Shown piece after piece: positions 1 to 64,000 of a stretch of 64,000 bases of DNA. This DNA is from Anaerolineae bacterium (GTDB lineage: Bacteria > Chloroflexota > Anaerolineae > DUEN01): assembly GCA_025060615.1 (NCBI GenBank), contig JANXBS010000015.1:1-64000 (forward strand), in the 5' to 3' direction. The position numbers and the translations under genes were made by a program. Under the pieces are notes generated by a model. The model worked only from the letters and a program-made list of their open reading frames with translations, searched no databases and was not told the origin of the DNA. The number at the start of each line of letters is the position of its first letter. Positions within the stretch are counted from its first letter, which is position 1.

Positions 1-1
1 G

Positions 2-79
2 GAGGCAGGAAGCCGCTTCGCCATCCGCGAAGGAGGCCGCACCGTCGGCGCCGGCGTCATCACCAAAATCCTCGAGTAA
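2..79 (+). CDS. tuf: Elongation factor Tu, C-terminal end (partial)
   Basis: The first 25 codons read through to a TAA stop and end in RFAIREGGRTVGAG then VITKILE, the near-invariant C-terminus of EF-Tu (domain 3). EF-Tu is the cytosolic GTPase that carries aminoacyl-tRNA to the ribosome. The rest of the gene lies before the window. Its position directly ahead of rpmG, tRNA-Trp, secE and nusG is a classic bacterial arrangement and supports the call. Confidence 0.93.
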   Translation, partial: EAGSRFAIREGGRTVGAGVITKILE

Positions 80-114
80 CCAGGTCGAAAACCTGGGAAA
101 AGGGATAAGCTGAG

Positions 115-279
115 ATGGCTAAGAAGGCGGTCCGCTCGGTGATCACGTTGGCTTGTGTGGATTGCAAGGAACGGAATTACGTGACGACCAAGAATCGGCG
201 AAACGATCCTGGTCGTCTGGAGCTGAGGAAATATTGTCCGCGTTGTCGCACGCACAAGTTGCATCGCGAGACGCGTTAG
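115..279 (+). CDS. rpmG: 50S ribosomal protein L33
   Basis: This 54-residue basic protein starts at ATG 115, 35 bases after tuf, with a purine-rich GGGATAAG stretch just upstream. It has the L33 pattern: a hydrophobic N-terminal strand (SVITLAC), two zinc-ribbon pairs CVDC (residues 14-17) and CPRC (about 41-44), and the C-terminal THKLHRETR. Four cysteines make it a zinc-binding (C+) L33. It belongs to the large subunit near the E site. It is too short for many gene finders, but its length is normal for L33. Confidence 0.95.
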
Positions 280-331
280 CGGTGTGACATCGCCTGGAGC
301 TGGCCATGGTCTGGCAACCGGGCGATTGGAT

Positions 332-404
<73 letters not shown>

Positions 405-411
405 CCTGGTA

Positions 412-452
412 GTTCAAGACACCGTTTCGGGATACCGGACGGTGTCTTGAAC
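412..452 (+). other. Strong hairpin between tRNA-Trp and secE
   Basis: Bases 412-424 are a perfect reverse complement of 440-452 (13-bp stem, 15-base loop), eight bases after the tRNA. No T-run follows (CGTAAAAG), so a simple intrinsic terminator is unlikely. It may mark the tRNA 3' processing boundary or stabilise the secE-nusG message. The stem is seen directly; the role is inference. Confidence 0.6.
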
Positions 453-492
453 CGTAAAAGACCAGTGCTCATTTTCTAGGAGATAAATAAAA

Positions 493-702
493 GTGAACAG
501 GGTTGCAATGGTCAAGCGGGAAAACGCTGTGATCCGGTACTTCCGTGAGACTCGTGCCGAGCTCCGCAAAGTTACTTGGCCGACGCGTGAGCAGGCGATT
601 CGGTTGACGCTGATCGTGTTGGCCGTCACTATGTTTATGGCGATCTTGTTGGGCGCGATCGATTACATCTTTGCAGCCCTGTTCCGCTTGATTGTAGGCT
701 AA
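493..702 (+). CDS. secE: Preprotein translocase subunit SecE
   Basis: This 69-residue single-span membrane protein is the small essential clamp of the SecYEG channel. The N-terminal amphipathic part contains the conserved segment FRETRAELRKVTWPTREQA, followed by one transmembrane helix (about residues 38-63). GTG 493 is preceded by AGGAG (478-482) at 10 bases; the ATG at 508 is an alternative. nusG follows after 9 bases, the usual secE-nusG pair. Length is typical of short one-helix bacterial SecE. Confidence 0.93.
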   Translation: MNRVAMVKRENAVIRYFRETRAELRKVTWPTREQAIRLTLIVLAVTMFMAILLGAIDYIFAALFRLIVG

Positions 703-711
703 AGGGAAGCT

Positions 712-1428
712 ATGGCAGAGGACTTGGAAGGGCGAAGGCCCTCGGAAAGTGTAGATCTGGCCCCTGAAACGGGTGGGAAGGGAGCGTACTCCCCCAAGGG
801 CTCTCCAAAGGTTGAGGAATCGGCAGCCTCGGCTGAGCCAAAAGCTGAGCCCAAAGAGCAAGCCGCTGCAGAGCCAGATCCCAGGGCGGAGTTACGTCAG
901 CGTGCTCGTTGGTATGTGGTCCATAGCTACTCGGGCATGGAAAACAAGGTGAAGCGCAATCTGGAGCACCGTGCCGAGTCCATGCGTGACCAAGGTGGGG
1001 ACAAGATCTTCCAGGTGATCGTCCCGACGGAGGAGGAGATCGAGCTAAAGGATGGCCAGCGGCGAATCGTCGAACGGCGTGTCTTCCCTGGCTATATCCT
1101 GGTCGAGATGGTCATGGACGAGGATTCTTGGTACGTGGTGCGGAACACCCCGGGGGTGACCGGCTTTGTGGGGATGGGAAACAAGCCGACACCCCTGGAG
1201 CCCGAAGAGGTCGAGCGCATTATGAAGCGCATCGAGGAGGAAGAGCCCAAGATCAAGAGCGACTTCCGTGTTGGGCAACGAGTCCGCATCACCGAGGGAC
1301 CTTTCAGTGATTTTCACGGCATCATTGAAGAGGTGTACACGGAGAAGGGAAAGGCGCGCGTGCGGGTCTCCTTCTTCAATCGTGAGACGCCCGTTGAGGT
1401 GGATTTCCTGCAGCTTGAGAAGCAATAG
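712..1428 (+). CDS. nusG: Transcription termination/antitermination protein NusG
   Basis: The 238-residue protein has an NGN domain starting near residue 63 (RWYVVHSYSGMENKV, later FPGYILVEM and TPGVTGFVG) and a C-terminal KOW domain (VGQRVRITEGPF, GKARVRVSFF). It binds the RNA polymerase clamp and links it to Rho or ribosomal S10. Before the NGN domain is an extra tail of about 60 residues rich in Glu, Ala, Pro and Lys, so the protein is longer than the roughly 180 residues of E. coli NusG. It has a Shine-Dalgarno AGGGAAG directly upstream and follows secE by 9 bases. Confidence 0.96.
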   Translation: MAEDLEGRRPSESVDLAPETGGKGAYSPKGSPKVEESAASAEPKAEPKEQAAAEPDPRAELRQRARWYVVHSYSGMENKVKRNLEHRAESMRDQGGDKIFQVIVPTEEEIELKDGQRRIVERRVFPGYILVEMVMDEDSWYVVRNTPGVTGFVGMGNKPTPLEPEEVERIMKRIEEEEPKIKSDFRVGQRVRITEGPFSDFHGIIEEVYTEKGKARVRVSFFNRETPVEVDFLQLEKQ

Positions 1429-1461
1429 CGCGCTTCAGCGCGTATCTCAGGGAGAGAGTGG

Positions 1462-1890
1462 ATGGCAAAGAAGATCAAGGCGATCGTCAAACTGCAGATC
1501 CCGGCCGGTAAGGCGAATCCGGCGCCTCCTGTGGGCCCGGCTTTGGGACAGCATGGCGTGAACATTATGGCGTTCTGCAAAGAGTATAACGCGCGCACGG
1601 CCTCAATGGTCGGAAACATTGTCCCTGTCGAGGTCACGATCTATCAGGATCAGTCTTTCACGTTCGTCCTGAAGACGCCGCCGGCCGCAGACTTGCTACG
1701 CAAGGCCGCCGGGATCGAGAAGGGCTCTGCAGAGCCCAACCGGCAGAAGGTAGGGAAGGTCACACGGGCGCAAATCCGTGAGATCGCCCAACAGAAAATG
1801 CAGGATTTAAACACCAACGATCTGGAAGCGGCCATGCGCATGATCGAGGGTACCGCGCGCAGCATGGGGCTTCAGATCGTCGAGGGCTAA
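1462..1890 (+). CDS. rplK: 50S ribosomal protein L11
   Basis: The 142-residue protein has the L11 N-terminal domain ([22 protein letters not shown] and [13 protein letters not shown]) and the C-terminal rRNA-binding domain ([19 protein letters not shown]). L11 binds 23S rRNA at the GTPase-associated centre and the base of the L10/L12 stalk. ATG 1462 follows GGGAGAGAG. It lies between nusG and rplA, its standard place, and length matches the family. Confidence 0.97.
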
Positions 1891-1950
1891 GAGAGCAGCT
1901 TGCAGCCGTGGGAGGGGTACTCCCCGTTAATACCACCAAGGAGTCTAGAG

Positions 1951-2664
1951 ATGCCGAAGCGAGGCAAGAAGTACTTGGCGGCGGCCGCTTTGGTGGATCG
2001 CAACCGTCTATATAGCCCCGAAGAGGCCGTTGAGTTGGTCAAGCAGATTTCGTACTCCAAATTCGATGCCACCGTGGAAATGCATCTGCGCATGGGGGTG
2101 GATCCCCGTCATGCCGATCAACAGGTGCGTGGCGTGGTCGTTCTGCCGCATGGGACAGGCAAACAGACGCGTATTCTAGTCTTCGCGGAGGGCGATGCCG
2201 CTCGCATTGCGCAGGAAGCAGGGGCGGATTACGTAGGCAGTGATGAGCTAATCCAGAAGATCCAAAGCGGTTGGCTCGATTTTGATGTGGCGATCGCTGT
2301 GCCACAAGTGATGGGCAAGGTAGGGCGTCTGGGGCGCATCCTAGGCCCGAGAGGGCTCATGCCCAGCCCGAAAACGGATACGATCGTGCCTCCGGAGGAT
2401 TTGCCGCGGGTGATCCGAGAAGCTCGCCTAGGGCGCGTGGAGTTCCGAGTGGATCGGACGGCCAACATCCACGTTCCTATCGGCAAGGTCAGCTTTGAAA
2501 AGCGGCAGTTGCTGGATAACATGGCTACACTGATGGACGCGATTAACCGGGCCAGGCCGGCGGCTGCCAAAGGGGCCTATATCCGCAAGGTGTTTCTAAC
2601 CGCCACGATGGCGCCTAGCATCAAGGTAGACCCGGTACAAGCGTCTGCAATGCGCGTGGCGTAA
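1951..2664 (+). CDS. rplA: 50S ribosomal protein L1
   Basis: The start chosen is ATG 1951, with AAGGAG seven bases upstream; the frame is open from TTG 1900, but those added residues are unlike L1. The 237-residue product begins [17 protein letters not shown] and carries the L1 signature region ([20 protein letters not shown]) and the C-terminal [18 protein letters not shown]1 binds 23S rRNA at the mobile stalk by the E site and often represses its own message. It is cotranscribed with rplK. Confidence 0.96.
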
Positions 2665-2790
2665 GGCTGTGCTGAAAAATCGCATATAGAGCCGAAGACA
2701 GCAGGTGCGGCTAGTCCGCTTAATCCTGGGAGGGCCTGCCGAGGCGAGAAGCTGGAGGTCTTCCTTCTCACGTAAAGGGGAAGAAGGACG
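2665..2790 (+). ncRNA. Ribosomal protein L10 leader RNA (regulatory)
   Basis: The 184-base rplA-rplJ gap holds the elements of the bacterial L10 leader: GACAGCAGGTGC followed by CTTAATCCTGG and CTGCCGAGGCGAG. In this family, the L10(L12) complex binds the leader and represses rplJL. Here the leader runs straight into the attenuator hairpin at 2791-2830. Identification is by motif memory; a covariance search with the Rfam L10 leader model would settle it. Confidence 0.8.
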
Positions 2791-2830
2791 AAGAGCCTTC
2801 GCGTCGGCTGGCGCGAAGGCTCTTGATTTT
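2791..2830 (+). terminator. Attenuator/terminator in the L10 leader
   Basis: Bases 2791-2803 (AAGAGCCTTCGCG) pair perfectly with 2812-2824, giving a 13-bp stem with an 8-base loop followed by GATTTT. It sits 18 bases before the rplJ start. This is the expected position for an intrinsic terminator that lets free L10 stop rplJL transcription. Confidence 0.8.
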
Positions 2831-2848
2831 GAAAGGGGGTGAGTCGTT

Positions 2849-3382
2849 TTGGCCATAACCAGAGAGAAAAAGCAGGCGTTGCTTACGGAGTATCTGGACA
2901 AAGCCCGCCGGGCGCAGATGATCATCATCACAGAACATCGGGGCTTAACCGTGAAACAGGCCCAGGAGCTGCGGCGTTCGTTGGCCCCGCATCAAGCGGC
3001 ATTTCATGTGGTGAAGAACACGTTGCTTCGGCTGGCCTTGCAAGAATTGGGGAGGCCTGTCCCTGATTCGCTGCTGGAAGGTCCTACCGCCGTCAGCTAT
3101 TGTTTTGGTGATATAGCGGCCGTGGCGAAGGCGGTGGATGACTTCGCGCGCGCCTCGGGCGTGTTGCAGATCCGCGGCGGCCTTCTCGGCTCGCAGGTGG
3201 TGGATGCCGAGGGCGTACGAGCTCTAGCCAACCTGCCGCCACGCGAGGTCTTGCTGGCTCGCGTGGTGGGCGGCATCCAGGCACCTCTTGTTGGCCTGGT
3301 TAGCGTATTGGGCGGAGTGCTGCGCGGCCTGGTGAATGTGTTAGACGCCCGCCGACGGCAGTTGGAAGAGGCCGCTGCGTGA
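2849..3382 (+). CDS. rplJ: 50S ribosomal protein L10
   Basis: The start is TTG 2849, supported by GGGGGTGAG (2835-2843) six bases upstream. The 177-residue product opens AITREKKQALLTEYLDKA and has the L10 core (IIITEHRGLTVKQAQELR, FHVVKNTLLRLAL, GPTAVSYCFGD) and a C-terminal helix that would bind L12 dimers. L10 anchors the L7/L12 stalk to 23S rRNA and L11. It is probably autoregulated through the leader just upstream. Confidence 0.95.
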   Translation: MAITREKKQALLTEYLDKARRAQMIIITEHRGLTVKQAQELRRSLAPHQAAFHVVKNTLLRLALQELGRPVPDSLLEGPTAVSYCFGDIAAVAKAVDDFARASGVLQIRGGLLGSQVVDAEGVRALANLPPREVLLARVVGGIQAPLVGLVSVLGGVLRGLVNVLDARRRQLEEAAA

Positions 3383-3446
3383 GTCGTGGGCGGCTGTACC
3401 GGTTCCGTTTTTGGCAAACAGCAAACTCTTGGGAGGTTAGGTGCAA

Positions 3447-3830
3447 ATGACGAAAGAAGAGATCATCAGCGCAATCGAGAAGATGTCAGTACTGGAACTG
3501 GCCGAGTTGGTGAAGGCTTTGGAGGCTCGCTTCGGCGTGAGCGCTGCCGCACCGGTGATGGCAGTTGGGCCTGCACCAGCGGCTGCGACAGCTGCCGCGC
3601 CTGAGCCAGTAGAGGAGAAGACGGAGTTCGACGTCATCCTCAAGGAAGTAGGCGCCAAGAAGATCAACGTCATCAAGGTCGTCCGCCAGCTTACCAATTT
3701 GGGCTTGAAGGAGGCCAAGGACCTGGTGGAAAGCGCGCCGGCGACAGTGCTACAGGCCGTGGCCAAGGCTGCCGCCGAGGACGCCAAGAAGCTCCTGGAG
3801 GCCGAAGGGGCTACAGTCGAGATCCGGTAG
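3447..3830 (+). CDS. rplL: 50S ribosomal protein L7/L12
   Basis: This 127-residue stalk protein recruits translation GTPases. It has an N-terminal dimerisation helix ([20 protein letters not shown]), an Ala/Pro-rich hinge (about residues 36-58) and the globular C-terminal domain ([36 protein letters not shown]). ATG 3447 is preferred; GTG 3441 is in frame and sits four bases after GGGAGG, so it cannot be excluded. The operon ends here at a hairpin rather than running on into rpoB. Confidence 0.95.
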
Positions 3831-3850
3831 GACATCTCCTGAACATGCAG

Positions 3851-3878
3851 TGGGGCGCACTAAGGCTAGTGCGCCCCA
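3851..3878 (+). terminator. Terminator hairpin after rplL, between converging genes
   Basis: TGGGGCGCACTA pairs with TAGTGCGCCCCA (12-bp perfect stem, 4-base loop AGGC), 20 bases after the rplL stop and 11 bases before the end of the opposing URO-D-like gene. The T-tract is poor, but the symmetry would serve both directions. Confidence 0.75.
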
Positions 3879-3889
3879 TCTGCTACTCA

Positions 3890-5137
3890 TCACGGATATT
3901 TGCGTACATCCCTCCAGGCTTCGATCATTGCTTCCACGCTTGACCACGGCGTATCGGGGAAGAGAGCATCCACCGGAGCCAAAATAAAGCCGCCGCCAGG
4001 TCCTAAAGTGTGAACAGCCGCCTCTACAGCCTGGCGGATCTCTTCCCTCGACCCGCGAGCCAGTGTCACACCGCTGTTGATCCCGCCGGCTACTGCTAGG
4101 CGGCCCTGGAACTTCGCCTTGACTGCGTCCAAATCGGCATTATCTTGCACTGGATCCACAAAGTACAGAAGATCTATCCCGCCTTCTAGGAGCAGGTCGG
4201 CTAGAGCCAGCACACCCGTCGTCATCGTATAGGCAAAACGCGCTCCGGCCTGATGGGCTAAATCAACCAGATCCCTCAGATGGGGCAACACGAAGCGTCG
4301 AAACAGCGCCGGTGACCAGAATTCGGTGGAGCTATACCATCCACGCTGCACGACCATGTCCACGCCGCCTCCGTCCAGCATGAATTCCGTTCGCCGCCGA
4401 TCGAAATCGTAGATGAGGTCTACCAGCTCCTGAAAAAAATCAGGCTGAGTCACGGCCGCTACCACGGCCCCCTCCACCCCCATCAGCCAGACGATCGCGT
4501 CCATGCCAAAAGCGCTCCACCCCTGGACCAGTACGCCCCGCTCCTCGGCAAAACGACGCACAGCAGCCATCCGCTCTCGATAAGCAGTCTGCTGTTCGGC
4601 CGTCGGGTCCTGTAGCAGATAACGCAGCTTAGGCAGGTCTTCAGGCCCAGTCACAGCATGTTTGACGCCGCGCGGGATGTTGAAGTCCTCGAATAGGGGA
4701 ACATATTCAGGTTGAATCACCCAGCCAGGGCCAGATTCCTTTTCGGTCTTGCGTACTATATGATGAAGCACACCGGCCGGCGTCTGGTACTCTCGACACA
4801 GCAACGGATACGGCTCCGTAGCTGATGGTGGCTCCTGCCAGTCTCGCACGCACACGTCTGGGTGCGTACTCCATGGCGGCGAGATCTCCAGCACATCATC
4901 TAAGCCTAGGCTGAGCCAGCGGTCTACACGCTCAAAGTCGTCCTCGGGGTAACGCCAGGGCTCTGGCAGAGTATGGATATGCTCGAGCCGCATCGTGTAC
5001 CAGTGCGTGATCTCATGGCCATTCCATCGCCAACGGAGATGAGATGGCGCAGTGAATCCAAAGCACCAGCACAACATCGGCACATGATCTGGCTCTTGAT
5101 GAGCTATCGCCGCCAGCAACCGCTCACGAGAGTTCAT
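3890..5137 (-). CDS. Uroporphyrinogen decarboxylase-like (URO-D superfamily) protein
   Basis: ATG 5137 (MNSRERLLAAIAHQEPDHVP) is chosen because GGGAG lies eight bases upstream; an in-frame TTG at 5152 lacks such support. The 415-residue protein has the URO-D barrel pattern: the opening RERLLAAI...PDHVP, a central ALFRRFVLPHLRDLVDLAHQ and a final GGGFILAPVDALFP. The equivalent of the MtaA zinc motif reads YTMTTG, with no His or Cys, so a methylcobamide:CoM-type zinc site is missing. It is not haem-pathway HemE: the N-terminus differs and no haem genes are nearby. It is the last gene of a four-gene leftward cluster. Substrate unknown. Confidence 0.85.
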   Translation of the reverse strand: MNSRERLLAAIAHQEPDHVPMLCWCFGFTAPSHLRWRWNGHEITHWYTMRLEHIHTLPEPWRYPEDDFERVDRWLSLGLDDVLEISPPWSTHPDVCVRDWQEPPSATEPYPLLCREYQTPAGVLHHIVRKTEKESGPGWVIQPEYVPLFEDFNIPRGVKHAVTGPEDLPKLRYLLQDPTAEQQTAYRERMAAVRRFAEERGVLVQGWSAFGMDAIVWLMGVEGAVVAAVTQPDFFQELVDLIYDFDRRRTEFMLDGGGVDMVVQRGWYSSTEFWSPALFRRFVLPHLRDLVDLAHQAGARFAYTMTTGVLALADLLLEGGIDLLYFVDPVQDNADLDAVKAKFQGRLAVAGGINSGVTLARGSREEIRQAVEAAVHTLGPGGGFILAPVDALFPDTPWSSVEAMIEAWRDVRKYP

Positions 5138-5191
5138 CCGGGTATCTCCCAACCTGTCCTAAGCAGTAGAGCGAACGAGGTAGGCGGCTAT

Positions 5192-6511
5192 TCAAGCTGC
5201 GCTCACCCATTCGCATCCTACCATCGCTGCCAGATCGGCCAGCGGCCGCCTCAGGTCCCCATAAGCAGCCATCCAATGGTGTCCCAACCCCTCAGCCACG
5301 ATCCAGCGTAGAAGAGCGCGATAATCGGACTGAAATCGCACGCGCAGCGGATTTCCAGGGAAGATCATGTCGGTTTCCACTGCCTCACCGAACATCACGC
5401 CCATCCGATAGCCGTTTAAGGTCGGTACCAGGTTGACCAATGTCACCGGCCCTGGCCGGGCTGGGAAGAGCGCGCACACCCCTCGATTCATCAGACGCAC
5501 CGGTCCTAGCGTGATTTGACGGCGATCGTCTGCTAACGAAAAGCCGCCATTTCCGCAGTGCGAAAAGACGATGGCGTTCTCCTCCGCAATGGGATCGAGT
5601 AGATCAGTGTTGTGCACCGGCTGTCCTGTCAGTGTAGTCAGTATCAGCATGCCCAGCGCGCCGTTGATGTCTCCCTCGCAGGCGACAGGGATACCTTCTT
5701 CGGCCAGCAGCGAGATGGGCAGACAGACTTTGCCCATCAGATGCGGGTAACATCCCACGGCCATTGTGCTCAGCCCGAGCTCTTCGATGATCTCCTTCAA
5801 GGCCACATAAACCTGCATCGCTTCAACACCGGCCCCGTGGCTCGCCGTCACCCGTCCTACTTCGCTCGTGAGCTGTTTCCACCGCTCAGTCACTGATTCG
5901 GCAGGTACGCGCGCGGCCCGCTCCAGAAAGAGCTGGCTGTCTATCCCTACTACGCGCGGCCCGAAGATCCGCTTCAACGCCAGCTCATGAGCGGTCGTCT
6001 CGGTCATCCCCTCCACGCGATGGCCCAAATAGCCGATGCGAGCGCGCCGCAAATGGCGACGCAGCGCCGCCGCCCGCGCAAAGTCCCAGGCCCGTCGCAG
6101 CCCTTCCGGTGATTCCACCTCCTCAAAGAGGAAACAGTGAGGCCGGCCTAGCTGCTTTAGCATGAAGCAAAGCTGCTGCATCCCGCATAGCGAACCCGTC
6201 TCCATGCCTGGCCGCGCCCAGGCGATCACCGGCACATCGCACTCCTCCAACAGATCCAGAACCAGGTAATCCTCAAACCACGAGGCGGCCACCACGCAGA
6301 TGGCGTCCACCCGCTGATCGTAGAAGAAGCGCCCTGCGGCTACCGCAGAGGCTGGATCAGTAGCCAGCTGGAGCGATGGGCACAGCTCTAGCCGCTCAAG
6401 CCCAGCCTCGGCAAACGCCCTTTGCAGTCGATCCAGCAACATTGGCGCTTCGCCCGCCCCTACCTCTAACGGGCTGGCCACCGCAGTGAGGCCAAGGCGG
6501 ACACGGCTCAT
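5192..6511 (-). CDS. L-fucose/L-arabinose isomerase-like family protein
   Basis: This 439-residue protein resembles the FucI/AraA fold, whose members use a divalent metal to interconvert aldoses and ketoses. Visible features are an N-terminal Rossmann-like half (VDAICVVAASWFEDYLVLDL, then VPVIAWARPGMETGSLC), a central VACEGDINGALGMLIL containing the family's likely metal-binding Glu and Asp, and a C-terminal HCGNGGFSL. GGGAGG lies just before ATG 6511. It sits 10 bases after the aminotransferase gene and is surely cotranscribed with it. Substrate cannot be read from sequence; many members of this branch have no known reaction. Confidence 0.82.
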   Translation of the reverse strand: MSRVRLGLTAVASPLEVGAGEAPMLLDRLQRAFAEAGLERLELCPSLQLATDPASAVAAGRFFYDQRVDAICVVAASWFEDYLVLDLLEECDVPVIAWARPGMETGSLCGMQQLCFMLKQLGRPHCFLFEEVESPEGLRRAWDFARAAALRRHLRRARIGYLGHRVEGMTETTAHELALKRIFGPRVVGIDSQLFLERAARVPAESVTERWKQLTSEVGRVTASHGAGVEAMQVYVALKEIIEELGLSTMAVGCYPHLMGKVCLPISLLAEEGIPVACEGDINGALGMLILTTLTGQPVHNTDLLDPIAEENAIVFSHCGNGGFSLADDRRQITLGPVRLMNRGVCALFPARPGPVTLVNLVPTLNGYRMGVMFGEAVETDMIFPGNPLRVRFQSDYRALLRWIVAEGLGHHWMAAYGDLRRPLADLAAMVGCEWVSAA

Positions 6512-6521
6512 AATGACCTCC

Positions 6522-7763
6522 CTATAAGTATTTCATAGCTACCCGTCGAAACTCCTCTGCCCGCGCGTCCACCACGTCAAACCCGTCCCGCACCGTCACG
6601 CCGAAGGCGGAGCCTAAGCCAGGGTCGGACACGCCGATGCTGATGTTGATCGAACGGGAGAGGAGATCGTCGGTCTGAGGGAGCATCCCCTTCCAATACT
6701 TCACCTCGCCACCCTTAGAGGTGTAGTAAGGGCAGGTGAACGGACACCCCTCAGGCGTGATGGTACGCTTCTCCAGGATTTGCTCCATGTTCGAATATAC
6801 GTGCCATCCCGAATCGGCTACCACCTTGGTACCCAGCTCTCCAGCGATCTTGCGCGCGATCTCCTCGCTGGGGAGGATCACGGTGAGGATCGTGGCACAT
6901 TCCCCCTCAGGATCAGTAATCTCCCGAAACTCCAGGCCAGGTAGATCGGCGATAGCCTCCTTGAACCGTCGTTTGTTGGCCCGCAAACGGGATAGGATCA
7001 CCTCCAGCTTGCGCAATTGGGCCAGCAGTACCGCTGCGGTCAGCTCCGTCATGCGAAAGTCCAGGCCAACGAAGGGGCGTTGTCCGATCTCAACCCCCAT
7101 GCGCAGAGGCGAATGTCCCTGATCGTGAACGCCGAAGAACCGACGGTAGGCTGCCTCATCGTCAGTGACCACCATGCCCCCATCGCCGGCGGTGATGGTC
7201 TTGAAGATGTTGAAGCTGTAGGCGCCGGCATGACCAATCGAACCAACCCGGCGTCCCTTGTAGCTTGCTCCGAACGCCTGGGCACAGTCCTCGATGAGAA
7301 GCAATCCGTGCTCATCGGCGATGGCTTTCAGCTCGTCAAGCCGCGCAGGGTTCCCCAGCATATGAACGGCCATGATCGCCTTTGTGCGTGGCGTGATTTT
7401 GCGGCGCACATCGGCAGGGTCCAGATTGAACGTTCGGTCTATCTCGGCCAGGATTGGGATGGCACGGGCGTAAATGACGGATGACATGCTGGCGATAAAG
7501 GTATAGCCAGGCACGATCACCTCGTCGCCGGGGCCAACACCCAGGCCAGACAATGCCACTAACAGCGCGCTGGTGCCTGAGTTCACAGCTACCGCATAGC
7601 GGACGCCAACCAGTCGAGCGACTTCCTGTTCTAGATTATAGACTTTGGCTTTAAAGGCTGGGTTATCCGGGCTGCCGTAGCGGAAGAGGTAACCCGCCTC
7701 TATTACCTCCAACAGCTCTCGCTTTTCCTCCTCACCGATCAGTTCCATACCGGGACCAGACAT
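6522..7763 (-). CDS. DegT/DnrJ/EryC1/StrS-family PLP aminotransferase
   Basis: The 413-residue protein is a fold-type I sugar aminotransferase relative. It shows the N-terminal NSGTSALLVAL phosphate-binding loop, VIVPGYTFIAS, the IEDCAQAFGA segment and the lysine motif SFNIFKTITAGDGG with Lys188 as the expected Schiff-base residue. The family aminates keto-sugars or, in some members, acts as a dehydratase. GGAGGTG precedes ATG 7763. It lies between the GH38-like and isomerase-like genes. A second family member begins at 63444. Whether this one works in sugar synthesis or breakdown is open; the glycosidase neighbour favours breakdown. Confidence 0.93.
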   Translation of the reverse strand: MSGPGMELIGEEEKRELLEVIEAGYLFRYGSPDNPAFKAKVYNLEQEVARLVGVRYAVAVNSGTSALLVALSGLGVGPGDEVIVPGYTFIASMSSVIYARAIPILAEIDRTFNLDPADVRRKITPRTKAIMAVHMLGNPARLDELKAIADEHGLLLIEDCAQAFGASYKGRRVGSIGHAGAYSFNIFKTITAGDGGMVVTDDEAAYRRFFGVHDQGHSPLRMGVEIGQRPFVGLDFRMTELTAAVLLAQLRKLEVILSRLRANKRRFKEAIADLPGLEFREITDPEGECATILTVILPSEEIARKIAGELGTKVVADSGWHVYSNMEQILEKRTITPEGCPFTCPYYTSKGGEVKYWKGMLPQTDDLLSRSINISIGVSDPGLGSAFGVTVRDGFDVVDARAEEFRRVAMKYL

Positions 7764-7796
7764 GTGAGCACCTCCGTAGTTTTAGGTTGTTAATAA

Positions 7797-7830
7797 GGCA
7801 ACGAGGTGCCGAGGGCACGATCGCGTTGCC
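7797..7830 (-). other. Intercistronic hairpin after the GH38-like gene
   Basis: GGCAACG (7797-7803) pairs with CGTTGCC (7824-7830), and inside it GTGCC (7806-7810) pairs with GGCAC (7814-7818). On the minus strand it directly follows the GH38-like stop codon and is followed by TTATTAACAA. It could be a leaky terminator or an mRNA-stabilising stem that sets different levels for the upstream and downstream genes. Confidence 0.5.
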
Positions 7831-10800
7831 TCATTGTCTCAAAGTACGACAACGTATAGTGACGATGCCGTGGGCTGGCATCCTCACGCGCACGCTATGA
7901 CGATCGTATGGTAAGACCGCCGCATCCTCCTCGACAAGATTGGTGAGGAAAGCCTGGGCAATATCCAAAAACGGCAGGGTGACTGTGACAGTCACCTCTT
8001 GTCCTTCAGTTTCAGCCAATCGGACGATCCAGCCATCGCTATCCTCTGCGGCCTTGAGCGCGAGCACACTGACGTTCGGCTGATCAAGCTGGCAAAAGCT
8101 AGCCGTAACGGGCAACCAGGAGCCGGTTTCAGCCCGATTTCCAGCTCCCTGCGGCCCCATCACACAGACGGGCACCAACGGCGTAGACATCGCCCAACCG
8201 AAGTCACGCGCCCGGATTGCCAGGCTAGACGGATCTTCCCCGGCCTGTCCACCCTGGCCAGCAGCGATCCTTTGAGTCTGAATCGAGTACCGAAACAAGA
8301 CATCAGCTACCTGGACAGGTTGGAAGTTGGTACGGAAGTTATTCACCATTGCGTACGAGTAGATGTGTCCCTTTTCCAGTTGGGCTGGATCGCGCAGGAA
8401 AGCGTGCCCGTAGCCTGGTGGAGTGACCGCGTGGTGAGCTTGCGAGAGATACCCAGGCCACAGACCGCCTAACGCCACTACCGGTGCTTCTAGGCTGCTC
8501 CAGATCACCCCACTAGCCTCATCCCAAGCCATCACCCAGTGCTGCACGGCGTACGCATCGGTGTTCGTGCCGGGCAGTTGATCGCGAATCGGCTCGATTA
8601 CGGCATTGCTGGCCTCGTAGCGGAATCGGGGCCTAGTGATGGCGAAGGGAAAGGCGAAGTACAGCTCCAGCAGCGGCGTGGCGTCCCGCAGCAGACGGTT
8701 GGCGAAATCGATGCGCTTAACAGAATCGTACAAGATAATCTCCTGCATGCGTTGCGGGCAGCCAGGGGCATCCCCTTTGACGATCAGGCTAGCGCACACC
8801 GGTCCGCTCTCGCCGCGATAAACGATCGAACGGACAGGTGTAGCCATTTCCCCGGTCTCGGGCCAGCGCGCCACTAGTTGGTTAAAGCCGTAGGGGGCCT
8901 CGACGTCAACCCATTCTCGCTGTAACTCCTTGTCGAAAATGCTGCTCACGGCCCCGCTTTCGGGGTCGAGCGTGATCCGGTAGAAGCGGTTTTCTAGCCA
9001 GTGCTCCCCAACGATAAGGCTGCTCTCGAAGCGAGGAGACTGTGTCATAGGAACGATCCGATATGTTTTGTAGCCGAGAGGCGGAACATCCTCAGCCACA
9101 AAGATCAACGTCTTCCGATGAGCCGGGTCAACCAACAGATCCTTATGCTGAAGTTGGCTGGTCACTCCCAATGCATACTGGTAAGCGGCATAGGGCCGGG
9201 CTGCCAGTGGATCGTCCACGTTGACGATCTGATACGGCACGCTATGACCGGTCGAGAGGTCTATCAGCTTGAACGGTTGTTCCAGAAGCGTTGGCGGCAA
9301 GTTGACGATGTCCCGCCTGATGGCCGTGCCCGATACCCACATAGGTGGACCCTTATCGCCGGGGGGTGGGTAGCGCCAGTACATCGGCCGACTACACGGG
9401 GCCGGCATTACCGCAGGCAGATGGACCACATCTGTACGCTCCCATGTTAACGGATTAAACACAACGATGTGGTATCCCTCGTCAGTCAGACGAATCTGAT
9501 CCGCTAGCCGATTCGCGCTCTTCCAGAGGACGTCATGAGCCAGCGCGGCCGCACGATAGGCATGTTCGGCCTTCTGGCTCCAACAGGCGTCTTGGGCCGG
9601 TCCGATCGGGTGAGCCATACCCCAGGTGTGCTCGTCATAGAGGAGGATTTGATCGTAGGCCTCAGCCAGTATATCGGCAGGATACACGTAGTCGCTGACC
9701 AACGTAGCGCACGTGGCGAGCTTCTCCGCTGAGGTGAGCAGATCGTGGGTCAGCCGGTTGATGCCGGTCTCCTTGGCCGTGCTAGTCGCCCCGATGGTAT
9801 AGTCGGTGTTGGGTAGGTCACCGCGCAGGGTGCGAAGAGAGCTGCCTGCTGCTCGCTCGAACGCCTTGAAGAACTGCGCATTGGTAGCAACGATCAGCCG
9901 GGGGTACGCCCATCGCTGATTCCATTCGCTAGCGATCAAACTGAGTCGCACATCTGGCGGCGAGTTATCACGCTGTCCACCTTGGAACTTAGCGCGCAAT
10001 AAGTCATACGGATAGCCGCGCTGAGCCAAGTTGGTCAGGTGGTAGGCCACCTCTCGTTCAGCCTGCTCATATGTCCAAAGAAGGGACCAGTGGACGCTGC
10101 CGCCTTCGTACCAGAAGAGCACGCGCTGGCCATCCGGCCCCTCCCACCAGAAGGCGCCGATCATGTCGCGCGGCAGGATAGCTTCCTCATCCCAGAGGGG
10201 ATGTACCTGGAAGCCCCAGGCGAAGTAGTCAGGGATGGCAGGCGCGAAATAACGAATGCCGGCGCCGGCCAGAACGCTGGCCAGCCCCCAGGAGATGCCG
10301 GGGATATCGTTCAGCTCCGCAGTGTGGATAGGGATGCCGAAACGGCGCTTGAGGCGAAACGACGGATAGAGCAGGCGAATCTGCTCCTCGTGGCCACACA
10401 GCTCGCTTATCTCGTTGCCGAAGAGGGCAGTGACCTCAATGCGTCCCTCTCGCATCAAGCGCACTAGCCGTTCCACCGTGTCGGACGGGCGGTGCTCGAT
10501 GAAATGAAGCACAGACCAACCTTGCTCGATCACGTAGCGGAATCGGGATTCCTCTGGCCAGTCGGCGGTTTCCTCACAGTAACGCAGGACGTCGTCCAGG
10601 AAACGAGCATGCTCGCGCAGCACGTTGCTGGGGAGATCGGTATAGCCCAGGTCATGGTGAGAGCCGTGCACCAGGTAGATTTCCCAATGCCGTTCAGGCG
10701 TCCAAGGCCGCGTTTGCCGGTCCTGTACCTGTCCTTCGGCCAATAACATGAACTCTGCCTGGATGGTCTCACGCACATCGGGGATATAGATACGTCGCCG

Positions 10801-10980
10801 GCTTGTCCCGGGTTGTATCATGCCGAGACCCATCTGTAACTGGTATGAGCCCAGCTTGACGGCAAGGATGGCCTCGGCGGCCATACCATCGTTCGTCAGA
10901 ATCAGGTCCACACCTTGTTGGAGGCTATCTCCGCTGCGCACGAAGAACGCCGTCGGCTCAACCGCCGATAACTGGATCAT
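7831..10980 (-). CDS. Glycoside hydrolase family 38-like (alpha-mannosidase-type) protein
   Basis: The 1049-residue protein has a GH38-type catalytic half at about residues 95-400. The motif YLVHGSHHDLGYTDLP replaces the usual HxHxDxxW opening of alpha-mannosidases, and LNDIPGISWG resembles the family's Asp-containing segment. After about residue 500 come the beta-sandwich domains typical of GH38 (for example YRITLDPESGAVSSIFDKEL). No signal peptide is visible, so it probably acts in the cytoplasm on imported oligosaccharides. It is the first gene of the leftward cluster with the aminotransferase, isomerase-like and URO-D-like genes. Exact substrate and anomeric specificity cannot be assigned. 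Confidence 0.82.
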   Translation of the reverse strand: MIQLSAVEPTAFFVRSGDSLQQGVDLILTNDGMAAEAILAVKLGSYQLQMGLGMIQPGTSRRRIYIPDVRETIQAEFMLLAEGQVQDRQTRPWTPERHWEIYLVHGSHHDLGYTDLPSNVLREHARFLDDVLRYCEETADWPEESRFRYVIEQGWSVLHFIEHRPSDTVERLVRLMREGRIEVTALFGNEISELCGHEEQIRLLYPSFRLKRRFGIPIHTAELNDIPGISWGLASVLAGAGIRYFAPAIPDYFAWGFQVHPLWDEEAILPRDMIGAFWWEGPDGQRVLFWYEGGSVHWSLLWTYEQAEREVAYHLTNLAQRGYPYDLLRAKFQGGQRDNSPPDVRLSLIASEWNQRWAYPRLIVATNAQFFKAFERAAGSSLRTLRGDLPNTDYTIGATSTAKETGINRLTHDLLTSAEKLATCATLVSDYVYPADILAEAYDQILLYDEHTWGMAHPIGPAQDACWSQKAEHAYRAAALAHDVLWKSANRLADQIRLTDEGYHIVVFNPLTWERTDVVHLPAVMPAPCSRPMYWRYPPPGDKGPPMWVSGTAIRRDIVNLPPTLLEQPFKLIDLSTGHSVPYQIVNVDDPLAARPYAAYQYALGVTSQLQHKDLLVDPAHRKTLIFVAEDVPPLGYKTYRIVPMTQSPRFESSLIVGEHWLENRFYRITLDPESGAVSSIFDKELQREWVDVEAPYGFNQLVARWPETGEMATPVRSIVYRGESGPVCASLIVKGDAPGCPQRMQEIILYDSVKRIDFANRLLRDATPLLELYFAFPFAITRPRFRYEASNAVIEPIRDQLPGTNTDAYAVQHWVMAWDEASGVIWSSLEAPVVALGGLWPGYLSQAHHAVTPPGYGHAFLRDPAQLEKGHIYSYAMVNNFRTNFQPVQVADVLFRYSIQTQRIAAGQGGQAGEDPSSLAIRARDFGWAMSTPLVPVCVMGPQGAGNRAETGSWLPVTASFCQLDQPNVSVLALKAAEDSDGWIVRLAETEGQEVTVTVTLPFLDIAQAFLTNLVEEDAAVLPYDRHSVRVRMPAHGIVTIRCRTLRQ

Positions 10981-11024
10981 TGGCCTAATCTCTCGATAGT
11001 TATGCGTCTATTCCAGCAAGACAT

Positions 11025-11053
11025 TTCACAAATTTACAAGACAATGCTATAAT
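11025..11053 (+). promoter_or_regulatory. Sigma-70-type promoter for the AbrB/PIN operon
   Basis: TTCACA (11025-11030), a 17-base spacer and a perfect TATAAT (11048-11053) lie 45 bases ahead of the antitoxin ATG. Confidence 0.72.
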
Positions 11054-11081
11054 ATGACTGATGTAATACCTATATTGTCTT
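11038..11081 (+). promoter_or_regulatory. Inverted repeat, candidate antitoxin operator
   Basis: AAGACAAT (11038-11045) is exactly inverted as ATTGTCTT (11074-11081). The arms flank the -10 box and the likely transcription start. AbrB-type antitoxins usually bind such sites to repress their own operon. The repeat is seen; binding is inferred. Confidence 0.55.
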
Positions 11082-11098
11082 ACTACTGGAGGATGATG

Positions 11099-11332
11099 AT
11101 GCAGACTAAAGTATCTGTACGCGGCCAAACCGTGATCCCCCGCCCCATCCGGGAAGCCTTAGGCATCACCTCTGCTACACGTTTGCAATGGGCGATCAAG
11201 GACGGCCTAATCATCGTACTGCCGATCCCGCCAGACCCAGTACACTCTGCTGTAGGGGTCCTAAAAGAGCGTGGGCCATCCACAGCAGACCTTCTGATGG
11301 AACGAAAGGCTCAGCGCGAGCGAGAAACATGA
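11099..11332 (+). CDS. AbrB/SpoVT-family antitoxin
   Basis: Three ATGs occur in a row (11093, 11096, 11099); only 11099 has correct spacing to GGAGG (11088-11092). The 77-residue protein has the swapped-hairpin AbrB motif KVSVRGQTVIPRPIREALGI, then a loop and the strand GLIIVLPI, and an acidic/basic C-terminal tail likely to wrap the toxin. It binds DNA as a dimer and neutralises the PIN protein, whose ATG overlaps its stop (ATGA). This order and coupling are standard for type II toxin-antitoxin pairs. Confidence 0.9.
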   Translation: MQTKVSVRGQTVIPRPIREALGITSATRLQWAIKDGLIIVLPIPPDPVHSAVGVLKERGPSTADLLMERKAQRERET

Positions 11333-11736
11333 CGATCTTCGTCCTTGATACCTCAGCCATACTCACAATCTTGAATCAAGAAGAGGGCGTAGAAACCGTG
11401 CTCTCCCTGTTAGATCAGGCTAAAGAGGGCCGAGCTACCGTCCATCTCCCCTTTATGGCTTTGATGGAATTGGAATACTTGCTCCTGCGCAGGCTAAGCC
11501 CGGAGGAAACGCAATCCCTTCTAATGCTAGTGCAAGCCTGGCCGGTGCGAGTGTCAGAATCGGATCCAGAATGGCGACATCGAGCTGCCTCAGTCAAGGC
11601 AAATACACCGGTGTCGATTGCCGATGCCTGGAACGCTTCTTTAGCACTGCTGCTCAACGCGGCATTGATCCATAAGGACCCCGATTACGAACACATCACA
11701 GGACTCCAGATGGTAAGACTGCCTTACAAGATGTAG
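11329..11736 (+). CDS. vapC: PIN-domain RNase toxin (VapC-like)
   Basis: ATG 11329 overlaps the antitoxin stop by four bases. The 135-residue protein has the PIN pattern of acidic residues: the N-terminal FVLDTSA (Asp near residue 6), an MALMELEYLL segment with the conserved Glu, and SIADAWNASLALLL with the third Asp, then KDPDYEH near the C-terminus. PIN toxins cleave tRNA or rRNA using bound magnesium. Its partner is the AbrB antitoxin directly upstream. The gene looks intact, so the module is probably active. Confidence 0.9.
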   Translation: MTIFVLDTSAILTILNQEEGVETVLSLLDQAKEGRATVHLPFMALMELEYLLLRRLSPEETQSLLMLVQAWPVRVSESDPEWRHRAASVKANTPVSIADAWNASLALLLNAALIHKDPDYEHITGLQMVRLPYKM

Positions 11737-11802
11737 AGCTTTGCACTTCAGGCTTTGAAGCCAGGCTTGTGGTGCTTTTGGGCCTTTCCGCCGCGTTGAA
11801 AT

Positions 11803-14019
11803 TCAGCTTCGCTGCAGCACTAACACCCGCACATCGAGACTTCTCACCACAAGCGTCACAGTCTCCCCTTCGCGTTTTATCGGCTCACCCAGCAGGTCCT
11901 CAACGTGTGTCCAGCCGCTCGTGTCAATGCGTTCGATCACTTCGTGATTCGTCGGGTTGGTGAGGAGCCATGCTTCTTTGTCCCGGCCTACTCGTTTGCG
12001 TAGCAACAGCTCACCAACGCGCTCCGGTATCACGCCGCACTGGGCCAACAAGGCGCGCACGCAGGCTTGGGTTTTTTCGTCCCGATAAGCTGTGCCATTA
12101 TGGCCGACGTAGGTCCCCAGCAGCCAGGCTCGCCCCTGACCCAAATGACGCACCACTCCGGCAATGGCATCGCCATGGCGCAGGATCGGCTCGCCTCCCG
12201 GGCAAATAAAGGTCTCGATATACACATTGGCGCGCAATCGGTGGCCAGCCAGTGGCCCGACCCCGTCCAACATCGTTGCATCCAGGTACTCGCCCCAGGT
12301 GCGCTCCGGCGGGGACCAGCGGGGCGCATCTCCCGGCTCCCGCACCATGGTGAAGCTCTCCTGCCGCACGCCGAACAGCTTGCGCATGGTGGGCGATAGC
12401 TCGCCTCGGTTGCAATAAGCGTGCTCGTTGATGCGGCCCGGCGCGGCCTCGCTGATCAGGTTTCCACCGTTTTCGACATAGCGTGTCAATTTCTGTGCCA
12501 CTTCCTCGGACAGTGAAAGCGGAAAGGGCAGGATCAGTGCTTTGTACTGGCCGATGTACGCTTCGTCCAGTTCCGAAGCCTCGACGAAGTCCACGGGGAT
12601 GCCGGCGTCCCATAGCAGCCGATACCAGCCGCGCACATCGTACGGCAGATGCTCATAGCCCTGGTTGAGCAAATTGCAAAGCTGGTAGTTCCATTCATTG
12701 ATGAGGATCGCGACCTGAGACCATGGACGCGTTGGCTGGGCGAAGAGGTCGGCATGCTGATTAAGCGCTTGGCCTACGCGCGCGGCCTCCTCAAAGCGCG
12801 GTGTGGTGTCCCCTTCGCTGTCGAGCAGGCTAAAGCCGTTTTGCTCAGCCATATGGATTTCCGCTCGCGTCACCCAGAAGGAGATGACGGTCACGCCAGA
12901 GCCGACCGCAGTGAGCATCCAGCGGCGGATGTCATCAGGCGAGGGGACGCGGCCCTTATGGAAGCCAGTGCTCACGGGACCTCCCTGGAACTCGGCCGCC
13001 CAGATCGGGTTACCGCGCGGGTTACATGAGCGGATGTAGTCGTATCTGAGCGCTACGCCATCCCACATCTCGGTTAACAGCGCTTCATAGCGGTCCAATG
13101 GCTGGCCATCGGCGGGATAGCCATCGTCCCAGGCATGGAAGGTGTGCCAGGCCGGATAACAGGATGCGCCGAGGAAGTCCTGACAACGGGCGTAGGTCCA
13201 GCCGGTGCCCGAGCCGATGATCGGGCTGCTTTGGTGGGCGAAGATCGGCCGCTTCAGGGGGTCCGCTTCGCGGATGGCTTCAGCTCGGGCGCGCAGCACG
13301 TTGGCAATCTGCACGTTGTCCATGAAATAGTGCCAGTCCACGTTCTGGGGTTGGGGATAGCGGGTGATGGCGCAGCGATCCGGCGTGACAGAAGCCCAAT
13401 CTAGGTAGCGCGTGTTCCAGGCTCGGTTGAGGCCATCCAGGTCGCCATATTTTTCCTGGAGCCAGGTGCGGAAGGCGTTAAGGGTGTTCTCGCAGTAGCA
13501 AACCTGCTGCCCGGTTAACCCCTCGGACCAGTACCCGATCTCCTGCCAGATATTCCACACCATGACGTTCTCGTACTTGCCTAACGTGTGCACGAGCTGT
13601 TTGATGAACCGCTGCATGTCAGCGCGAGCACCGGGGTGGTCGTAGCACGGCCCGGGCTTGCCATCAGCGGGCAGGGTGGTCTGTGCCTCGTAGGCAATCG
13701 GGAGCCCGTTACGTCCTACCATACGGCAGCCGGGGTGCTTGCGCCAGAGCCAACCGGGAGCCTGTTCACACGTCAAGCCGATATAGACGCCCAGATCGAG
13801 CCGGGCCGCGTGCTCGATCAGCTCCTCGTAACGTGAGAAGTCGTAGTGCCCTTCTAACGGCTCATCTACTGCCCAGTGTTCCTGCAGTTTGATCAGGTTG
13901 AAGCCATGTCGTTTCAAGTTTTCCATGTCCTTCTTTAATTCGGACATGGGCGGCATCGGCTCACGACAAAGGTGGGAGCCGAGGGGGAAGAGGGTGGCGA
14001 AGGACTGCAAATTCATCAT
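11803..14019 (-). CDS. Glycoside hydrolase family 42-type (beta-galactosidase-like) protein
   Basis: The chosen start is ATG 14019 (the second ATG is 14016); the longer open frame would run into the upstream gene. The roughly 738-residue protein has a TIM barrel: KRHGFNLIKLQEHWAVDEP, an acid/base region VWNIWQEIGYW, and a likely nucleophile glutamate in IWAAEFQGGPVS. An A4-type glutamine-amidotransferase-like domain follows (about residues 420-640, YKALILPFPLSL) and then a small beta domain. GH42 enzymes remove terminal beta-galactose. No signal peptide is visible. It is downstream of two URO-D-like genes on the same strand. Sub-specificity is uncertain. Confidence 0.88.
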   Translation of the reverse strand: MMNLQSFATLFPLGSHLCREPMPPMSELKKDMENLKRHGFNLIKLQEHWAVDEPLEGHYDFSRYEELIEHAARLDLGVYIGLTCEQAPGWLWRKHPGCRMVGRNGLPIAYEAQTTLPADGKPGPCYDHPGARADMQRFIKQLVHTLGKYENVMVWNIWQEIGYWSEGLTGQQVCYCENTLNAFRTWLQEKYGDLDGLNRAWNTRYLDWASVTPDRCAITRYPQPQNVDWHYFMDNVQIANVLRARAEAIREADPLKRPIFAHQSSPIIGSGTGWTYARCQDFLGASCYPAWHTFHAWDDGYPADGQPLDRYEALLTEMWDGVALRYDYIRSCNPRGNPIWAAEFQGGPVSTGFHKGRVPSPDDIRRWMLTAVGSGVTVISFWVTRAEIHMAEQNGFSLLDSEGDTTPRFEEAARVGQALNQHADLFAQPTRPWSQVAILINEWNYQLCNLLNQGYEHLPYDVRGWYRLLWDAGIPVDFVEASELDEAYIGQYKALILPFPLSLSEEVAQKLTRYVENGGNLISEAAPGRINEHAYCNRGELSPTMRKLFGVRQESFTMVREPGDAPRWSPPERTWGEYLDATMLDGVGPLAGHRLRANVYIETFICPGGEPILRHGDAIAGVVRHLGQGRAWLLGTYVGHNGTAYRDEKTQACVRALLAQCGVIPERVGELLLRKRVGRDKEAWLLTNPTNHEVIERIDTSGWTHVEDLLGEPIKREGETVTLVVRSLDVRVLVLQRS

Positions 14020-14059
14020 TAACCTAACACACAAATACAGGACAACGCCCAGAATGCTC

Positions 14060-15205
14060 TTATAAGGGGGACATCTCGTGCAAAGCCTCAATCATGGCAA
14101 TGCAATTCTCGGCCGGACAGGCCGGATGCACGCCGCCGGATGAACCCAAGATAAGCCCTCGTCCTACGCCTGTCACTACGCGCCTCACTTCTCGCTTCAC
14201 ATCCTCCGGCGTGCCAGCGGCCAGCACAGCTCGCTCATCTATCCCGCCCCAGAGGATCAAGTTGGGGTACAACCGCCGGATCTCAACGGGGTCCATGTTC
14301 TCTGATGGTGAGAGGGGATTGATCCCGTCCACGCCAGCATCTATCAGATCATCGAGGAACTCCCGCATGTCCCCTTCGCTGTGGTAGACAACCCTGATGC
14401 CGTGTTCATGGTAAGCGGCTACGATCTTACGCACAGCTGGCTTAAGAGCGAAGCGCAAGAACCGAGGCGAGAGGAGTAGGCCGTTATTATAGGCGATATC
14501 GGAGTAGGCTCCCAACGCTACCGGGCATTCTTGGGCCGTCAGGTGCTCAGCATATACATTACAGCTCAGCATATACATTTAGATGAATCACTCGGACGGT
14601 TCTTCGGCGACAGCGTCTAGATATTCAGCGATGGCCTGCGGTTGCTCTATCACCGCCTGAGCGAAGATATCCCAGCCAGCCAGACGATATAGATCATCCA
14701 ATCCCGCCCCTAGATAGGGCATAGCGATAGCTGTTTCACCCAGCATCATCCTAGCATATCGCAGCTGCTCAGGAAAATCTGGCGGCAGAGTAGGTAATTC
14801 CTTACGAGCCCGCTCGGCCTTACGATCCAAATAACTCAAAAAGCCAGAGAGGTCGGAGAAAGGGCGATGCTCGATCCACTCTGTGAAGCCATAGATCACC
14901 CAAACGAACCCGTCCTCATCTACAATCCGTTTCCCTTCACGCAACGGAGGGATATCACCCAGCACCGGGTAGCGCGGGTGATCGTAGATATGGCACCAGG
15001 GGATCATATCCATACTGGCGCGCACGGCGGCTGTCCGCTCGGCTTCGCTGTATCGACGGTCAGGACGGGGTTGACAGCCAGCCAGGCGCGGTACCATCTC
15101 TGCTAGCATCTCGTTCCACTCGTTGTCGGCGAAGGGAGGCCGATCGTACTCTTCAAAGTTCACGGCTGCAGTGAGCCGTTCGCGACAGTTCATCCCATCT
15201 CTCAC
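14060..15205 (-). pseudogene. Broken URO-D superfamily gene
   Basis: Two halves of one URO-D-like protein lie on the minus strand. The N-terminal part is 14588-15205 (CRERLTAAVNFEEYDRPPF) and the C-terminal part 14060-14578 (GAYSDIAYNNGLLLSPRFLR, VVYHSEGDMREFLDDLID). TGA at 14588 and TAA at 14579 interrupt the reading frame. Between the breaks, a different frame reads plausibly (TVRVIHLNVYAEHL). This fits a one-base loss near the GAAGAACC stretch plus a 19-base duplication at 14545-14579. The two changes restore the original frame downstream but leave stops between them. The start is GTG 15205 or ATG 15193. A sequencing or assembly error at the repeat is possible. Confidence 0.8.
14545..14579. 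repeat. 16-base direct repeat (19-base period) in the broken URO-D gene
   Basis: GCTCAGCATATACATT occurs at 14545-14560 and again at 14564-14579, three bases apart. A 19-base tandem duplication shifts the frame by one and lies exactly where the coding sequence breaks. Confidence 0.9.
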
Positions 15206-15244
15206 AACACCTCTTGGCCCATGCTTGACTTTTCAGGCAAGTTT

Positions 15245-16381
15245 TTAGGGTGTCAGAGCACCTAGCTCATGAGCTAGGTCGATAAAGCGCCGGATGCGCG
15301 GCAAAGGAGTAAGCGGTGTGATCGGGCTGCCTGTGCTGATGATAAATCGGCCTACTCGCTTGCCAATCGCTACCTGCTCCACAATCGCCCTTCGCAAATC
15401 CTCATCTGTCCCGTTTTGCACCACGCCAATCGGATCAATGTTCCCCCACAGGCATATACTGTCTCCCACCTTTGCTGCGATCTCAGCCAGATTGTTGACG
15501 TACGATTTCATGCTGGTCTCCACAATCAGCGAATCCGCTCTCAGTGAGGCGATTTGCTTGACGCGGTCCATCACACCGCCGAAGTAGATCAACACCGCCT
15601 TTTTGCCCAGCGCGTGAATCTCATCTACCATCGCCTTGACGTAGGGGAAGCTGAAACGCTCATAGAAGTCCACGGAGATCATGTCGCAAGTCGTCAGGGC
15701 GTCATCCACGTAAATGGCGTCATCTCCCGCTGTAGCTAGCGCGCGGATCTCCTCGATCGTCTGCTCCAGGATCCGCTGGCTCAAATAGTGAATCAGATCT
15801 GGATCATCGTAAAGCAATGAAAACAAGTTGGTTTCGCCCACGTACCAGGTACACTGGTAGAAGGTGCCGATCACACCGTTTAGAATGAATTTGTCCGGAA
15901 ATGCCTCGCGAGCAGCCTGGATGAAGTCGTAACGTCCAGAGGCGAGCAGTTCCGACGCTGACCTGACTACCACGTGCTGCTGGACATCCTTCCGGTCAAA
16001 GACATAGCGTGTCTGATTGGGCCCACTCGCACTATGAGGCAGGTCCTCGTTGAGCCAGATCATCTGTCCTGTGCGGCGATCATAGTAGTAGTGTTGACTG
16101 TCTTTCTGGATAATCTCTAGCGCCTCTCGTTCTTCGCGGCTGCGGGCCACGATTGGTTGCAGGATGTCGAATGGAAGTTTCTGGTCGAAATTAGCGTAGG
16201 CCTTCACGTGTTCAGCAGGCTCTTGAATTTGCCAGGCATAGTATGTCCAAGCCGGCTGGCCGGTGATCTCGCACCAATGATCACATTGCAGCAAGAAAAT
16301 GTACGGCACGGCTACTGGGAAGCGATCTACAGGACGACCTTCCAAGGTGGCAAACATTCTCTGCCTTGGTGTTAACGCCAT
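15245..16381 (-). CDS. URO-D superfamily protein
   Basis: The 378-residue protein opens LTPRQRMFATLEGRPVDRFP, a standard URO-D-like start, and contains GDDAIYVDDALTTCDMIS and FSFPYVKAMVDEIHALGKKA, then LWGNIDPIGVVQNGT near the end. The strand that carries HxCG in MtaA-type enzymes here reads LIYFGGVMD, with no zinc ligands. GGAG lies six bases before ATG 16381. It is the first gene of a leftward unit with the broken URO-D-like gene and the GH42 gene, driven by the promoter at 16611-16639. Function is not assigned; a decarboxylase, methyltransferase or binding role is possible. Confidence 0.85.
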   Translation of the reverse strand: MALTPRQRMFATLEGRPVDRFPVAVPYIFLLQCDHWCEITGQPAWTYYAWQIQEPAEHVKAYANFDQKLPFDILQPIVARSREEREALEIIQKDSQHYYYDRRTGQMIWLNEDLPHSASGPNQTRYVFDRKDVQQHVVVRSASELLASGRYDFIQAAREAFPDKFILNGVIGTFYQCTWYVGETNLFSLLYDDPDLIHYLSQRILEQTIEEIRALATAGDDAIYVDDALTTCDMISVDFYERFSFPYVKAMVDEIHALGKKAVLIYFGGVMDRVKQIASLRADSLIVETSMKSYVNNLAEIAAKVGDSICLWGNIDPIGVVQNGTDEDLRRAIVEQVAIGKRVGRFIISTGSPITPLTPLPRIRRFIDLAHELGALTP

Positions 16382-16506
16382 AGCATGCTCCTGATTACCG
16401 CGGGGAAATCATCTCAAAAAAGCCGGTTCGGTTAAGAAATGCCGTCTCGATCTCCTACTCTCGAGCGGTACACTCATGTAGGAGGAACGCCTCACAGGAC
16501 AATTGA

Positions 16507-16524
16507 TCAGAGAGCTAGTGCCAC
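16507..16524 (-). CDS. Five-codon leader open frame (MALAL)
   Basis: On the minus strand, GGAAGGAGGTAAGC, an eight-base perfect match to the anti-Shine-Dalgarno sequence, is followed by GTG GCA CTA GCT CTC TGA. This is a stronger ribosome site than that of the main gene. It sits about 80 bases into the predicted transcript and 125 bases before the URO-D-like ATG. It could be a leader peptide for translational control or a ribosome stand-by site. Only its form is seen; the role is inferred. Confidence 0.4.
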   Translation of the reverse strand: MALAL

Positions 16525-16610
16525 GCTTACCTCCTTCCAACATATAGCGAGCTTCGCAATAGGAGACCGGGATGGCCAGAAGCTAAAGAAATAGAGGATA
16601 TGACATGCCT

Positions 16611-16639
16611 ATTATATCAATATATAGAGATAATGTCAA
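16611..16639 (-). promoter_or_regulatory. Perfect consensus sigma-70 promoter
   Basis: On the minus strand, TTGACA (16639-16634), exactly 17 bases, then TATAAT (16616-16611). Both hexamers match consensus fully, the best promoter in the window. The predicted start is near 16604, giving a leader of about 223 bases before the URO-D-like gene at 16381. Confidence 0.85.
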
Positions 16640-16692
16640 GAGATAATCCCTTATTTTCATTGAAAATTCCAAAAATCGCCCATATTCAAAAG

Positions 16693-16872
16693 TCACACAT
16701 AGACTACGCTCAGTCTGATGCCCAGGATCAGAGGCCCGGCGCGTAGGGCGATCTCAGCGAACGGCGATTGGACGTTACACACAGCGTTCGCTGCAAGCGC
16801 CAAACCACACAACGCAGATAAGTATAAGTAATAGAAGGCCAGCGCCCAGAAGTCGGCACCGAATACCTGTAG
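16693..16872 (-). pseudogene. Possible membrane-protein remnant
   Basis: A 59-codon minus-strand frame with no start reads like a protein C-terminus: FGADFWALAFYYLYLSALCG, then a further hydrophobic GPLILGIRLSVVYV and a TGA stop. Just upstream, a different frame continues with YPRWFPGFAFNY, suggesting a frameshift. It could be the tail of a decayed membrane protein. Chance is not excluded; no family is recognised. Confidence 0.3.
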
Positions 16873-17068
16873 TTAAATGCGAAGCCGGGGAACCAGCGTG
16901 GATACAGGACGCTCTAACGTAATGCCTCGATCAGCGCCCGCACATGAGACTCCATTAGAAGATCGCAGGCCAGATGGCAGTCAACAATACAGAGCCGCTG
17001 CCAGCCCAGAAGGGCTAAAGCATCTGTTAGCCGACGCGGCCGGCCAATCAGGGACGATCGGCGCTGAG

Positions 17069-19978
17069 CTACGGAGTCACTTTCACAGCCAGCGGCAGGA
17101 TCAGGAGGTCATCCGGCAATGGGGAGCCCCGCTGATCCTGCGCAGGCAGACGAACCAACGACGCAGCGTCGTACCAGCCGACGGCCAGCCGATAGCGTCC
17201 AGTTGGCAGGCCTTGCGGCACTTGAAGTATGGCCTCATCACTCAGAATCTCAGCGCTAAGCCAAGAGGACGCAGCGCATGTGCCCTGACATGGCACACTG
17301 TCCTCCTGAGCAATCGGACGTCCATCGGAGCCCAAGAGATGCACAAAGCGCGTCAACTCACGATCGTCTGGGTGATGAGCTTGCCAGATGAACGTCAGCT
17401 TGAGCGGTTGGCCAGCCGTTGCGCGCAGCGTATCGGGACCGGCGCGCATCTCGAGAGGCGCATCTACTCCTAGCAACGTCACGACGTCACCGAACGACGC
17501 CGACAATGGCACCCAAACGGCGGGCACGCTAAACCGTCGCGGCCGGCCCACTACCATCACGTCGCCGATCGGTATGTCGCCCAGACGTAACAAGTGGACT
17601 CCGGACGTAGCATCGGACGGCAGCCGTAGATTCAGATCGGTGTGTACGATGCTGCCAGCGGGAAGCCCGGTGGGCAATTCGAAGACGGTGTGCGCAACGT
17701 CTTGGCCCAGGGTTAGCGTCAGCGCCTGCGCGCCAGCCTCTGCCGTGATCTGCCAGTAAGCGCGCAACGTCAGCGTCTGGCCAGGTGCAGTCGTCTCGGG
17801 CCAAGGCGCCAATCCCAACAAGGTGACCCCTGGCGCTACCGGCAAATCCAGGCGTCGAACGAGCGGCAATGTATCGACCGCAACAGCGCGCCGGTTCGGC
17901 AAGACTTCGATCGTGGCCAAATCGACAGCGATACGGGCATCCAGCCCCCGAGTTCGTACCGGCATCAACGAAGCGGCCTCATACAGGCGCGCCTGCAGCC
18001 GAATCGGGCCGGGCAATTGAGTAACTGGGATCGTCACTAGGTGATAACTGCGCGCAACGTCATCTGTCTTCCAGCGCGATACCGGCCAGTGCTTTGCGTT
18101 GAGCAATGGCCGCTCGTCCGACACCAAACGGCGACCTGATAGGTCAACGAGGTCAAGCGCCGCCTTGAGGTCGGGCATCTTGTGTGAGCCAATGGGCGCT
18201 CCCTGCCAGGTCAGCACCGCCCAGATCGCCGTACCCGCTTCGGCTATGTCGCTGTCCCGCGCGGGATTGGGATAGGCTGTGCCCCAGCGAAACTCTAGAA
18301 GCTTAAAGCCATTGCCGAACTCGACGACAGGCGTCGCCTGGCGACCTGGAGCTGCGAATTGCAGCTGATCGCCCAACTGGAACCAGAGCAAATCGAAGCC
18401 TTTCAGCGGTGTTCGCTCCAGCAACTCCCCTTCGCGGGCCAAATAGAAAGGTAATACTTCCTTCGGATCGGTATCCACTAACACCCCGTCACGCCAGGCC
18501 GGCACCGCCACACGTCGACCGCTTAGCATAGGCGCGAGGCGAGTCAACTGAGCCTCGATCTCATCCTCGGCGACGGAGACTTGAAGGAACTGTACCTGCT
18601 TGAACGCGTACTCTAAAATGTAGAAATGGGGGCTAGCTGATGTCAATCCGATCGTGTCTGGCCTGCGGCTTACTTGCTCGCCATAGGACCAGATGTCGCC
18701 CTGGTACCAGGAGTACAGATCGGTCTTGCGTCCCCAGGTCACAAAATATGTGTGCATGGCGGACGTGCCATCGCTGATCCAAAATCCGATTAGGAGCAGG
18801 AGCAACATCCCTATGGTCACTCGATATTTTCCTGGAGACAGTCGAGAGCGGAACGCCACAATCCGGTCGGCGACCCAGGCCAGCGGCGTTGCGGCGATCA
18901 GGAGTGCAGCTGGCAGCGCGCCGAACAGGCGTAAAAAATGGGGATTGTTCTCAGCCGCCAACGTTGCGGGCAGGATCATCACTCCCCACCAGAGCAGCAA
19001 CGTCCAGCTTCGCTGCTCGCGGCGCCTCAGCCCTCTGAGCAGGAGGACACCCCCCAGGGCAAACAGCATCGCCAACAGCCAGGCAAAGGGCGGACGGCCC
19101 GGTAAATTATGACGCGGCAGGGGATCGCCGGCCAGGCCTAGAAAGCCCCCCACAACCTGGCCCAGGCTTTCGGTCAGCAACCTAGCTTGTTGAGAGACGC
19201 TGCGAGCGCTTACCAGAGTTATCACCGAGCCCGTTCGCTGAAACGCGTCTTGGGGGTTGGCAACAAAGTGGCCAGCCAGCGGCGCCAGGGTCAGGCCAAA
19301 GGCGAGCACAGCCCAGCCGACCGTCGGTCGCACGGCCTGCCGTTGGCGAGCTGGCAAAGTCCACCAGAGCAGGGGCCAAAGGAGCAACGTGGCGCGCGCC
19401 GCCAGGTATGTATACAAGGTCAACGCTGCCAACGCGCCGAAGAAGATTGCGCGACGGCGACTGGGCCATCGCGTCCACAATAGCCAGGCCACGATGGCCA
19501 AAGTCAACACAAGCGGCAGCGTGTTCACACGCAAACCGATCCGGTTGACGCTCTGTGGCCAATAGTTGACCGCCCAAAAGCTTGCCGCCGCTAACCCGGC
19601 CACGCTCCCCTGGCAACGGCTGTCTCGCCAGAAGGCGCGGCCGGCGATGTACAGGGTGGGAACCATCAGGGTGCCTAGCAAGGCTGCCGGCAGCCGTATA
19701 GCGAGGACAGTGCCGTCCCACGCCGCCACAAAAGGGGTGATCAAATAATTATAAAACGGCTCCTTGCCCAATGAGCGCGGGAAGAATAGCCGAAACTGGC
19801 CATAGAGCAACTCACGCGCATCCAGGCCATTGCCAGCCTCGTCGAACCAGAGCCACGGCGGGATGCGACCGAGTTCCCAAGTGCGTAACAAAAGGGTGAG
19901 CGCCGTTAAAGCGATGACCAGCAGTCCAGGAGAACGCGCTGCGGATCGTGCTTGATCCTTTAAAGTGGACAGCCTCAT
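17069..19978 (-). CDS. GT-C fold membrane glycosyltransferase with C-terminal beta-rich domains
   Basis: The 969-residue protein begins with about ten membrane helices (residues 18-400). The first outer loop carries WLWFDEAGNGLDARELLYG, whose Asp-Glu pair fits the catalytic acidic motif of PMT/ArnT-type (GT39/GT83) polyprenyl-phosphate-sugar transferases, and FPRSLGKEPFYNYLITPF follows. After residue 430 the protein is soluble and predicted outside the membrane, with repeated beta-rich segments (VPVAPGVTLLGL, GQTLTLRAYWQI, LTRFVHLLGSDG). It has no clear ribosome site; a TAAAAT box ends seven bases before the ATG. Target sugar and acceptor unknown. Confidence 0.8.
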   Translation of the reverse strand: MRLSTLKDQARSAARSPGLLVIALTALTLLLRTWELGRIPPWLWFDEAGNGLDARELLYGQFRLFFPRSLGKEPFYNYLITPFVAAWDGTVLAIRLPAALLGTLMVPTLYIAGRAFWRDSRCQGSVAGLAAASFWAVNYWPQSVNRIGLRVNTLPLVLTLAIVAWLLWTRWPSRRRAIFFGALAALTLYTYLAARATLLLWPLLWWTLPARQRQAVRPTVGWAVLAFGLTLAPLAGHFVANPQDAFQRTGSVITLVSARSVSQQARLLTESLGQVVGGFLGLAGDPLPRHNLPGRPPFAWLLAMLFALGGVLLLRGLRRREQRSWTLLLWWGVMILPATLAAENNPHFLRLFGALPAALLIAATPLAWVADRIVAFRSRLSPGKYRVTIGMLLLLLIGFWISDGTSAMHTYFVTWGRKTDLYSWYQGDIWSYGEQVSRRPDTIGLTSASPHFYILEYAFKQVQFLQVSVAEDEIEAQLTRLAPMLSGRRVAVPAWRDGVLVDTDPKEVLPFYLAREGELLERTPLKGFDLLWFQLGDQLQFAAPGRQATPVVEFGNGFKLLEFRWGTAYPNPARDSDIAEAGTAIWAVLTWQGAPIGSHKMPDLKAALDLVDLSGRRLVSDERPLLNAKHWPVSRWKTDDVARSYHLVTIPVTQLPGPIRLQARLYEAASLMPVRTRGLDARIAVDLATIEVLPNRRAVAVDTLPLVRRLDLPVAPGVTLLGLAPWPETTAPGQTLTLRAYWQITAEAGAQALTLTLGQDVAHTVFELPTGLPAGSIVHTDLNLRLPSDATSGVHLLRLGDIPIGDVMVVGRPRRFSVPAVWVPLSASFGDVVTLLGVDAPLEMRAGPDTLRATAGQPLKLTFIWQAHHPDDRELTRFVHLLGSDGRPIAQEDSVPCQGTCAASSWLSAEILSDEAILQVPQGLPTGRYRLAVGWYDAASLVRLPAQDQRGSPLPDDLLILPLAVKVTP

Positions 19979-19985
19979 AGATCTT

Positions 19986-19991
19986 ATTTTA
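19986..19991 (-). promoter_or_regulatory. -10 box abutting the GT-C start codon
   Basis: On the minus strand TAAAAT is followed by exactly seven bases (AAGATCT) and then the ATG at 19978; a weak TTGTTG lies 18 bases upstream. Transcription would begin at or within a base of the start codon, which suggests a leaderless message. Confidence 0.4.
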
Positions 19992-20274
19992 CTCTAGTGG
20001 CAATTCTCGCAACAAACAAGCCCCACGCCCTTTTCCAGAATTGGGATCAATCATCATGCCAGCTACCGGTCGCCGAATGTCAAAGGTGGGACAGGGACGC
20101 GATATCCGGGAAGCCGCATTCAGCTGTTATCCGACCCAAGATTCTAGGATCGAAAAAAGATCCAGTTCATAGTGGAGAATCAGAATAACCAGAGCTAACT
20201 CCAAAGGGAGAGAGGGTTTAAAAAGTAAAGCGACGTCAAGACACCTTCTTTTTGAGATATTCCAGTTAAAAATC

Positions 20275-20303
20275 TTGGCATGACTAGCCCAATATGGTAT
20301 AAT
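20275..20303 (+). promoter_or_regulatory. Sigma-70-type promoter of the ROK regulator gene
   Basis: TTGGCA (20275-20280), a 17-base spacer and a perfect TATAAT (20298-20303) lie 32 bases ahead of ATG 20336. Confidence 0.8.
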
Positions 20304-20335
20304 CAAGTAGTAACTCGAGCTCTTCAACGGATTTT

Positions 20336-21583
20336 ATGCTTATGAAACCCTTGGCGATTTCGATCCTATATCAAATTCATCAATCGCAACCGGTCACCCG
20401 CCGGATGCTGGGCGAGCAGACGGGCCTGAGCGCAAGCCGGGTGAACACCTTGGTCTCCTACCTTATTGACCGCCGGCTGATCCGTGAGGAAGTGCGCCAG
20501 GATGGCACTCGTGGCCGCCCAGCTGTTTCCCTCTCTATCAATCCCAACGCCGGCCGGGTCCTCGGCCTCGACATTGGCGGCCAATACTCGCGCGCTGTGC
20601 TCAGTGACCTGGCCGGCGGCGTGATCGCTTCTTTGATCTACCCCACCCAGGCCGTTCCAGATCGTGAGGTGATCCTGTCTAACATTATCCGCGTGGTTGA
20701 GGCGATCTGTCAGGAAGGCGGCGTCTCCCCCAAGGAAATCGCCGCGCTCGGGGTTGGCGTGCGCGGCATCGTGGATTCCCGCACCGGGATCGTGCTCGAC
20801 TGGCCGAACACTCCCTCCTGGGCCGCAGCCTGGGCCGGTTTGGACCTGTCTACAGTATTGCGCACTCGGCTAGGGGTAGACCTGATCGTCGTGGATGACA
20901 GCGTACGGGCAATGGGGCTGGCAGCTCAGCGTTTTGGCTCTGCCCGCGGCAGCAAAAACTTCCTTTACGTGTTCCTGGGCACCGGTATCGGCTCCGGCGT
21001 GTTCGTGGATGGTAAGCCCTATCGAGGCGGCAGCGGCCTCGCAGGCGAGCTAGGCCACGTGACCATCGCCGATGATGGCCCGTGGTGCAGTTGTGGAAGC
21101 CGGGGATGTTTGGAGACGTTGGCTTCTACCCGGGCAGTGCTGCGGCGCGTGCAAGAGCGGCTGGCTGAACCGCAGCTTATATCCTCACTGCGGGCCTCCT
21201 ACGAAAGAAAAGAACTCACCCTGGACGCTTTGATCGAGGCTGCACGGGCGGGGGATAAGCTGGCATTTCAGATCCTGGACGAGACAGGGACCTATATAGG
21301 CAAGGTGCTCGCCATTGCGCTGAACTTGCTTGGCCCTGAGCTGGTGGTGTTGGGCGGACCATTGGCTCAGGATGGCGGCATTATCCTCGAGGCAGTGCAA
21401 CGCCAAGTTCGCCTGCATGCCCTGCAGCATATCTCGAGCCAGACCCGGATTATCTACGATGATCAGGGCGAATTGGTCGGTGCACACGGTGCTGCGCTGC
21501 TGGCTTTAGATGCATTGTTCACTTCCCCTGAACATCTTGGCAAGCTGGCAAACATGACCGTCCCATCTCATCGAAAGCGATAA
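20336..21583 (+). CDS. ROK-family transcriptional regulator
   Basis: The 415-residue protein has an N-terminal winged helix-turn-helix (about residues 10-65, MLGEQTGLSASRVNTLVSYL) and a sugar-kinase-like ROK domain. The kinase part shows the phosphate loop GLDIGGQYSRAVLSD, the ATP-site GTGIGSGVFVDG, the LAGELGHVTI segment and the zinc motif CSCGSRGCLE. Like NagC/XylR/Mlc relatives it probably represses sugar genes and responds to a sugar ligand. ATG 20336 (or 20342) has no clear Shine-Dalgarno. The uxaE gene lies 167 bases downstream on the same strand and is the likely target, possibly along with the glycosidase clusters. Confidence 0.93.
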   Translation: MLMKPLAISILYQIHQSQPVTRRMLGEQTGLSASRVNTLVSYLIDRRLIREEVRQDGTRGRPAVSLSINPNAGRVLGLDIGGQYSRAVLSDLAGGVIASLIYPTQAVPDREVILSNIIRVVEAICQEGGVSPKEIAALGVGVRGIVDSRTGIVLDWPNTPSWAAAWAGLDLSTVLRTRLGVDLIVVDDSVRAMGLAAQRFGSARGSKNFLYVFLGTGIGSGVFVDGKPYRGGSGLAGELGHVTIADDGPWCSCGSRGCLETLASTRAVLRRVQERLAEPQLISSLRASYERKELTLDALIEAARAGDKLAFQILDETGTYIGKVLAIALNLLGPELVVLGGPLAQDGGIILEAVQRQVRLHALQHISSQTRIIYDDQGELVGAHGAALLALDALFTSPEHLGKLANMTVPSHRKR

Positions 21584-21750
21584 CCTTTCCTGATAAACTA
21601 CCCTGATCAATTCCTACAGCTCACCTGGAAACTTATCCGAAGAGATTCATCCATTGGACAAACGGCGGGTGAACGGTTGACTGCCCGCACTGGAGGTCGG
21701 AGCCCCCATCGAACCTACTGTTGTTAGAAGATGCATCGGGAGGGTAAGGC

Positions 21751-23223
21751 ATGGCTCTGGAACAGCTTGCCGGCCTAAAGATCTATCCGAATTCAGAGGT
21801 CGAGCTCAATGGCACTCTCTATTTCTTGGCCAAGGATGTCAGAGGCAAGTGGTTGGGCATCCTCGGCGATGCCACTGGCTTTGAAGGCCTGCGTCAGGGA
21901 GATCTCCTGCTCTGTCCCCTAACAGCGGCCAATGCCGCCGCACTACGGGCACGGCTTCCCTGGCTATGGCCACAGCCCTTAGGCCTGCGCAAATCGGTCG
22001 GCTATGGCGATCGGTTAGGGCTAGCCACGCCTGGCCACGTCCGAGCCACGCGACGGTTTGATCTGGCCCCCGTCTTCGCTCAGCAGTCCGTTCGTGAGAA
22101 CACCCGCACAGGTCGCTCACCTCAGCAGGTGTTGGATGACGCCATGTGGGGGGTGTTTCAGGAGGGGTGGCGAAACCCCTGGGGAGCTGACGCTGACCAT
22201 CTGAAGGCCATCGCTGACCTTGATGCCTATCTGGCAGCCGGTTATACCTTGTACACCGTCGACCCTGGCAGCTACGTAGACGATGAGGCACACATCGCCC
22301 CACCCACCAAAGTGAAGGCTAAGGTGCGAGCCCTACCTTGGGAAGCGCTCGAGGACACCGAGCAGGATATGGAACGTCGTTATCTGGGCCATGTCTTCGA
22401 TTTGGGAAGGTTGGCTCTGTCTTTTGACCGGGAGACGCTGTGGCGAGCGGCGGCGAAATATGGACACGCCATCGCCCACACTGCATCGATGTACCGATAT
22501 CTGCTTACGACCTTCCCTCGTCTCCTAACTCGCCCTGCCCAGCGAGGTCAGGAGGCGGAAGGGAGGTTTGAATTGGAGATCTCCGTAGATGAAACAGAGA
22601 CGCCCACCTCACCACAGGAGCATTTCTTCATTGCCAGCGAGCTGCGACGGCTGGGAGTGCACTGGATCAGCCTGGCCTTGCGCTACGTCGGGCGCTTTGA
22701 AAAAGGAGTAGACTACCTCGGCGATCTTGGCGAATTCGAGGCGGAGTTCTCCCGGCACGTGGCCGTGGCGCAGGCGCTGGGCCCCTACAAGCTCAGCCTG
22801 CACTCCGGGTCGGATAAATTTAGCCTCTACCCTTATATCGCTCGTCATGCAGGTGAACTAGTGCATGTAAAAACCGCAGGCACCAGCTACTTAGCAGCAT
22901 TGCGGAGCATCGCAAACGTGGCCCCTGGGCTTTTTCGCCAGATCTTAAGGCTCGCCTGCCTGCGATACCCGGAGGACAAAGCCTCGTATCACGTCTCCGC
23001 AGATCCCGCCAGGCTGCCAAGGCTTGAGGCCCTAGCCGACAGCGAGCTGGCTAGTGTGCTAGAGCTATTCGACGGACGGCAAGTACTACATGTGACCTTT
23101 GGATCAGTGCTGGATCAATTCGGAGAGGAGCTCAAGGATGTGCTGACGAATCATGAGGAGACGTATTACGCGATCCTAGAGGAGCACTTCATTAAGCACT
23201 TGGCGCCGTTTGCAGGGAGATAG
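21751..23223 (+). CDS. uxaE: D-tagaturonate 3-epimerase (UxaE)
   Basis: The 490-residue protein matches the UxaE family first characterised in Thermotoga, which converts D-tagaturonate to D-fructuronate in a variant galacturonate route. Supporting segments are NPWGADADHLKAIADLDAYL, FELEISVDETETPTSPQEHF, YKLSLHSGSDKFSLYPYIA and the C-terminal EETYYAILEEHFIKHLAPF. GGGAGG precedes ATG 21751. It follows the ROK regulator, and glycerate kinase lies nearby on the other strand. The usual partners uxaC, uxuB and kdgK are not in this window, so the pathway must be completed elsewhere. Confidence 0.88.
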   Translation: MALEQLAGLKIYPNSEVELNGTLYFLAKDVRGKWLGILGDATGFEGLRQGDLLLCPLTAANAAALRARLPWLWPQPLGLRKSVGYGDRLGLATPGHVRATRRFDLAPVFAQQSVRENTRTGRSPQQVLDDAMWGVFQEGWRNPWGADADHLKAIADLDAYLAAGYTLYTVDPGSYVDDEAHIAPPTKVKAKVRALPWEALEDTEQDMERRYLGHVFDLGRLALSFDRETLWRAAAKYGHAIAHTASMYRYLLTTFPRLLTRPAQRGQEAEGRFELEISVDETETPTSPQEHFFIASELRRLGVHWISLALRYVGRFEKGVDYLGDLGEFEAEFSRHVAVAQALGPYKLSLHSGSDKFSLYPYIARHAGELVHVKTAGTSYLAALRSIANVAPGLFRQILRLACLRYPEDKASYHVSADPARLPRLEALADSELASVLELFDGRQVLHVTFGSVLDQFGEELKDVLTNHEETYYAILEEHFIKHLAPFAGR

Positions 23224-23250
23224 GCATGTTGGTGTTCTCGCGCGCGCGAG

Positions 23251-24087
23251 CTACACTCCCCAATCCCGAGCATAGCGGAAGTCGCGGCCGATCGTACGTC
23301 CGCTGAGCTTGGCGATGACAGGTGTCAGACGCTTGTACTGATTCCGCTGCACGATCTTCCATACCCGTCGCACAAAGGGTTCGGCGAATCCCTGTTCCAC
23401 TACCTCTGGGATCGTATAGCCCCGATCGAACAGCAGAAAGAGTACCTGGTCTACCTCATCGTAGGAGAAGCCCATCTCCCCCTCGTCCGTCTGATCAGGC
23501 CAGAGATCAGCAGAGGGAGGCTTAGTGCGAATTGGCTCCGGGATGTTGAGCGCAGCCGCCATTTGCCGGACCTGAGTCTTATATAGGTCGCCGAGGGGAT
23601 TGATGGCACACGCCGAGTCGCCATAGAGGGTCGTATACCCCAACATGGCTTCGGTTTTGTTGCCCGTGCCGATCACCAAGCCATGCCAAGCCTCGGACAG
23701 GTCGTAGAGGATGATCATGCGCTGCCGGGCCATGACATTGCCCCGCCGGCGATGGTCCATGTCTGGAAAGCGCGCGAACAGCGGCTCGACCATCGGCGTG
23801 ATCTCCACCGTCTCGCTAGGGACGCCTAATTGGTCAATGAGCAGCTGCGCATCTGCGAGACTGGCTGGGTTGGAGGTACGATAGGGCATGCGCACGGCCA
23901 GCACATTCTCCGGCCCCAAGGCCTCCGCGGCGATGGCACAGGTCACCGCTGAGTCAATGCCGCCGGAGACGCCGACCACTGCCCTCGTGTAGCCCACTTT
24001 GGTCAACTCTTCACGCACGAAGTTCGTTAAAATGCGCCGTACCAGATCGGTGTTGATCTCTAAAGCTTTTTTGACATCTATCCTCAT
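23251..24087 (-). CDS. nadE: NH3-dependent NAD+ synthetase
   Basis: This single-domain enzyme amidates deamido-NAD+ with ammonia and ATP, the last step of NAD synthesis. It shows the PP-loop VVGVSGGIDSAVTCAIA, the NPASLADAQLL region, IGTGNKTEAMLGY and GDSACAINPLGDLYKTQV. No glutaminase domain is present, so ammonia is used directly. ATG 24087 (MRIDVKKALEIN) fits the family N-terminus; ATG 24108 adds seven residues and overlaps the glycerate kinase gene by 13 bases. It is adjacent to and probably cotranscribed with that gene. Confidence 0.95.
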   Translation of the reverse strand: MRIDVKKALEINTDLVRRILTNFVREELTKVGYTRAVVGVSGGIDSAVTCAIAAEALGPENVLAVRMPYRTSNPASLADAQLLIDQLGVPSETVEITPMVEPLFARFPDMDHRRRGNVMARQRMIILYDLSEAWHGLVIGTGNKTEAMLGYTTLYGDSACAINPLGDLYKTQVRQMAAALNIPEPIRTKPPSADLWPDQTDEGEMGFSYDEVDQVLFLLFDRGYTIPEVVEQGFAEPFVRRVWKIVQRNQYKRLTPVIAKLSGRTIGRDFRYARDWGV

Positions 24088-24095
24088 TTTTCGAT

Positions 24096-25514
24096 CTACC
24101 CTGGCCATGCCAGACCTAGGATCAAATCGTTCACATTAGTGCCAGTGGGGCCTGTGATGATCAAATCGCCCAGTGCCGAGAAAAAGCGATATGCATCGTT
24201 GTCCGATAGCATCGCTGCGGCGTCTAACCCTATAGCCTTACCAGCGCGCACGGTCCATCCCGTGGCCAGTGCGCCTGCCGCATTCGTCGGCCCATCTGTA
24301 CCGTCTGTGCCCAAGCTGATGATGGCGACGTCAGGCCAGCCGTCTAGGGCCAGAGCCGCAGCCAGTGCCAGCTCCTGGTTGCGTCCCCCTCTGCCGTGCC
24401 CACGCACGGTCACGGTGGTCTCCCCGCCCAAGATCAGACAAGCCGGCCGCGGCAGCGGTGCGTCCGTCTGCACTTCCTCCTTCAGCAACGCGGCGCAGAC
24501 GCGGGCGACTTCCCTTGCTTCTCCCTCGATAAAGGTAGTGAGGACCTGGGTGGAGAAGCCCAGCTGCCGAGCGCATTCAGCTGCCGCTTGCGCGGCGATC
24601 CGGTTATCGCCCACCACTACGGTCTGCACGCGCTTAAAGCAGGGATCACCAGGCTTAGGGGTCTCCGCAAGCGCGCCGGCCATACCCTGCCGCAAGCGGG
24701 CGACAATGCTGGCCGGGGCCTGCTCAACTAGGCCGTACCGCTCCAACACGGCATATGCATCGGCGAAGGTGCTCAGGTCGGGTACGGTGGGACCCGAAGC
24801 GATCACATCCAGCGGACTGCCGACCACATCCGACAGCACCAATGTGATGAGCGTGGCCGGAGCAGCCTGACGGGCCAGTTGCCCTCCCTTCAGCAGTGAG
24901 CAGTGTTTACGAACCGCGTTGATCTCGTTGATGGTGGCGCCAGCGCGCAGCAGCATCTCGGTTAAGGCTTGCTTGTCTTCCAGATGGAGGCCTTCTGCTG
25001 GGGCAGGCAACAGCGCCGACCCACCGCCGGAGATCAGGCAGATCACTAGGTCTTCCGCGCTCAGGTTGCGCAGCCAGCTGAGCACTCGCTGCGCACCCTT
25101 CAAACCGGCCGCGTCGGGAATGGGATGGCCGGCCTCGATTAGCTCAACAGGGCCGAGCGACAAGGGTTCCTGAGAGGCCGGCACGCCATCGCCATGCCCG
25201 AAACGAACTCGCCATGTGCCAGATGGGGCCGTATGCCCATATTTAACGACGACAGCCCCGCCAGCGACGCAATCGCCCAGGATCTCCATGACAGCAGCAG
25301 CCATAGGTGCGCCGGCCTTTCCCCCTCCTACCACGATCACACGACGAAACCGTCTCAGGTCGTAATGGGCACCGCCTACCTGCAGGATATCCCCTTGGCG
25401 TTGCAGGTGACGACGTACAGCCTCGGCTGGATCGACGGCTCGCAGGGCTGCAGTCATGATCTCGATGAGCTGCTGTCTCCGGCAGGGGTTAAGCGTTTCG
25501 ACTGGGCTATCCAT
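24096..25514 (-). CDS. Glycerate 2-kinase (MOFRL family)
   Basis: ATG 25514 is preferred because GGAGG lies just upstream; an in-frame TTG at 25568 has no support. The roughly 472-residue protein has the N-terminal DUF4147 glycerate kinase domain (VIVVGGGKAGAPMAAAVMEI, LVICLISGGGSALLPAPAEG) and the C-terminal MOFRL domain (GRGGRNQELALAAALAL, SLGTDGTDGPTNAAGALA). It phosphorylates D-glycerate to 2-phosphoglycerate. Near uxaE it may serve a route yielding glycerate, but the two genes converge and are not one operon. It lies immediately upstream of nadE. Confidence 0.93.
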   Translation of the reverse strand: MDSPVETLNPCRRQQLIEIMTAALRAVDPAEAVRRHLQRQGDILQVGGAHYDLRRFRRVIVVGGGKAGAPMAAAVMEILGDCVAGGAVVVKYGHTAPSGTWRVRFGHGDGVPASQEPLSLGPVELIEAGHPIPDAAGLKGAQRVLSWLRNLSAEDLVICLISGGGSALLPAPAEGLHLEDKQALTEMLLRAGATINEINAVRKHCSLLKGGQLARQAAPATLITLVLSDVVGSPLDVIASGPTVPDLSTFADAYAVLERYGLVEQAPASIVARLRQGMAGALAETPKPGDPCFKRVQTVVVGDNRIAAQAAAECARQLGFSTQVLTTFIEGEAREVARVCAALLKEEVQTDAPLPRPACLILGGETTVTVRGHGRGGRNQELALAAALALDGWPDVAIISLGTDGTDGPTNAAGALATGWTVRAGKAIGLDAAAMLSDNDAYRFFSALGDLIITGPTGTNVNDLILGLAWPG

Positions 25515-25597
25515 TGGCCTCCGCCCTTGGATAGGCTTGCTGATAATTGTGATCCTTCCGCTGAACAACCCTCACAAACAAGGAAAATCTGGGCTTT

Positions 25598-26386
25598 TCA
25601 ATTGCCCTCTTGGCGCATTCGAATCGTCACCTTACGGCGCTCGCCCTCGCCGACGCTCTGAGTGGTAACACGAGGATGATCACGCAGAGCCATATGGATG
25701 ATGCGCCGCTCACGTGCCGGCATCGCTTCCAGGACCACCGGTTTGCCCGTTTGCACCACCCGTTCGGCCATCCGCAAGGCGAGCTGGCGAAGTTGCCGAG
25801 CGCGCCGCTCCTTATATTCCTCGACGTCCACCTCGATGTTCATCCAGCGGCGCCGGCGGTGATTCATCATCAGCCGAATCAGAAACTGCAAGGCTGCTAG
25901 CGTCTCCCCGCGCCGGCCGATCAAGATGCCCAAATCATCGCCTTCGATGTTAAGGACCAGGGCAGGGCCCCCTTCCTCTGTAGGCCGCTTTGCCCAATAG
26001 CTTTGAACACAGGCGCGAAACCCCATACGGTCTAATAGCCCCTGCAACAGCTCGCGCGCTTCTGCTAGGATTTGTTTTTCCTCGGCTGAAGCCTCCGGGG
26101 TCAGCATGGCTTCTGTGCTGACCAGCTCCGGCTCCGGCGCAGGGAGCCGAGTTTCTAAGGCTGCTTCTGTGGAAGCCGGCGGCGAGGGAGGCACGGGCTC
26201 AGATCGGATGGGAATCAAGCGCACCCGCGCGTCTTCCGCTCCAATACCTAGAATGCCGCGGCTGCCCGGATGGATGATCTCGACTTCCACTTGATCACGC
26301 CGCAGGCCGAGAGCGGCCAGCCCGGCCGCAATCGCAGCCTCCACGTTCTTCCCTCGAAAGATCTGATCGGTTACTTCCGCTGCCAT
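25598..26386 (-). CDS. jag: Jag/SpoIIIJ-associated RNA-binding protein (KhpB)
   Basis: The 262-residue protein has the Jag_N domain (residues 4-55, VEAAIAAGLAALGLRRDQVEV, cut by GSRGILGIG), a variable linker (55-110), a KH domain with GILIGRRGETLAALQFL and an R3H domain near the C-terminus (ARERRIIHMALRDHP). KhpB proteins bind small RNAs and mRNAs and affect cell division and envelope growth. It starts three bases after yidC, the standard place, and ends the rpmH-rnpA-yidD-yidC-jag operon. Confidence 0.95.
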   Translation of the reverse strand: MAAEVTDQIFRGKNVEAAIAAGLAALGLRRDQVEVEIIHPGSRGILGIGAEDARVRLIPIRSEPVPPSPPASTEAALETRLPAPEPELVSTEAMLTPEASAEEKQILAEARELLQGLLDRMGFRACVQSYWAKRPTEEGGPALVLNIEGDDLGILIGRRGETLAALQFLIRLMMNHRRRRWMNIEVDVEEYKERRARQLRQLALRMAERVVQTGKPVVLEAMPARERRIIHMALRDHPRVTTQSVGEGERRKVTIRMRQEGN

Positions 26387-26389
26387 ACG

Positions 26390-27460
26390 CTATTTCCTTC
26401 TGCGCTGACTGCGACGGGATCGCTTCACCTTCTCAGGCGGGTGCACCGGCGCCTCCTCGCTGGGAGGGGCTGTGGCCACCGCGACCGCCGCTGGCGTTCC
26501 CTTCTCGGCAGAGGCTGTCCTGAGCTTAAGCCCTCCCCAGCCGGTGACGAAGTACTGCTGGATGATCTGAAGCACATTGGAAGTGACCCAATACAGGCTC
26601 AAGCCAGAGGGGAGGGTGAGGGTGAAGTAGGTGAACAGGATGGACATCATCATCATCATCTGGTTGGTGAATGCCTGCTGGGGATTATCGCTGGGCGGAG
26701 TGATCTGCGACATCTTCTGCATGACGATCTGCGAGATCAAAAAGAGCACCGGTAGGATCAGGTATGCGATCACAGTGACATACTGTCCCTCGCTGATGTA
26801 GCGGACAATCCAGCCTATCCCCTGCTCCGGCGTGGGAAAGGAAAGGTCAGGAATGATGAAGAATCGCTGGTTCGTCAGAAGTTGCAGGCCAGCTAACCGA
26901 TAGAGCGCAGCATACAGGCCGAACAGGATGGGCATCTGGATGAGCAGCGGGAGACAACCTCCGAGCGGGTTCACGCCGGCCTCTTTGTACAGCGCCATTT
27001 GGGCCTGGGCCAAGCGTTCGCGATCCTTGCCGTACTTCTTCTGAAGCTCTTGTAGCTTAGGCTGTAGTTCCTGCGTGGCCTTGATCGAGCGCAATTGGGC
27101 CAACGTCAGAGGCAAGGTAACCACCTTAATGATAAGGGTCAACAGGACGATAGCAAAGCCATAGCTATATGGGATGCCCAAGCCACCGATCACCTTGCTG
27201 AGGAAGATCAAAAGGTTAGTCAGAGGAAACACCACCAGTGCTTCCCATGGCCCATTAGGTGGTGTGTTGGGGTCAATCGGGCCATGTGGAATTCCACAGC
27301 CCGTCACCGCTAAGGCGATGGCCATCAGCGCAAGGGCGAGACGGAATCGTCTGGGAATAACTAATGTCCCGCCAAAGCGCTGAAGCTGTCCCGCCAGAAG
27401 GGGTCTCTGCCATGGCCTCCCAGGCCTGGGCATATTACGCAGATTGGATAAAAAGCTCAT
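26390..27460 (-). CDS. yidC: Membrane protein insertase YidC/Oxa1
   Basis: ATG 27460 follows AGGAGAACGT, so the 16 extra codons upstream are excluded. The 356-residue protein begins with a signal that ends in a lipobox-like VTGCG (about residues 53-57), as in Gram-positive SpoIIIJ-type YidC. It then has five membrane helices including GFAIVLLTLIIKVVTLPLT, the positively charged loop Arg in the LRSIKATQELQPKLQEL region, and LGGCLPLLIQMPILFGLYAA. It inserts membrane proteins with or without SecYEG. The C-terminus is basic (KVKRSRRSQRRRK) and can contact ribosomes. The large periplasmic P1 domain of Proteobacteria is absent. Confidence 0.95.
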   Translation of the reverse strand: MSFLSNLRNMPRPGRPWQRPLLAGQLQRFGGTLVIPRRFRLALALMAIALAVTGCGIPHGPIDPNTPPNGPWEALVVFPLTNLLIFLSKVIGGLGIPYSYGFAIVLLTLIIKVVTLPLTLAQLRSIKATQELQPKLQELQKKYGKDRERLAQAQMALYKEAGVNPLGGCLPLLIQMPILFGLYAALYRLAGLQLLTNQRFFIIPDLSFPTPEQGIGWIVRYISEGQYVTVIAYLILPVLFLISQIVMQKMSQITPPSDNPQQAFTNQMMMMMSILFTYFTLTLPSGLSLYWVTSNVLQIIQQYFVTGWGGLKLRTASAEKGTPAAVAVATAPPSEEAPVHPPEKVKRSRRSQRRRK

Positions 27461-27515
27461 ACGTTCTCCTGAGATCAAGTAAAGCAGCGCCATCACATTG
27501 GGGCACAACCATGAA

Positions 27516-27725
27516 CTATGGCACCGGATCGTATCCGCCCGGATGGAACGGGTGGCAACGCAACAGACGTTTCAGCCCCAGCCAGCCCCCTCGTAGCAAG
27601 CCATAGCGTTGGATCGCTTGATACGCGTAATGCGAACAGGTGGGTGTAAACCGACAGCTCGGCGGAAGGGCCGGCGAGATAAATCGTTGATAAAAACGGA
27701 TTACCCCCAAGGCGATCGTCTTCAT
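27516..27725 (-). CDS. yidD: Membrane protein insertion efficiency factor YidD
   Basis: The 69-residue protein carries the YidD core [20 protein letters not shown], then CSHYAYQAI and the C-terminal [12 protein letters not shown], with three conserved cysteines. It is a small membrane-associated helper of YidC. Its ATG overlaps the rnpA stop codon (ATGA), showing translational coupling. Length is typical. Confidence 0.96.
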
Positions 27726-28120
27726 GACTGCTCATCCTCAGCGGCCGACTTGGGATCGCTCGCGGGCGAGGTCAGCAAGCTCGCCGTCAGAAGTTGCGCC
27801 CGCCGTAAGAGGCGGGCGCAGGTCGCTGATATCTCGTGATAACTGGCTCGGGCGATCGCTGGGCGGGCAATGAACACGAGATCCCATCCCGGCGCAATCC
27901 GTGATTGCATCAAGCGAATGGACTCACGCAGCCGACGCCGAACCCGATTGCGTTGTACGGCGGAGCCGATCTTGCGGCTGACCGCGAACCCGAATCGGCT
28001 GTATGGCAACTCGTTGGGAAGCGCACAGAGAACCATGAGTGGCAGTGACCAACTCCGTCCCTCCCGCCGTACTTGCCAAAACCTCTCCCGATCGCTAAGC
28101 CGATACCGTCGTTTCACCAA
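27722..28120 (-). CDS. rnpA: Ribonuclease P protein component
   Basis: The 132-residue basic protein has the RnpA signature [20 protein letters not shown] with the RNR motif, followed by [10 protein letters not shown]. It assists the RNase P RNA in maturing tRNA 5' ends. The start is TTG 28120 or GTG 28117; neither has a clear ribosome site, which suggests coupling to rpmH just upstream. The C-terminal tail is longer and less conserved than usual. The gene lies between rpmH and yidD, the conserved order. Confidence 0.94.
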
Positions 28121-28144
28121 CCGATACGTGGCGTGCAGCTAAAG

Positions 28145-28312
28145 CTACGCATAGGTGCGCTTGCGTAGCGTAAGGCGCACGGTCAAACGTCGTCGCCCTT
28201 TTAACCGCCGCGCCTTGAGGACCCGGCGACCGTCCTTGGTGGACATCCGTCGCCGAAAACCATGGACACGCAGACGACGGCGAACTTTGGGCTGCCATGT
28301 GCGTTTCGGCAT
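28145..28312 (-). CDS. rpmH: 50S ribosomal protein L34
   Basis: This 55-residue very basic protein reads [20 protein letters not shown] and then [20 protein letters not shown], the L34 pattern with its invariant GFRxRM and GRxVLxxRRxKGR parts. The C-terminus is about ten residues longer than in E. coli. GGGAGG lies four bases before ATG 28312. It heads the rpmH-rnpA operon and is driven by the promoter at 28387-28415. Confidence 0.96.
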
Positions 28313-28386
28313 TGAGCCTCCCTAAACATTCGACCTTAAACTCACCGCTCGGCGCGGGATAACAAAAGCTCTCACGCTAGCTGCTC

Positions 28387-28415
28387 ATTATACCTTTGGC
28401 CGTCGGGGGCGTCAA
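28387..28415 (-). promoter_or_regulatory. Sigma-70-type promoter of the rpmH operon
   Basis: On the minus strand, TTGACG (28415-28410), 17 bases, then a perfect TATAAT (28392-28387). It lies 74 bases ahead of the rpmH ATG, in the 280-base gap shared with the divergent clpB gene. Confidence 0.82.
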
Positions 28416-28592
28416 ATCCGGCGAAAACAAAGATGTCAAGCAACCAGGGCTTTTCATATGCTTTGCTAACGCAGCACAAAGCCCCCTCTTATGTTCGCCT
28501 CTTATAGTGAAAGGCAAGGGAGGCGTTGAGCTCTGTCCACGAATGCTCAACAAAGATATCCTGCCGATTCGATAGCAGTTTGGAGAGGAAGC

Positions 28593-31214
28593 ATGCGTTT
28601 CGACCGGTTTACCCAGAAAGCTCAAGAGGCGATTTTAGAAGCACAAAATCTGGCACAGGAATATCATCATCCGCAGATCGAGCCGGAACATCTGCTGAAG
28701 GCATTGCTCGAGCAGGAGGGTGGGGTCGTCCCTTCCGTGCTGAAGCGTATGGGCGCAGATATCCGGCTGATCCTGCAGAGTGTAGAACGGGCGCTGGCCA
28801 GCAAGCCCCGGGCGACCGGCGCTGGCGTGCAAATCGGCATGAGCCGCGAGCTGGCGGACCTCCTGGAGGAGGCCGAGGACATCGCCGAGAGCATGCGGGA
28901 CGAGTACACGTCCACTGAACATCTCCTGATGGCGATGGCTCAGCCCAAAGCCGGCCCCATTCGCGATCTGCTGGCGCGCCACGGTGTGGATTACAACGGC
29001 ATCATGCAAGCCTTAGCGGCCATCCGCGGCTCCCAGCGAGTGACCAGCCCCAACCCGGAGGCTCAATACGAGGCGCTAGCCAAATATGGCCGCGATCTGA
29101 CAGATGAAGCGCGCAAGGGGAAGCTAGATCCGGTGATTGGCCGCGATGAGGAGATCCGCCGCGTTATCCAGATCCTGAGCCGGCGCACTAAGAACAACCC
29201 GGTCCTTATCGGCGAGCCAGGCGTGGGCAAGACCGCCATCGTCGAAGGGCTGGCGCAACGCATCGTCCGTGGGGATGTGCCTGCCGGCCTGCGCGATAAG
29301 CGCATCGTCCAGCTAGATCTGGGCGCGCTCATCGCAGGGACCAAGTACCGCGGCGAGTTCGAGGAGCGGCTCAAGGCCGTCCTGAAAGAGATTCAGAGCG
29401 CCGAAGGGCAGATCATCTTGTTCATTGACGAGATGCACACGCTAGTGGGAGCGGGCGCCGCCGAAGGGGCGATGGACGCCTCGAACATGCTCAAGCCCAT
29501 GCTCGCCCGCGGCGAGCTGCACGCCATCGGCGCAACCACGCTGGACGAGTACCGCAAGCACATCGAGAAAGACCCCGCGCTGGAGCGGCGCTTCCAGCCA
29601 GTGTTCGTGGATGAGCCCAGCGTGGAGGACACGATCAGTATCCTGCGCGGCCTGAAGGAGCGCTATGAGGTACACCATGGTACGCGCATCACTGATAGCG
29701 CCGTGATCGCCGCGGCCACCTTGTCCCACCGCTACATCTCGGATCGCTTCCTGCCTGACAAAGCGATTGACCTGATTGACGAGGCCGCGGCCGCCCTACG
29801 CATGCAGATTGATTCGAAGCCGGCCGAGTTGGACGAGGTAGATCGCCAGATCATGCAACTGGAGATCGAGCAGGAGGCGCTCAAAAAGGAGAGGGACAAG
29901 GCCAGCCAGGAACGGCTTCAACGCATCGAACAAGAGCTGGCCGAGCTGCGAGCCCGGAGCACTGAGCTGACCGCCCGCTGGCAGGCGGAGAAGGCCGCAA
30001 TCCAAAGGGTGCAGGACATCAAGGCCCAGATTGACCAGACGCGCGTGGCCATTGAGCAAGCCGAACGCGCCTACGACCTGCAGAAGGCCGCCGAGCTGCG
30101 CTACGGCCGGCTACGCCAGCTCGAGCAGGAGCTGGCGCAAGCCGAGGCGAAACTGCGCGAGCTCCAGAAGGATGGCGCCCTGCTCAAGGAAGAGGTGGAT
30201 GCCGAGGACATCGCGGCCATCGTCTCCAAGTGGACCGGCATCCCTGTGGCCAAGCTGATGGAAGGGGAAATCGAAAAACTGATCCACATGGAAGAGCGGC
30301 TGCATGAGCGCGTGGTGGGCCAGGATGAGGCGATTCGCGCGGTGGCGTCGGCCGTGCGGCGAGCGCGAGCTGGCTTGCAGGATCCCAATCGTCCCATCGG
30401 TTCGTTCATCTTCCTGGGGCCCACCGGCGTTGGGAAGACAGAGCTGGCGCGCGCGCTGGCGGAATTCCTGTTTGACGACGAGCGCAACATGGTGCGCATT
30501 GACATGAGCGAGTACCAGGAGCGGCACACCGTCGCCCGGCTGATCGGCGCGCCGCCTGGCTATATAGGATATGAGGAAGGCGGCCAGCTCACTGAAGCAG
30601 TGCGACGGCGCCCGTACAGCGTGGTGCTCTTCGACGAGATCGAGAAGGCCCATCCTGAGGTCTTCAACGTGCTCTTGCAGGTCCTGGACGACGGCCGGCT
30701 AACCGATGGACATGGCCGCACGGTGGATTTCAAGAACACCGTCATCATCATGACCTCCAACATCGGTAGCCAATACATCACCGAGCTGGTCCATGATGAA
30801 AAGGCGATGCGAGAACAGGTGATGGCCGTCATGCGCCAATACTTCCGGCCTGAATTCCTGAACCGGATTGACGAGATCGTGATCTTCCACCCGCTGCGGC
30901 AAGAGCACCTAAAGCAGATCATCGAGATCCAACTGCGGCGGCTGCGGCAGCTCCTCAGCGAGCGTAAGATCACGATCGAGCTGACCAACGCTGCCAAGGA
31001 GGCGATCATCCGGGAGGGCTATGATCCTGTGTACGGTGCGCGCCCGTTAAAGCGGGTGTTGCAGCGACGCATCCAAGATCCACTGGCGCTCAAGATCCTG
31101 CAGGGCGAGGTGCGTGATGGAGATCACGTAGTGGTGGACGCCATCGGCGACGAATTGACGTTCACCGTCGCCGTACCTGAGCTGGATCAGGAAGTGTGGG
31201 GCGAGGCGGTGTAA
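28593..31214 (+). CDS. clpB: ATP-dependent disaggregase ClpB
   Basis: The 873-residue Hsp100 protein has a Clp N domain (1-150, [14 protein letters not shown]), a first AAA+ ATPase (Walker [10 protein letters not shown] near residue 207, Walker [15 protein letters not shown]), a coiled-coil middle domain (about 410-530, rich in Glu, Arg and Gln) and a second AAA+ domain (GPTGVGKTE near 609, [14 protein letters not shown]). The middle domain distinguishes ClpB from ClpA/ClpC. It works with DnaK to rescue aggregated protein. GGAGAGGAAGC precedes ATG 28593. No CIRCE element was seen upstream. Confidence 0.97.
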
Positions 31215-31219
31215 GATCA

Positions 31220-31261
31220 GGGGCTGGTCGGGGGTGCGGCGTGCTTGCCCTGACCAGCCCC
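31220..31261 (+). terminator. Terminator hairpin after clpB
   Basis: GGGGCTGGTC (31220-31229) pairs with GACCAGCCCC (31252-31261), extended inward by GGGG/CCCT pairs, and is followed by TTCTGCT. It begins five bases after the clpB stop. Confidence 0.75.
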
Positions 31262-31318
31262 TTCTGCTCAATGCGAGCCGATGGCTACCCTCTAAAAGCC
31301 TTGTGAGCACGATAACGG

Positions 31319-31347
31319 TTGCCTCTCCATGGCGATTGTGCTAGAAT
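31319..31347 (+). promoter_or_regulatory. Promoter of rsfS
   Basis: TTGCCT (31319-31324), a 17-base spacer and TAGAAT (31342-31347). Transcription would start near 31354, which excludes the upstream in-frame codons TTG 31319 and ATG 31346 as rsfS starts. Confidence 0.6.
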
Positions 31348-31378
31348 GACTTTTGATCTCTGGATGAGGAGGTGGAAA

Positions 31379-31723
31379 CTGGAGTCTACAGAGCTAGCTC
31401 ACGCCATCGTTGATTTGGTGGAGGAACACCAGGCTGAAGACATCGTTATGTTGGACTTGCGGCCTGTCTCCATCCTGGCCGATTACTTTATCATTTGTTC
31501 GTCTGCCTCTGAACGGCAATCGCGCGCCTTAATGCAGGTGGTGGATGAGGGCATCGGGCATCTGGGCAAGACCCCCCTCGGCGTGGAGGGCTCGGCTGAA
31601 GCCGGCTGGATCCTAATGGATTACGGGGACGTGGTGGTGCACATCTTTTCCCGCGAAAAGCGCGCTTATTACGGCCTAGAGCAATTCTGGCGTCGAGCGC
31701 CGATCGTGGTCAAAGTGCAATGA
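31379..31723 (+). CDS. rsfS: Ribosome silencing factor RsfS (Iojap/YbeB), probable CTG start
   Basis: The protein core ELAHAIVDLVEEHQAEDIV, then LDLRPVSILADYFII and a Trp-Asp/Tyr-rich end (GWILMDYGDVVVHIFS, YGLEQFW) is RsfS, which binds L14 on the large subunit and blocks subunit joining in starvation. The start is unusual. A strong AGGAGG (31367-31372) has correct spacing only to CTG 31379, which gives the typical family N-terminus and a normal 114 residues. The ATG at 31364 overlaps the ribosome site, and earlier starts fall inside the predicted promoter. The CTG choice is inference. Confidence 0.85.
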   Translation: MESTELAHAIVDLVEEHQAEDIVMLDLRPVSILADYFIICSSASERQSRALMQVVDEGIGHLGKTPLGVEGSAEAGWILMDYGDVVVHIFSREKRAYYGLEQFWRRAPIVVKVQ

Positions 31724-31730
31724 GAAAAGC

Positions 31731-32378
31731 TTAGTTCAGGTCGTTTTGAGGGCCGCGTCCCCATACGACGTGGCATCGCTTACACGCCGGGAAAACGAGC
31801 TCATCGGCCAGGAAATCGAGCTCTTGGGGAATATCTCGATGGCTGACATGGCAGTCGCTGCAGTCCAACAGGTTGGCGGCGTTGGCCCGGACCTTTGGGT
31901 CATCATTGTACTCGGGCAGGTAGAAGTGAAAGTGGTTCTCGAATTCGCGGTGGGAGATCGCATCGCCGTGGCATCTGCCGCAACTGGCATTGGAGAGCCA
32001 CTCAAACCGGCTGTGACCAGCCATGTCGCTGCCATCATCTCCCAGTAGCCATTTCACCGTGTTGGCTGCTCCTAAGGTTAGCGCGGCGGCGCGGTGCCGC
32101 AGCCCGTTGTCGCCGCGATGGCATGCCACACAGTTGACAAGTCCAGAGGAGCTTTTGTCGCCGTGGGCTGTCACTGCGTAATGAAAGGCGGCCAAATTGG
32201 GGCTGCGATTTGGGCTGGCCTCTGCGGCCTGGCGGACATAGAGCATTTCTAGTGGCATGTGGCAACTAGCGCAGAAGCGGTTGTCCTCCTCTAGATGGCT
32301 TACCGTCACGGCCGAGCTCAATCCTATCACCGCCGCCACGACAGTGATCCACAGCCCTGCTCGCGCCCAGATAGGCAT
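31731..32378 (-). CDS. NapC/NrfH-like membrane-anchored multihaem cytochrome c
   Basis: The 215-residue protein has one N-terminal membrane helix (about residues 8-27) and five haem-binding CxxCH motifs: CASCH (36), CVACH (83), CGRCH (133), CSDCH (173) and CKRCH (199). NapC/NrfH proteins take electrons from menaquinol and pass them to a periplasmic reductase such as NrfA; NrfH has four haems, so five is unusual. CASCHMPLEM resembles the NrfH first-haem loop. GAGGAAC precedes ATG 32378. No nrfA or other reductase lies nearby, so the partner is unknown. Confidence 0.82.
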   Translation of the reverse strand: MPIWARAGLWITVVAAVIGLSSAVTVSHLEEDNRFCASCHMPLEMLYVRQAAEASPNRSPNLAAFHYAVTAHGDKSSSGLVNCVACHRGDNGLRHRAAALTLGAANTVKWLLGDDGSDMAGHSRFEWLSNASCGRCHGDAISHREFENHFHFYLPEYNDDPKVRANAANLLDCSDCHVSHRDIPQELDFLADELVFPACKRCHVVWGRGPQNDLN

Positions 32379-32598
32379 AGTTCCTCACATAGTAGCCATT
32401 CACCCACGCGGGGGAGCACTGGCCTGCATTGATTATCCACGGGCGACGTCCCTATGCAAGCGCGTCGCCTACGGTTTACCTGTCGATCTCGGCTGTTGAT
32501 TTCAGGCAACGGGCATTTGACATTGGGTAAGAGGGTTTCTGAGTAGCCGAGTGAAACATCGCCGCCGATCAAAGGATTTCCCTTAGGGAGGTACGGTG

Positions 32599-33210
32599 AT
32601 GGCACGTGTGTTGGAAGCGCCGACATATCCCATCGCTGAAAGCGTCACGGTGGACCCGCGCCGCACCGCAGTGGTCGTGGTGGACATGCAAAACGACTTT
32701 GTTAAACCAGGAGGAAAGCTGCAGGTCCCCAGCGCCCAGGAGGCCGTTGGCCCCATCGCCAGGTTGCTGGAGCGAGCCCGCCAGGCCGGAGCATTGGTTA
32801 TCTACACCCAGGATCAGCATGGGGAGAACGATCCGGAATACCGTATCTGGGGGGAGCATGTGAAGGCAGGCACTTGGGGTGTGGAGATCATCTCAGAATT
32901 GGCACCGCAACCAGGGGATGAGGTGGTGCCCAAGCCGCGTTATGACGCGTTTTACGCTTCGCGGCTGGAGGACTTGCTCCGCTCTCGCCCGGAGATTGAT
33001 ACGCTCATCATCACAGGCACGGTGACTAACATCTGTGTCCTGCACACGGCTGGCAGCGCGGCGCTACGCTGGTACAAGGTTATTGTGCCGCGAGATGGCG
33101 TCGCTGCCCTGAGCGAATTCGATCAAGAGGCGGCGCTCCATCAGATCGATTTTCTGTACAAGGGCACGATCACCACTGTGGACGCGATCACCTTTACGGC
33201 CGCCCAATGA
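32599..33210 (+). CDS. Isochorismatase-like cysteine hydrolase
   Basis: ATG 32599 is preferred, seven bases after GGGAGG; an in-frame GTG at 32596 also exists. The 203-residue protein has the catalytic triad of this family: Asp in VVVVDMQNDF, Lys in VPKPRYDAFYAS and Cys in ITGTVTNICVLHTA. Members include nicotinamidase, biuret hydrolase and isochorismatase. The KPRYDAF and NICVLHTA segments are general for the family, so the substrate is not fixed. It stands alone, divergent from the cytochrome gene and convergent with the zinc-ribbon gene. Confidence 0.88.
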   Translation: MARVLEAPTYPIAESVTVDPRRTAVVVVDMQNDFVKPGGKLQVPSAQEAVGPIARLLERARQAGALVIYTQDQHGENDPEYRIWGEHVKAGTWGVEIISELAPQPGDEVVPKPRYDAFYASRLEDLLRSRPEIDTLIITGTVTNICVLHTAGSAALRWYKVIVPRDGVAALSEFDQEAALHQIDFLYKGTITTVDAITFTAAQ

Positions 33211-33215
33211 TCTCA

Positions 33216-33593
33216 TTAGCGCCTGATCTCCCAGCGGGCGCGCGTCTGCTCGCGCATAGACCTTCCACGGTGGTCTACGATCTCTCGTCGTCCCCAGAAA
33301 TCAACCACAATGACCCTCTCCGAGTCGCCTCTCTGGGCGACGTCCGGCCGATCAGGAGGGGGCCAGGTATGCCGCAGGAAGCGCTGAAACAGGTAGATGC
33401 CTGCGCGCACGGCCAGGCTGATCGCACCGAGGGCCACGGGTACCGCTACCTGTCCCAGAAGCGCCTGCATTGGTTGACGGCCAGATGATGCCGCCAGCGG
33501 CGCGTCCGTCGGGTGGCCACAGTGAGGACACTGAGTTGCATCTACCAGGTGGGGTTTGCCACAGCGCGGGCAGATGCGACGTACCGAGGACAT
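33216..33593 (-). CDS. Zinc-ribbon membrane protein of unknown function
   Basis: This 125-residue protein has an N-terminal zinc ribbon with two CxxC pairs (CPRC at residues 8-11 and CPHC at 22-25), a linker, one probable membrane helix (about 45-70, VPVALGAISLAVRAGIYLFQ) and a charged C-terminal tail (about 80-125). GGAGGAAAAG lies directly before ATG 33593. It is 10 bases downstream of the HAD phosphatase gene and likely shares its transcript. No specific family is recognised. Confidence 0.7.
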   Translation of the reverse strand: MSSVRRICPRCGKPHLVDATQCPHCGHPTDAPLAASSGRQPMQALLGQVAVPVALGAISLAVRAGIYLFQRFLRHTWPPPDRPDVAQRGDSERVIVVDFWGRREIVDHRGRSMREQTRARWEIRR

Positions 33594-33603
33594 CTTTTCC
33601 TCC

Positions 33604-34368
33604 TTAAGGCTCGATCTCGGCGACGGATCGGACGATGCGAGTGGGCTGATACGGATAACGTGCCACCTGCTCCAGCCGAGTCACGCCGGTCAGCACGAGG
33701 ATCGTTTCCATGCCGCTTTCCACTCCGGCGACGATGTCCGTGTCCATCCGATCACCGATCATCACGGTGTTCTCCGAATGAACGTTTAGGTAGTTAAGGG
33801 CCATACGCATCATCAACGGGTTGGGTTTACCGACGAAGAACGGGCTGACCCCGCTCGCCTTCTCGATGAGGGCTGCCATCGCCCCACATGCGGGCACCAG
33901 GCCGCCCTCCGATAGCCCAGAGGGGTCGGGATTGGTGGCGATAAAATGAGCACCGGCGGCGATGAGCCGAATTGCCCGGGTGATGCGCTCCAGGTTGTAG
34001 CCGAGCGTCTCCCCCAGTACCACGTAGTCGGGCTCTATATCGGTGATGATATAGCCGACCTCGTGGAGCGCCTCGGTCAATCCGCTCTCCCCGATCACAA
34101 ACGCCTTACCCCCTGGTTTCTGCGAGTGCAAAAAGCGAGCTGTCGCCATTGCCGAGGTGAAGATGCGTTCAGGAGGGATGTGGAGGCCGATGGCCTGCAG
34201 CCGATGCGCCAGGTCGCGCGGCGTATAAATCGGGTTGTTGGTGAGAACCAGAAACTCAGCCCCTCGTGCCTTGAGGCGTTCAATGAATTGGTCGGCGCCG
34301 GGGATCATGGTGTGTCCGCTGACGAGCACGCCGTCCATATCAATCAGGTAGCTTTTGGGTGGTTGCAT
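33604..34368 (-). CDS. HAD-IIA family sugar/nitrophenyl phosphatase (NagD-like)
   Basis: The 254-residue protein has the HAD motifs: motif [12 protein letters not shown] near the N-terminus, motif II VLTNNP, and motif [13 protein letters not shown] with the conserved Lys in [10 protein letters not shown]. The C2B cap of the HAD-IIA group lies between motifs II and III. Members remove phosphate from small sugar phosphates or nucleotides. ATG 34368 is chosen; GTG 34380 is in frame. A paralogue sits at 47852. It is followed closely by the zinc-ribbon gene. Confidence 0.9.
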
Positions 34369-34425
34369 AGGTAGACGCACCTCTCATTGGACGATAAACG
34401 AGATTTGTAAAGACAGTGAGTACGG

Positions 34426-35733
34426 TCATTGGCTGCCCCCGGCCGAAGCCCACTGGAGTGCGCGCTCTCGCTCAGCGCGCACTCTCATCAGATGGCGCAG
34501 TGCCTCGATATCCCGAGGTGCCGCGTAAGCGGCGAAGGCGAACAGGAACGAGCAAAGAAGCCAGGCGGTGACGCAGATCAACAGGATAGCATTGCCAAGC
34601 GAGGATCGCACGGCGATAATGCCTGCCAACAGTGGGGCCGTGGCCGAGCCGCTCTGTTCGATGAAGTATTGAACGGCCAAAGCCGTGCTGCGCACTTCCG
34701 GCGGTGTGACGTCGTAGATTGAAGAGACCACGTTGGGCGCGGCGAAGGGCATGAAAAACGCGGTGAGGGCCAACAGCATCAGGAACTGCCCTCGGCTCGC
34801 TAGCGGCGTCTGCAAGGCGAGGTACAGAAAGCCTGCTCCCAACAGCACGGCCGTCATCGCCAACAGCAGCCGGCCGCGACGGTAGCGCCGGAATAGTGCG
34901 TCGCCCAGCGCGCCGCCGACGAAATACCCCACCGCCAGCGTCAACACGGCGATGACCATCGTTATCAACACCTCACTCGTAGCATAAGCGCGCTCGGTCT
35001 CCAGATAGCGGAAGAACCAGGATTGGATCACATTCCAAGGGAAAACCCCGAAGAAGCCCTGCGCGAAAAGGAATAGCAGGGTAGGCTTGCGGAAAAGGCT
35101 CAAAGCCGCAGCGCGGTCGAAGCGATAGACGCCAATCTGCTCCAGCCCGGCTAGCTCCGGCTCACTTCGGCCGCGCGGTACCTCGCGCACGCCGAGGAGG
35201 ATCAATATCGCCACCGCTAATCCTAGCGAGCCGGTGATGTAGAAGACCCCGCGCCAACCGATGAAATCGCGCAACCCTAGTGCCAGCATGGTCCCCACTA
35301 AGTATCCCAACGGCGCAGTGAGCTGCAGTAGGCCGTAAATCTTCCCGCGCATCTGCGGGCCGAAGTAGTCGGCGATCAGGCTATACAGCCCGGGATAGCT
35401 GGAGTCATCTATCCCAGTCGAAGCGCGAGTCGCCACAAAAGCGGGATACGTAGGGGCCAGCGCGCTGAGCCAGGTGGTCGCTCCCCAGATACACGAGGCA
35501 AGCGCCAACAGCTTGGCCCGGCCATAGCGGTCATAGAGGTAGCCCCAGAGCGGGTACAATACCGAAGCGACGACGATAGCGCCGGTGAACACGGCGCCCA
35601 TCTGCACTTCGTTAATGCCGAACGTCTCCATGATGGGCGTAGTGAGCGGCCCAATAAGGAGTTTGTCTGACTGATGCAGGAGCATGAAAGCAAAGAAGAT
35701 CGCGACGACGAACCAGCGATGGCGCATGGACAT
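34426..35733 (-). CDS. Major facilitator superfamily transporter
   Basis: ATG 35733 follows GGGAGGCGATTG; the longer TTG start at 35757 has no such site. The 435-residue protein has about 12 membrane helices with the MFS loop between helices 2 and 3 (GYLYDRYGRAKLLAL). The FGINEVQMGAVFTGAIVVAS and GIDDSSYPGLYSLIADYFGP segments resemble organic-anion or sugar-acid symporters, but the substrate cannot be read. It ends 57 bases before the HAD gene on the same strand. Confidence 0.88.
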   Translation of the reverse strand: MSMRHRWFVVAIFFAFMLLHQSDKLLIGPLTTPIMETFGINEVQMGAVFTGAIVVASVLYPLWGYLYDRYGRAKLLALASCIWGATTWLSALAPTYPAFVATRASTGIDDSSYPGLYSLIADYFGPQMRGKIYGLLQLTAPLGYLVGTMLALGLRDFIGWRGVFYITGSLGLAVAILILLGVREVPRGRSEPELAGLEQIGVYRFDRAAALSLFRKPTLLFLFAQGFFGVFPWNVIQSWFFRYLETERAYATSEVLITMVIAVLTLAVGYFVGGALGDALFRRYRRGRLLLAMTAVLLGAGFLYLALQTPLASRGQFLMLLALTAFFMPFAAPNVVSSIYDVTPPEVRSTALAVQYFIEQSGSATAPLLAGIIAVRSSLGNAILLICVTAWLLCSFLFAFAAYAAPRDIEALRHLMRVRAERERALQWASAGGSQ

Positions 35734-35885
35734 CAATCGCCTCCCCTTCTGGACCAATTATACCCATGGTGCGTCCATTTTTCCAGAGGGGCCAGCTCTC
35801 CTACTGTTGCAAAGGCCGAATGCTTAAAGCGAAGCGCCTTTCAGAATTGAGCCAGTTGTAAACTGCTTCGCTGGGAAGCATGTGG

Positions 35886-35891
35886 TATAAT
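35886..35891 (+). promoter_or_regulatory. -10 box abutting the GT4 start codon
   Basis: A perfect TATAAT is followed by seven bases (GGAAGCA) and then GTG 35899. No good -35 is visible at normal spacing. As with the GT-C gene, transcription would begin at the start codon. Confidence 0.4.
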
Positions 35892-35898
35892 GGAAGCA

Positions 35899-37065
35899 GT
35901 GGACCGTGAGCAAGCGCCTGCGCGAGTGGGCCTGAACGCGCAACTACTTTCTTTAAGCGAGACCTACCGCAGCGCCGGCATTCATCGTTACATCTGGCAC
36001 TTGCTGCAGGCGTTACCGGCGGCAGCGCCAGGATGGCAACTGATGGCGTTTGTCGGCGATCGCCGATTCCGGCCGCCACTAGGTCTGCAGACGCGTTACG
36101 CTCGCTGGCCTACGGCTAGTCCATGGGCGCGCATCCTGTGGGAACAGGCAATCCAGCCATGGCTGGCCTGGCGGGAGCGGTTACACTTGCTCCACGCGCT
36201 GGCTTACGTAGCGCCCCTGGTGGTGCACTGTCCCACAGTAGTCACTGTTCATGACCTGAGTTTCGTGCGCTATCCTGAGGCGTTTCGACCATTGAACCGC
36301 CTCTATCTGCGGGTGATGACGCGGCGCAGCGTCTTCCAGGCTAGGCGGGTCATCGCCGACTCATGCAGCACGCGAGACGACCTAGTGAGGCTGTGGGGTG
36401 TACCGGTCGATCGCATCTCTGTAGTGCCCATCGGCGTGGCGGATGAATATCGGCCGGCTTCTGCAGTGGAGGCGGAGAGGTTTCGGCGACAGCGCGGCTT
36501 GCCTGATCGCTTTGTGCTCTACCTGGGCACGCTGGAGCCGCGCAAGAACGTGACGGCCGCCATCGAAGCGTTCGCTCGTTGGGTAAAGGCCACTGGGGAT
36601 CGCCAGGTGCGACTGGTAGTGGCCGGCGCCAAGGGGTGGTACTTTCAGACGATTTTTGCCCGTGTGCGGGCGTTGAGTTTGGGCGATCGGGTGCTGTTTC
36701 CCGGCTATGTGCCGGCTGCTGAATTGCCAGCTTGGTACCAAGCTGCCGAGGTTTTCATCTACCCTTCCCTGTATGAAGGGTTTGGACTGCCTCCGCTAGA
36801 GGCGATGGCCTGTGGGACACCCGTGATCACTTCAAACACCTCTTCGCTGCCGGAAGTGGTCGGCGACGCTGCGCTGCTCGTGGACCCGTATGACGTCGAA
36901 GCGATCGCCGAGGCGCTGGCGCGCTTGCTGGAAGATGCGGAGCTGCGTCAGCGGCTCCGCGAGGCTGGCTTAGCTCGCGCCCGTCTGTTTTCATGGGAGA
37001 GGACAGCTCGTGAGACGGTCGCTGCCTATCGTCTGGCCTTGGGACAGGACTCATCCGATCAGTAA
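35899..37065 (+). CDS. Glycosyltransferase family 4 protein
   Basis: The roughly 388-residue GT-B enzyme shows the family opening [10 protein letters not shown] and [13 protein letters not shown], then [15 protein letters not shown], the phosphate-site [20 protein letters not shown], and the nucleotide-sugar motif [20 protein letters not shown]. It transfers a sugar, often mannose, onto a lipid-linked or polysaccharide acceptor in the cytosol. GTG 35899 is chosen because a TATAAT box covers the ATG at 35890. Its end overlaps the sugar-transferase gene by 56 bases, so the two are made together for surface polysaccharide. Confidence 0.9.
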
Positions 37066-38485
37066 ACACTTCCGCCGCTGGCTGGGCTGGCTGCTGGTCG
37101 TTTCCGACGCGGTCCTGATCAACGTGGCCTTCGCCATGGCCTATTGGATCCGCTACGATCTGCAGTGGTTTCGGGCCGTGGACCCGGCCTATAACACTAG
37201 CTATCGTTCCTACATTCCCTTCGTGATCGTGCTGACGGCTTTGCTCCTCATCGCCTTCCGCCTGGAGGGGGTTTACAGCCTACGCCGCGGCGCGACTTGG
37301 CTGGACGAGATGTACGCCATTGTCAACGGCACGACGACCGGGATCATCATTATGGTGGTCGTCACCTTTTTCTATCGTCCGCTGTTCTACTCCCGGCTCA
37401 TCTTCCTCTATGCGGCCGTGCTCATCCCCGCTGTGCTGGCCGTCTCACGGGCGATCAAGGCGGTGATCCTCGCCCGCCTGCGGCGGCGAGGGATCGGCGT
37501 GGATCATGTGGTGATCGTAGGCGCGGGGGAGACGGGACGCACCGTGCTGCGCAACTTGGTCGCTCAGCCGGAATACGGGTACCGGGTCCTCGGCTTCCTA
37601 GACGACAACCCGGAGAAAGGGCAGACGGATATCGGCCCGTTCAAGGCGCTGGGCCCCATTGATAACTTGCCCCACATTCTGGCCACCTATCCGGTGGACG
37701 AGGTGATCGTCGCGCTGCCGTGGCAGTATCACCGGCGAATCGCGCGCGTGATCGCCGAAGCGGAGAAGGCCAGGGTGCGCGTGCGCGTGGTGCCCGACCT
37801 ATTGCAGCTTAGCCTGAGCCGGGTGTATATGGATCAGGTCGCCGGTATCCCACTTCTGGGTGTACGGGAAGCCACCATTACCGGCTGGAATCTAGCCCTG
37901 AAGCGCGCCATGGACATCGTCATTTCAGGGCTGGGGCTCCTTTTGCTCTCGCCGCTGCTCTTGTTCATCGCCCTAGCTATTCGCCTGGATTCACCCGGCC
38001 CTGTGTTCTTCAAGCAAGAGCGGATAGGACGCGGGGGAAAGCCATTCACCATTTACAAGTTCCGTTCGATGATCGAGAACGCCGAGGAGATACGCCCATA
38101 CCTAGAAGCCTTGAACGAAGCCGATGGGCCGTTGTTCAAGATCAAGGACGATCCCCGGCAAACCCGTGTCGGGCGTTTTTTGCGGCGCACAAGTCTGGAC
38201 GAGCTGCCGCAATTGTACAACGTCCTCCGCGGTGAGATGAGCCTAGTGGGGCCTCGGCCAGCTTTGCCGGAGGAGGTAGCCCAATACCAGGATTGGCATA
38301 GGAAACGCTTGGAAGTGTCGCCGGGGCTGACCGGCTTGTGGCAGGTGAGCGGGCGTAGCAAGCTCTCCTTCGATGAGATGGTCCTTCTCGACCTTTATTA
38401 TGTCGAGAACTGGTCACCCGCCCTGGATTTGCGGATCATCCTGAAGACGATCCCGCTAGTGCTGCTGGGCGAGGGGGCGTATTAG
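37010..38485 (+). CDS. Polyprenyl-phosphate glycosylphosphotransferase (WbaP/WcaJ-type)
   Basis: The 491-residue protein has four or five N-terminal membrane helices (1-150), a Rossmann-like domain (VVIVGAGETGRTVLRNL, about 165-290), then a membrane helix and the bacterial sugar-transferase domain (FFKQERIGRGGKPFTIYKFR, SLVGPRPALPEEV, PGLTGLWQVSGRS). It starts surface-polysaccharide units by moving a sugar-1-phosphate to undecaprenyl phosphate. GTG 37010 follows GAGAGGACAGCTC and lies inside the end of the GT4 gene. A paralogue is at 45447. Confidence 0.94.
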   Translation: MRRSLPIVWPWDRTHPISKHFRRWLGWLLVVSDAVLINVAFAMAYWIRYDLQWFRAVDPAYNTSYRSYIPFVIVLTALLLIAFRLEGVYSLRRGATWLDEMYAIVNGTTTGIIIMVVVTFFYRPLFYSRLIFLYAAVLIPAVLAVSRAIKAVILARLRRRGIGVDHVVIVGAGETGRTVLRNLVAQPEYGYRVLGFLDDNPEKGQTDIGPFKALGPIDNLPHILATYPVDEVIVALPWQYHRRIARVIAEAEKARVRVRVVPDLLQLSLSRVYMDQVAGIPLLGVREATITGWNLALKRAMDIVISGLGLLLLSPLLLFIALAIRLDSPGPVFFKQERIGRGGKPFTIYKFRSMIENAEEIRPYLEALNEADGPLFKIKDDPRQTRVGRFLRRTSLDELPQLYNVLRGEMSLVGPRPALPEEVAQYQDWHRKRLEVSPGLTGLWQVSGRSKLSFDEMVLLDLYYVENWSPALDLRIILKTIPLVLLGEGAY

Positions 38486-38537
38486 CCTGACCGGCTTAAC
38501 CCCTTCCTTCGAAGGTCAAGTCTATAGGCAGGAGGAT

Positions 38538-39761
38538 ATGAGCATCACCGATCCATTGACGCCGGCCGATCGGGCGGCCTGTATTGCGTTTTTGCGCGAC
38601 TTGGTGCGCATTCCTAGCCCTTCCTCACAGGAGAGGGCGCTAGCGCAGCGCCTAGCGGAGGAAATGGAAAAAGCCGGGTTCGCCGAGGTGCGCATTGACC
38701 GGGTAGGCAACGTGATCGGCCGTGTAGGGGTGGGCCGTCCGGACCGCTTGCTTGTCTTCAATGGGCACATGGACCACGTCGGGATCAGCGACCCCACTGC
38801 GTGGAAGCACGACCCGTTTGGTGCCGAGATCGAAAACGGCTTTCTTTTCGGCCGTGGGGCCGTGGACATGAAGGGCGCGCTGGCCGCTATGGTCTACGGA
38901 GCCAAACTGCTGCGAGAGAGCAAGGTTCGGCTCCCCGGTGAGCTGTATGTAGTGGGCGTGGTACAGGAGGAGCCCACCGAGGGGGTGGCGATGCGCTGGC
39001 TAGTGGAGGAAGAGGGGCTGCGGCCCGATTATGTAGTGTTGGGCGAGCCGACAAACCTCCAGATCAGCCGCGGCCAACGCGGCCGCGTGGAGATCCGGGT
39101 GACCATCTACGGCCGCTCCTGTCATGCTTCCATGCCTGATCTGGGTGAGAACGCGATCTATGCCGCCGCTCGCGTGATCTTCGGAGTAGAGCTGCTGGCC
39201 GATCAGCTGACTGTGAACGATCAGGTCCTGGGAAGCGGATCGCTGGCGGTTACGCACATCGAAAGCCAGGCTGGCAGCCGCAACGTCATCCCAGATCGAT
39301 GTACCTTCGTCATTGATCGCCGGCTCACCCTGGGGGAGACTGAGGCGCGGGCCTTGGCCGAGGTACAACAGGTCGTTCACCGAGAAGGGGTGCGCGCTGA
39401 GGTGGTTGTGCCCGAGTTCGAGGTGACCAGCTACACTGGCCAACGGCTGCGCGGGCGAGAGTATTACCCAGCCTGGCTGATGCGAGAGGATCATCCGATG
39501 ATAAAGGCAGCCCAACGCGCGGTAGAACGGGCACTGGGCGTCCGGCCTCGGCTTTCCACCTGGGCGTTCTCCACGGACGGCGTCTACACTATGGGCGAAG
39601 CTGGTATCCCCACCATCGGCTTTGGCCCGGGCGAGGAACGCTACGCGCACACAGCGGACGAGTGCATTCGGGTGGATGACGTGATCCAGGCTGCCCGTGC
39701 TTATGCAAGCATCGCCCAAGAGATACTAACGCTGAATCAGAATCATCCATGGAACACGTGA
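38538..39761 (+). CDS. M20-family metallopeptidase (YgeY/ArgE/DapE-like)
   Basis: The 407-residue protein has the di-zinc hydrolase motifs: FNGHMDHVGISD, FGRGAVDMKGALAAM, VQEEPTEGVAMRWL, and a final His in GPGEERYAHTADECI. The lid domain (about 175-290) includes RGRVEIRVTIYGRSCHAS. It most resembles the YgeY group, which is annotated as a selenium-metabolism-linked hydrolase, but deacetylase or peptidase roles are equally likely. AGGAGG lies close to ATG 38538. Its last 13 bases overlap the next gene, implying coupling. Confidence 0.87.
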   Translation: MSITDPLTPADRAACIAFLRDLVRIPSPSSQERALAQRLAEEMEKAGFAEVRIDRVGNVIGRVGVGRPDRLLVFNGHMDHVGISDPTAWKHDPFGAEIENGFLFGRGAVDMKGALAAMVYGAKLLRESKVRLPGELYVVGVVQEEPTEGVAMRWLVEEEGLRPDYVVLGEPTNLQISRGQRGRVEIRVTIYGRSCHASMPDLGENAIYAAARVIFGVELLADQLTVNDQVLGSGSLAVTHIESQAGSRNVIPDRCTFVIDRRLTLGETEARALAEVQQVVHREGVRAEVVVPEFEVTSYTGQRLRGREYYPAWLMREDHPMIKAAQRAVERALGVRPRLSTWAFSTDGVYTMGEAGIPTIGFGPGEERYAHTADECIRVDDVIQAARAYASIAQEILTLNQNHPWNT

Positions 39762-41002
39762 ACCGGTTTGAAGGCAAGAAACTGAAGATACTGCTTCTGA
39801 TCTCAGACACAGGCGGAGGGCACCGCAGCGCTGCCCAGGCGTTGGCGGAGGGTTTCCACGCTCGACTGGGTGATCGCGCTCATACAGTGGTCGTGGACTT
39901 GATCACCGAGCACACTTTCTGGCCCCTTAATCAATTGCGCCGCACCTATCGTCCGATGGTGAACGATGCGATGTGGCTATGGCGCACCCTCTGGTATCTG
40001 GGCGAACGGCCTTTGATCGTTCGGGCGATCGGGCCTGTCTTCGCGCCGCTGGCCTATCGCCCCGTCAGCGCCTATTTCCGTCAGCAAAACCCTGATCTGG
40101 TGGTGACATTACATCCCCTAATCAACCACGCCGCTCTGCGCGTCTTACGGCGCGCTGGCCTAAAAGCGCCCTTCGCCACGGTGGTCACCGATCTAGTCAC
40201 CGCGCCCATCGCCTGGTTTAACCCTCGAGCGGACCTCTGCTGCGTACCTACCGAGGCAGCCCGCCAGCGCGCCATCCGCTACGGGATGCCACCGGAGCGA
40301 GTGGTGGTCACCGGCATGCCCGTCAGTCTCCGGTTCAACCGGCCTCCGGCGGATCGCGCGCAGCAGATGGCCGCGCGTGCCCACCTGGGGCTCAACCCTG
40401 AGCTGCCGACCGTCTTGATCGTCAGCGGCGGCGAGGGGATGGGACCGGTGGAGCCAATCGCAGCTGCAGTCGCGGAGAAGCTGGCACAGACGATCCCCGC
40501 TCAGATGGTGGTGATCTGCGGGCGCAATGAAGCCTTGCAAAGGCGATTATCGGGCCGAACGTGGCCTATCCCCACCTCGATCCAGGGATTCGTGCGCGAC
40601 ATGCCGGAGTGGATGATCGCGTCAGATTGCCTCGTGACCAAGGCCGGCCCCGGCACTATCAGCGAGGCGCTTATCCTCGGCCTCCCTATCGTTCTCAGTG
40701 GGTTCGTTCCCGGCCAGGAGACGGGCAATGTGCCCTACGTCGTGGAAAACAAAGTGGGGGCTTATTCGGAAGACCCGGCGGAGATCGCTCGTATCGTGGC
40801 CGAATGGCTGCAGCCTGATAATCCCGAGCTGCCGAAGATGAGGGCCCGCGCTCGCGCGCTGGCCCGTCCTGACGCTACGTTGATCATCGTAGACCATCTG
40901 CTACGGCTGATCCCAGAGGCGGCCTTTGGAGCGCTTCATTCTAATCAATCATGGCAAGCCTCCACGCTGGATTCCACCTTGCAGACAGAGGCGTCCAATT
41001 AG
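39749..41002 (+). CDS. MGDG-synthase-like (GT28) diacylglycerol glycosyltransferase
   Basis: The 417-residue protein opens with the MGDG synthase motif ILLLISDTGGGHRSAAQALA and has the N-terminal acceptor half to about residue 190, then a UDP-sugar half (VLIVSGGEGMGPVEPIA, DCLVTKAGPGTISEALI, LSGFVPGQETGNVPYVV). Such enzymes add galactose or glucose to diacylglycerol at the inner membrane face. It overlaps the M20 gene by 13 bases. Glycolipids are normal in Chloroflexota membranes, which suits the call. Sugar specificity is unknown. Confidence 0.9.
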   Translation: MEHVNRFEGKKLKILLLISDTGGGHRSAAQALAEGFHARLGDRAHTVVVDLITEHTFWPLNQLRRTYRPMVNDAMWLWRTLWYLGERPLIVRAIGPVFAPLAYRPVSAYFRQQNPDLVVTLHPLINHAALRVLRRAGLKAPFATVVTDLVTAPIAWFNPRADLCCVPTEAARQRAIRYGMPPERVVVTGMPVSLRFNRPPADRAQQMAARAHLGLNPELPTVLIVSGGEGMGPVEPIAAAVAEKLAQTIPAQMVVICGRNEALQRRLSGRTWPIPTSIQGFVRDMPEWMIASDCLVTKAGPGTISEALILGLPIVLSGFVPGQETGNVPYVVENKVGAYSEDPAEIARIVAEWLQPDNPELPKMRARARALARPDATLIIVDHLLRLIPEAAFGALHSNQSWQASTLDSTLQTEASN

Positions 41003-41055
41003 AGACCTGTCCAGGAAACCCTCGGCAAGCCCTTCGCCTGCCTCCTCTCAGCTTC

Positions 41056-44000
41056 TTATGCTCCTGTAAGGGGCAGCATAATATAAAACGTGCTCCCGCG
41101 CCCCTCTCCCTCGCTTTCTGCCCAAATCCGACCATCGTGCGCCTCTACGATCCTCTGGCACAGCGCCAACCCGATCCCCATGCCTCCAAAGCGGCGCGCT
41201 AGGCCCCCGTTTACCTGATAAAACCGCTCAAAGACCCGATTCAGTTTGTCGGGGGGAATGCCGATGCCCTCATCTGTCACTGAGATAATGAGGGACGGCA
41301 GGGCATGGGATGAGGATGGCTCGCCATCCGCAACCACACGCGCACGCACCGTGATTCTCCCGCCATCGGGACTGAACTTGATCGCGTTGTCCAGCAGGTT
41401 GTTGATCACATGGCTGAGCAGGCTGGAATCAGCGAGGATGGGAGGCAGATCAGGTGACAAGTCTAGCATGAGCTCAACCCCTGCTGCGGCCGCCCGTGCA
41501 GCCCACGCACGGACATGTTGCGTGAGCCACGGCCCCAGGTCAAACCGCTCCTTGCACAACGCGTCTCGACGGAAGGTCTGCAAGGTAAGGAGCTGCTCCA
41601 CCATGAGCTTGAGCCGGGCGCTTTGGCTGGCCAGCACAGCAACGGCATGCTCTTGCTCCGGTGATAGCGAGCCTAAGGCTCCCTCCCTAAGTAGCTCAAC
41701 GTAGCCCATAATCAGGGTGAGCGGCGTGCGCAGCTCATGTGAGACGTTCTGGATCATCTCGTCCTTAGCCCGCAGGGCCTCCTGTAGTTGCTCGTTGGCC
41801 TCCCGTAAGGTGGCGTAAAGGCGCGCGTTCTCCAGGGCGACGGCCGCCTGACGGGCAAACGTCAACATGACCTCTTGTTCATCCTCACTCCAAAGATGCG
41901 GTTGGTCATAGTAACATCCTACAGCCGCGGTCGTGCGCCCTTCATATACCAATGGCCAAATCGCTAAGGCCCGATATCCCTCAGCCACCGCCAGACGATA
42001 GAGCGCGGTATCCTTCGGCTGCGTTTCGATATCGGTGATCAGAATGGGGTCAGGCGATTTGAGCAGCCGAGCACCGGGCAACTCATGAAGCCAGGAGGTC
42101 ACCGCCTCCGAATAAGTCTGCGAAATCCCCCTGGACCAAACAAAGGTAAAGGTATCATCGGGATTGCGGCGCGTGACAGCCACCCGATCAGCGCCGCTGA
42201 GCGCAAGCGCGCCTTGCCCGATGACAGCGAATAGCTCCTCTACTTGCATAGACCGGTTCAAAGCCTCGGTCAGGGATACCAGCCGATCCATCCGATCGGC
42301 GTGTTCCTGGACAGCGGTGAAAAGCTGCAGACGTCCCAACGCCTGGCCGATCTGGCTCGCCACGTGTTGAGCCAGAAGGATCTCCGCCTCGCTGAATTCT
42401 CGTCGTTCCACGGCGTCAATCCCCAGCGTCCCGATCACCTCTCCGTCGCTCAAAATCGGGACGATCAAGATAGAAGTGGTGCCTCGATGGCGCATAACCT
42501 CCGATATCGGCGCCAGACGGGGGTCGCTTTGAGCGTCGGTGATGGCCAGGGGCGCTTTGTGCGCCAGGATATACGCCATTGAGGGGTTGTCGGCTACTGG
42601 GATGCGGATGCCCAAGCCGCTGGGACGGTCGGGATCCCGGTATTCGGCGATCACCTCAGCGCTTGTGCGCTCGGGGTTCAACAGGGCGAAGGTGGCCTGC
42701 GGCACCCGGAAGAAGCGAGCCAGCTCGGCACAAATCTCCTGCCATGCCTCCCGCAGATTTGTCGCCGAGGCGGTCAGGCTGATGACGCGGCTAAGCAGCG
42801 TGACTTCCTGCAGCCGACGGCGGGCTTCATCATATAAGTGAGCGTTCTCAAGGGCGATGGCGACCTGATCAGCGAAGGCTTGCAATCGCTCCGCATGAGC
42901 AGCTGAAAAGAAGCCGGGTGTACTACTATTCAGGTTGAGAAAGCCTATGACCCGATCCTTCAAGCGGATGGGAGCGCCTATGTATGAGCGGATCCAGAGG
43001 GCCTCTTCGACGATCACCCAACCCTCGTAGTCCCATACGTCCTCGATGAGCATGGGCTGTCCAGTCTCGGCCATCTGGCGTAGATTGGACACCTCCGACA
43101 CGGTAAAGCGCAGGGCCGTAATCCATGGTTGTAAACCACGTTGGGTGTATCCTCGGTGGCGGACGACGCGAGCGACGCCTGACTCGATAAGCATGATGTC
43201 GGCGGCATCGTGCGGGACTACGTGGCCTACCTTCTCGAGGGTACGATCTAGCACTTCATTCAGATCGAGGGTGCTGGTGAGCGTGTTGGAGATCTCGCGC
43301 AGGGCTTCGGCCAGTTGTCGCTGTTCGCGCTCGGCCTCCTCGGCGCGCTGACGCTGAATCGCCGCGCCAAGGATGCCGGCCGCAGTTTTAAGCAGTTCGA
43401 TCTCAACTTCAGACCACTCCCGCTCATACCGGCACTCGTCAAAGCCGATAAACCCCCACCATCTCTGCGTATCCGTCAAGATAGGCACACACACGAGCGA
43501 TTGAATGTCCTGAGCGGCGAACGTCACCCGCTCAGCATCTGGAAACTCTCGGATGGGCCCATAGATCGCCTGGCCCTGGCTCATCAGCTCCACCCACCGG
43601 CCGAAGCCTCGGGCTTCCCAGGAGAAATTCTGCAGCTCCGGGTTGTCTATCTGCGGCGTAATCCCTGGCGCCACCCACTCGTGTCGCTGACTGGTCAGCA
43701 ACACGCCATCTGATCCCGCATGGTTTTCGAAGACGTAAGCCCGGCTTACATCTACAGCTTGGCCTAGCCTTTCCAATACCTCTTGAATGCACTTCTCCCA
43801 GTCGCCGAATCTCAGGAATCGCTCGGCGGCGAAATTGATCGCCTCCAAGATGGCGCCGCGACGGTGTAGCTCCTCCTCTGCCCGTTTGTGTTGGGTGATG
43901 TCCTCCACCATGCCCACGGCGAACCAGGGCTTGCCGGCAGTATCACGAGCCAGGGAGAGGATCACTCGTCCCCAGATGAGCTGGCCATCCTTGCGAAGAT

Positions 44001-45318
44001 AGCGCTTCTCCAGTTGATAGTGATCTCGTTGGCCGGCCATCAGCTCTCGATAGAGGCTCAGATCGGGTTCAAGGTCATCAGGATAGGTGACCTCTGCAAA
44101 GCTCATCCCGCGCAGCTCTTCCGCGCGATAGCCCAGGATCTGATGCAACGCAGGATTCGCTCTTAATGTCCGCCCTTTTTCGTCAGTGAGCCCGATGCCG
44201 ATGGCCGCTCTCTCGAAGATCGCTCGGAACTGCGCTTCGCTCTTCTGCAGCGCGCGCTGAGATTCCTCTAACGCGGCCACCATCTCGTTGATGGCACGGG
44301 CCAAGTCTGATAACTCGTCACTTCCTGCGACCGAGACTCGAGCTGAGAAATTCTTACTGGCGCCGATGCGGCTTACCTCATGGTAGAGGCGGACCAGCCG
44401 AGACACAACGGCTGTATCTATAAACAACAGCACCAACGCTCCAAAGATCAAACCCACCCCAGTGATTGAGAAAGCAAAGGCGCGAACCGTTATGAGGCCG
44501 TGTCGAAAGAGATCCCTGGGCATCGTCATCCGCAGCACAAGGGCCGGCTGACCGTAGATATCCTGCACTAGGGCATATCCGGCTACCGTCTCGGCGTTTT
44601 CCGCCCGTATCAGGAAGAGGCTCTGCTCCTTCTGGCCTGGTTGTCCCTCTCGATCCCCTGCCAGGAGCTCGGGCGGCACCTGTGGATCGTCCAGCCTCAT
44701 CACAGCGAGTGGCAACTGGGTCACCTCAGCCAGCCGCGCCACTTCGGCCTCATTTAGGTAGCGCCCGAAGATCAAGAGCCCACGGCTGGGGCCCTGGCCG
44801 AGGCTGGTCAGGATTGGCCGGGCAGCCATGAGCATGAAGCTCTCTGGCAAGCGAAGGACACCTGTTATACTTTCCGAAAGGTTGAAACGCTGAAAGAAAG
44901 GGCCGTCAGCGGCGAAGAGCTCTTGCAAACTGGCCGGGACCGGGATCTCCCGCCCGCTTTGCCAATCCATCCCTTTGCTGAAGACGACTTGGCCGGAAGC
45001 GTCCACGAACAGCATCACATTCAACTTTAAATCCACCAGGGTCACATCGCCGAGATTGGATTCGATATACTCGGGATTGCGATCCTCCATGAAGGCATAC
45101 GTGTCATCCCACTCGGCCCAATCAACCGTAATCCGATCCAGTTCTGAGAGCTCGTAAGATAGCGCAACTAGCACGCGTTCGACGTTCTTTTGCGCGTTCT
45201 CCCTCTCCAATGCAGCAAAGCTGGCCAGCAACATACGCTGCGAAATGACATGTAGAAGAGAAACCAAACCGACGAAGATTACACCGCTAAGAACCAACAG
45301 CTTTCTCCGCAAGCTCAT
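41056..45318 (-). CDS. Very large sensor histidine kinase (CHASE4-HAMP-PAS-4xGAF)
   Basis: ATG 45318 follows GGGAG; ten extra codons upstream are excluded. The 1420-residue protein has, in order, a membrane helix, an extracytoplasmic CHASE4-like domain (ITVDWAEWDDTYAF), a second helix, HAMP, one PAS domain (FERAAIGIGLTDEKGRTLRA), four GAF domains (about 490-660, 680-840, 850-1010, 1020-1160), a HisKA helix with NVSHELRTPLTLIMGY (His near 1180) and a HATPase domain (NNLLDNAIKFSPDGG, DEGIGIPPDKL, GGMGIGLAL). It should autophosphorylate on sensing an unknown ligand. No response regulator lies next to it, so it is an orphan kinase. Confidence 0.93.
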   Translation of the reverse strand: MSLRRKLLVLSGVIFVGLVSLLHVISQRMLLASFAALERENAQKNVERVLVALSYELSELDRITVDWAEWDDTYAFMEDRNPEYIESNLGDVTLVDLKLNVMLFVDASGQVVFSKGMDWQSGREIPVPASLQELFAADGPFFQRFNLSESITGVLRLPESFMLMAARPILTSLGQGPSRGLLIFGRYLNEAEVARLAEVTQLPLAVMRLDDPQVPPELLAGDREGQPGQKEQSLFLIRAENAETVAGYALVQDIYGQPALVLRMTMPRDLFRHGLITVRAFAFSITGVGLIFGALVLLFIDTAVVSRLVRLYHEVSRIGASKNFSARVSVAGSDELSDLARAINEMVAALEESQRALQKSEAQFRAIFERAAIGIGLTDEKGRTLRANPALHQILGYRAEELRGMSFAEVTYPDDLEPDLSLYRELMAGQRDHYQLEKRYLRKDGQLIWGRVILSLARDTAGKPWFAVGMVEDITQHKRAEEELHRRGAILEAINFAAERFLRFGDWEKCIQEVLERLGQAVDVSRAYVFENHAGSDGVLLTSQRHEWVAPGITPQIDNPELQNFSWEARGFGRWVELMSQGQAIYGPIREFPDAERVTFAAQDIQSLVCVPILTDTQRWWGFIGFDECRYEREWSEVEIELLKTAAGILGAAIQRQRAEEAEREQRQLAEALREISNTLTSTLDLNEVLDRTLEKVGHVVPHDAADIMLIESGVARVVRHRGYTQRGLQPWITALRFTVSEVSNLRQMAETGQPMLIEDVWDYEGWVIVEEALWIRSYIGAPIRLKDRVIGFLNLNSSTPGFFSAAHAERLQAFADQVAIALENAHLYDEARRRLQEVTLLSRVISLTASATNLREAWQEICAELARFFRVPQATFALLNPERTSAEVIAEYRDPDRPSGLGIRIPVADNPSMAYILAHKAPLAITDAQSDPRLAPISEVMRHRGTTSILIVPILSDGEVIGTLGIDAVERREFSEAEILLAQHVASQIGQALGRLQLFTAVQEHADRMDRLVSLTEALNRSMQVEELFAVIGQGALALSGADRVAVTRRNPDDTFTFVWSRGISQTYSEAVTSWLHELPGARLLKSPDPILITDIETQPKDTALYRLAVAEGYRALAIWPLVYEGRTTAAVGCYYDQPHLWSEDEQEVMLTFARQAAVALENARLYATLREANEQLQEALRAKDEMIQNVSHELRTPLTLIMGYVELLREGALGSLSPEQEHAVAVLASQSARLKLMVEQLLTLQTFRRDALCKERFDLGPWLTQHVRAWAARAAAAGVELMLDLSPDLPPILADSSLLSHVINNLLDNAIKFSPDGGRITVRARVVADGEPSSSHALPSLIISVTDEGIGIPPDKLNRVFERFYQVNGGLARRFGGMGIGLALCQRIVEAHDGRIWAESEGEGRGSTFYIMLPLTGA

Positions 45319-45341
45319 AGCATATTCTCCCAAAGCCCTTT

Positions 45342-45383
45342 GGCTCATGTTCAGTAGGCTTAGACATGAGCCATCCCTTTTTT
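45342..45383 (+). other. Hairpin with T-run upstream of the histidine kinase gene
   Basis: GGCTCATGT (45342-45350) pairs with ACATGAGCC (45364-45372), followed on the plus strand by six T residues at 45378-45383. Read rightward it looks like an intrinsic terminator, although no rightward gene precedes it. Read leftward it is a stem in the kinase mRNA leader that ends 24 bases before the ATG. Confidence 0.45.
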
Positions 45384-45416
45384 AGGGGCAAGCTGGCATC
45401 CACTCAGAAGAGGCGA

Positions 45417-45443
45417 ATAGGCGAAGTCAATGCCTTCGCCTAT
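45417..45443 (-). terminator. Hairpin after the second sugar-transferase gene
   Basis: ATAGGCGAAG (45417-45426) pairs with CTTCGCCTAT (45434-45443), a 10-bp stem with a 7-base loop. It lies three bases after the minus-strand sugar-transferase stop. The following T-tract is weak. Confidence 0.6.
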
Positions 45444-45446
45444 CGG

Positions 45447-46832
45447 TCAATACGCATTGCGATCGCGGAAAATCTGAAAAATCGTGCGCAACAGGATCTT
45501 GATGTCCAGCAGGAGCGACCAGTTTTCGATGTACCACAGGTCGTACTTGGTGCGCTCGGCAATGGAGGTGTCGCCACGCAGGCCATTCACCTGCGCCCAA
45601 CCGGTGATCCCTGCCTTCTCCCGGTGGCGGTCCATGTAGCGCGGGATGCTCTGGCGGAATTGCTCGACGTAGATGGGGCGTTCCGGCCGGGGGCCGACCA
45701 GGCTCATGTCCCCTACCAGCACGTTGATGAGCTGAGGCAGCTCGTCTAGCGAGAAACGCCGGATAAGCGAGCCAAAGCGCGTGCGACGCGGGTCGTTGGG
45801 GACCGTCCACCCCGGGCCCTCCGCCTCGGCGTCAGCGCGCATGGAGCGGAATTTGATCATCGGGAAGGGGCGGGCGTCTAATCCCATTCGTTCTTGGATA
45901 TAAAATACCGGCCCGGGCGACTCGAGCTTGATGATCAACGCCGTTAGCATCATGAGCGGGGACAACAGCACCAGGCCGATCGCGCTCAGCGTGAGGTCCA
46001 TCGCCCGTTTCAGGACCAGCCGCCAGCCGCGCAACGCGATGTCGCGCACGGTGAGCAGGGGCAGTCCGCCCAGGTCGTCAATGCTGATCTCGGAGGCCAT
46101 GATTTGAAACACGTCGGGGAAGACGCGGATGCCTACTTTCTCACGCTCGCATAACGAGATGATGCCAAGAATCTCCTGATGAGCTGCCTCGGGCAGCGCG
46201 ATGATCACCTCGTCCACTCGATGCTGTTCGATGATGGCGGGGATGTCGTTGATCCGGCCCAGGACGGGGAATCCTAGCACCGAGCGCAAGCCGCCGTTGG
46301 CATCCACCAGCCCCACCACTCGATACCCCAGCCCCGGCGAGTGCACAATCTTTTGCAGGATCATGCGCCCCACCTCGCCGGTGCCGACGATGAGCACCCG
46401 GTCCTCGCCCACACCGCGCGCCTGCAGCGCCCACTGCACCCGTGCATGAATCACCCGCCCTATGGTCACCAACCCTAGTGTCAGCCCCCAGGTGTAGGCG
46501 ACCATCCAGCGGTGGTAATCCAATTGGCCCTTGTAGATAAAAGAGGTCAGCGCGATGGTGAGGAGGGTGTTGATGGAGACGGCCCCGAAAACCCGATAGA
46601 ACTCGTCTAGGTGAGAGGTGGCCCGCTTACGACGATATAGCTTGTTGAAGAAAAAGATCGTGACCAGGCCGGCCGTGTGGATAGCCAGCATGCCTAGGTA
46701 ATTGCGGAATGGGCCAATCCCCTCGCCCACGCTCATCCGGCGCAAGTGATAAGCTAGGTAAAAAGCCGCCACAGCGGTGATCACGTCACACAGCAGAAGC
46801 GCCAGCACAAACCAGACCTGGGTACGCTTCAT
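45447..46832 (-). CDS. Polyprenyl-phosphate glycosylphosphotransferase, second copy
   Basis: This 461-residue protein has N-terminal membrane helices (1-145), a Rossmann-like domain (RVLIVGTGEVGRMILQKIVH), another helix and the sugar-transferase domain (FYIQERMGLDARPFPMIKFR, SLVGPRPERPIYVEQFR, AGITGWAQVNGLRGDT). The AGITGWAQVNGLRG form differs from the GLTGLWQVSGRS of the copy at 37010, so the two probably use different sugars. Its ATG overlaps the stop of the GT2 gene (ATGA). It ends the recJ-led leftward unit. Confidence 0.94.
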   Translation of the reverse strand: MKRTQVWFVLALLLCDVITAVAAFYLAYHLRRMSVGEGIGPFRNYLGMLAIHTAGLVTIFFFNKLYRRKRATSHLDEFYRVFGAVSINTLLTIALTSFIYKGQLDYHRWMVAYTWGLTLGLVTIGRVIHARVQWALQARGVGEDRVLIVGTGEVGRMILQKIVHSPGLGYRVVGLVDANGGLRSVLGFPVLGRINDIPAIIEQHRVDEVIIALPEAAHQEILGIISLCEREKVGIRVFPDVFQIMASEISIDDLGGLPLLTVRDIALRGWRLVLKRAMDLTLSAIGLVLLSPLMMLTALIIKLESPGPVFYIQERMGLDARPFPMIKFRSMRADAEAEGPGWTVPNDPRRTRFGSLIRRFSLDELPQLINVLVGDMSLVGPRPERPIYVEQFRQSIPRYMDRHREKAGITGWAQVNGLRGDTSIAERTKYDLWYIENWSLLLDIKILLRTIFQIFRDRNAY

Positions 46833-47788
46833 GTCGTGACCTCCGTATGCGGTACGCTCGTCTTACGCCATCGGCCACTTAGAGCCCGATGGCCGAGGTC
46901 TAATCCTCCTTTACAGGCGATGCCGGCCAGGATCAGCCAATGCAACCAAAATGGCGTGGTGGCTGCATAGTGTTTGCGGTAGAAGATGGCCATGGCCCGA
47001 TAAAACTCCACACGGGCGCGCGGGCTATGTCGGCTGGCGGCTTCCTTCACGTGTAACACAGTCACCCTCGGGTTGTACCACACTTTCCAACCGGCATCCT
47101 TGATCCGTTTGGCCCAATCCAAATCCTCCCCATACATCCAAAACGCCTCGTCCAGCAGGCCGACCTGCAGGATCGCCTCTCGCCGCACCCACATGAACGC
47201 GCCCACCACGGAATCCACCTCCGTGAGCAGGTCGGGGTCGAGGTAGGTCAAGTTGTATCGGCCGAACAAACGAGTGCGCGGGAAGAGCTTACTAAGCCCC
47301 AGCATCCGCCAGAGCGAGATCTCCGGAGTGGGGAATGAACGGCGGCACGCTAGGTCTAGCGAGCCATCCGGGCGTACCAGCTTGGGGCCCACCACGCCGG
47401 CATCTGGGCGAGCGTCCATAAAGGCGAGCATCTGCGCCAGCGCGTCAGGGGGCAAGAGCGTATCCGGGTTCAGCAAGAGGACATATCGCGGCAGATCCAG
47501 AAGGGGTAGGGAAGAGAGACGATTCTTCTCCACAGGAAGGTCGGAGAAGCCGAAGGCTCGCAGGCCCAGGTTGTTGGCGTAGGCATAACCGCCGTTGTAT
47601 CCGCTCTCGATCAGCCGGACCTGTGGGAATTCGGCCCGCACCATGTCGGCGCTGCCATCGGTAGAGGCGTTGTCCACCACGCACACTTCGAAAGCTAGAT
47701 CGCCCTGACTGGCGTAGACCGAGCGCAAACACGCTCGCAGCAAGGCGCGCGTGTTATAGTTGACGATCACGATCGCCAAGTCAAGCAT
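46829..47788 (-). CDS. Glycosyltransferase family 2 protein
   Basis: ATG 47788 (LDLAIVIVNYNTRALLRACL) is chosen: it follows GAGGGG and gives a normal GT2 start. The 319-residue GT-A enzyme has the nucleotide-binding VCVVDNASTDGSADMV, YNGGYAYANNLGL, and an LLNPDT form of the DXD site, then WVRREAILQVGLLDEAFWMY. This is the rhamnosyltransferase-like (WbbL/RfbF) branch. It lies upstream of and is coupled to the sugar-transferase gene, suggesting they build the same glycan. Confidence 0.9.
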   Translation of the reverse strand: MLDLAIVIVNYNTRALLRACLRSVYASQGDLAFEVCVVDNASTDGSADMVRAEFPQVRLIESGYNGGYAYANNLGLRAFGFSDLPVEKNRLSSLPLLDLPRYVLLLNPDTLLPPDALAQMLAFMDARPDAGVVGPKLVRPDGSLDLACRRSFPTPEISLWRMLGLSKLFPRTRLFGRYNLTYLDPDLLTEVDSVVGAFMWVRREAILQVGLLDEAFWMYGEDLDWAKRIKDAGWKVWYNPRVTVLHVKEAASRHSPRARVEFYRAMAIFYRKHYAATTPFWLHWLILAGIACKGGLDLGHRALSGRWRKTSVPHTEVTT

Positions 47789-47851
47789 CCAACCCCTCAT
47801 CGGTTGGCGTAATTTTAGCACAGGCCCCAGGCTGGGGCAAAGCAATATTCG

Positions 47852-48703
47852 CTACTGCGCTCTAGTCTGGTCAGCACAGGAATTGGCGATCGGGGACGCG
47901 TGGGTTTTTCGCCATGCTGTTAACAGCTCGCCCAGGTGGGCGAAGATCCAGTTGGGGCGCGGGTCGGCTGTAGCGAAACGCTGGGCGTCAGTCACACCGC
48001 ACAGCATACCGATAGTCTTCAGCCCAGCGCGATGGCCGCCTACGATGTCGGTCTCATAGCGATCACCGACGACAGCCGTCTCCTCCGCGCGCGTGCCCAG
48101 GCGAGTCAGCGCCTGCTTGAAAATGTTTGGCTCCGGCTTGCCGATCACGCGGGCTTTGACGCCGGTAGCCGTCTCCAGCATGGCCACGATGGAGCCGGCT
48201 CCCGGGATCTCGCCATGCTCCGTAGGCAGGCTGGCATCGGTGTTAGTGGCGATCAACAACGCCCCTTTCTGGATAGCCAGAGCAGCCTCTCGCGCCTTGG
48301 CATAGGTGAACGTGGAGTCAAAGCCGACCACCACATATTGAGCTTGCTGGTGATCATCCACTAGCCGGAATCCCTGCTGGGCCAACGCCTCTCGGACCCC
48401 GCGCTCGCCGATGACCAAGACCCCCGCGCCGGCCGGCGAAGTCTCCTTCAGCCAGGCCGCTGTGGCCAGCGCCGAGGTGAAGATGCGCTCTTCACCGACG
48501 TAAATGCCCAGCGAGGCCAGTTTCTCCACATATTGGCCAGGCGTACGGCTGGAGTTGTTGGTCAAGAACAGGAACGGGGTGCCCGTCGCCTGCAGGTGAG
48601 ATATGAACTCGCGCGCGCCGGGAAGCAGCTCGTTGCCGGCGTAGATCACGCCGTCCATGTCCAAGATCAAGCCTCGGATCTCACACAGAGAGGGCGTCGT
48701 CAC
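47852..48703 (-). CDS. HAD-IIA family phosphatase, second copy
   Basis: GTG 48703 is chosen: GGAGG lies nine bases upstream, and the longer frame would overlap the upstream gene deeply. The 283-residue protein shows motif I LILDMDGVIYAGNELL, motif II FLTNNSSRTP, the Lys in VIGKPEPNIFKQAL and motif IV VVGDRYETDIVGGHRAG. It belongs to the NagD/PGP phosphatase group acting on small phosphorylated compounds. It overlaps the small membrane-protein gene by 23 bases. A related copy is at 33604. Confidence 0.9.
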   Translation of the reverse strand: MTTPSLCEIRGLILDMDGVIYAGNELLPGAREFISHLQATGTPFLFLTNNSSRTPGQYVEKLASLGIYVGEERIFTSALATAAWLKETSPAGAGVLVIGERGVREALAQQGFRLVDDHQQAQYVVVGFDSTFTYAKAREAALAIQKGALLIATNTDASLPTEHGEIPGAGSIVAMLETATGVKARVIGKPEPNIFKQALTRLGTRAEETAVVGDRYETDIVGGHRAGLKTIGMLCGVTDAQRFATADPRPNWIFAHLGELLTAWRKTHASPIANSCADQTRAQ

Positions 48704-48944
48704 GGTGTTTGTCCTCCTCTGCTGCGATATCGGCCTCCACATCAACGGCTGCCGTGGCAATGGCCCATGCCACCAGCCCCCACATCCCGCCAGAGATTAG
48801 CAAGGCCAGCAGCACAGAGAGTGGGTTGAGCGGGACCTGACCACGAGCGATGCCGATCACGGCCAGCAGCAAGCCCAGAGCGGCCGCGCCCAGCCCGATC
48901 TTAAGCGGCGCCGGCCATCGCCGGATATCTAAGGTGAGCTTCAT
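48681..48944 (-). CDS. Small two-helix membrane protein
   Basis: The 87-residue protein has two likely membrane helices (about 15-33, LKIGLGAAALGLLLAVIGIA, and 40-65, LSVLLALLISGGMWGLVAWA) and an acidic C-terminus. GGAGAGGGG precedes ATG 48944. It lies between recJ (24 bases away) and the HAD gene (overlapping), so it is in the same operon. The family is not recognised and the function is unknown. Confidence 0.65.
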   Translation of the reverse strand: MKLTLDIRRWPAPLKIGLGAAALGLLLAVIGIARGQVPLNPLSVLLALLISGGMWGLVAWAIATAAVDVEADIAAEEDKHRDDALSV

Positions 48945-48968
48945 GCATCCCCTCTCCTTCGGCCACTT

Positions 48969-50711
48969 TTACCCTTCAGCTGGGCGCAAGTCGAGCACGT
49001 TTAGCTCGAAGTAGCGCTCCCCATTGCGCTCGCTGATGTCCAGCGTGAACGCTAAGTCCACGCGCGTGGGCAAATTTTCGGCCAGATGCGCTTGTCGAAA
49101 GGCGATCGCATCGAACACAAGGCGGCCATCGCTCACCACCAATCTGAGGTGTTGTCCATCGTCGCCCACGACGCGACTGCGGCGCACCGCTAGGCCGCGG
49201 GCCATCAGCACAGGCGGCTCATTCCCATGTCCACACGGCTCCACCAACTTGAGCTGCTCATACAGGTCGCGGTTTAACTCCTTCAACGTGACCTCAGCGT
49301 CAATGTGCAGTTTAGGGGTCAGGTCCTTATCGGCCAGCTCAGCTTGGGCGATGGCTTGGAGCCGCTCCTGGAGCGCAGGCAAGTGCTCTGTACGTATGGT
49401 GAAACCGGCTGCGGCAGCGTGTCCGCCATGACGCACCAGGAGATCGCGGCATTGGTCGAGGGCGGCGGTGATATCGAACTCTGGAATCGAGCGAGCCGAT
49501 CCGCGGCTTTCCTCTTCGCCCAGGTGGACTACGACCGTCGGGCGATAAGTCACCTCGGCGATCTGTGAGGCGATCAGTCCAACGATGCCATGTTCATACC
49601 CTGGTGAAGCCACCACGTGCAGGTAGGGAACAGCCATCTGCGTCCCTGTGGAGGCCAACGTGGCGAGAGCTTCCTCCGCGTGCCGTCGGGTGAGCTCCTG
49701 TCGCCGCTGATTGAGCACATCCAGCTCAGCAGCCAGAGTGATTGCCTGGCCAGGATCTTGGGTGGTGAGGAGATCATATGCCAGCATCCCCGTCCGCAGC
49801 CGGCCAGCGGCGTTCAGGCGCGGTGCCAGGATGAAGCCGATGGTCCAGGCGGTGACCCGGCCAGGCAATACGCTGGCGGCGTGCATGAGCTCGCGTATCC
49901 CCAATCGGGTCGGCTCGTTGAGGCGGGCCAGCCCTAGGCGCACCAGGGTGCGGTTCTCCCCAAGGAGGGGGACGATGTCGGCGACCGTACCGAGGGCGAC
50001 TAGGTCCAGCAGGTCCTCCTCTTTCAGCCCTTCTGCGGTAACCCACGAGTTCCGGCGGGCAGCGCGGAGGAGCCCCTGGGCCAGGCGATAGGCTACACCG
50101 ACGCCTGCCAGCGACGGGAAAGGATAGCGGGAGTCGGGCCGCTTAGGGTTGACGACCGCGCGGGCCGGGGGCAGTTCTGGGCCAGGCGTGTGGTGATCGG
50201 TGACGATCATATCTAGGCCCAAGCGTTGCCCGAAGGCCACTTCCTCTATGGAACGGATGCCGCAGTCCACCGTCACCACTACCCGGCATCCCTCGCTTTT
50301 GAGTTGCTTCAACGCCTCGAAATTCAGACCGTAGCCCTCGTCCACGCGATGAGGGATGTATGGGCGCACGTCAGCTCCAAGGGCGCGCAGGGTGAGCGTC
50401 ATCAGCGCGGTCGATGTCACGCCGTCAGCATCGAAATCGCCGTAGACGGCGATGCGCTCGCCGCGACGCAGGGCGTCGCGCAGCCGGGTGACCGCTTCGT
50501 TAACGCCTTTAAGGTGATAGGGGTTATCGAACAGATGGCTGCCGTAGAGAAAGGCCTCTGCCTCGGCCGGCGTGGTGATGCCACGATGGACCAGGACGCG
50601 CACCAGCACCGGATGGAGATGGGATAGGCGCTTGGCGACCTCGGAAGGAGGTGGTGGGCCCACCACCCAGCGCTTCCGAGATCTCAAGTCCTCTCGAGCC
50701 AAAGATGACAC
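48969..50711 (-). CDS. recJ: Single-stranded-DNA-specific exonuclease RecJ
   Basis: The 580-residue protein carries the DHH-phosphoesterase motifs IAVYGDFDADGVTSTALM, VVTVDCGI, MIVTDHHTPG and AVVNPKRPDSRYPF, then the DHHA1 domain with LVRHGGHAAAAGFTI and the C-terminal OB-fold. RecJ digests 5'-ended single strands in recombination and mismatch repair using manganese. The start is GTG 50711 with a weak ribosome site. Length matches the family. It heads a unit continuing into small membrane protein, HAD, GT2 and sugar-transferase genes, an odd pairing of repair and surface genes. Confidence 0.95.
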   Translation of the reverse strand: MSSLAREDLRSRKRWVVGPPPPSEVAKRLSHLHPVLVRVLVHRGITTPAEAEAFLYGSHLFDNPYHLKGVNEAVTRLRDALRRGERIAVYGDFDADGVTSTALMTLTLRALGADVRPYIPHRVDEGYGLNFEALKQLKSEGCRVVVTVDCGIRSIEEVAFGQRLGLDMIVTDHHTPGPELPPARAVVNPKRPDSRYPFPSLAGVGVAYRLAQGLLRAARRNSWVTAEGLKEEDLLDLVALGTVADIVPLLGENRTLVRLGLARLNEPTRLGIRELMHAASVLPGRVTAWTIGFILAPRLNAAGRLRTGMLAYDLLTTQDPGQAITLAAELDVLNQRRQELTRRHAEEALATLASTGTQMAVPYLHVVASPGYEHGIVGLIASQIAEVTYRPTVVVHLGEEESRGSARSIPEFDITAALDQCRDLLVRHGGHAAAAGFTIRTEHLPALQERLQAIAQAELADKDLTPKLHIDAEVTLKELNRDLYEQLKLVEPCGHGNEPPVLMARGLAVRRSRVVGDDGQHLRLVVSDGRLVFDAIAFRQAHLAENLPTRVDLAFTLDISERNGERYFELNVLDLRPAEG

Positions 50712-50857
50712 CCGCCAGCTCTCTAAGTGATAGCTTCAATGATGGTCAGTCAGCGCGTAGACCGAGTTCGATTGTAAGGTGAAGGACGGGCTTTGTCAAG
50801 CTCGATCATCCGGCCGGCCTTCTCACAGAACGCCTAGAAGCCTAGAGCCTGTAGAGT

Positions 50858-51379
50858 CTATATGTGCACCTGGAGCCATCCTTGGCTACGCGCCAGATCG
50901 GTGAGGAAGGGGACTTCTCGCTGTCTGCCCTGATAAGCTTGATAGGCGTAGTAAAATGCCACCAAGTGGGGCAGGAAGAAGATCACCCACAGGAAAAGCC
51001 CCAGGCAGCCCAAGGTGATAACCGTCAGCACGATGTACACGATCACCGCCAGGATCTCGTAGAAGAAACCGACGATCCAAAACAGCAGGGAGTTGACCGC
51101 ATGAAAGCGCTGGAACGGCCGCCTTTTATTCTCCTCAACGATCAGCAACACTAGCGAGATCAGCGGAATCTGCAGGATGGCCATGCTAGCCCAGGCCAGC
51201 GCTGCCATCAGCCGATCGTCATCAGAAACGACCACTTCCACGCCACTGCCAGGAGCCGTCGGCCCGCTCTCTGAAGTCCTGGCTGCAGGCTGCATTTCGA
51301 CGCCAGGCTCCATACGGGATTCTGATCGCGGAGCCTCTTCTGGACCCGTTGGGCCTATCGCACGTTCCTCTTCTGACAT
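50858..51379 (-). CDS. DUF4870-like membrane protein
   Basis: ATG 51379 follows GAAGGAGGCAGCG. The 173-residue protein has an acidic, Pro/Ser-rich N-terminus (1-60) and then the DUF4870/Tic20-like core: DRLMAALAWASMAI, KRRPFQRFHAVNSLLFWIVG, a third helix pair and HLVAFYYAYQAYQG. It should have three or four membrane helices. The role of this family is unknown. It stands alone, upstream of recJ on the same strand. Confidence 0.8.
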   Translation of the reverse strand: MSEEERAIGPTGPEEAPRSESRMEPGVEMQPAARTSESGPTAPGSGVEVVVSDDDRLMAALAWASMAILQIPLISLVLLIVEENKRRPFQRFHAVNSLLFWIVGFFYEILAVIVYIVLTVITLGCLGLFLWVIFFLPHLVAFYYAYQAYQGRQREVPFLTDLARSQGWLQVHI

Positions 51380-51704
51380 CGCTGCCTCCTTCTCCAAGTA
51401 GGGGATCACAAAAGCGTGCTTTAATCATCTCCTATTACGCATTAAGGCCTTTGCCGGTTTCAAGCGCCGCTCTGAAGGAGCGCTTTGTCCTTCCAGACTT
51501 TCCCGGGACCTGCGGAGATGAAAAACCTCTTTACTTAAGGTACGGACAAGCATCCCCTTAGGGAATGTGGGCCTTTTCTACCGACTCGAGCCTCTGAGGG
51601 CGATCTCAAGGAATGCGAAACGGCGAGGACAGGTCTTTCTGGAACGGAAAAACTTGGTTTCCAGGCGAGGGTATGCTACAATCTGACAGCAGAGGAGAAA
51701 GCCC
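51380..51704. other. Gene-free stretch before fmt
   Basis: This 325-base gap between divergent genes holds the fmt promoter (51654-51682). A weak AGCGC...GCGCT stem lies near 51462-51483. No gene, repeat or RNA was recognised in the rest. Confidence 0.5.
51654..51682 (+). promoter_or_regulatory. Candidate fmt promoter
   Basis: TTGGTT (51654-51659), a 17-base spacer and TACAAT (51677-51682) lie 22 bases ahead of ATG 51705. The -10 is good and the -35 weak. Confidence 0.5.
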
Positions 51705-52664
51705 ATGAGCTTGTCCGATCGGCCACGGGTGATCTTTATGGGGACGCCGGAATTCGCTGTGCCCACTTTGGCTGCGCTCATTGATGAGGGATACGACCTC
51801 GTCGCAGTGGTGACACAGCCGGACCGACCAGCCGGCCGAGGCCGCGAGCTGACGCCCTCCCCAGTGAAAAAGTACGCTCTGACTCACGGCCTCCTGGTGC
51901 TTCAACCGGAGACCTTGCGTCCACCGGAGGTAGTAGCTGAACTGGCAAGCCTACGGCCGGACGTCATTGTAGTTGCCGCTTTTGGCATGATCCTACGTCC
52001 CAATGTGCTAGCGATCCCGCCCAAGGGGTGTATCAACGTACACGCCTCGCTGTTGCCTCGTCACCGCGGGGCATCGCCTATCGCTGCGGCAATCCTGGCT
52101 GGCGACTTGGTGACCGGCGTCACGATTATGCTCATGGATGAGGGGATGGACACCGGGCCGATCCTCGCTCAAGCGACGATGGAGATCCGCCCGGATGACA
52201 CGGCCGGCACATTGGGCGAGCGGCTAGCCCGACAAGGAGCGGACCTGCTGATGGCTACGCTACCTATGTGGCTCGCTGGCGAGCTCTCTCCTCAACCGCA
52301 GCCAGTGGAGGGGGCGACAGTATGCCGGCCGTTGAGCAAAGAGCAAGGACAGATCGACTGGACACGGCCAGCGGTAGAGATCGAACGCATGGTGCGGGCT
52401 TATCAGCCGTGGCCGAGCGCGTTCACCTTCTGGCAAGGGCAGCGATTGAAGATCTTGCGCTCGCACGCAGTAGAGGGAACTGCCGAGCCCGGGATGGTAA
52501 TCCGCTGGGATAATGGCGCGGCCGTCGGCACTGGGCAGGGCCTTCTGGTTCTAGATGAGGTGCAACTGGCCGGTCGGCGAGCGATAAGGATCGCCGAGTT
52601 TTTGCGCGGACAACAGGCCATCCTGGGAGCTCGGCTGGAGAGCCGGCAACAGGTGAACGAATAG
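51705..52664 (+). CDS. fmt: Methionyl-tRNA formyltransferase
   Basis: The 319-residue enzyme formylates initiator Met-tRNA using 10-formyl-tetrahydrofolate. It has VIFMGTPEFAVPTLAAL, the folate-site LLPRHRGASPIAAAI (canonical proteins often have RYRGAAPI), MLMDEGMDTGPIL and the C-terminal OB-like tRNA domain (AVEIERMVRAYQPWPSAF). AGAGGAGAAAGCCC precedes ATG 51705. The usual neighbour def is not here, so fmt is a single gene. Confidence 0.96.
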   Translation: MSLSDRPRVIFMGTPEFAVPTLAALIDEGYDLVAVVTQPDRPAGRGRELTPSPVKKYALTHGLLVLQPETLRPPEVVAELASLRPDVIVVAAFGMILRPNVLAIPPKGCINVHASLLPRHRGASPIAAAILAGDLVTGVTIMLMDEGMDTGPILAQATMEIRPDDTAGTLGERLARQGADLLMATLPMWLAGELSPQPQPVEGATVCRPLSKEQGQIDWTRPAVEIERMVRAYQPWPSAFTFWQGQRLKILRSHAVEGTAEPGMVIRWDNGAAVGTGQGLLVLDEVQLAGRRAIRIAEFLRGQQAILGARLESRQQVNE

Positions 52665-52857
52665 TTATAGCGCTGCTTCGAAAGCTGGACGCTCAGCTCA
52701 ATCCCTAGCCCTGTTCTCATATGGGACGTTGACTGTGCTGCCGCAAAAACCCTTCGAGAGGATGCCCTCCTTCCCTATCTTGGAGAAGGAGGTCGGGGAG
52801 ATGAGACTAAAAACCGGTTGCAGCAAAATGCTGAAAACATAACAGGAGGAGGGACAG

Positions 52858-53829
52858 ATGCAGTACGTACATCTGGGACGCACCGGTTTGAAGGTAAGCC
52901 GGCTTTGCCTGGGCACGATGAACTTCGGGCCCGAGACCACCGAGGCGGATAGCCACGCGATCATGGATCGGGCGCTGGAGTTGGGCATCAACTTCTTCGA
53001 CACAGCCAACGTATACGGCTGGCGCAAGGGCGAAGGGGTCACAGAGCAGATCATCGGGCGCTGGTTTGCGCAAGGGGGTGGCCGCCGCGAAAAAGTGGTG
53101 CTGGCCACCAAAGTCTACGGGGAAATGGGAGACTGGCCCAACCAATCGCGGTTGTCTGCGCTGCACATCCGCCGCGCCTGCGAGGACAGCTTGCGCCGCC
53201 TGAAGACGGATTACATTGACCTCTATCAGATGCATCACATTGACCGCGAGACCCCCTGGGAAGAGATCTGGCAGGCGATGGAGGTGCTAGTGCAGCAGGG
53301 CAAGATCCTCTATGTTGGCAGCAGTAATTTCGCCGGTTGGCATATCGTTCAAGCTCAGTGCGTCGCCGCTCAGCGCCACTTCATGGGACTGGTGTCTGAG
53401 CAAAGCCTCTACAACTTGAGCGCCCGTATGATCGAGCTGGAGGTCATCCCTGCTTGTCAGGCATATGGGCTAGGATTGATCCCCTGGAGCCCACTGGCCG
53501 GTGGGATGTTAGCGGGCGCGCTGCAAGCGGTCACAGAAGGGCGACGAGCCTCGGAGCATGTGCGACGAGCTGTCGAAAAGCACCGGCCGCAATTGGAGCA
53601 ATATGAAGCACTCTGCCGTGAACTGGGTGAGAAGCCAGCCGATGTGGCGCTAGCTTGGCTACTCCATCAGCCGGCAGTAACGGCTCCCATTATCGGGCCA
53701 CGCACGCTCCAACAACTCGAGGGCAGCCTGCGCGCCCTGGAGATCAAGCTCTCAGACGAAGTGCTGAAACGGCTGGACGAGATTTGGCCTGGCCCTGGCG
53801 GTCCCGCCCCCGAAGCTTACGCGTGGTAG
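52858..53829 (+). CDS. Aldo/keto reductase
   Basis: The 323-residue TIM-barrel NADPH enzyme has the AKR tetrad: Asp and Tyr in NFFDTANVYGW, Lys in VVLATKVYG and His in YQMHHIDRETPWEE. The cofactor part near the C-terminus reads VALAWLLHQPAVTAPIIGPR. It resembles the YajO/YghZ-type group, which reduces aldehydes and sugar-derived ketones. AGGAGGAGGGACAG precedes ATG 52858. It is monocistronic; a palindrome overlaps its stop. Substrate unknown. Confidence 0.93.
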   Translation: MQYVHLGRTGLKVSRLCLGTMNFGPETTEADSHAIMDRALELGINFFDTANVYGWRKGEGVTEQIIGRWFAQGGGRREKVVLATKVYGEMGDWPNQSRLSALHIRRACEDSLRRLKTDYIDLYQMHHIDRETPWEEIWQAMEVLVQQGKILYVGSSNFAGWHIVQAQCVAAQRHFMGLVSEQSLYNLSARMIELEVIPACQAYGLGLIPWSPLAGGMLAGALQAVTEGRRASEHVRRAVEKHRPQLEQYEALCRELGEKPADVALAWLLHQPAVTAPIIGPRTLQQLEGSLRALEIKLSDEVLKRLDEIWPGPGGPAPEAYAW

Positions 53830-53840
53830 CCTTAAGGCTA
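53827..53840. promoter_or_regulatory. 14-base palindrome upstream of the radical SAM promoter
   Basis: TAGCCTTAAGGCTA is a perfect palindrome overlapping the aldo/keto reductase stop; TTAAGGCTA recurs near 53848. It lies 23 bases before the -35 box and could be a regulator site. Role inferred. Confidence 0.35.
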
Positions 53841-53862
53841 TCGAAATTAAGGCTAGAATCGT

Positions 53863-53890
53863 TTGACAAATTCCCAGGACCGTTTACAAT
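53863..53890 (+). promoter_or_regulatory. Promoter of the B12-radical SAM operon
   Basis: A perfect TTGACA (53863-53868), a 16-base spacer and TACAAT (53885-53890) precede ATG 53940 by 49 bases. Confidence 0.75.
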
Positions 53891-53939
53891 GCACCAGCAC
53901 CCAATTGCGTAAAGGGACACCTGACTAGGGAGATCGTGA

Positions 53940-55361
53940 ATGCTTTTCCAGTTCCTGAGGCCAAAACGTGCCCAGCTATCGGAGGAGGCTAGGCCCCGGC
54001 GGCTGTGGCTGGATTTGGGCGATCTGGGCGACCTGGTGAATCCCGCCGGCCCCCACGAGCAGTGGCAGGACCATGGCATGGGCCTGCTCCGCACCATCCT
54101 GCACCAGAACGGTGTGATGACCGATATGTTCTCCACCCGCGCCTGCACCTCGTGGGATCAGGTCCAAAAGCAAATGCACGGATACGACATGCTGCTGATG
54201 AACGTCCGCAGCTATACCTTCCCCGTGGCCTATCGCGCGGCGAAGCTGTTTAAGCAGGTGAATCCCAATGGCCTCGTCATTGCCGGCGGGATGCACGCCA
54301 CCGTCGCGCTGGATGAGATGCTCGCCGTCGAGGAATTCGACAAGATCTGCCAGGGGCCGGGCGAGAAGACCATCGTGGATCTGGTCACCCATCCGGAGGA
54401 CTTTCCGCGCGTGGTACCGGGCGTAGGCGCCAAATCCATGGCGGAGTGGCCAATGATCGATCGCACGCTGTGGCCTAAGCCGGCCAGTCGTAAGCTGGCG
54501 CGCAAATTCCCATGGCCGCTGGAGCCGGCATGTGGGTGGGGGCCTCCGCCTGTCGCCACCATCCTAACCAGCCGCGTATGCCCGTGGCAGTGCGTCTTTT
54601 GCAACGAGAACTCGTACATCCCCAACATGGGCCGCCGGCCAGTAGACATGGTGATTGACGAGCTGAACTACCTAGACCGCCGATGGGGGGTCGGCTCGGT
54701 GGTGATCCACGATTCCATGTTCTTCCAGAACCCGAGCTGGCTAGAGGAGTGGATCGAGAAGTACCCGCGCAAGGCTCGCAAGCTGTGGCCATATTGGGCC
54801 GCGGCCCGAGCCGATACCGTCCGTCAATGGCCACATCTGTTCGAAGCGTTGATCCGTGAGACAAACTGGATGACCATCTCCATCGGTTTCGAGTCAGGTA
54901 GCGATCGCGTGTTGAGGATCCTCAACAAGGAGTGCACCGAGGAGGACAACTACTTCACGATCGACTTGCTCCACCGCATCGCCGATGACCTGGAGCGCCA
55001 GGGCCGGCAAGCGCCGATCTTCTGGGCCAACATCATGCTGGGCATCCCCGGCGAAACCCGAGAGGACGCGTTTAAGACTATGCGCATGCTCAAGTACATG
55101 CGCCGCGTGATGCCCTCAATCTCCTTCTACGCCCCCTACCCTGGCTCGGCGCTGGGCTATCAACTGATCGCTGAGGGCAAGAGCCTGATGACCAAGGAAA
55201 ACTACCATCGCTTCCCTGACGACGAGAAGGTAAAGGGGGTGGACTATCAGTTCTATCGAGAGCTCCTCGCCGGCAAGTACGATGACGAGATCAATAAGGG
55301 GCTGCCGGAGCTAGCCAGACGGCGAAGCGGCAACTATCTGAGCGCGTTAGCCAAGGCTTAA
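53940..55361 (+). CDS. B12-binding-domain radical SAM protein
   Basis: The 473-residue protein has an N-terminal cobalamin-binding-like Rossmann region (about 20-150, MLLMNVRSYTFPVAYRAA, VIAGGMHATVALDEML) and a radical SAM barrel with the [4Fe-4S] motif CPWQCVFC near residue 214. Later segments are ISIGFESGSDRVLRILNKEC and WANIMLGIPGETREDAFKTM. Relatives perform methylations or ring-forming reactions, or lack known function; the canonical B12 DxHxxG motif is not obvious. AGGGAGATCGTGA precedes ATG 53940. Two tiny genes follow on the same strand. Confidence 0.9.
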   Translation: MLFQFLRPKRAQLSEEARPRRLWLDLGDLGDLVNPAGPHEQWQDHGMGLLRTILHQNGVMTDMFSTRACTSWDQVQKQMHGYDMLLMNVRSYTFPVAYRAAKLFKQVNPNGLVIAGGMHATVALDEMLAVEEFDKICQGPGEKTIVDLVTHPEDFPRVVPGVGAKSMAEWPMIDRTLWPKPASRKLARKFPWPLEPACGWGPPPVATILTSRVCPWQCVFCNENSYIPNMGRRPVDMVIDELNYLDRRWGVGSVVIHDSMFFQNPSWLEEWIEKYPRKARKLWPYWAAARADTVRQWPHLFEALIRETNWMTISIGFESGSDRVLRILNKECTEEDNYFTIDLLHRIADDLERQGRQAPIFWANIMLGIPGETREDAFKTMRMLKYMRRVMPSISFYAPYPGSALGYQLIAEGKSLMTKENYHRFPDDEKVKGVDYQFYRELLAGKYDDEINKGLPELARRRSGNYLSALAKA

Positions 55362-55386
55362 AACAGAAGCGGGGTGAGGCCACACG

Positions 55387-55593
55387 ATGAGCAGCTTCAG
55401 CAATCCGCACTTCATGTACCTGTTTAACATGAAAAACGGGAAAAAGAAGCTGGCCTATGGACAGTCGCCCGAGGACGCACTGGAGATCTTGAGCTATCGC
55501 CTGACTCCAGAGGAAATGGCCGAGATCATCCCTAACGAGTACATCAAGATCAACCAGCGCAAGCTGCAGGAATATGTGCATCTCCTGGGATGA
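55387..55593 (+). CDS. 68-residue protein of unknown function
   Basis: GGGGTGAGG precedes ATG 55387, 25 bases after the radical SAM gene. The product is mixed charge and looks folded: FNMKNGKKKLAYGQSPEDAL, then helices ILSYRLTPEEMAEII and INQRKLQEYVHLLG. It lacks the Cys- or Gly-rich tail of most RiPP precursors. Its stop overlaps the next gene's ATG (ATGA). Because of this tight setting it may be a small partner or substrate of the radical SAM enzyme. The family is unknown. Confidence 0.75.
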   Translation: MSSFSNPHFMYLFNMKNGKKKLAYGQSPEDALEILSYRLTPEEMAEIIPNEYIKINQRKLQEYVHLLG

Positions 55594-55889
55594 AGAGGGG
55601 ACAACATCTCGGCCGTACGAAGCTGGATGAAGGCCACCGACAGGTGCTAGAGGCGATGGCCCAAGGGCACTTCTTGAGGTCTCACCGGGACCTGGAAGGC
55701 CGCAAGACTTATCTGCTTCATCCGTTGGAGGGCCCTCCAATCCCCGTTGCCCCGGCCCTCGTCGAGCGCCTGTGCGAGCTGGGGCTGATTGACAGCAACA
55801 AGAAGTTCCCCGTAGCGACGTACTGGCTGACCGCGAAGGCACGTCAGTGGCTAAGCGTCGAGCCAGCCGGCGTGCACTCCACTTCATAG
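55590..55889 (+). CDS. 99-residue winged-helix-like protein of unknown function
   Basis: The ATG overlaps the previous stop codon, so translation is coupled. The product resembles a small winged-helix domain: GHRQVLEAMAQGHFLRSHRD as helices, a YLLHPLEGPPIPVAP strand turn, LVERLCELGLID and TYWLTAKARQWLS. This could bind DNA or peptides. It ends just before a strong terminator and is the last gene of the radical SAM operon. No family recognised. Confidence 0.7.
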   Translation: MKRGQHLGRTKLDEGHRQVLEAMAQGHFLRSHRDLEGRKTYLLHPLEGPPIPVAPALVERLCELGLIDSNKKFPVATYWLTAKARQWLSVEPAGVHSTS

Positions 55890-55909
55890 CCGAGGGCTAT
55901 TCCAAACGG

Positions 55910-55934
55910 TGGCCGAAGGCAACGCCTTCGGCCA
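55910..55934 (+). terminator. Terminator of the radical SAM operon
   Basis: TGGCCGAAGGC pairs with GCCTTCGGCCA (11-bp perfect stem, 3-base loop) and is followed by TCTGTTCTT, 20 bases after the last stop codon. Confidence 0.82.
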
Positions 55935-55984
55935 TCTGTTCTTCCGGCGGGCTATTCCATCGTCCGTTCTGGCTCCTAACCCCG

Positions 55985-56175
55985 CCAGGCGTTCACAAAG
56001 GCCACGATCCGCTTCTCGCCGAAGCAATCCAGCTTATCAATGCGCCCTCGGGCCGTCAACGCGATGGCGGCGTTGGCCTTCTGGCGGGGGACGACAGTGA
56101 TTTTCCAGTTATTGAAGCGGTCCACAATGCTACGCAACTGCGCTTTTACCGTCTCGCAAACCCGGTCAAGTCAAG
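55985..56175 (+). pseudogene. Remnant of a NYN/DUF88-type nuclease gene
   Basis: A plus-strand frame contains VHKGHDPLLAEAIQLI and then VGLLAGDDSDFPVIEAVHNA, matching the pattern KGxD...L...A...DxxxLxxGDxDFxPxxE of the C-terminal half of NYN (LabA/DUF88) metal-dependent RNases. The N-terminal half with the first catalytic Asp is missing, and the sequence after about 56175 is not family-like. It is probably a leftover of a lost gene. The match is by eye only. Confidence 0.4.
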
Positions 56176-56276
56176 TATAAACCCAGGCCGTGCTGTGGAC
56201 AGTGCCATCGCACTAGCGTCAAAGCCGCACCTTGACAGGTTCTCTTCCCATCGAAGAAGAGCTGCCGTCACCCTGG

Positions 56277-56306
56277 TTGATAGCCCTCATAGCTAGGGGT
56301 TAGAAT
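56277..56306 (+). promoter_or_regulatory. Promoter of the Gfo/Idh/MocA gene
   Basis: TTGATA (56277-56282), an 18-base spacer and TAGAAT (56301-56306) lie 36 bases ahead of ATG 56343. Confidence 0.6.
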
Positions 56307-56342
56307 GCAAAACACGATACCATCAATCCGCGGAGGCACCCT

Positions 56343-57428
56343 ATGCGAACGATCCGCCTTGGCTACGTTGGCTGCGGTTTCATGGCCCAGAAAGTCCACA
56401 TCCCCAACTTCAGCTCCATCCCCGGCTGCGAGCTCGTCGCGCTGGCAGAGGTGCGCCCCAAGCTGGGCGAAAAGGTGCAGAGGCGGTTCGGTATCCCCAA
56501 GCTGTATCGCCATCACACGGAAATGCTGGCCGATCCCGATATCGATGCCATCGCGGTCTCCGCAGGCTTCATCGTCCAGGGGTTGATCGCCCGCGACGCG
56601 CTGCTGGCGGGCAAGGACGTCTTCATGGAGAAGCCGATGGCCGTCTCATTGGCTCAGGCCGACGCCATCTTGGAAGCGGAGCAACAGTCTGGCCGACGGC
56701 TGATGGTCGCTTACATGAAGCGATATGACGCCGGCAATGAGCTGGCTAAAGAGACCATTGACCGGCTGCGCGCCACGGGCGAGCTGGGGCCGATCACCTT
56801 CGTCCGCAACCACGGCTTCGGCGGAGATTGGATCTGCGGGCTGGACACGCCAATGGAGATCACCGACGAACCGCTGCCGGAGCCATCCCCTCAGGAGCTG
56901 GACTGGATCCCGGCGGAGTTCAGGGCAGATGCCTCGATCAGGCGCCAGTATCTGGGCTACCTGCAGCAGTACACACACAACGTGAACCTATTGCGCTGGC
57001 TTCTGGACGCGAGGGATGACGCCGTCGTGCGCGCAGTAGACCTAGATGATGACGGTTACACCGGCGTGGTGGTGCTCAGCGTGGCCGGCGTTCGCGCGGT
57101 GATCGAATCCGGATCCATCTCCCATTACCGCTGGGACGAGCACACCCAGGTATACTTTCGCCATGGCTGGGTGAAGACATGGGCGCCGCCGATCCTGCTT
57201 AAGCAGGTCCCAGCTGGGGTCGAAATCTATCGGGCGGGAGAGGAACAGACGTTCACGCGGCCGATCCCGCGACCGGCCTGGTCATGGAGCTATCGTCGGG
57301 AGGCCGAACATTTTATTCACTGCTTGCAGACCGGCGAGCCTTTCCGCTCATCAGCCGCCGATACCCGCACGGACGTCCGCTTGTTCGAGGAGATCTTCCG
57401 GATGCACTTGGCCCAGCGCAAAGGATGA
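56343..57428 (+). CDS. Gfo/Idh/MocA-family NAD(P)-dependent oxidoreductase
   Basis: The 361-residue protein has an N-terminal Rossmann fold (IRLGYVGCGFMAQKVHIPNF), the catalytic EKP motif in DVFMEKPMAVSLAQAD and a C-terminal alpha/beta domain (MVAYMKRYDAGNELAKETI, RREAEHFIHCLQTGEPFR). Members oxidise or epimerise sugars and inositols and some cleave glycosides. GCGGAGG precedes ATG 56343. It is a single gene ended by the hairpin at 57498-57522. Substrate unknown, but it fits the window's sugar theme. Confidence 0.93.
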   Translation: MRTIRLGYVGCGFMAQKVHIPNFSSIPGCELVALAEVRPKLGEKVQRRFGIPKLYRHHTEMLADPDIDAIAVSAGFIVQGLIARDALLAGKDVFMEKPMAVSLAQADAILEAEQQSGRRLMVAYMKRYDAGNELAKETIDRLRATGELGPITFVRNHGFGGDWICGLDTPMEITDEPLPEPSPQELDWIPAEFRADASIRRQYLGYLQQYTHNVNLLRWLLDARDDAVVRAVDLDDDGYTGVVVLSVAGVRAVIESGSISHYRWDEHTQVYFRHGWVKTWAPPILLKQVPAGVEIYRAGEEQTFTRPIPRPAWSWSYRREAEHFIHCLQTGEPFRSSAADTRTDVRLFEEIFRMHLAQRKG

Positions 57429-57497
57429 TCGCAGAATTTATCCTATGCGCACCCACTTGAAGGAGGCCAAGGAAGCCTTCACCCTTTCAGGAGAGGC

Positions 57498-57522
57498 CTG
57501 GAGGGGCGAGACGCCCCTCCAG
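57498..57522. terminator. Terminator after the Gfo/Idh gene
   Basis: CTGGAGGGGCG pairs with CGCCCCTCCAG (11-bp perfect stem, loop AGA) followed by AAGACCTCTTTT. It lies between converging genes and may serve both. Confidence 0.78.
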
Positions 57523-57643
57523 AAGACCTCTTTTCCTGCCCTTTGCCTACTGAGCTTGGCCCTCCAATCTGAGGAAGTGGAGAAAGCCATCTTGTGGAGA
57601 GGCCCTCCCCTTACTCCCCGCTCAGGCGAGAATGGGCGATCCG

Positions 57644-59689
57644 CTATTCGGCGCTCAGCTCCCAGACATTTAGGTTGTCGAAGGCGATCTCCACGCCACT
57701 CTCACCGAACGCGCCCACCACCAGCCCAATGTTACCGCTGATAAAGGTATCATCTTCGGCTTCGTCCAACACCTCGCCGTTGACCAGCAGTATGATCCGG
57801 GTTCCATAAGCTAACAGCCCTAGCCGGTTCACGGATTCCTCCCCCGTGCGGATTAAGCGAGATGGCGTCCACCGGATGATCGTCTCCCATTCATCGTTCA
57901 CCAACTTCTGCAGGCGGTAGTAGCCGTCGCTGCTAATGGAGAACATGTAGAAGTTCTCGCTATCCACGTAACGGAAGAGGACGCCGAATTCGTTATCCAG
58001 CGATCCAGCCACATGCGCCGTCTCCACCTCCAGGTAAAAGTCGGATAGCTCAACGTCGGCATTGGTCCACGCGATCTGGTTCTCAGCCTCCACCCGGATA
58101 TGGTATGCCCCTCTTTCAAGGAAGCGTGCAGCGCTTTCATCTGATTCAGTGCTCCAGATGTCGTCCTCGCGCCGAAAATCCGCCGTGAGTACCGGCGTCG
58201 TCTCTTTGAGAGCGGTTAGGAAGTCGCTCAGCTCTTCCGGCACGGGGGTGGGCGTAGGGGTGGGACGGCGGGTAGCTCTAGGCGTAGGAATGGACGTTGC
58301 GCGCGGCCGCGTGGGCGTGGGAGTGAGCGTGGCCCTCGCCTTCAGCTCCCAAACCTTAAGATTGTCAAAGGCGATCTCGACGCCGCCTTCATCGAGGGTG
58401 CCAGCGGCCAGCGCCAGGTTGCCTGTGGTAAAAGTATCATCCTCGATCTCATCTAGCACGACATCGTTCACCAGCAATCCGATACGAGAGCCTTGGGCCA
58501 GCACTCCTAGGCGATTGACAGAGCCTTCGCCGGTCTCAATGGCGTCGGACGGCGTCCACTCGATGATCACCTCCCACTCGTCATTTACCAACTTCTGCAA
58601 GCGATAGTAGCCATCGCTGCTGATGGAAAACAGATAGAAGTTGCCACCGTCCACATATCGGAAGAGGACGCCAAACTCGTTGTCCAGCGGCCCAGCGACG
58701 TGCGCCGTCTCTACCTCCAGATAAAAATCGGATAGCTCAACTTTCCCTCTCCCCCAGGCGATGGTGTTCTCCGGTTGTACGCTAATATGGTAAGCCCCTT
58801 GCTCGTAAAAGCGGGCGATCTCGTCATCGGATTGGGTATTCCACCGGCCGTCATCCCGCCGGAAATCGGCTGTCCAGGTGGGGTTAGCCTTTTTGATCTT
58901 TTGGACTGTGACGTCAAGCGGCTCCGGGATGGGAGTAGGCGTTGGCGCACGCTCGACGGCTAACTTTAGGTCCCACAGGTCCAGGTTGTCAAAGGCCACC
59001 TCCACTCCAACCTCCTCGAAAGTGCCTACGGCCAGCGCGAGGTTACCGGAAGCGAAGGTGTTGTCCTCAATTTCCGCTAACGCTACATCGTTCACAAGCA
59101 GGGCAATACGGGAGCCTTCAGCCAGCAACCCTAGGTGGTTTGTGGCCGCTTCGCCGGTACGGATGGCATCAGACTCGGTCCAGTCTATTAATGGTTGCCA
59201 TTGATTGTCTTCCATTTTCCATAGGCTGTAGGTGCCCAGGCCACTAATGGCATACAGATAGAAGTTATCGCTATCCACGTAGCGGAAGATGACCCCAAAC
59301 TCGCTATTTACTGGCCCAGCGATATGGGTCACGTCTATCTCCAGATAGAAATCGGACACTTGAAGGTCACTGGTGCTCCAGCTCACCCAGTTTTCGATGT
59401 TCACCATGCCATGAAGAGCCCGTTCCTGATAAAAGAAAGCAGAGTTTTCATCGGAGTAGAGATTCCAGCGACCGGTGTCCCGACGGAAGGTGTCCATCAC
59501 AGTAGGATCGGTGGCCTGGAGAGCTGCCACTATATCGCCAATAGGCATAGGGGTGGGGGTTGCTCCCTGCATGTCGACGCGCGAGGATGGCCCAAGCTTG
59601 TCCAGGTCAGATGGCGCTGCCTGCACGCCCACAGCCACTTGCGCAGCCATCAGCAGGGCCACGGTCAACGTTATGAAGCCGGTTTTCAT
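57644..59689 (-). CDS. Secreted protein with three internal LamG-like repeats
   Basis: ATG 59689 follows AGGAGGAAACAA. The 681-residue protein has a signal peptide (GFITLTVALLMAAQVAVGVQ, cleavage near AAP) and three repeats of about 195 residues (51-244, 257-453, 488-681). Each opens FRRD.GRWN..SDE and contains DFYLE, EFGV.FRYVD..NFY and ends with an AFDNL..W.L strand. Linkers are Thr-Pro rich (TPTPIPEP; TPTPTRPRATSIPTPRAT). The fold is likely a concanavalin-type beta sandwich as in DUF1080/LamG proteins, which bind or cleave glycans. No membrane anchor is present. Function unknown. Confidence 0.82.
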   Translation of the reverse strand: MKTGFITLTVALLMAAQVAVGVQAAPSDLDKLGPSSRVDMQGATPTPMPIGDIVAALQATDPTVMDTFRRDTGRWNLYSDENSAFFYQERALHGMVNIENWVSWSTSDLQVSDFYLEIDVTHIAGPVNSEFGVIFRYVDSDNFYLYAISGLGTYSLWKMEDNQWQPLIDWTESDAIRTGEAATNHLGLLAEGSRIALLVNDVALAEIEDNTFASGNLALAVGTFEEVGVEVAFDNLDLWDLKLAVERAPTPTPIPEPLDVTVQKIKKANPTWTADFRRDDGRWNTQSDDEIARFYEQGAYHISVQPENTIAWGRGKVELSDFYLEVETAHVAGPLDNEFGVLFRYVDGGNFYLFSISSDGYYRLQKLVNDEWEVIIEWTPSDAIETGEGSVNRLGVLAQGSRIGLLVNDVVLDEIEDDTFTTGNLALAAGTLDEGGVEIAFDNLKVWELKARATLTPTPTRPRATSIPTPRATRRPTPTPTPVPEELSDFLTALKETTPVLTADFRREDDIWSTESDESAARFLERGAYHIRVEAENQIAWTNADVELSDFYLEVETAHVAGSLDNEFGVLFRYVDSENFYMFSISSDGYYRLQKLVNDEWETIIRWTPSRLIRTGEESVNRLGLLAYGTRIILLVNGEVLDEAEDDTFISGNIGLVVGAFGESGVEIAFDNLNVWELSAE
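57647..59539. repeat. Three tandem coding repeats of about 580 bases
   Basis: Approximate units are 57647-58228, 58331-58921 and 58958-59539. The first two listed (repeats 3 and 2 of the protein) are closely alike even at the DNA level; for example the region around 58025-58060 matches that around 58700-58740 with few differences. The third unit is more diverged. Confidence 0.75.
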
Positions 59690-60160
59690 TTGTTTCCTCC
59701 TCACGAAATGGGGGATGACAAAAAAGGAGTGCCAACGCCGCATCAGGGGCAAAAAGGCCCAGGTCCTACATCACTTCTTCTGGGCTACCAATCCATCTGG
59801 ACGGATTTCATCGGTGCGATGAAGAAGACTAATTAAGGTTGCTTATTATATACCACGAAATCGCTATACTCACAAACGCCACAACTTCGATTCCAGCAGC
59901 TCGATCTGCCGAACCCACGCCGGCCTGCCTAGCCGTTCCACAAAAGGGCGCATGTCGCTGAAGAGATGCAAGAGCGAATAGGCCCTCATGCGCTGACTGA
60001 ACCGCTTATCCACTACCTGCTCCTAGCCATAAGCGAGCAGAAACGTCCGCTAGCAACTTTGCGTTGAGGACTCAATTTGCCATCCATCCGATCGTGTGGC
60101 ATCCTTTGGCAATCGTCGTTAATGGTGCTCAGCTTTAGGGGAAAACGCAGGGAGGCTGAA
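59690..60160. other. Gene-poor stretch with a kinase remnant
   Basis: This 471-base gap holds the leader of the secreted-protein gene, with a minus-strand TATAAT-like box at 59845-59850 and no clear -35. It also holds the APH-like remnant at 59870-60049. The last 100 bases precede the alpha/beta hydrolase. No intact gene was found. Confidence 0.55.
59870..60049 (-). pseudogene. Remnant of an APH-family phosphotransferase C-terminus
   Basis: A minus-strand frame reads RTFLLAYG, a TAG stop (60023-60025), then EQVVDKRFSQRMRAYSLLHL, a further 25 or so residues and a TGA at 59870. The pattern FL.AYGY....F..R...Y.LLH matches the C-terminus of aminoglycoside/choline-kinase-type (APH) phosphotransferases, with the Tyr codon after AYG turned into TAG. 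The N-terminal kinase part is gone. Alternatively a 47-codon gene could start at GTG 60013, which does have AGGAG upstream. A remnant is more likely. Confidence 0.4.
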
Positions 60161-60940
60161 ATGCCTGAAGAGCTCGTTTGCTTTACCAACGAGGGACTTA
60201 AGTTGTACGGGATGCTGCATCGTCCATCCACCCAGGAGCCATATCCCGCCGTAATGATCCTGCACGGGTTCACCGGACAGCGGATTGAGCCTCACCGGAT
60301 CTTTGTCAAGTTGGCTCGGCGCCTAGCCGAGGTTGGGATCGCAGCCCTGCGCTTTGACTTTCGCGGCTCTGGCGAAAGCGAGGGCGATTTCGCTGATGTG
60401 ACGATCCTGGGTGAAGTAAGCGATGCTATCGCCGGGCTCCATTGGCTGGCCGATCAGTCAGGGATCGCCTCCGATCGGTTAGGCGTGCTAGGGCTGAGTT
60501 TGGGCGGCTGTGTGGCTGCGATCACCGCCGGCCGTCTCGCCGAGCGGGTAAAGGCGTTGACGTTGTGGGCGGCTGTGGCTGATCCGATGCGCAGTTTCCG
60601 CGCCTTCCTAGAGCTGCCGCCGGAACAGCGACCACTGCGTGTGGAAAACGGCTACGACTACGGGGGCAACGTCATAGGTGATCAGTTCCTTGCTGAATTG
60701 CCGCAAGTTCAGCCGTTGACAGAAGTAGCCTATTATCAGGGGCCGGCGCTGATCATCCACGGCACTCAAGACGAGGTCGTGCCGTGTTCCGACGCCGATG
60801 CGTATGAGGCCGCGCTAGCCGGACGCGCTCGTAAACACCTGATCCCCGGCGCCGATCACACCTTCAACCGGGCATCATGGGAGTCAGAGGTCATCACTGT
60901 CAGCGTCGAGTTCTTGCGCAGTGTCTTGCTATCTTTGTGA
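60161..60940 (+). CDS. Alpha/beta hydrolase
   Basis: ATG 60161 follows GGGAGGCTGAA; the longer frame lacks a site. The 259-residue protein has the alpha/beta-hydrolase layout: the oxyanion region MILHGFTGQRIEPHRI, ALRFDFRGSGESEGD, the nucleophile elbow GLSLGG, the acid in HGTQDEVVP and the His in IPGADHTFNR. It looks like a cytosolic serine esterase or peptidase-type hydrolase. A short hairpin follows. No partner genes; substrate unknown. Confidence 0.9.
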   Translation: MPEELVCFTNEGLKLYGMLHRPSTQEPYPAVMILHGFTGQRIEPHRIFVKLARRLAEVGIAALRFDFRGSGESEGDFADVTILGEVSDAIAGLHWLADQSGIASDRLGVLGLSLGGCVAAITAGRLAERVKALTLWAAVADPMRSFRAFLELPPEQRPLRVENGYDYGGNVIGDQFLAELPQVQPLTEVAYYQGPALIIHGTQDEVVPCSDADAYEAALAGRARKHLIPGADHTFNRASWESEVITVSVEFLRSVLLSL

Positions 60941-60949
60941 GCTAGCTCT

Positions 60950-60975
60950 TCCTCTGCAGCCTCGCTTGCAGAGGA
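60950..60975 (+). terminator. Hairpin after the alpha/beta hydrolase gene
   Basis: TCCTCTGCA (60950-60958) pairs with TGCAGAGGA (60967-60975), a 9-bp stem with an 8-base loop ten bases after the stop. No T-run follows, so termination is uncertain. Confidence 0.45.
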
Positions 60976-61066
60976 GGGCCTCTCCCCTACCACGCCTGAT
61001 GAGGAAAAAATAGAAATAGGGACGCGGCGGGGCTGTGCCCCTACGCAGCTGACCAGGAGAGCGGTT

Positions 61067-61888
61067 GTGCAGGTGCGCGTTCTGACTTACAACATCCACC
61101 ACTGGGAAGGGACCGACGAAAAGGTTGACGTGGCACGGGTGGCAGAGGTGATCCGCGCGACTGCTGCAGACATTGTCGCCCTAAACGAGGTGTATCATCC
61201 CGCCCCATGGCTAGAGCGAAACCGGCCGGCTTTGTCTGTGATGGCGGAGATGCTAGGGATGGGCTGGGTTTTCGGCAAGGCGACCGAATACCCCTGGCAA
61301 GGCCAGGCCGGGCTCGTCGGTTACGGCAACGCCTGCCTTAGCCGTTGGCCCATCCGGGCCTATGCGGTGCATCGCCTGCCGCCCATTCCCGACCGCGAGC
61401 CACGTAGCCTGTTGGAGGTCTGCGTGGAGCTGCCGGATGGCCAGCCTCTCACCGTTTACGTGACTCACCTGGATCACCAATCAGAAGCCGTGCGCTTGGT
61501 ACAGCTTCAAGCTGCGTTACAATGGACGCTGCGAGATCGGGGACGGCCTCATCTGTTGCTGGGCGATCTGAACGCGCTATCCCCAGCCGATTTCCCAGAG
61601 CCAGAGCAATGGCAGGGGATGCTCGCGTTTGCCGCTGCAGAGGGTTTCACACTAGAGGAGCCGAAGGCCATACCGCGCGTATTGCGAGCGGGATATCTGG
61701 ACTGCTTTGCCCAGGCGGGAAAAGGGGAGGCGCCGACCTGGCCAACTGCCTCGGCAAGGATGCGCATAGACTACATTTTCGCATCGCCGGCGCTGGCCTC
61801 TAAGCTGTGTTATTGTCAACGATGGGACATCTCGCCCGCCGAAATCGCCTCTGATCACTTCCCTGTACTCGCGATGTTTGAGCTTTAA
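61067..61888 (+). CDS. Endonuclease/exonuclease/phosphatase-family protein
   Basis: GTG 61067 follows AGGAG at seven bases. The 273-residue protein has the EEP fold motifs: VLTYNIHHWEG, DIVALNEVYH with the metal-binding Glu, YVTHLDHQ, LLLGDLNALSP, and the C-terminal DYIFASPAL and SDHFPVLAMF with the catalytic Asp-His pair. Members act on nucleic acids, inositol phosphates or sphingomyelin; this one has no nucleic-acid-binding additions and no signal peptide. Substrate not assigned. Confidence 0.9.
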   Translation: MQVRVLTYNIHHWEGTDEKVDVARVAEVIRATAADIVALNEVYHPAPWLERNRPALSVMAEMLGMGWVFGKATEYPWQGQAGLVGYGNACLSRWPIRAYAVHRLPPIPDREPRSLLEVCVELPDGQPLTVYVTHLDHQSEAVRLVQLQAALQWTLRDRGRPHLLLGDLNALSPADFPEPEQWQGMLAFAAAEGFTLEEPKAIPRVLRAGYLDCFAQAGKGEAPTWPTASARMRIDYIFASPALASKLCYCQRWDISPAEIASDHFPVLAMFEL

Positions 61889-62126
61889 ATCGGGCACGTT
61901 TACCCCCTTCTGGCCTTCTTAGAGAGGAGTGAATACAACCTTCAACGCAGCATAGATCAACATGCCCATATTGGGGATGCCAACAGTTTGGACGATTCGC
62001 CCGAAAGATGCTATCCTCTAGAATCAGAACTTCTTCTTGAGATAGCCGTATGCTTGTTCGTTCATCAACTGATCAGCAGCGCTTGCGTATCGCCAGTCGA
62101 CTTTAGCCACTCTTTAGGAGGCCATC

Positions 62127-63206
62127 ATGCTTTTCCCCTCTCCCACTCCCGATTTCGAACGCCTACGTAAGGTACTATTACGCCAAGGGGAACCGGATCG
62201 CGTGCCGTTCATCGAGCTTTTCGCCGATCGGGAGATCATGGAAGCAGTCATTGGCGAACCGATTCCAGATCCTGAGCAGCATGATCGCGAGCTGCGCGAG
62301 CTCGCCTTGCGCCGGACCATCCGCTTTTGGTATGAGACCGGGTATGACTATATTACCGTCGGTCCTACGCTGGACCTCCCCAGAAGACGGTTGTTTGCCG
62401 AGGATACGGCTGCCCTGCGGCGAGATCAGCGTGAATGGGTGGACGAGTCGGCTGGTATCATTAATAGTTGGCAGGACTTCGAGGCGTATCCCTGGCCAAG
62501 GCCTGAGGACGTTGATTACTTTAACCTGGAATTCGTCAGCCGGCATCTTCCTGAGGGGATGAAGATCATCTTCCTGGGGCCTGGAGGACAATTAGAAAAC
62601 ATCATGTGGCTCATGGGCTATGTTCCCTTCGCCCTAGCCTTGAAAGACGACCCGGCGCTGGTGGAAGCGGTAGCTCAAAAGGTTGGAGAGCTGTTGGTTA
62701 CCATTTTCTCCACAGCCGCCGATATGCCGAATGTAGGCGCGCTCTGGCTGGGCGATGACATGGGGTTTAAAACGGGAACCATGATCGCGCCTGAGGACCT
62801 ACGACGGTACGTGTTCCCCTGGCAGAGGAAGCTGTCCGAGATCGCCCACGCCCGCGGTCTGCCTTTTCTCCTTCATTCTTGTGGCAACCTTCGCGAGATC
62901 ATGGATGATCTCATTGATGACGTGAAGATTGATGCCAAACACTCGTTTGAAGATGTCATTCAGCCAGTAACAGAGGCCAAGAAGATGTATGGGGATCGGA
63001 TCGCCCTGCTGGGCGGGATCGATGTGGATTTCCTCTGCCGCGCTAGCGAGGACGAGGTGCGTGCCTACACTCGTCGGACCATAGAAGCCTGTGCCCCTGG
63101 GGGCGGTTGGGCCCTAGGCACAGGAAATAGCGTTGCCAACTATATCCCAGTGCAAAACTATCTGGCTATGTTGGACGAAGGACGAAAGTATGGCATATAT
63201 CGTTAA
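62127..63206 (+). CDS. URO-D superfamily protein with an MtaA-type zinc motif
   Basis: TAGGAGGCCATC precedes ATG 62127. The 359-residue protein has the URO-D barrel (RLRKVLLRQGEPDRVPFIEL, ALWLGDDMGFKTGTMIAPED, IALLGGIDVDFLCRASEDEV). Unlike the other three copies here, it has His250-x-Cys252-Gly in FLLHSCGNLREIMDD and a second Cys322 before PGGGWALG, the spacing of the zinc ligands in methylcobamide:CoM methyltransferases (MtaA/CmuA type). It could move a methyl group from a corrinoid protein. No corrinoid-protein gene is visible next to it. A DegT gene follows on the same strand. Confidence 0.87.
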   Translation: MLFPSPTPDFERLRKVLLRQGEPDRVPFIELFADREIMEAVIGEPIPDPEQHDRELRELALRRTIRFWYETGYDYITVGPTLDLPRRRLFAEDTAALRRDQREWVDESAGIINSWQDFEAYPWPRPEDVDYFNLEFVSRHLPEGMKIIFLGPGGQLENIMWLMGYVPFALALKDDPALVEAVAQKVGELLVTIFSTAADMPNVGALWLGDDMGFKTGTMIAPEDLRRYVFPWQRKLSEIAHARGLPFLLHSCGNLREIMDDLIDDVKIDAKHSFEDVIQPVTEAKKMYGDRIALLGGIDVDFLCRASEDEVRAYTRRTIEACAPGGGWALGTGNSVANYIPVQNYLAMLDEGRKYGIYR

Positions 63207-63443
63207 GGCTTGATCGGTTCCTACAGTTCTAGTGCTTTCGGTATTTTTCTCCTTGCGTTAAGTGTTTTTGAACGTCCCTTGTGACTTTCAAGATGCAGCT
63301 CGCATCAATGTAGCTAGCGAGTGACAGACCCTCGCCCAGATCTTCTTGCTCCTAAACAGGCTGACCGTCACCATAACTAATGCAATCGCTGCTGATGGCA
63401 TGCGATAAGGTGATGCGAATTTTAAAACGAGGAGAGAACCCTA

Positions 63444-64000
63444 ATGCCATCCCAAACCCCTGAATCTGAAAAGCTAGCCATTCACGGCGGCACGCCCGCC
63501 AAGCGACGGCCCGACCCGCCCATGTATCCCGGCGGCATGATGATTGATCAAGAAGAGGAATGGGAGGTGCTGGAGGTGCTCCGCACCAGGCGCCTCTTCC
63601 GCTACTACGGCCCCGAACCGGGCCCCTCCAAGGTGGACGCGCTGGAGCGGGCCTTCGCCGCCCATATGGGCACGCGCCACGCCTTAGCGGTCACCTCGGG
63701 CACGGCCGCGCTGGTCTGCGGCCTGCAAGGCATCAGCGTCGGCCCAGGTGACGAGGTAATCGTACCTGCCTACACTTGGATTGCCTCCGCCTCAGCTGTG
63801 CTGGCAGTGGGCGGCGTGCCCGTCATCGCCGAGGTAGACGAGTCGCTCACGCTCGACCCGGCCGACGTAGAGCGCAAGATCACCCCCTACACGAGGGCGA
63901 TCATGCCTGTGCACATGCGCGGCGCCCCGGCCCGCATGGACGAGCTGCTGGCCATCGCCCGGCGGTATGGGCTCAAGGTGATCGAAGATACGGCCCAGGC
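63444..64000 (+). CDS. DegT/DnrJ/EryC1/StrS-family aminotransferase, N-terminal part (partial)
   Basis: GAGGAGAGAACC precedes ATG 63444; the gene runs off the window end. The 185 residues seen carry KLAIHGGTPAKRRPDPPMYP, ALAVTSGTAALVCGLQGI, VIVPAYTWIASASAVLAV and VIEDTAQA, the N-terminal half of a PLP sugar aminotransferase. The Schiff-base lysine lies beyond the window. The GGTPAKR opening is typical of 3-amino-5-hydroxybenzoate-synthase-like or glutamine:scyllo-inosose-like members. It follows the zinc-type URO-D-like gene, echoing the DegT/URO-D-like pairing at 3890-7763. Confidence 0.92.
   Translation, partial: MPSQTPESEKLAIHGGTPAKRRPDPPMYPGGMMIDQEEEWEVLEVLRTRRLFRYYGPEPGPSKVDALERAFAAHMGTRHALAVTSGTAALVCGLQGISVGPGDEVIVPAYTWIASASAVLAVGGVPVIAEVDESLTLDPADVERKITPYTRAIMPVHMRGAPARMDELLAIARRYGLKVIEDTAQ

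What the first reader, a model, noticed from the sequence alone, without database searches (positions are those of the whole stretch)
3890..10980. Undescribed four-gene sugar cluster: GH38-like, DegT, fucose-isomerase-like, URO-D-like
Four genes run leftward with gaps of 67, 10 and 54 bases, so they look like one operon. A GH38-type hydrolase would free a sugar, while a sugar aminotransferase, an aldose-ketose isomerase-like protein and a URO-D-like barrel would act on it. I know of no described pathway with this set. It could handle an amino- or methyl-substituted mannose-type sugar. Gene order is seen; the pathway idea is inference.
Basis: partly seen in the sequence, partly recalled or inferred. 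Interest (0 to 1): 0.68.

Follow-up and report, generated by a model that had tools for sequence, protein, structure and literature searches.

The report
Mobile sugar-use gene cluster
Four neighbouring genes are part of a rare set of enzymes, inherited together and apparently swapped between distant bacteria, that probably takes up and breaks down an unusual sugar nobody has yet identified.

Summary
Four leftward genes (GH38-like, DegT, isomerase, URO-D; gaps 67, 10, 54) lie at 3890-10980. They belong to a larger set: UROD_C, UROD_B (broken by a tandem duplication) and GH42 lie just upstream, split off by a vapBC toxin-antitoxin insertion. The set is real, not chance. In 396 genomes of the class, the isomerase occurs in 6, its URO-D partner in 8 (all 6 included) and the GH38 clade in 7 (all 6 included); Fisher p about 1e-12 to 5e-12. 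Order is kept across phyla, and relatives place it with ABC importers, ROK regulators, GFO/IDH dehydrogenases and other hydrolases, so it is catabolic. DegT is the loose member: swapped, decayed or absent elsewhere. The isomerase has an arabinose-isomerase fold with most of its metal site. The URO-D lacks all three zinc ligands of the thiol methyltransferases. The GH38 keeps H-x-D and a later His but not the usual nucleophile Asp. A DegT-GFO/IDH fusion and a double URO-D fusion point to coupled steps. No paper describing this set was found in the library searched. Best reading: intracellular breakdown of an unusual, perhaps amino-substituted, hexose. Substrate and URO-D chemistry remain unknown.

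The parts
3890..5137 (-). UROD_A: URO-D superfamily protein, 415 aa, no zinc motif of MtaA
   Evidence: PF01208; fold closest to MtaA 4ay8 and to HemE structures; zinc ligands replaced
5192..6511 (-). ISO: arabinose/fucose-isomerase-fold metalloenzyme, SftI-like, 439 aa
   Evidence: NF048012 143 bits; AraA 4f2d TM 0.87; E279, D281, H318 invariant, H412 near-invariant
6522..7763 (-). DegT: PLP-dependent sugar aminotransferase, 413 aa, Lys188 kept
   Evidence: PF01041; best PDB match KdnA 5k8b, 6.9e-86; Lys188
7831..10980 (-). GH38-like hydrolase, 1049 aa, no evident signal peptide
   Evidence: Pfam GH38 domains; H108, D110, H451 conserved, usual nucleophile Asp not conserved
11803..14019 (-). 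GH42 beta-galactosidase-like, 738 aa (start by inspection)
   Evidence: PF02449 3e-43; next to the GH38 in L007, L104, L106, L078
14060..15205 (-). UROD_B: URO-D gene split into two frames by a 19-bp tandem duplication near 14546-14580
   Evidence: homologue of its C-half (42%) before GH42 in L104; fused to UROD_C in L075
15245..16381 (-). UROD_C: third URO-D, 378 aa
   Evidence: PF01208 1e-32; 44-47% relatives beside ISO in L073 and L075
16611..16639 (-). TTGACA-17-TATAAT promoter-like site upstream of UROD_C
   Evidence: 12 of 12 consensus match; number of such sites not above shuffles, so suggestive only
11093..11736 (+). vapBC-like toxin-antitoxin pair inserted between GH38 and GH42 (antitoxin about 11093-11332, PIN toxin about 11330-11736); not part of the module
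   Evidence: PIN PF01850; AbrB-like reading by eye; PIN gene absent from all other loci

Best explanation
This is a rare, horizontally spread, intracellular sugar-catabolism module. An imported glycoside is cut in the cytoplasm by the GH42 and GH38-like enzymes. The freed unusual hexose is converted from aldose to ketose by the metal-dependent isomerase. DegT, paired in relatives with a GFO/IDH dehydrogenase, moves an amino group off (or onto) a keto carbon, as NtdA/NtdC do in kanosamine synthesis but probably run in the catabolic direction. The URO-D barrels act on the same sugar chain by a chemistry that does not use the zinc-thiol site of MtaA. Shown: gene set, co-inheritance, order, catabolic neighbours, retained PLP lysine and most of the isomerase metal site, lost zinc ligands. 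Inferred: order of steps, amino-sugar substrate, direction of the DegT step, role of the URO-D barrels.
For: Co-occurrence in 396 class genomes: ISO 6, UROD_A 8, GH38 clade 7, all six ISO genomes holding both others; p 1.4e-12 and 5e-12, about 1e-10 without the index genome. Same order DegT-ISO-UROD_A in L004 and L012, GH42-GH38-DegT-ISO...UROD_A in L007, GH38-ISO-UROD_A in L011. L017 carries ROK-UROD_A-creatininase-like-solute-binding protein-two permeases-ISO-DegT-GFO/IDH. L076 and L078 carry ABC permeases beside GH38 and GH42. DegT-GFO/IDH fusion of 825 aa next to ISO in L074 and UROD_C-UROD_B fusion in L075. No signal-peptide-like N-termini on the window's GH38 and GH42. NtdA/NtdC precedent for a DegT plus dehydrogenase pair, PMC8788734; that NtdC is a GFO/IDH family member is from memory.
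Against: No kinase or aldolase was identified beside the window genes, so the route to central metabolism is not visible. DegT is decayed beside the isomerase in L005 and L008 and no DegT was found within the fetched flank in L006, L009 and L010, so amino chemistry is not essential to the core. The GH38 nucleophile is unsettled. No expression or biochemical data exist here.
Confidence: 0.55

Rival explanations
1. Methyl-sugar demethylation: the URO-D proteins transfer a methyl group from an O-methyl sugar to a corrinoid protein, and the other enzymes use the freed sugar.
For: URO-D superfamily includes corrinoid O-, S- and halogen-demethylases (PMC10418091). UROD_A's best fold match is MtaA. 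MTTB-family methyltransferases lie near ISO in L016 and L011. All 8 module genomes tested hold a B12-binding_2 protein.
Against: The three MtaA zinc ligands align with M310, T312 and D395. No B12-binding protein appeared among the cluster neighbours typed by Pfam, though not every neighbour was typed. B12-binding_2 is about as common in genomes without ISO, 13 of 15. An E-X14-E-X20-H motif, recalled as a demethylase zinc motif, is absent from UROD_A, UROD_C and the UROD_A-type copy in L007; one match lies in the UROD_B C-half.
Confidence: 0.2
2. Biosynthesis of an amino sugar for a surface glycan, with DegT working as in KdnA or the LegC and perosamine synthases.
For: DegT's nearest solved relative is KdnA, and NCBIfam ranks LegC and PseC first.
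Against: No nucleotidyl- or biosynthetic glycosyltransferase was found near any ISO locus among the genes typed by Pfam (a phosphorylase-type Glycos_transf_3 in L013 apart); hydrolases, importers, sulfatases and ROK or LacI regulators dominate.
Confidence: 0.1
3. Keto-glycoside route: a GFO/IDH dehydrogenase and a xylose-isomerase-like barrel cut the bond after 3-oxidation, as in C-glycoside degradation, and ISO and DegT handle by-products.
For: GFO/IDH plus xylose-isomerase-like genes lie beside ISO in L007 and L074, and the barrel alone in L037; same family pair in DgpA/DgpC (PMC8563793).
Against: Neither gene lies in the window's cluster, and classical hydrolase families are present instead.
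Confidence: 0.1
4. Chance neighbours with unrelated substrates.
For: All four are large, common superfamilies.
Against: Specific subfamilies co-occur with p near 1e-12, and order is kept across phyla.
Confidence: 0.02

Closest known systems
Sulfoquinovose isomerase SftI (NF048012) and L-arabinose isomerase AraA (4f2d)
   Same: Fold (TM 0.87 to AraA); E279, H318 and H412 align with Glu and His positions recalled as the AraA metal ligands
   Different: 143 bits against a cut-off of 700 for SftI; 15% identity to AraA; no other sulfoquinovose-pathway gene was recognised in the cluster
KdnA, 8-amino-3,8-dideoxy-manno-octulosonate transaminase (5k8b)
   Same: DegT fold class, PLP lysine, alignment over 376 residues
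   Different: Sits in a catabolic setting; a KdnB-type alcohol dehydrogenase was not seen in the cluster
NtdA/NtdC kanosamine pair (PMC8788734)
   Same: A DegT aminotransferase paired with a sugar dehydrogenase, fused in L074
   Different: Biosynthetic in Bacillus; the window cluster lacks the dehydrogenase gene
MtaA methylcobalamin:coenzyme M methyltransferase (4ay7/4ay8) and HemE
   Same: URO-D barrel
   Different: All three MtaA zinc ligands replaced; TM 0.57 by query length; 17% identity
GH38 alpha-mannosidases (Ams1, 6lz1)
   Same: Domain layout, H-x-D motif and later His
   Different: Position aligned with the nucleophile Asp is not Asp; a nearby Glu193 is conserved in 12 of 13 clade members

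Membership tests
Sulfoquinovose isomerase (SftI) | NCBIfam equivalog score of at least 700 bits | tested here: not met
   143 bits
AraA/FucI-fold isomerases | Fold | tested here: met
   TM 0.87 to AraA, 0.84 to FucI
AraA/FucI-fold isomerases | Metal-binding Glu/Asp/His | tested here: inconclusive
   E279, D281, H318 invariant and D303, H411, H412 near-invariant; the AraA E333 position is T302 with D303 beside it, so one ligand is shifted or replaced
MtaA/CmuA methyltransferases | Three zinc ligands His, Cys, Cys | tested here: not met
   Align with M310, T312, D395; scores 25-45 bits against cut-offs of 235-600
Uroporphyrinogen decarboxylase HemE | hemE equivalog match | tested here: not met
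   No hemE match for UROD_A
URO-D superfamily | PF01208 above gathering score, URO-D barrel | tested here: met
   64.7 bits against 23.9; fold
GH38 | GH38 domains above Pfam gathering score | tested here: met
GH38 | Catalytic nucleophile Asp that also binds zinc | tested here: inconclusive
   Aligned position is not Asp; Glu193 two residues on may substitute; the alignment is remote
DegT/DnrJ/EryC1/StrS aminotransferases | PF01041 and PLP lysine | tested here: met
   Lys188 in all 14 sequences aligned
Carbohydrate-utilisation gene cluster | Glycosidase, transporter and regulator together | tested here: inconclusive
   Transporter plus regulator in L017 and transporter plus glycosidases in L076; window has glycosidases and a ROK gene 4 kb away but no transporter was identified nearby
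Carbohydrate-utilisation gene cluster | Induction by and growth on a substrate | not testable with these tools
   needs culture

The most novel reading that the evidence does not exclude
An undescribed sugar pathway in which URO-D-fold enzymes, stripped of the zinc-thiol site, carry out a carbohydrate reaction (for example carbon-carbon or carbon-nitrogen bond chemistry on a ketose), working with a new subfamily of AraA-fold isomerase and a GH38 clade with a replaced nucleophile.
Probability: 0.3. Interest if true: 0.72.

Novelty: new variant of a known kind. Interest (0 to 1): 0.47.

Why it matters
URO-D-like genes of unknown role are abundant in uncultured environmental bacteria; the first look gave up to about 80 candidates per genome here. 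This module ties one subfamily to a defined sugar set by co-inheritance and gives a short list of four to seven enzymes to assay, which would make the role of sugar-linked URO-D proteins testable.

Tried and rejected
Chance adjacency: rejected by co-occurrence. Zinc-thiol methyltransferase role for UROD_A: rejected by ligand replacement. Corrinoid protein as a marker: uninformative, about equally common in genomes without the module. DegT as a core member: rejected, since close DegT relatives (55-63%) occur without ISO in other sugar clusters and DegT remnants are left in L005 and L008. E-X14-E-X20-H demethylase motif: not found in UROD_A or UROD_C. Literature searches for the set gave nothing. 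Promoter and terminator counts do not exceed shuffles, so operon structure rests on gap lengths.

Full report
The four genes exist as described. On the minus strand, ORFs at 7831-10980, 6522-7763, 5192-6511 and 3890-5137 encode a 1049-aa GH38-type protein, a 413-aa DegT protein, a 439-aa isomerase-like protein and a 415-aa URO-D protein. The gaps of 67, 10 and 54 bases are exact if the last gene starts at its ATG at 5137, and Shine-Dalgarno-like sequences precede DegT and the isomerase.

The cluster is bigger. On the same strand follow GH42 (start near 14019), a URO-D gene broken into two frames (UROD_B, 14060-15205) and an intact third URO-D (UROD_C, 15245-16381). The break in UROD_B coincides with a 19-bp tandem duplication. 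A promoter-like TTGACA-17-TATAAT lies upstream at 16639-16611, though such sites are not above the shuffled expectation. A vapBC-like pair on the plus strand (11093-11736) separates GH42 from GH38; the PIN gene is absent from every other locus, while GH42 and GH38 are direct neighbours in L007, L104, L106 and L078. So the insertion probably split an ancestral unit (inference).

Co-inheritance is the main result. In 396 genomes of the class, ISO (E <= 1e-60) is in G000, G010, G045, G088, G244 and G301. UROD_A (E <= 1e-80) is in these six plus G031 and G224; in G224 the UROD_A gene lies beside the end of an ISO gene that runs off the contig. The GH38 clade (E <= 1e-150) is in the six plus G336, which shares its genus with G301. 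Fisher tests give 5e-12 and 1.4e-12, and about 1e-10 without the index genome. The six genomes come from five families; relatedness was not otherwise corrected for, and E-value cut-offs differ between the three searches.

Outside the class, ISO relatives at 48-72% identity were found in Planctomycetota, Acidobacteriota, Latescibacterota, Armatimonadota, Lentisphaerota and the UASB270 scaffold, and in 4 of 289 genomes of the phylum of G753. In the ISO tree the window's protein sits among sequences from several phyla, and the same-class copy from G301 falls in the other main clade. L007 has ISO from one clade and UROD_A from the other. Horizontal transfer with reshuffling is the simplest reading, although many inner branches are weak.

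Gene order: DegT-ISO-UROD_A in L004 and L012 (GH38 before DegT in L012); ISO-UROD_A in L005, L006, L009, L011 and L018; GH42-GH38-DegT-ISO-GFO/IDH-xylose-isomerase-like-UROD_A in L007, with a ROK gene beside it; ROK-UROD_A-creatininase-like-solute-binding protein-two permeases-ISO-DegT-GFO/IDH in L017. In the Lentisphaerota-like genomes the hydrolases differ: GH1 in L075, GH116 and GH2 in L073, GH42 in L074, GH20 in L014. The setting is catabolic throughout; no nucleotidyltransferase or biosynthetic glycosyltransferase was seen among the genes typed by Pfam.

DegT is optional. L005 keeps only residues 1-16 and 352-407, and L008 only residues 273-313, just upstream of ISO. L015, L016, L073 and L074 use a different DegT at 35-40% identity, and close DegT relatives occur elsewhere in Chloroflexota without ISO, beside ABC transporters, LacI, PfkB, sulfatase or GFO/IDH genes. 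L074 fuses that second DegT type to a GFO/IDH dehydrogenase in one 825-aa ORF, and L075 fuses two URO-D barrels matching the window's neighbours UROD_C and UROD_B. Such fusions support coupled steps.

Active sites. ISO: profile and model match arabinose isomerase; E279, D281 and H318 are invariant and D303, H411 and H412 nearly so. DegT: Lys188 is kept in all 14 sequences aligned, so it can form the PLP aldimine. UROD_A: model pLDDT 85.9, nearest fold MtaA, but the three zinc ligands align with M310, T312 and D395 (identity of the ligands from memory). GH38: H108, D110, D225 and H451 are conserved; the position aligned with the Ams1 nucleophile is not Asp, and Glu193 is conserved in 12 of 13 clade members. 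Whether it is an active retaining mannosidase is open.

Mechanism. Most likely an imported glycoside is cut inside the cell, since the window's GH38 and GH42 show no signal-peptide-like N-terminus, and the sugar is isomerised and further processed. The DegT with GFO/IDH pairing matches the NtdA/NtdC logic of kanosamine metabolism (PMC8788734; family assignment of NtdC from memory). The methyl-sugar alternative remains possible because URO-D proteins include corrinoid demethylases (PMC10418091), but nothing here specifically supports it: corrinoid-binding proteins are about as common in genomes without the module. The role of UROD_A is the weakest step of the model.

Literature searches returned no paper describing this set. 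The library lacks most subscription journals, so absence is weak evidence.

Noticed in passing
window 11093-11736 (+): vapBC-like toxin-antitoxin pair inserted between GH38 and GH42; an 8-bp inverted repeat (AAGACAAT...ATTGTCTT, about 11038-11081) spans its TATAAT box and may be its operator.
   Followed up: partly
window 14546-14580 (-): 19-bp tandem duplication that breaks the UROD_B reading frame; real decay or assembly error not distinguished.
   Followed up: partly
window 20336-23223 (+): ROK regulator with a MarR-type helix followed by a UxaE tagaturonate epimerase; related ROK genes flank the module in L007 and L017.
   Followed up: partly
L075:3334-5568: 744-aa fusion of two URO-D barrels.
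   Followed up: partly
L074:3079-5556: 825-aa fusion of DegT aminotransferase and GFO/IDH dehydrogenase.
   Followed up: partly
L016:8542-9978 and L011:2445-3869: MTTB-family methyltransferases near ISO; partner corrinoid protein not found among the neighbours typed.
   Followed up: no
window 712-3830 (+): Ribosomal cluster (NusG, L11, L1, L10, L7/L12 by eye) ends about 60 bases from the end of the converging URO-D gene.
   Followed up: no
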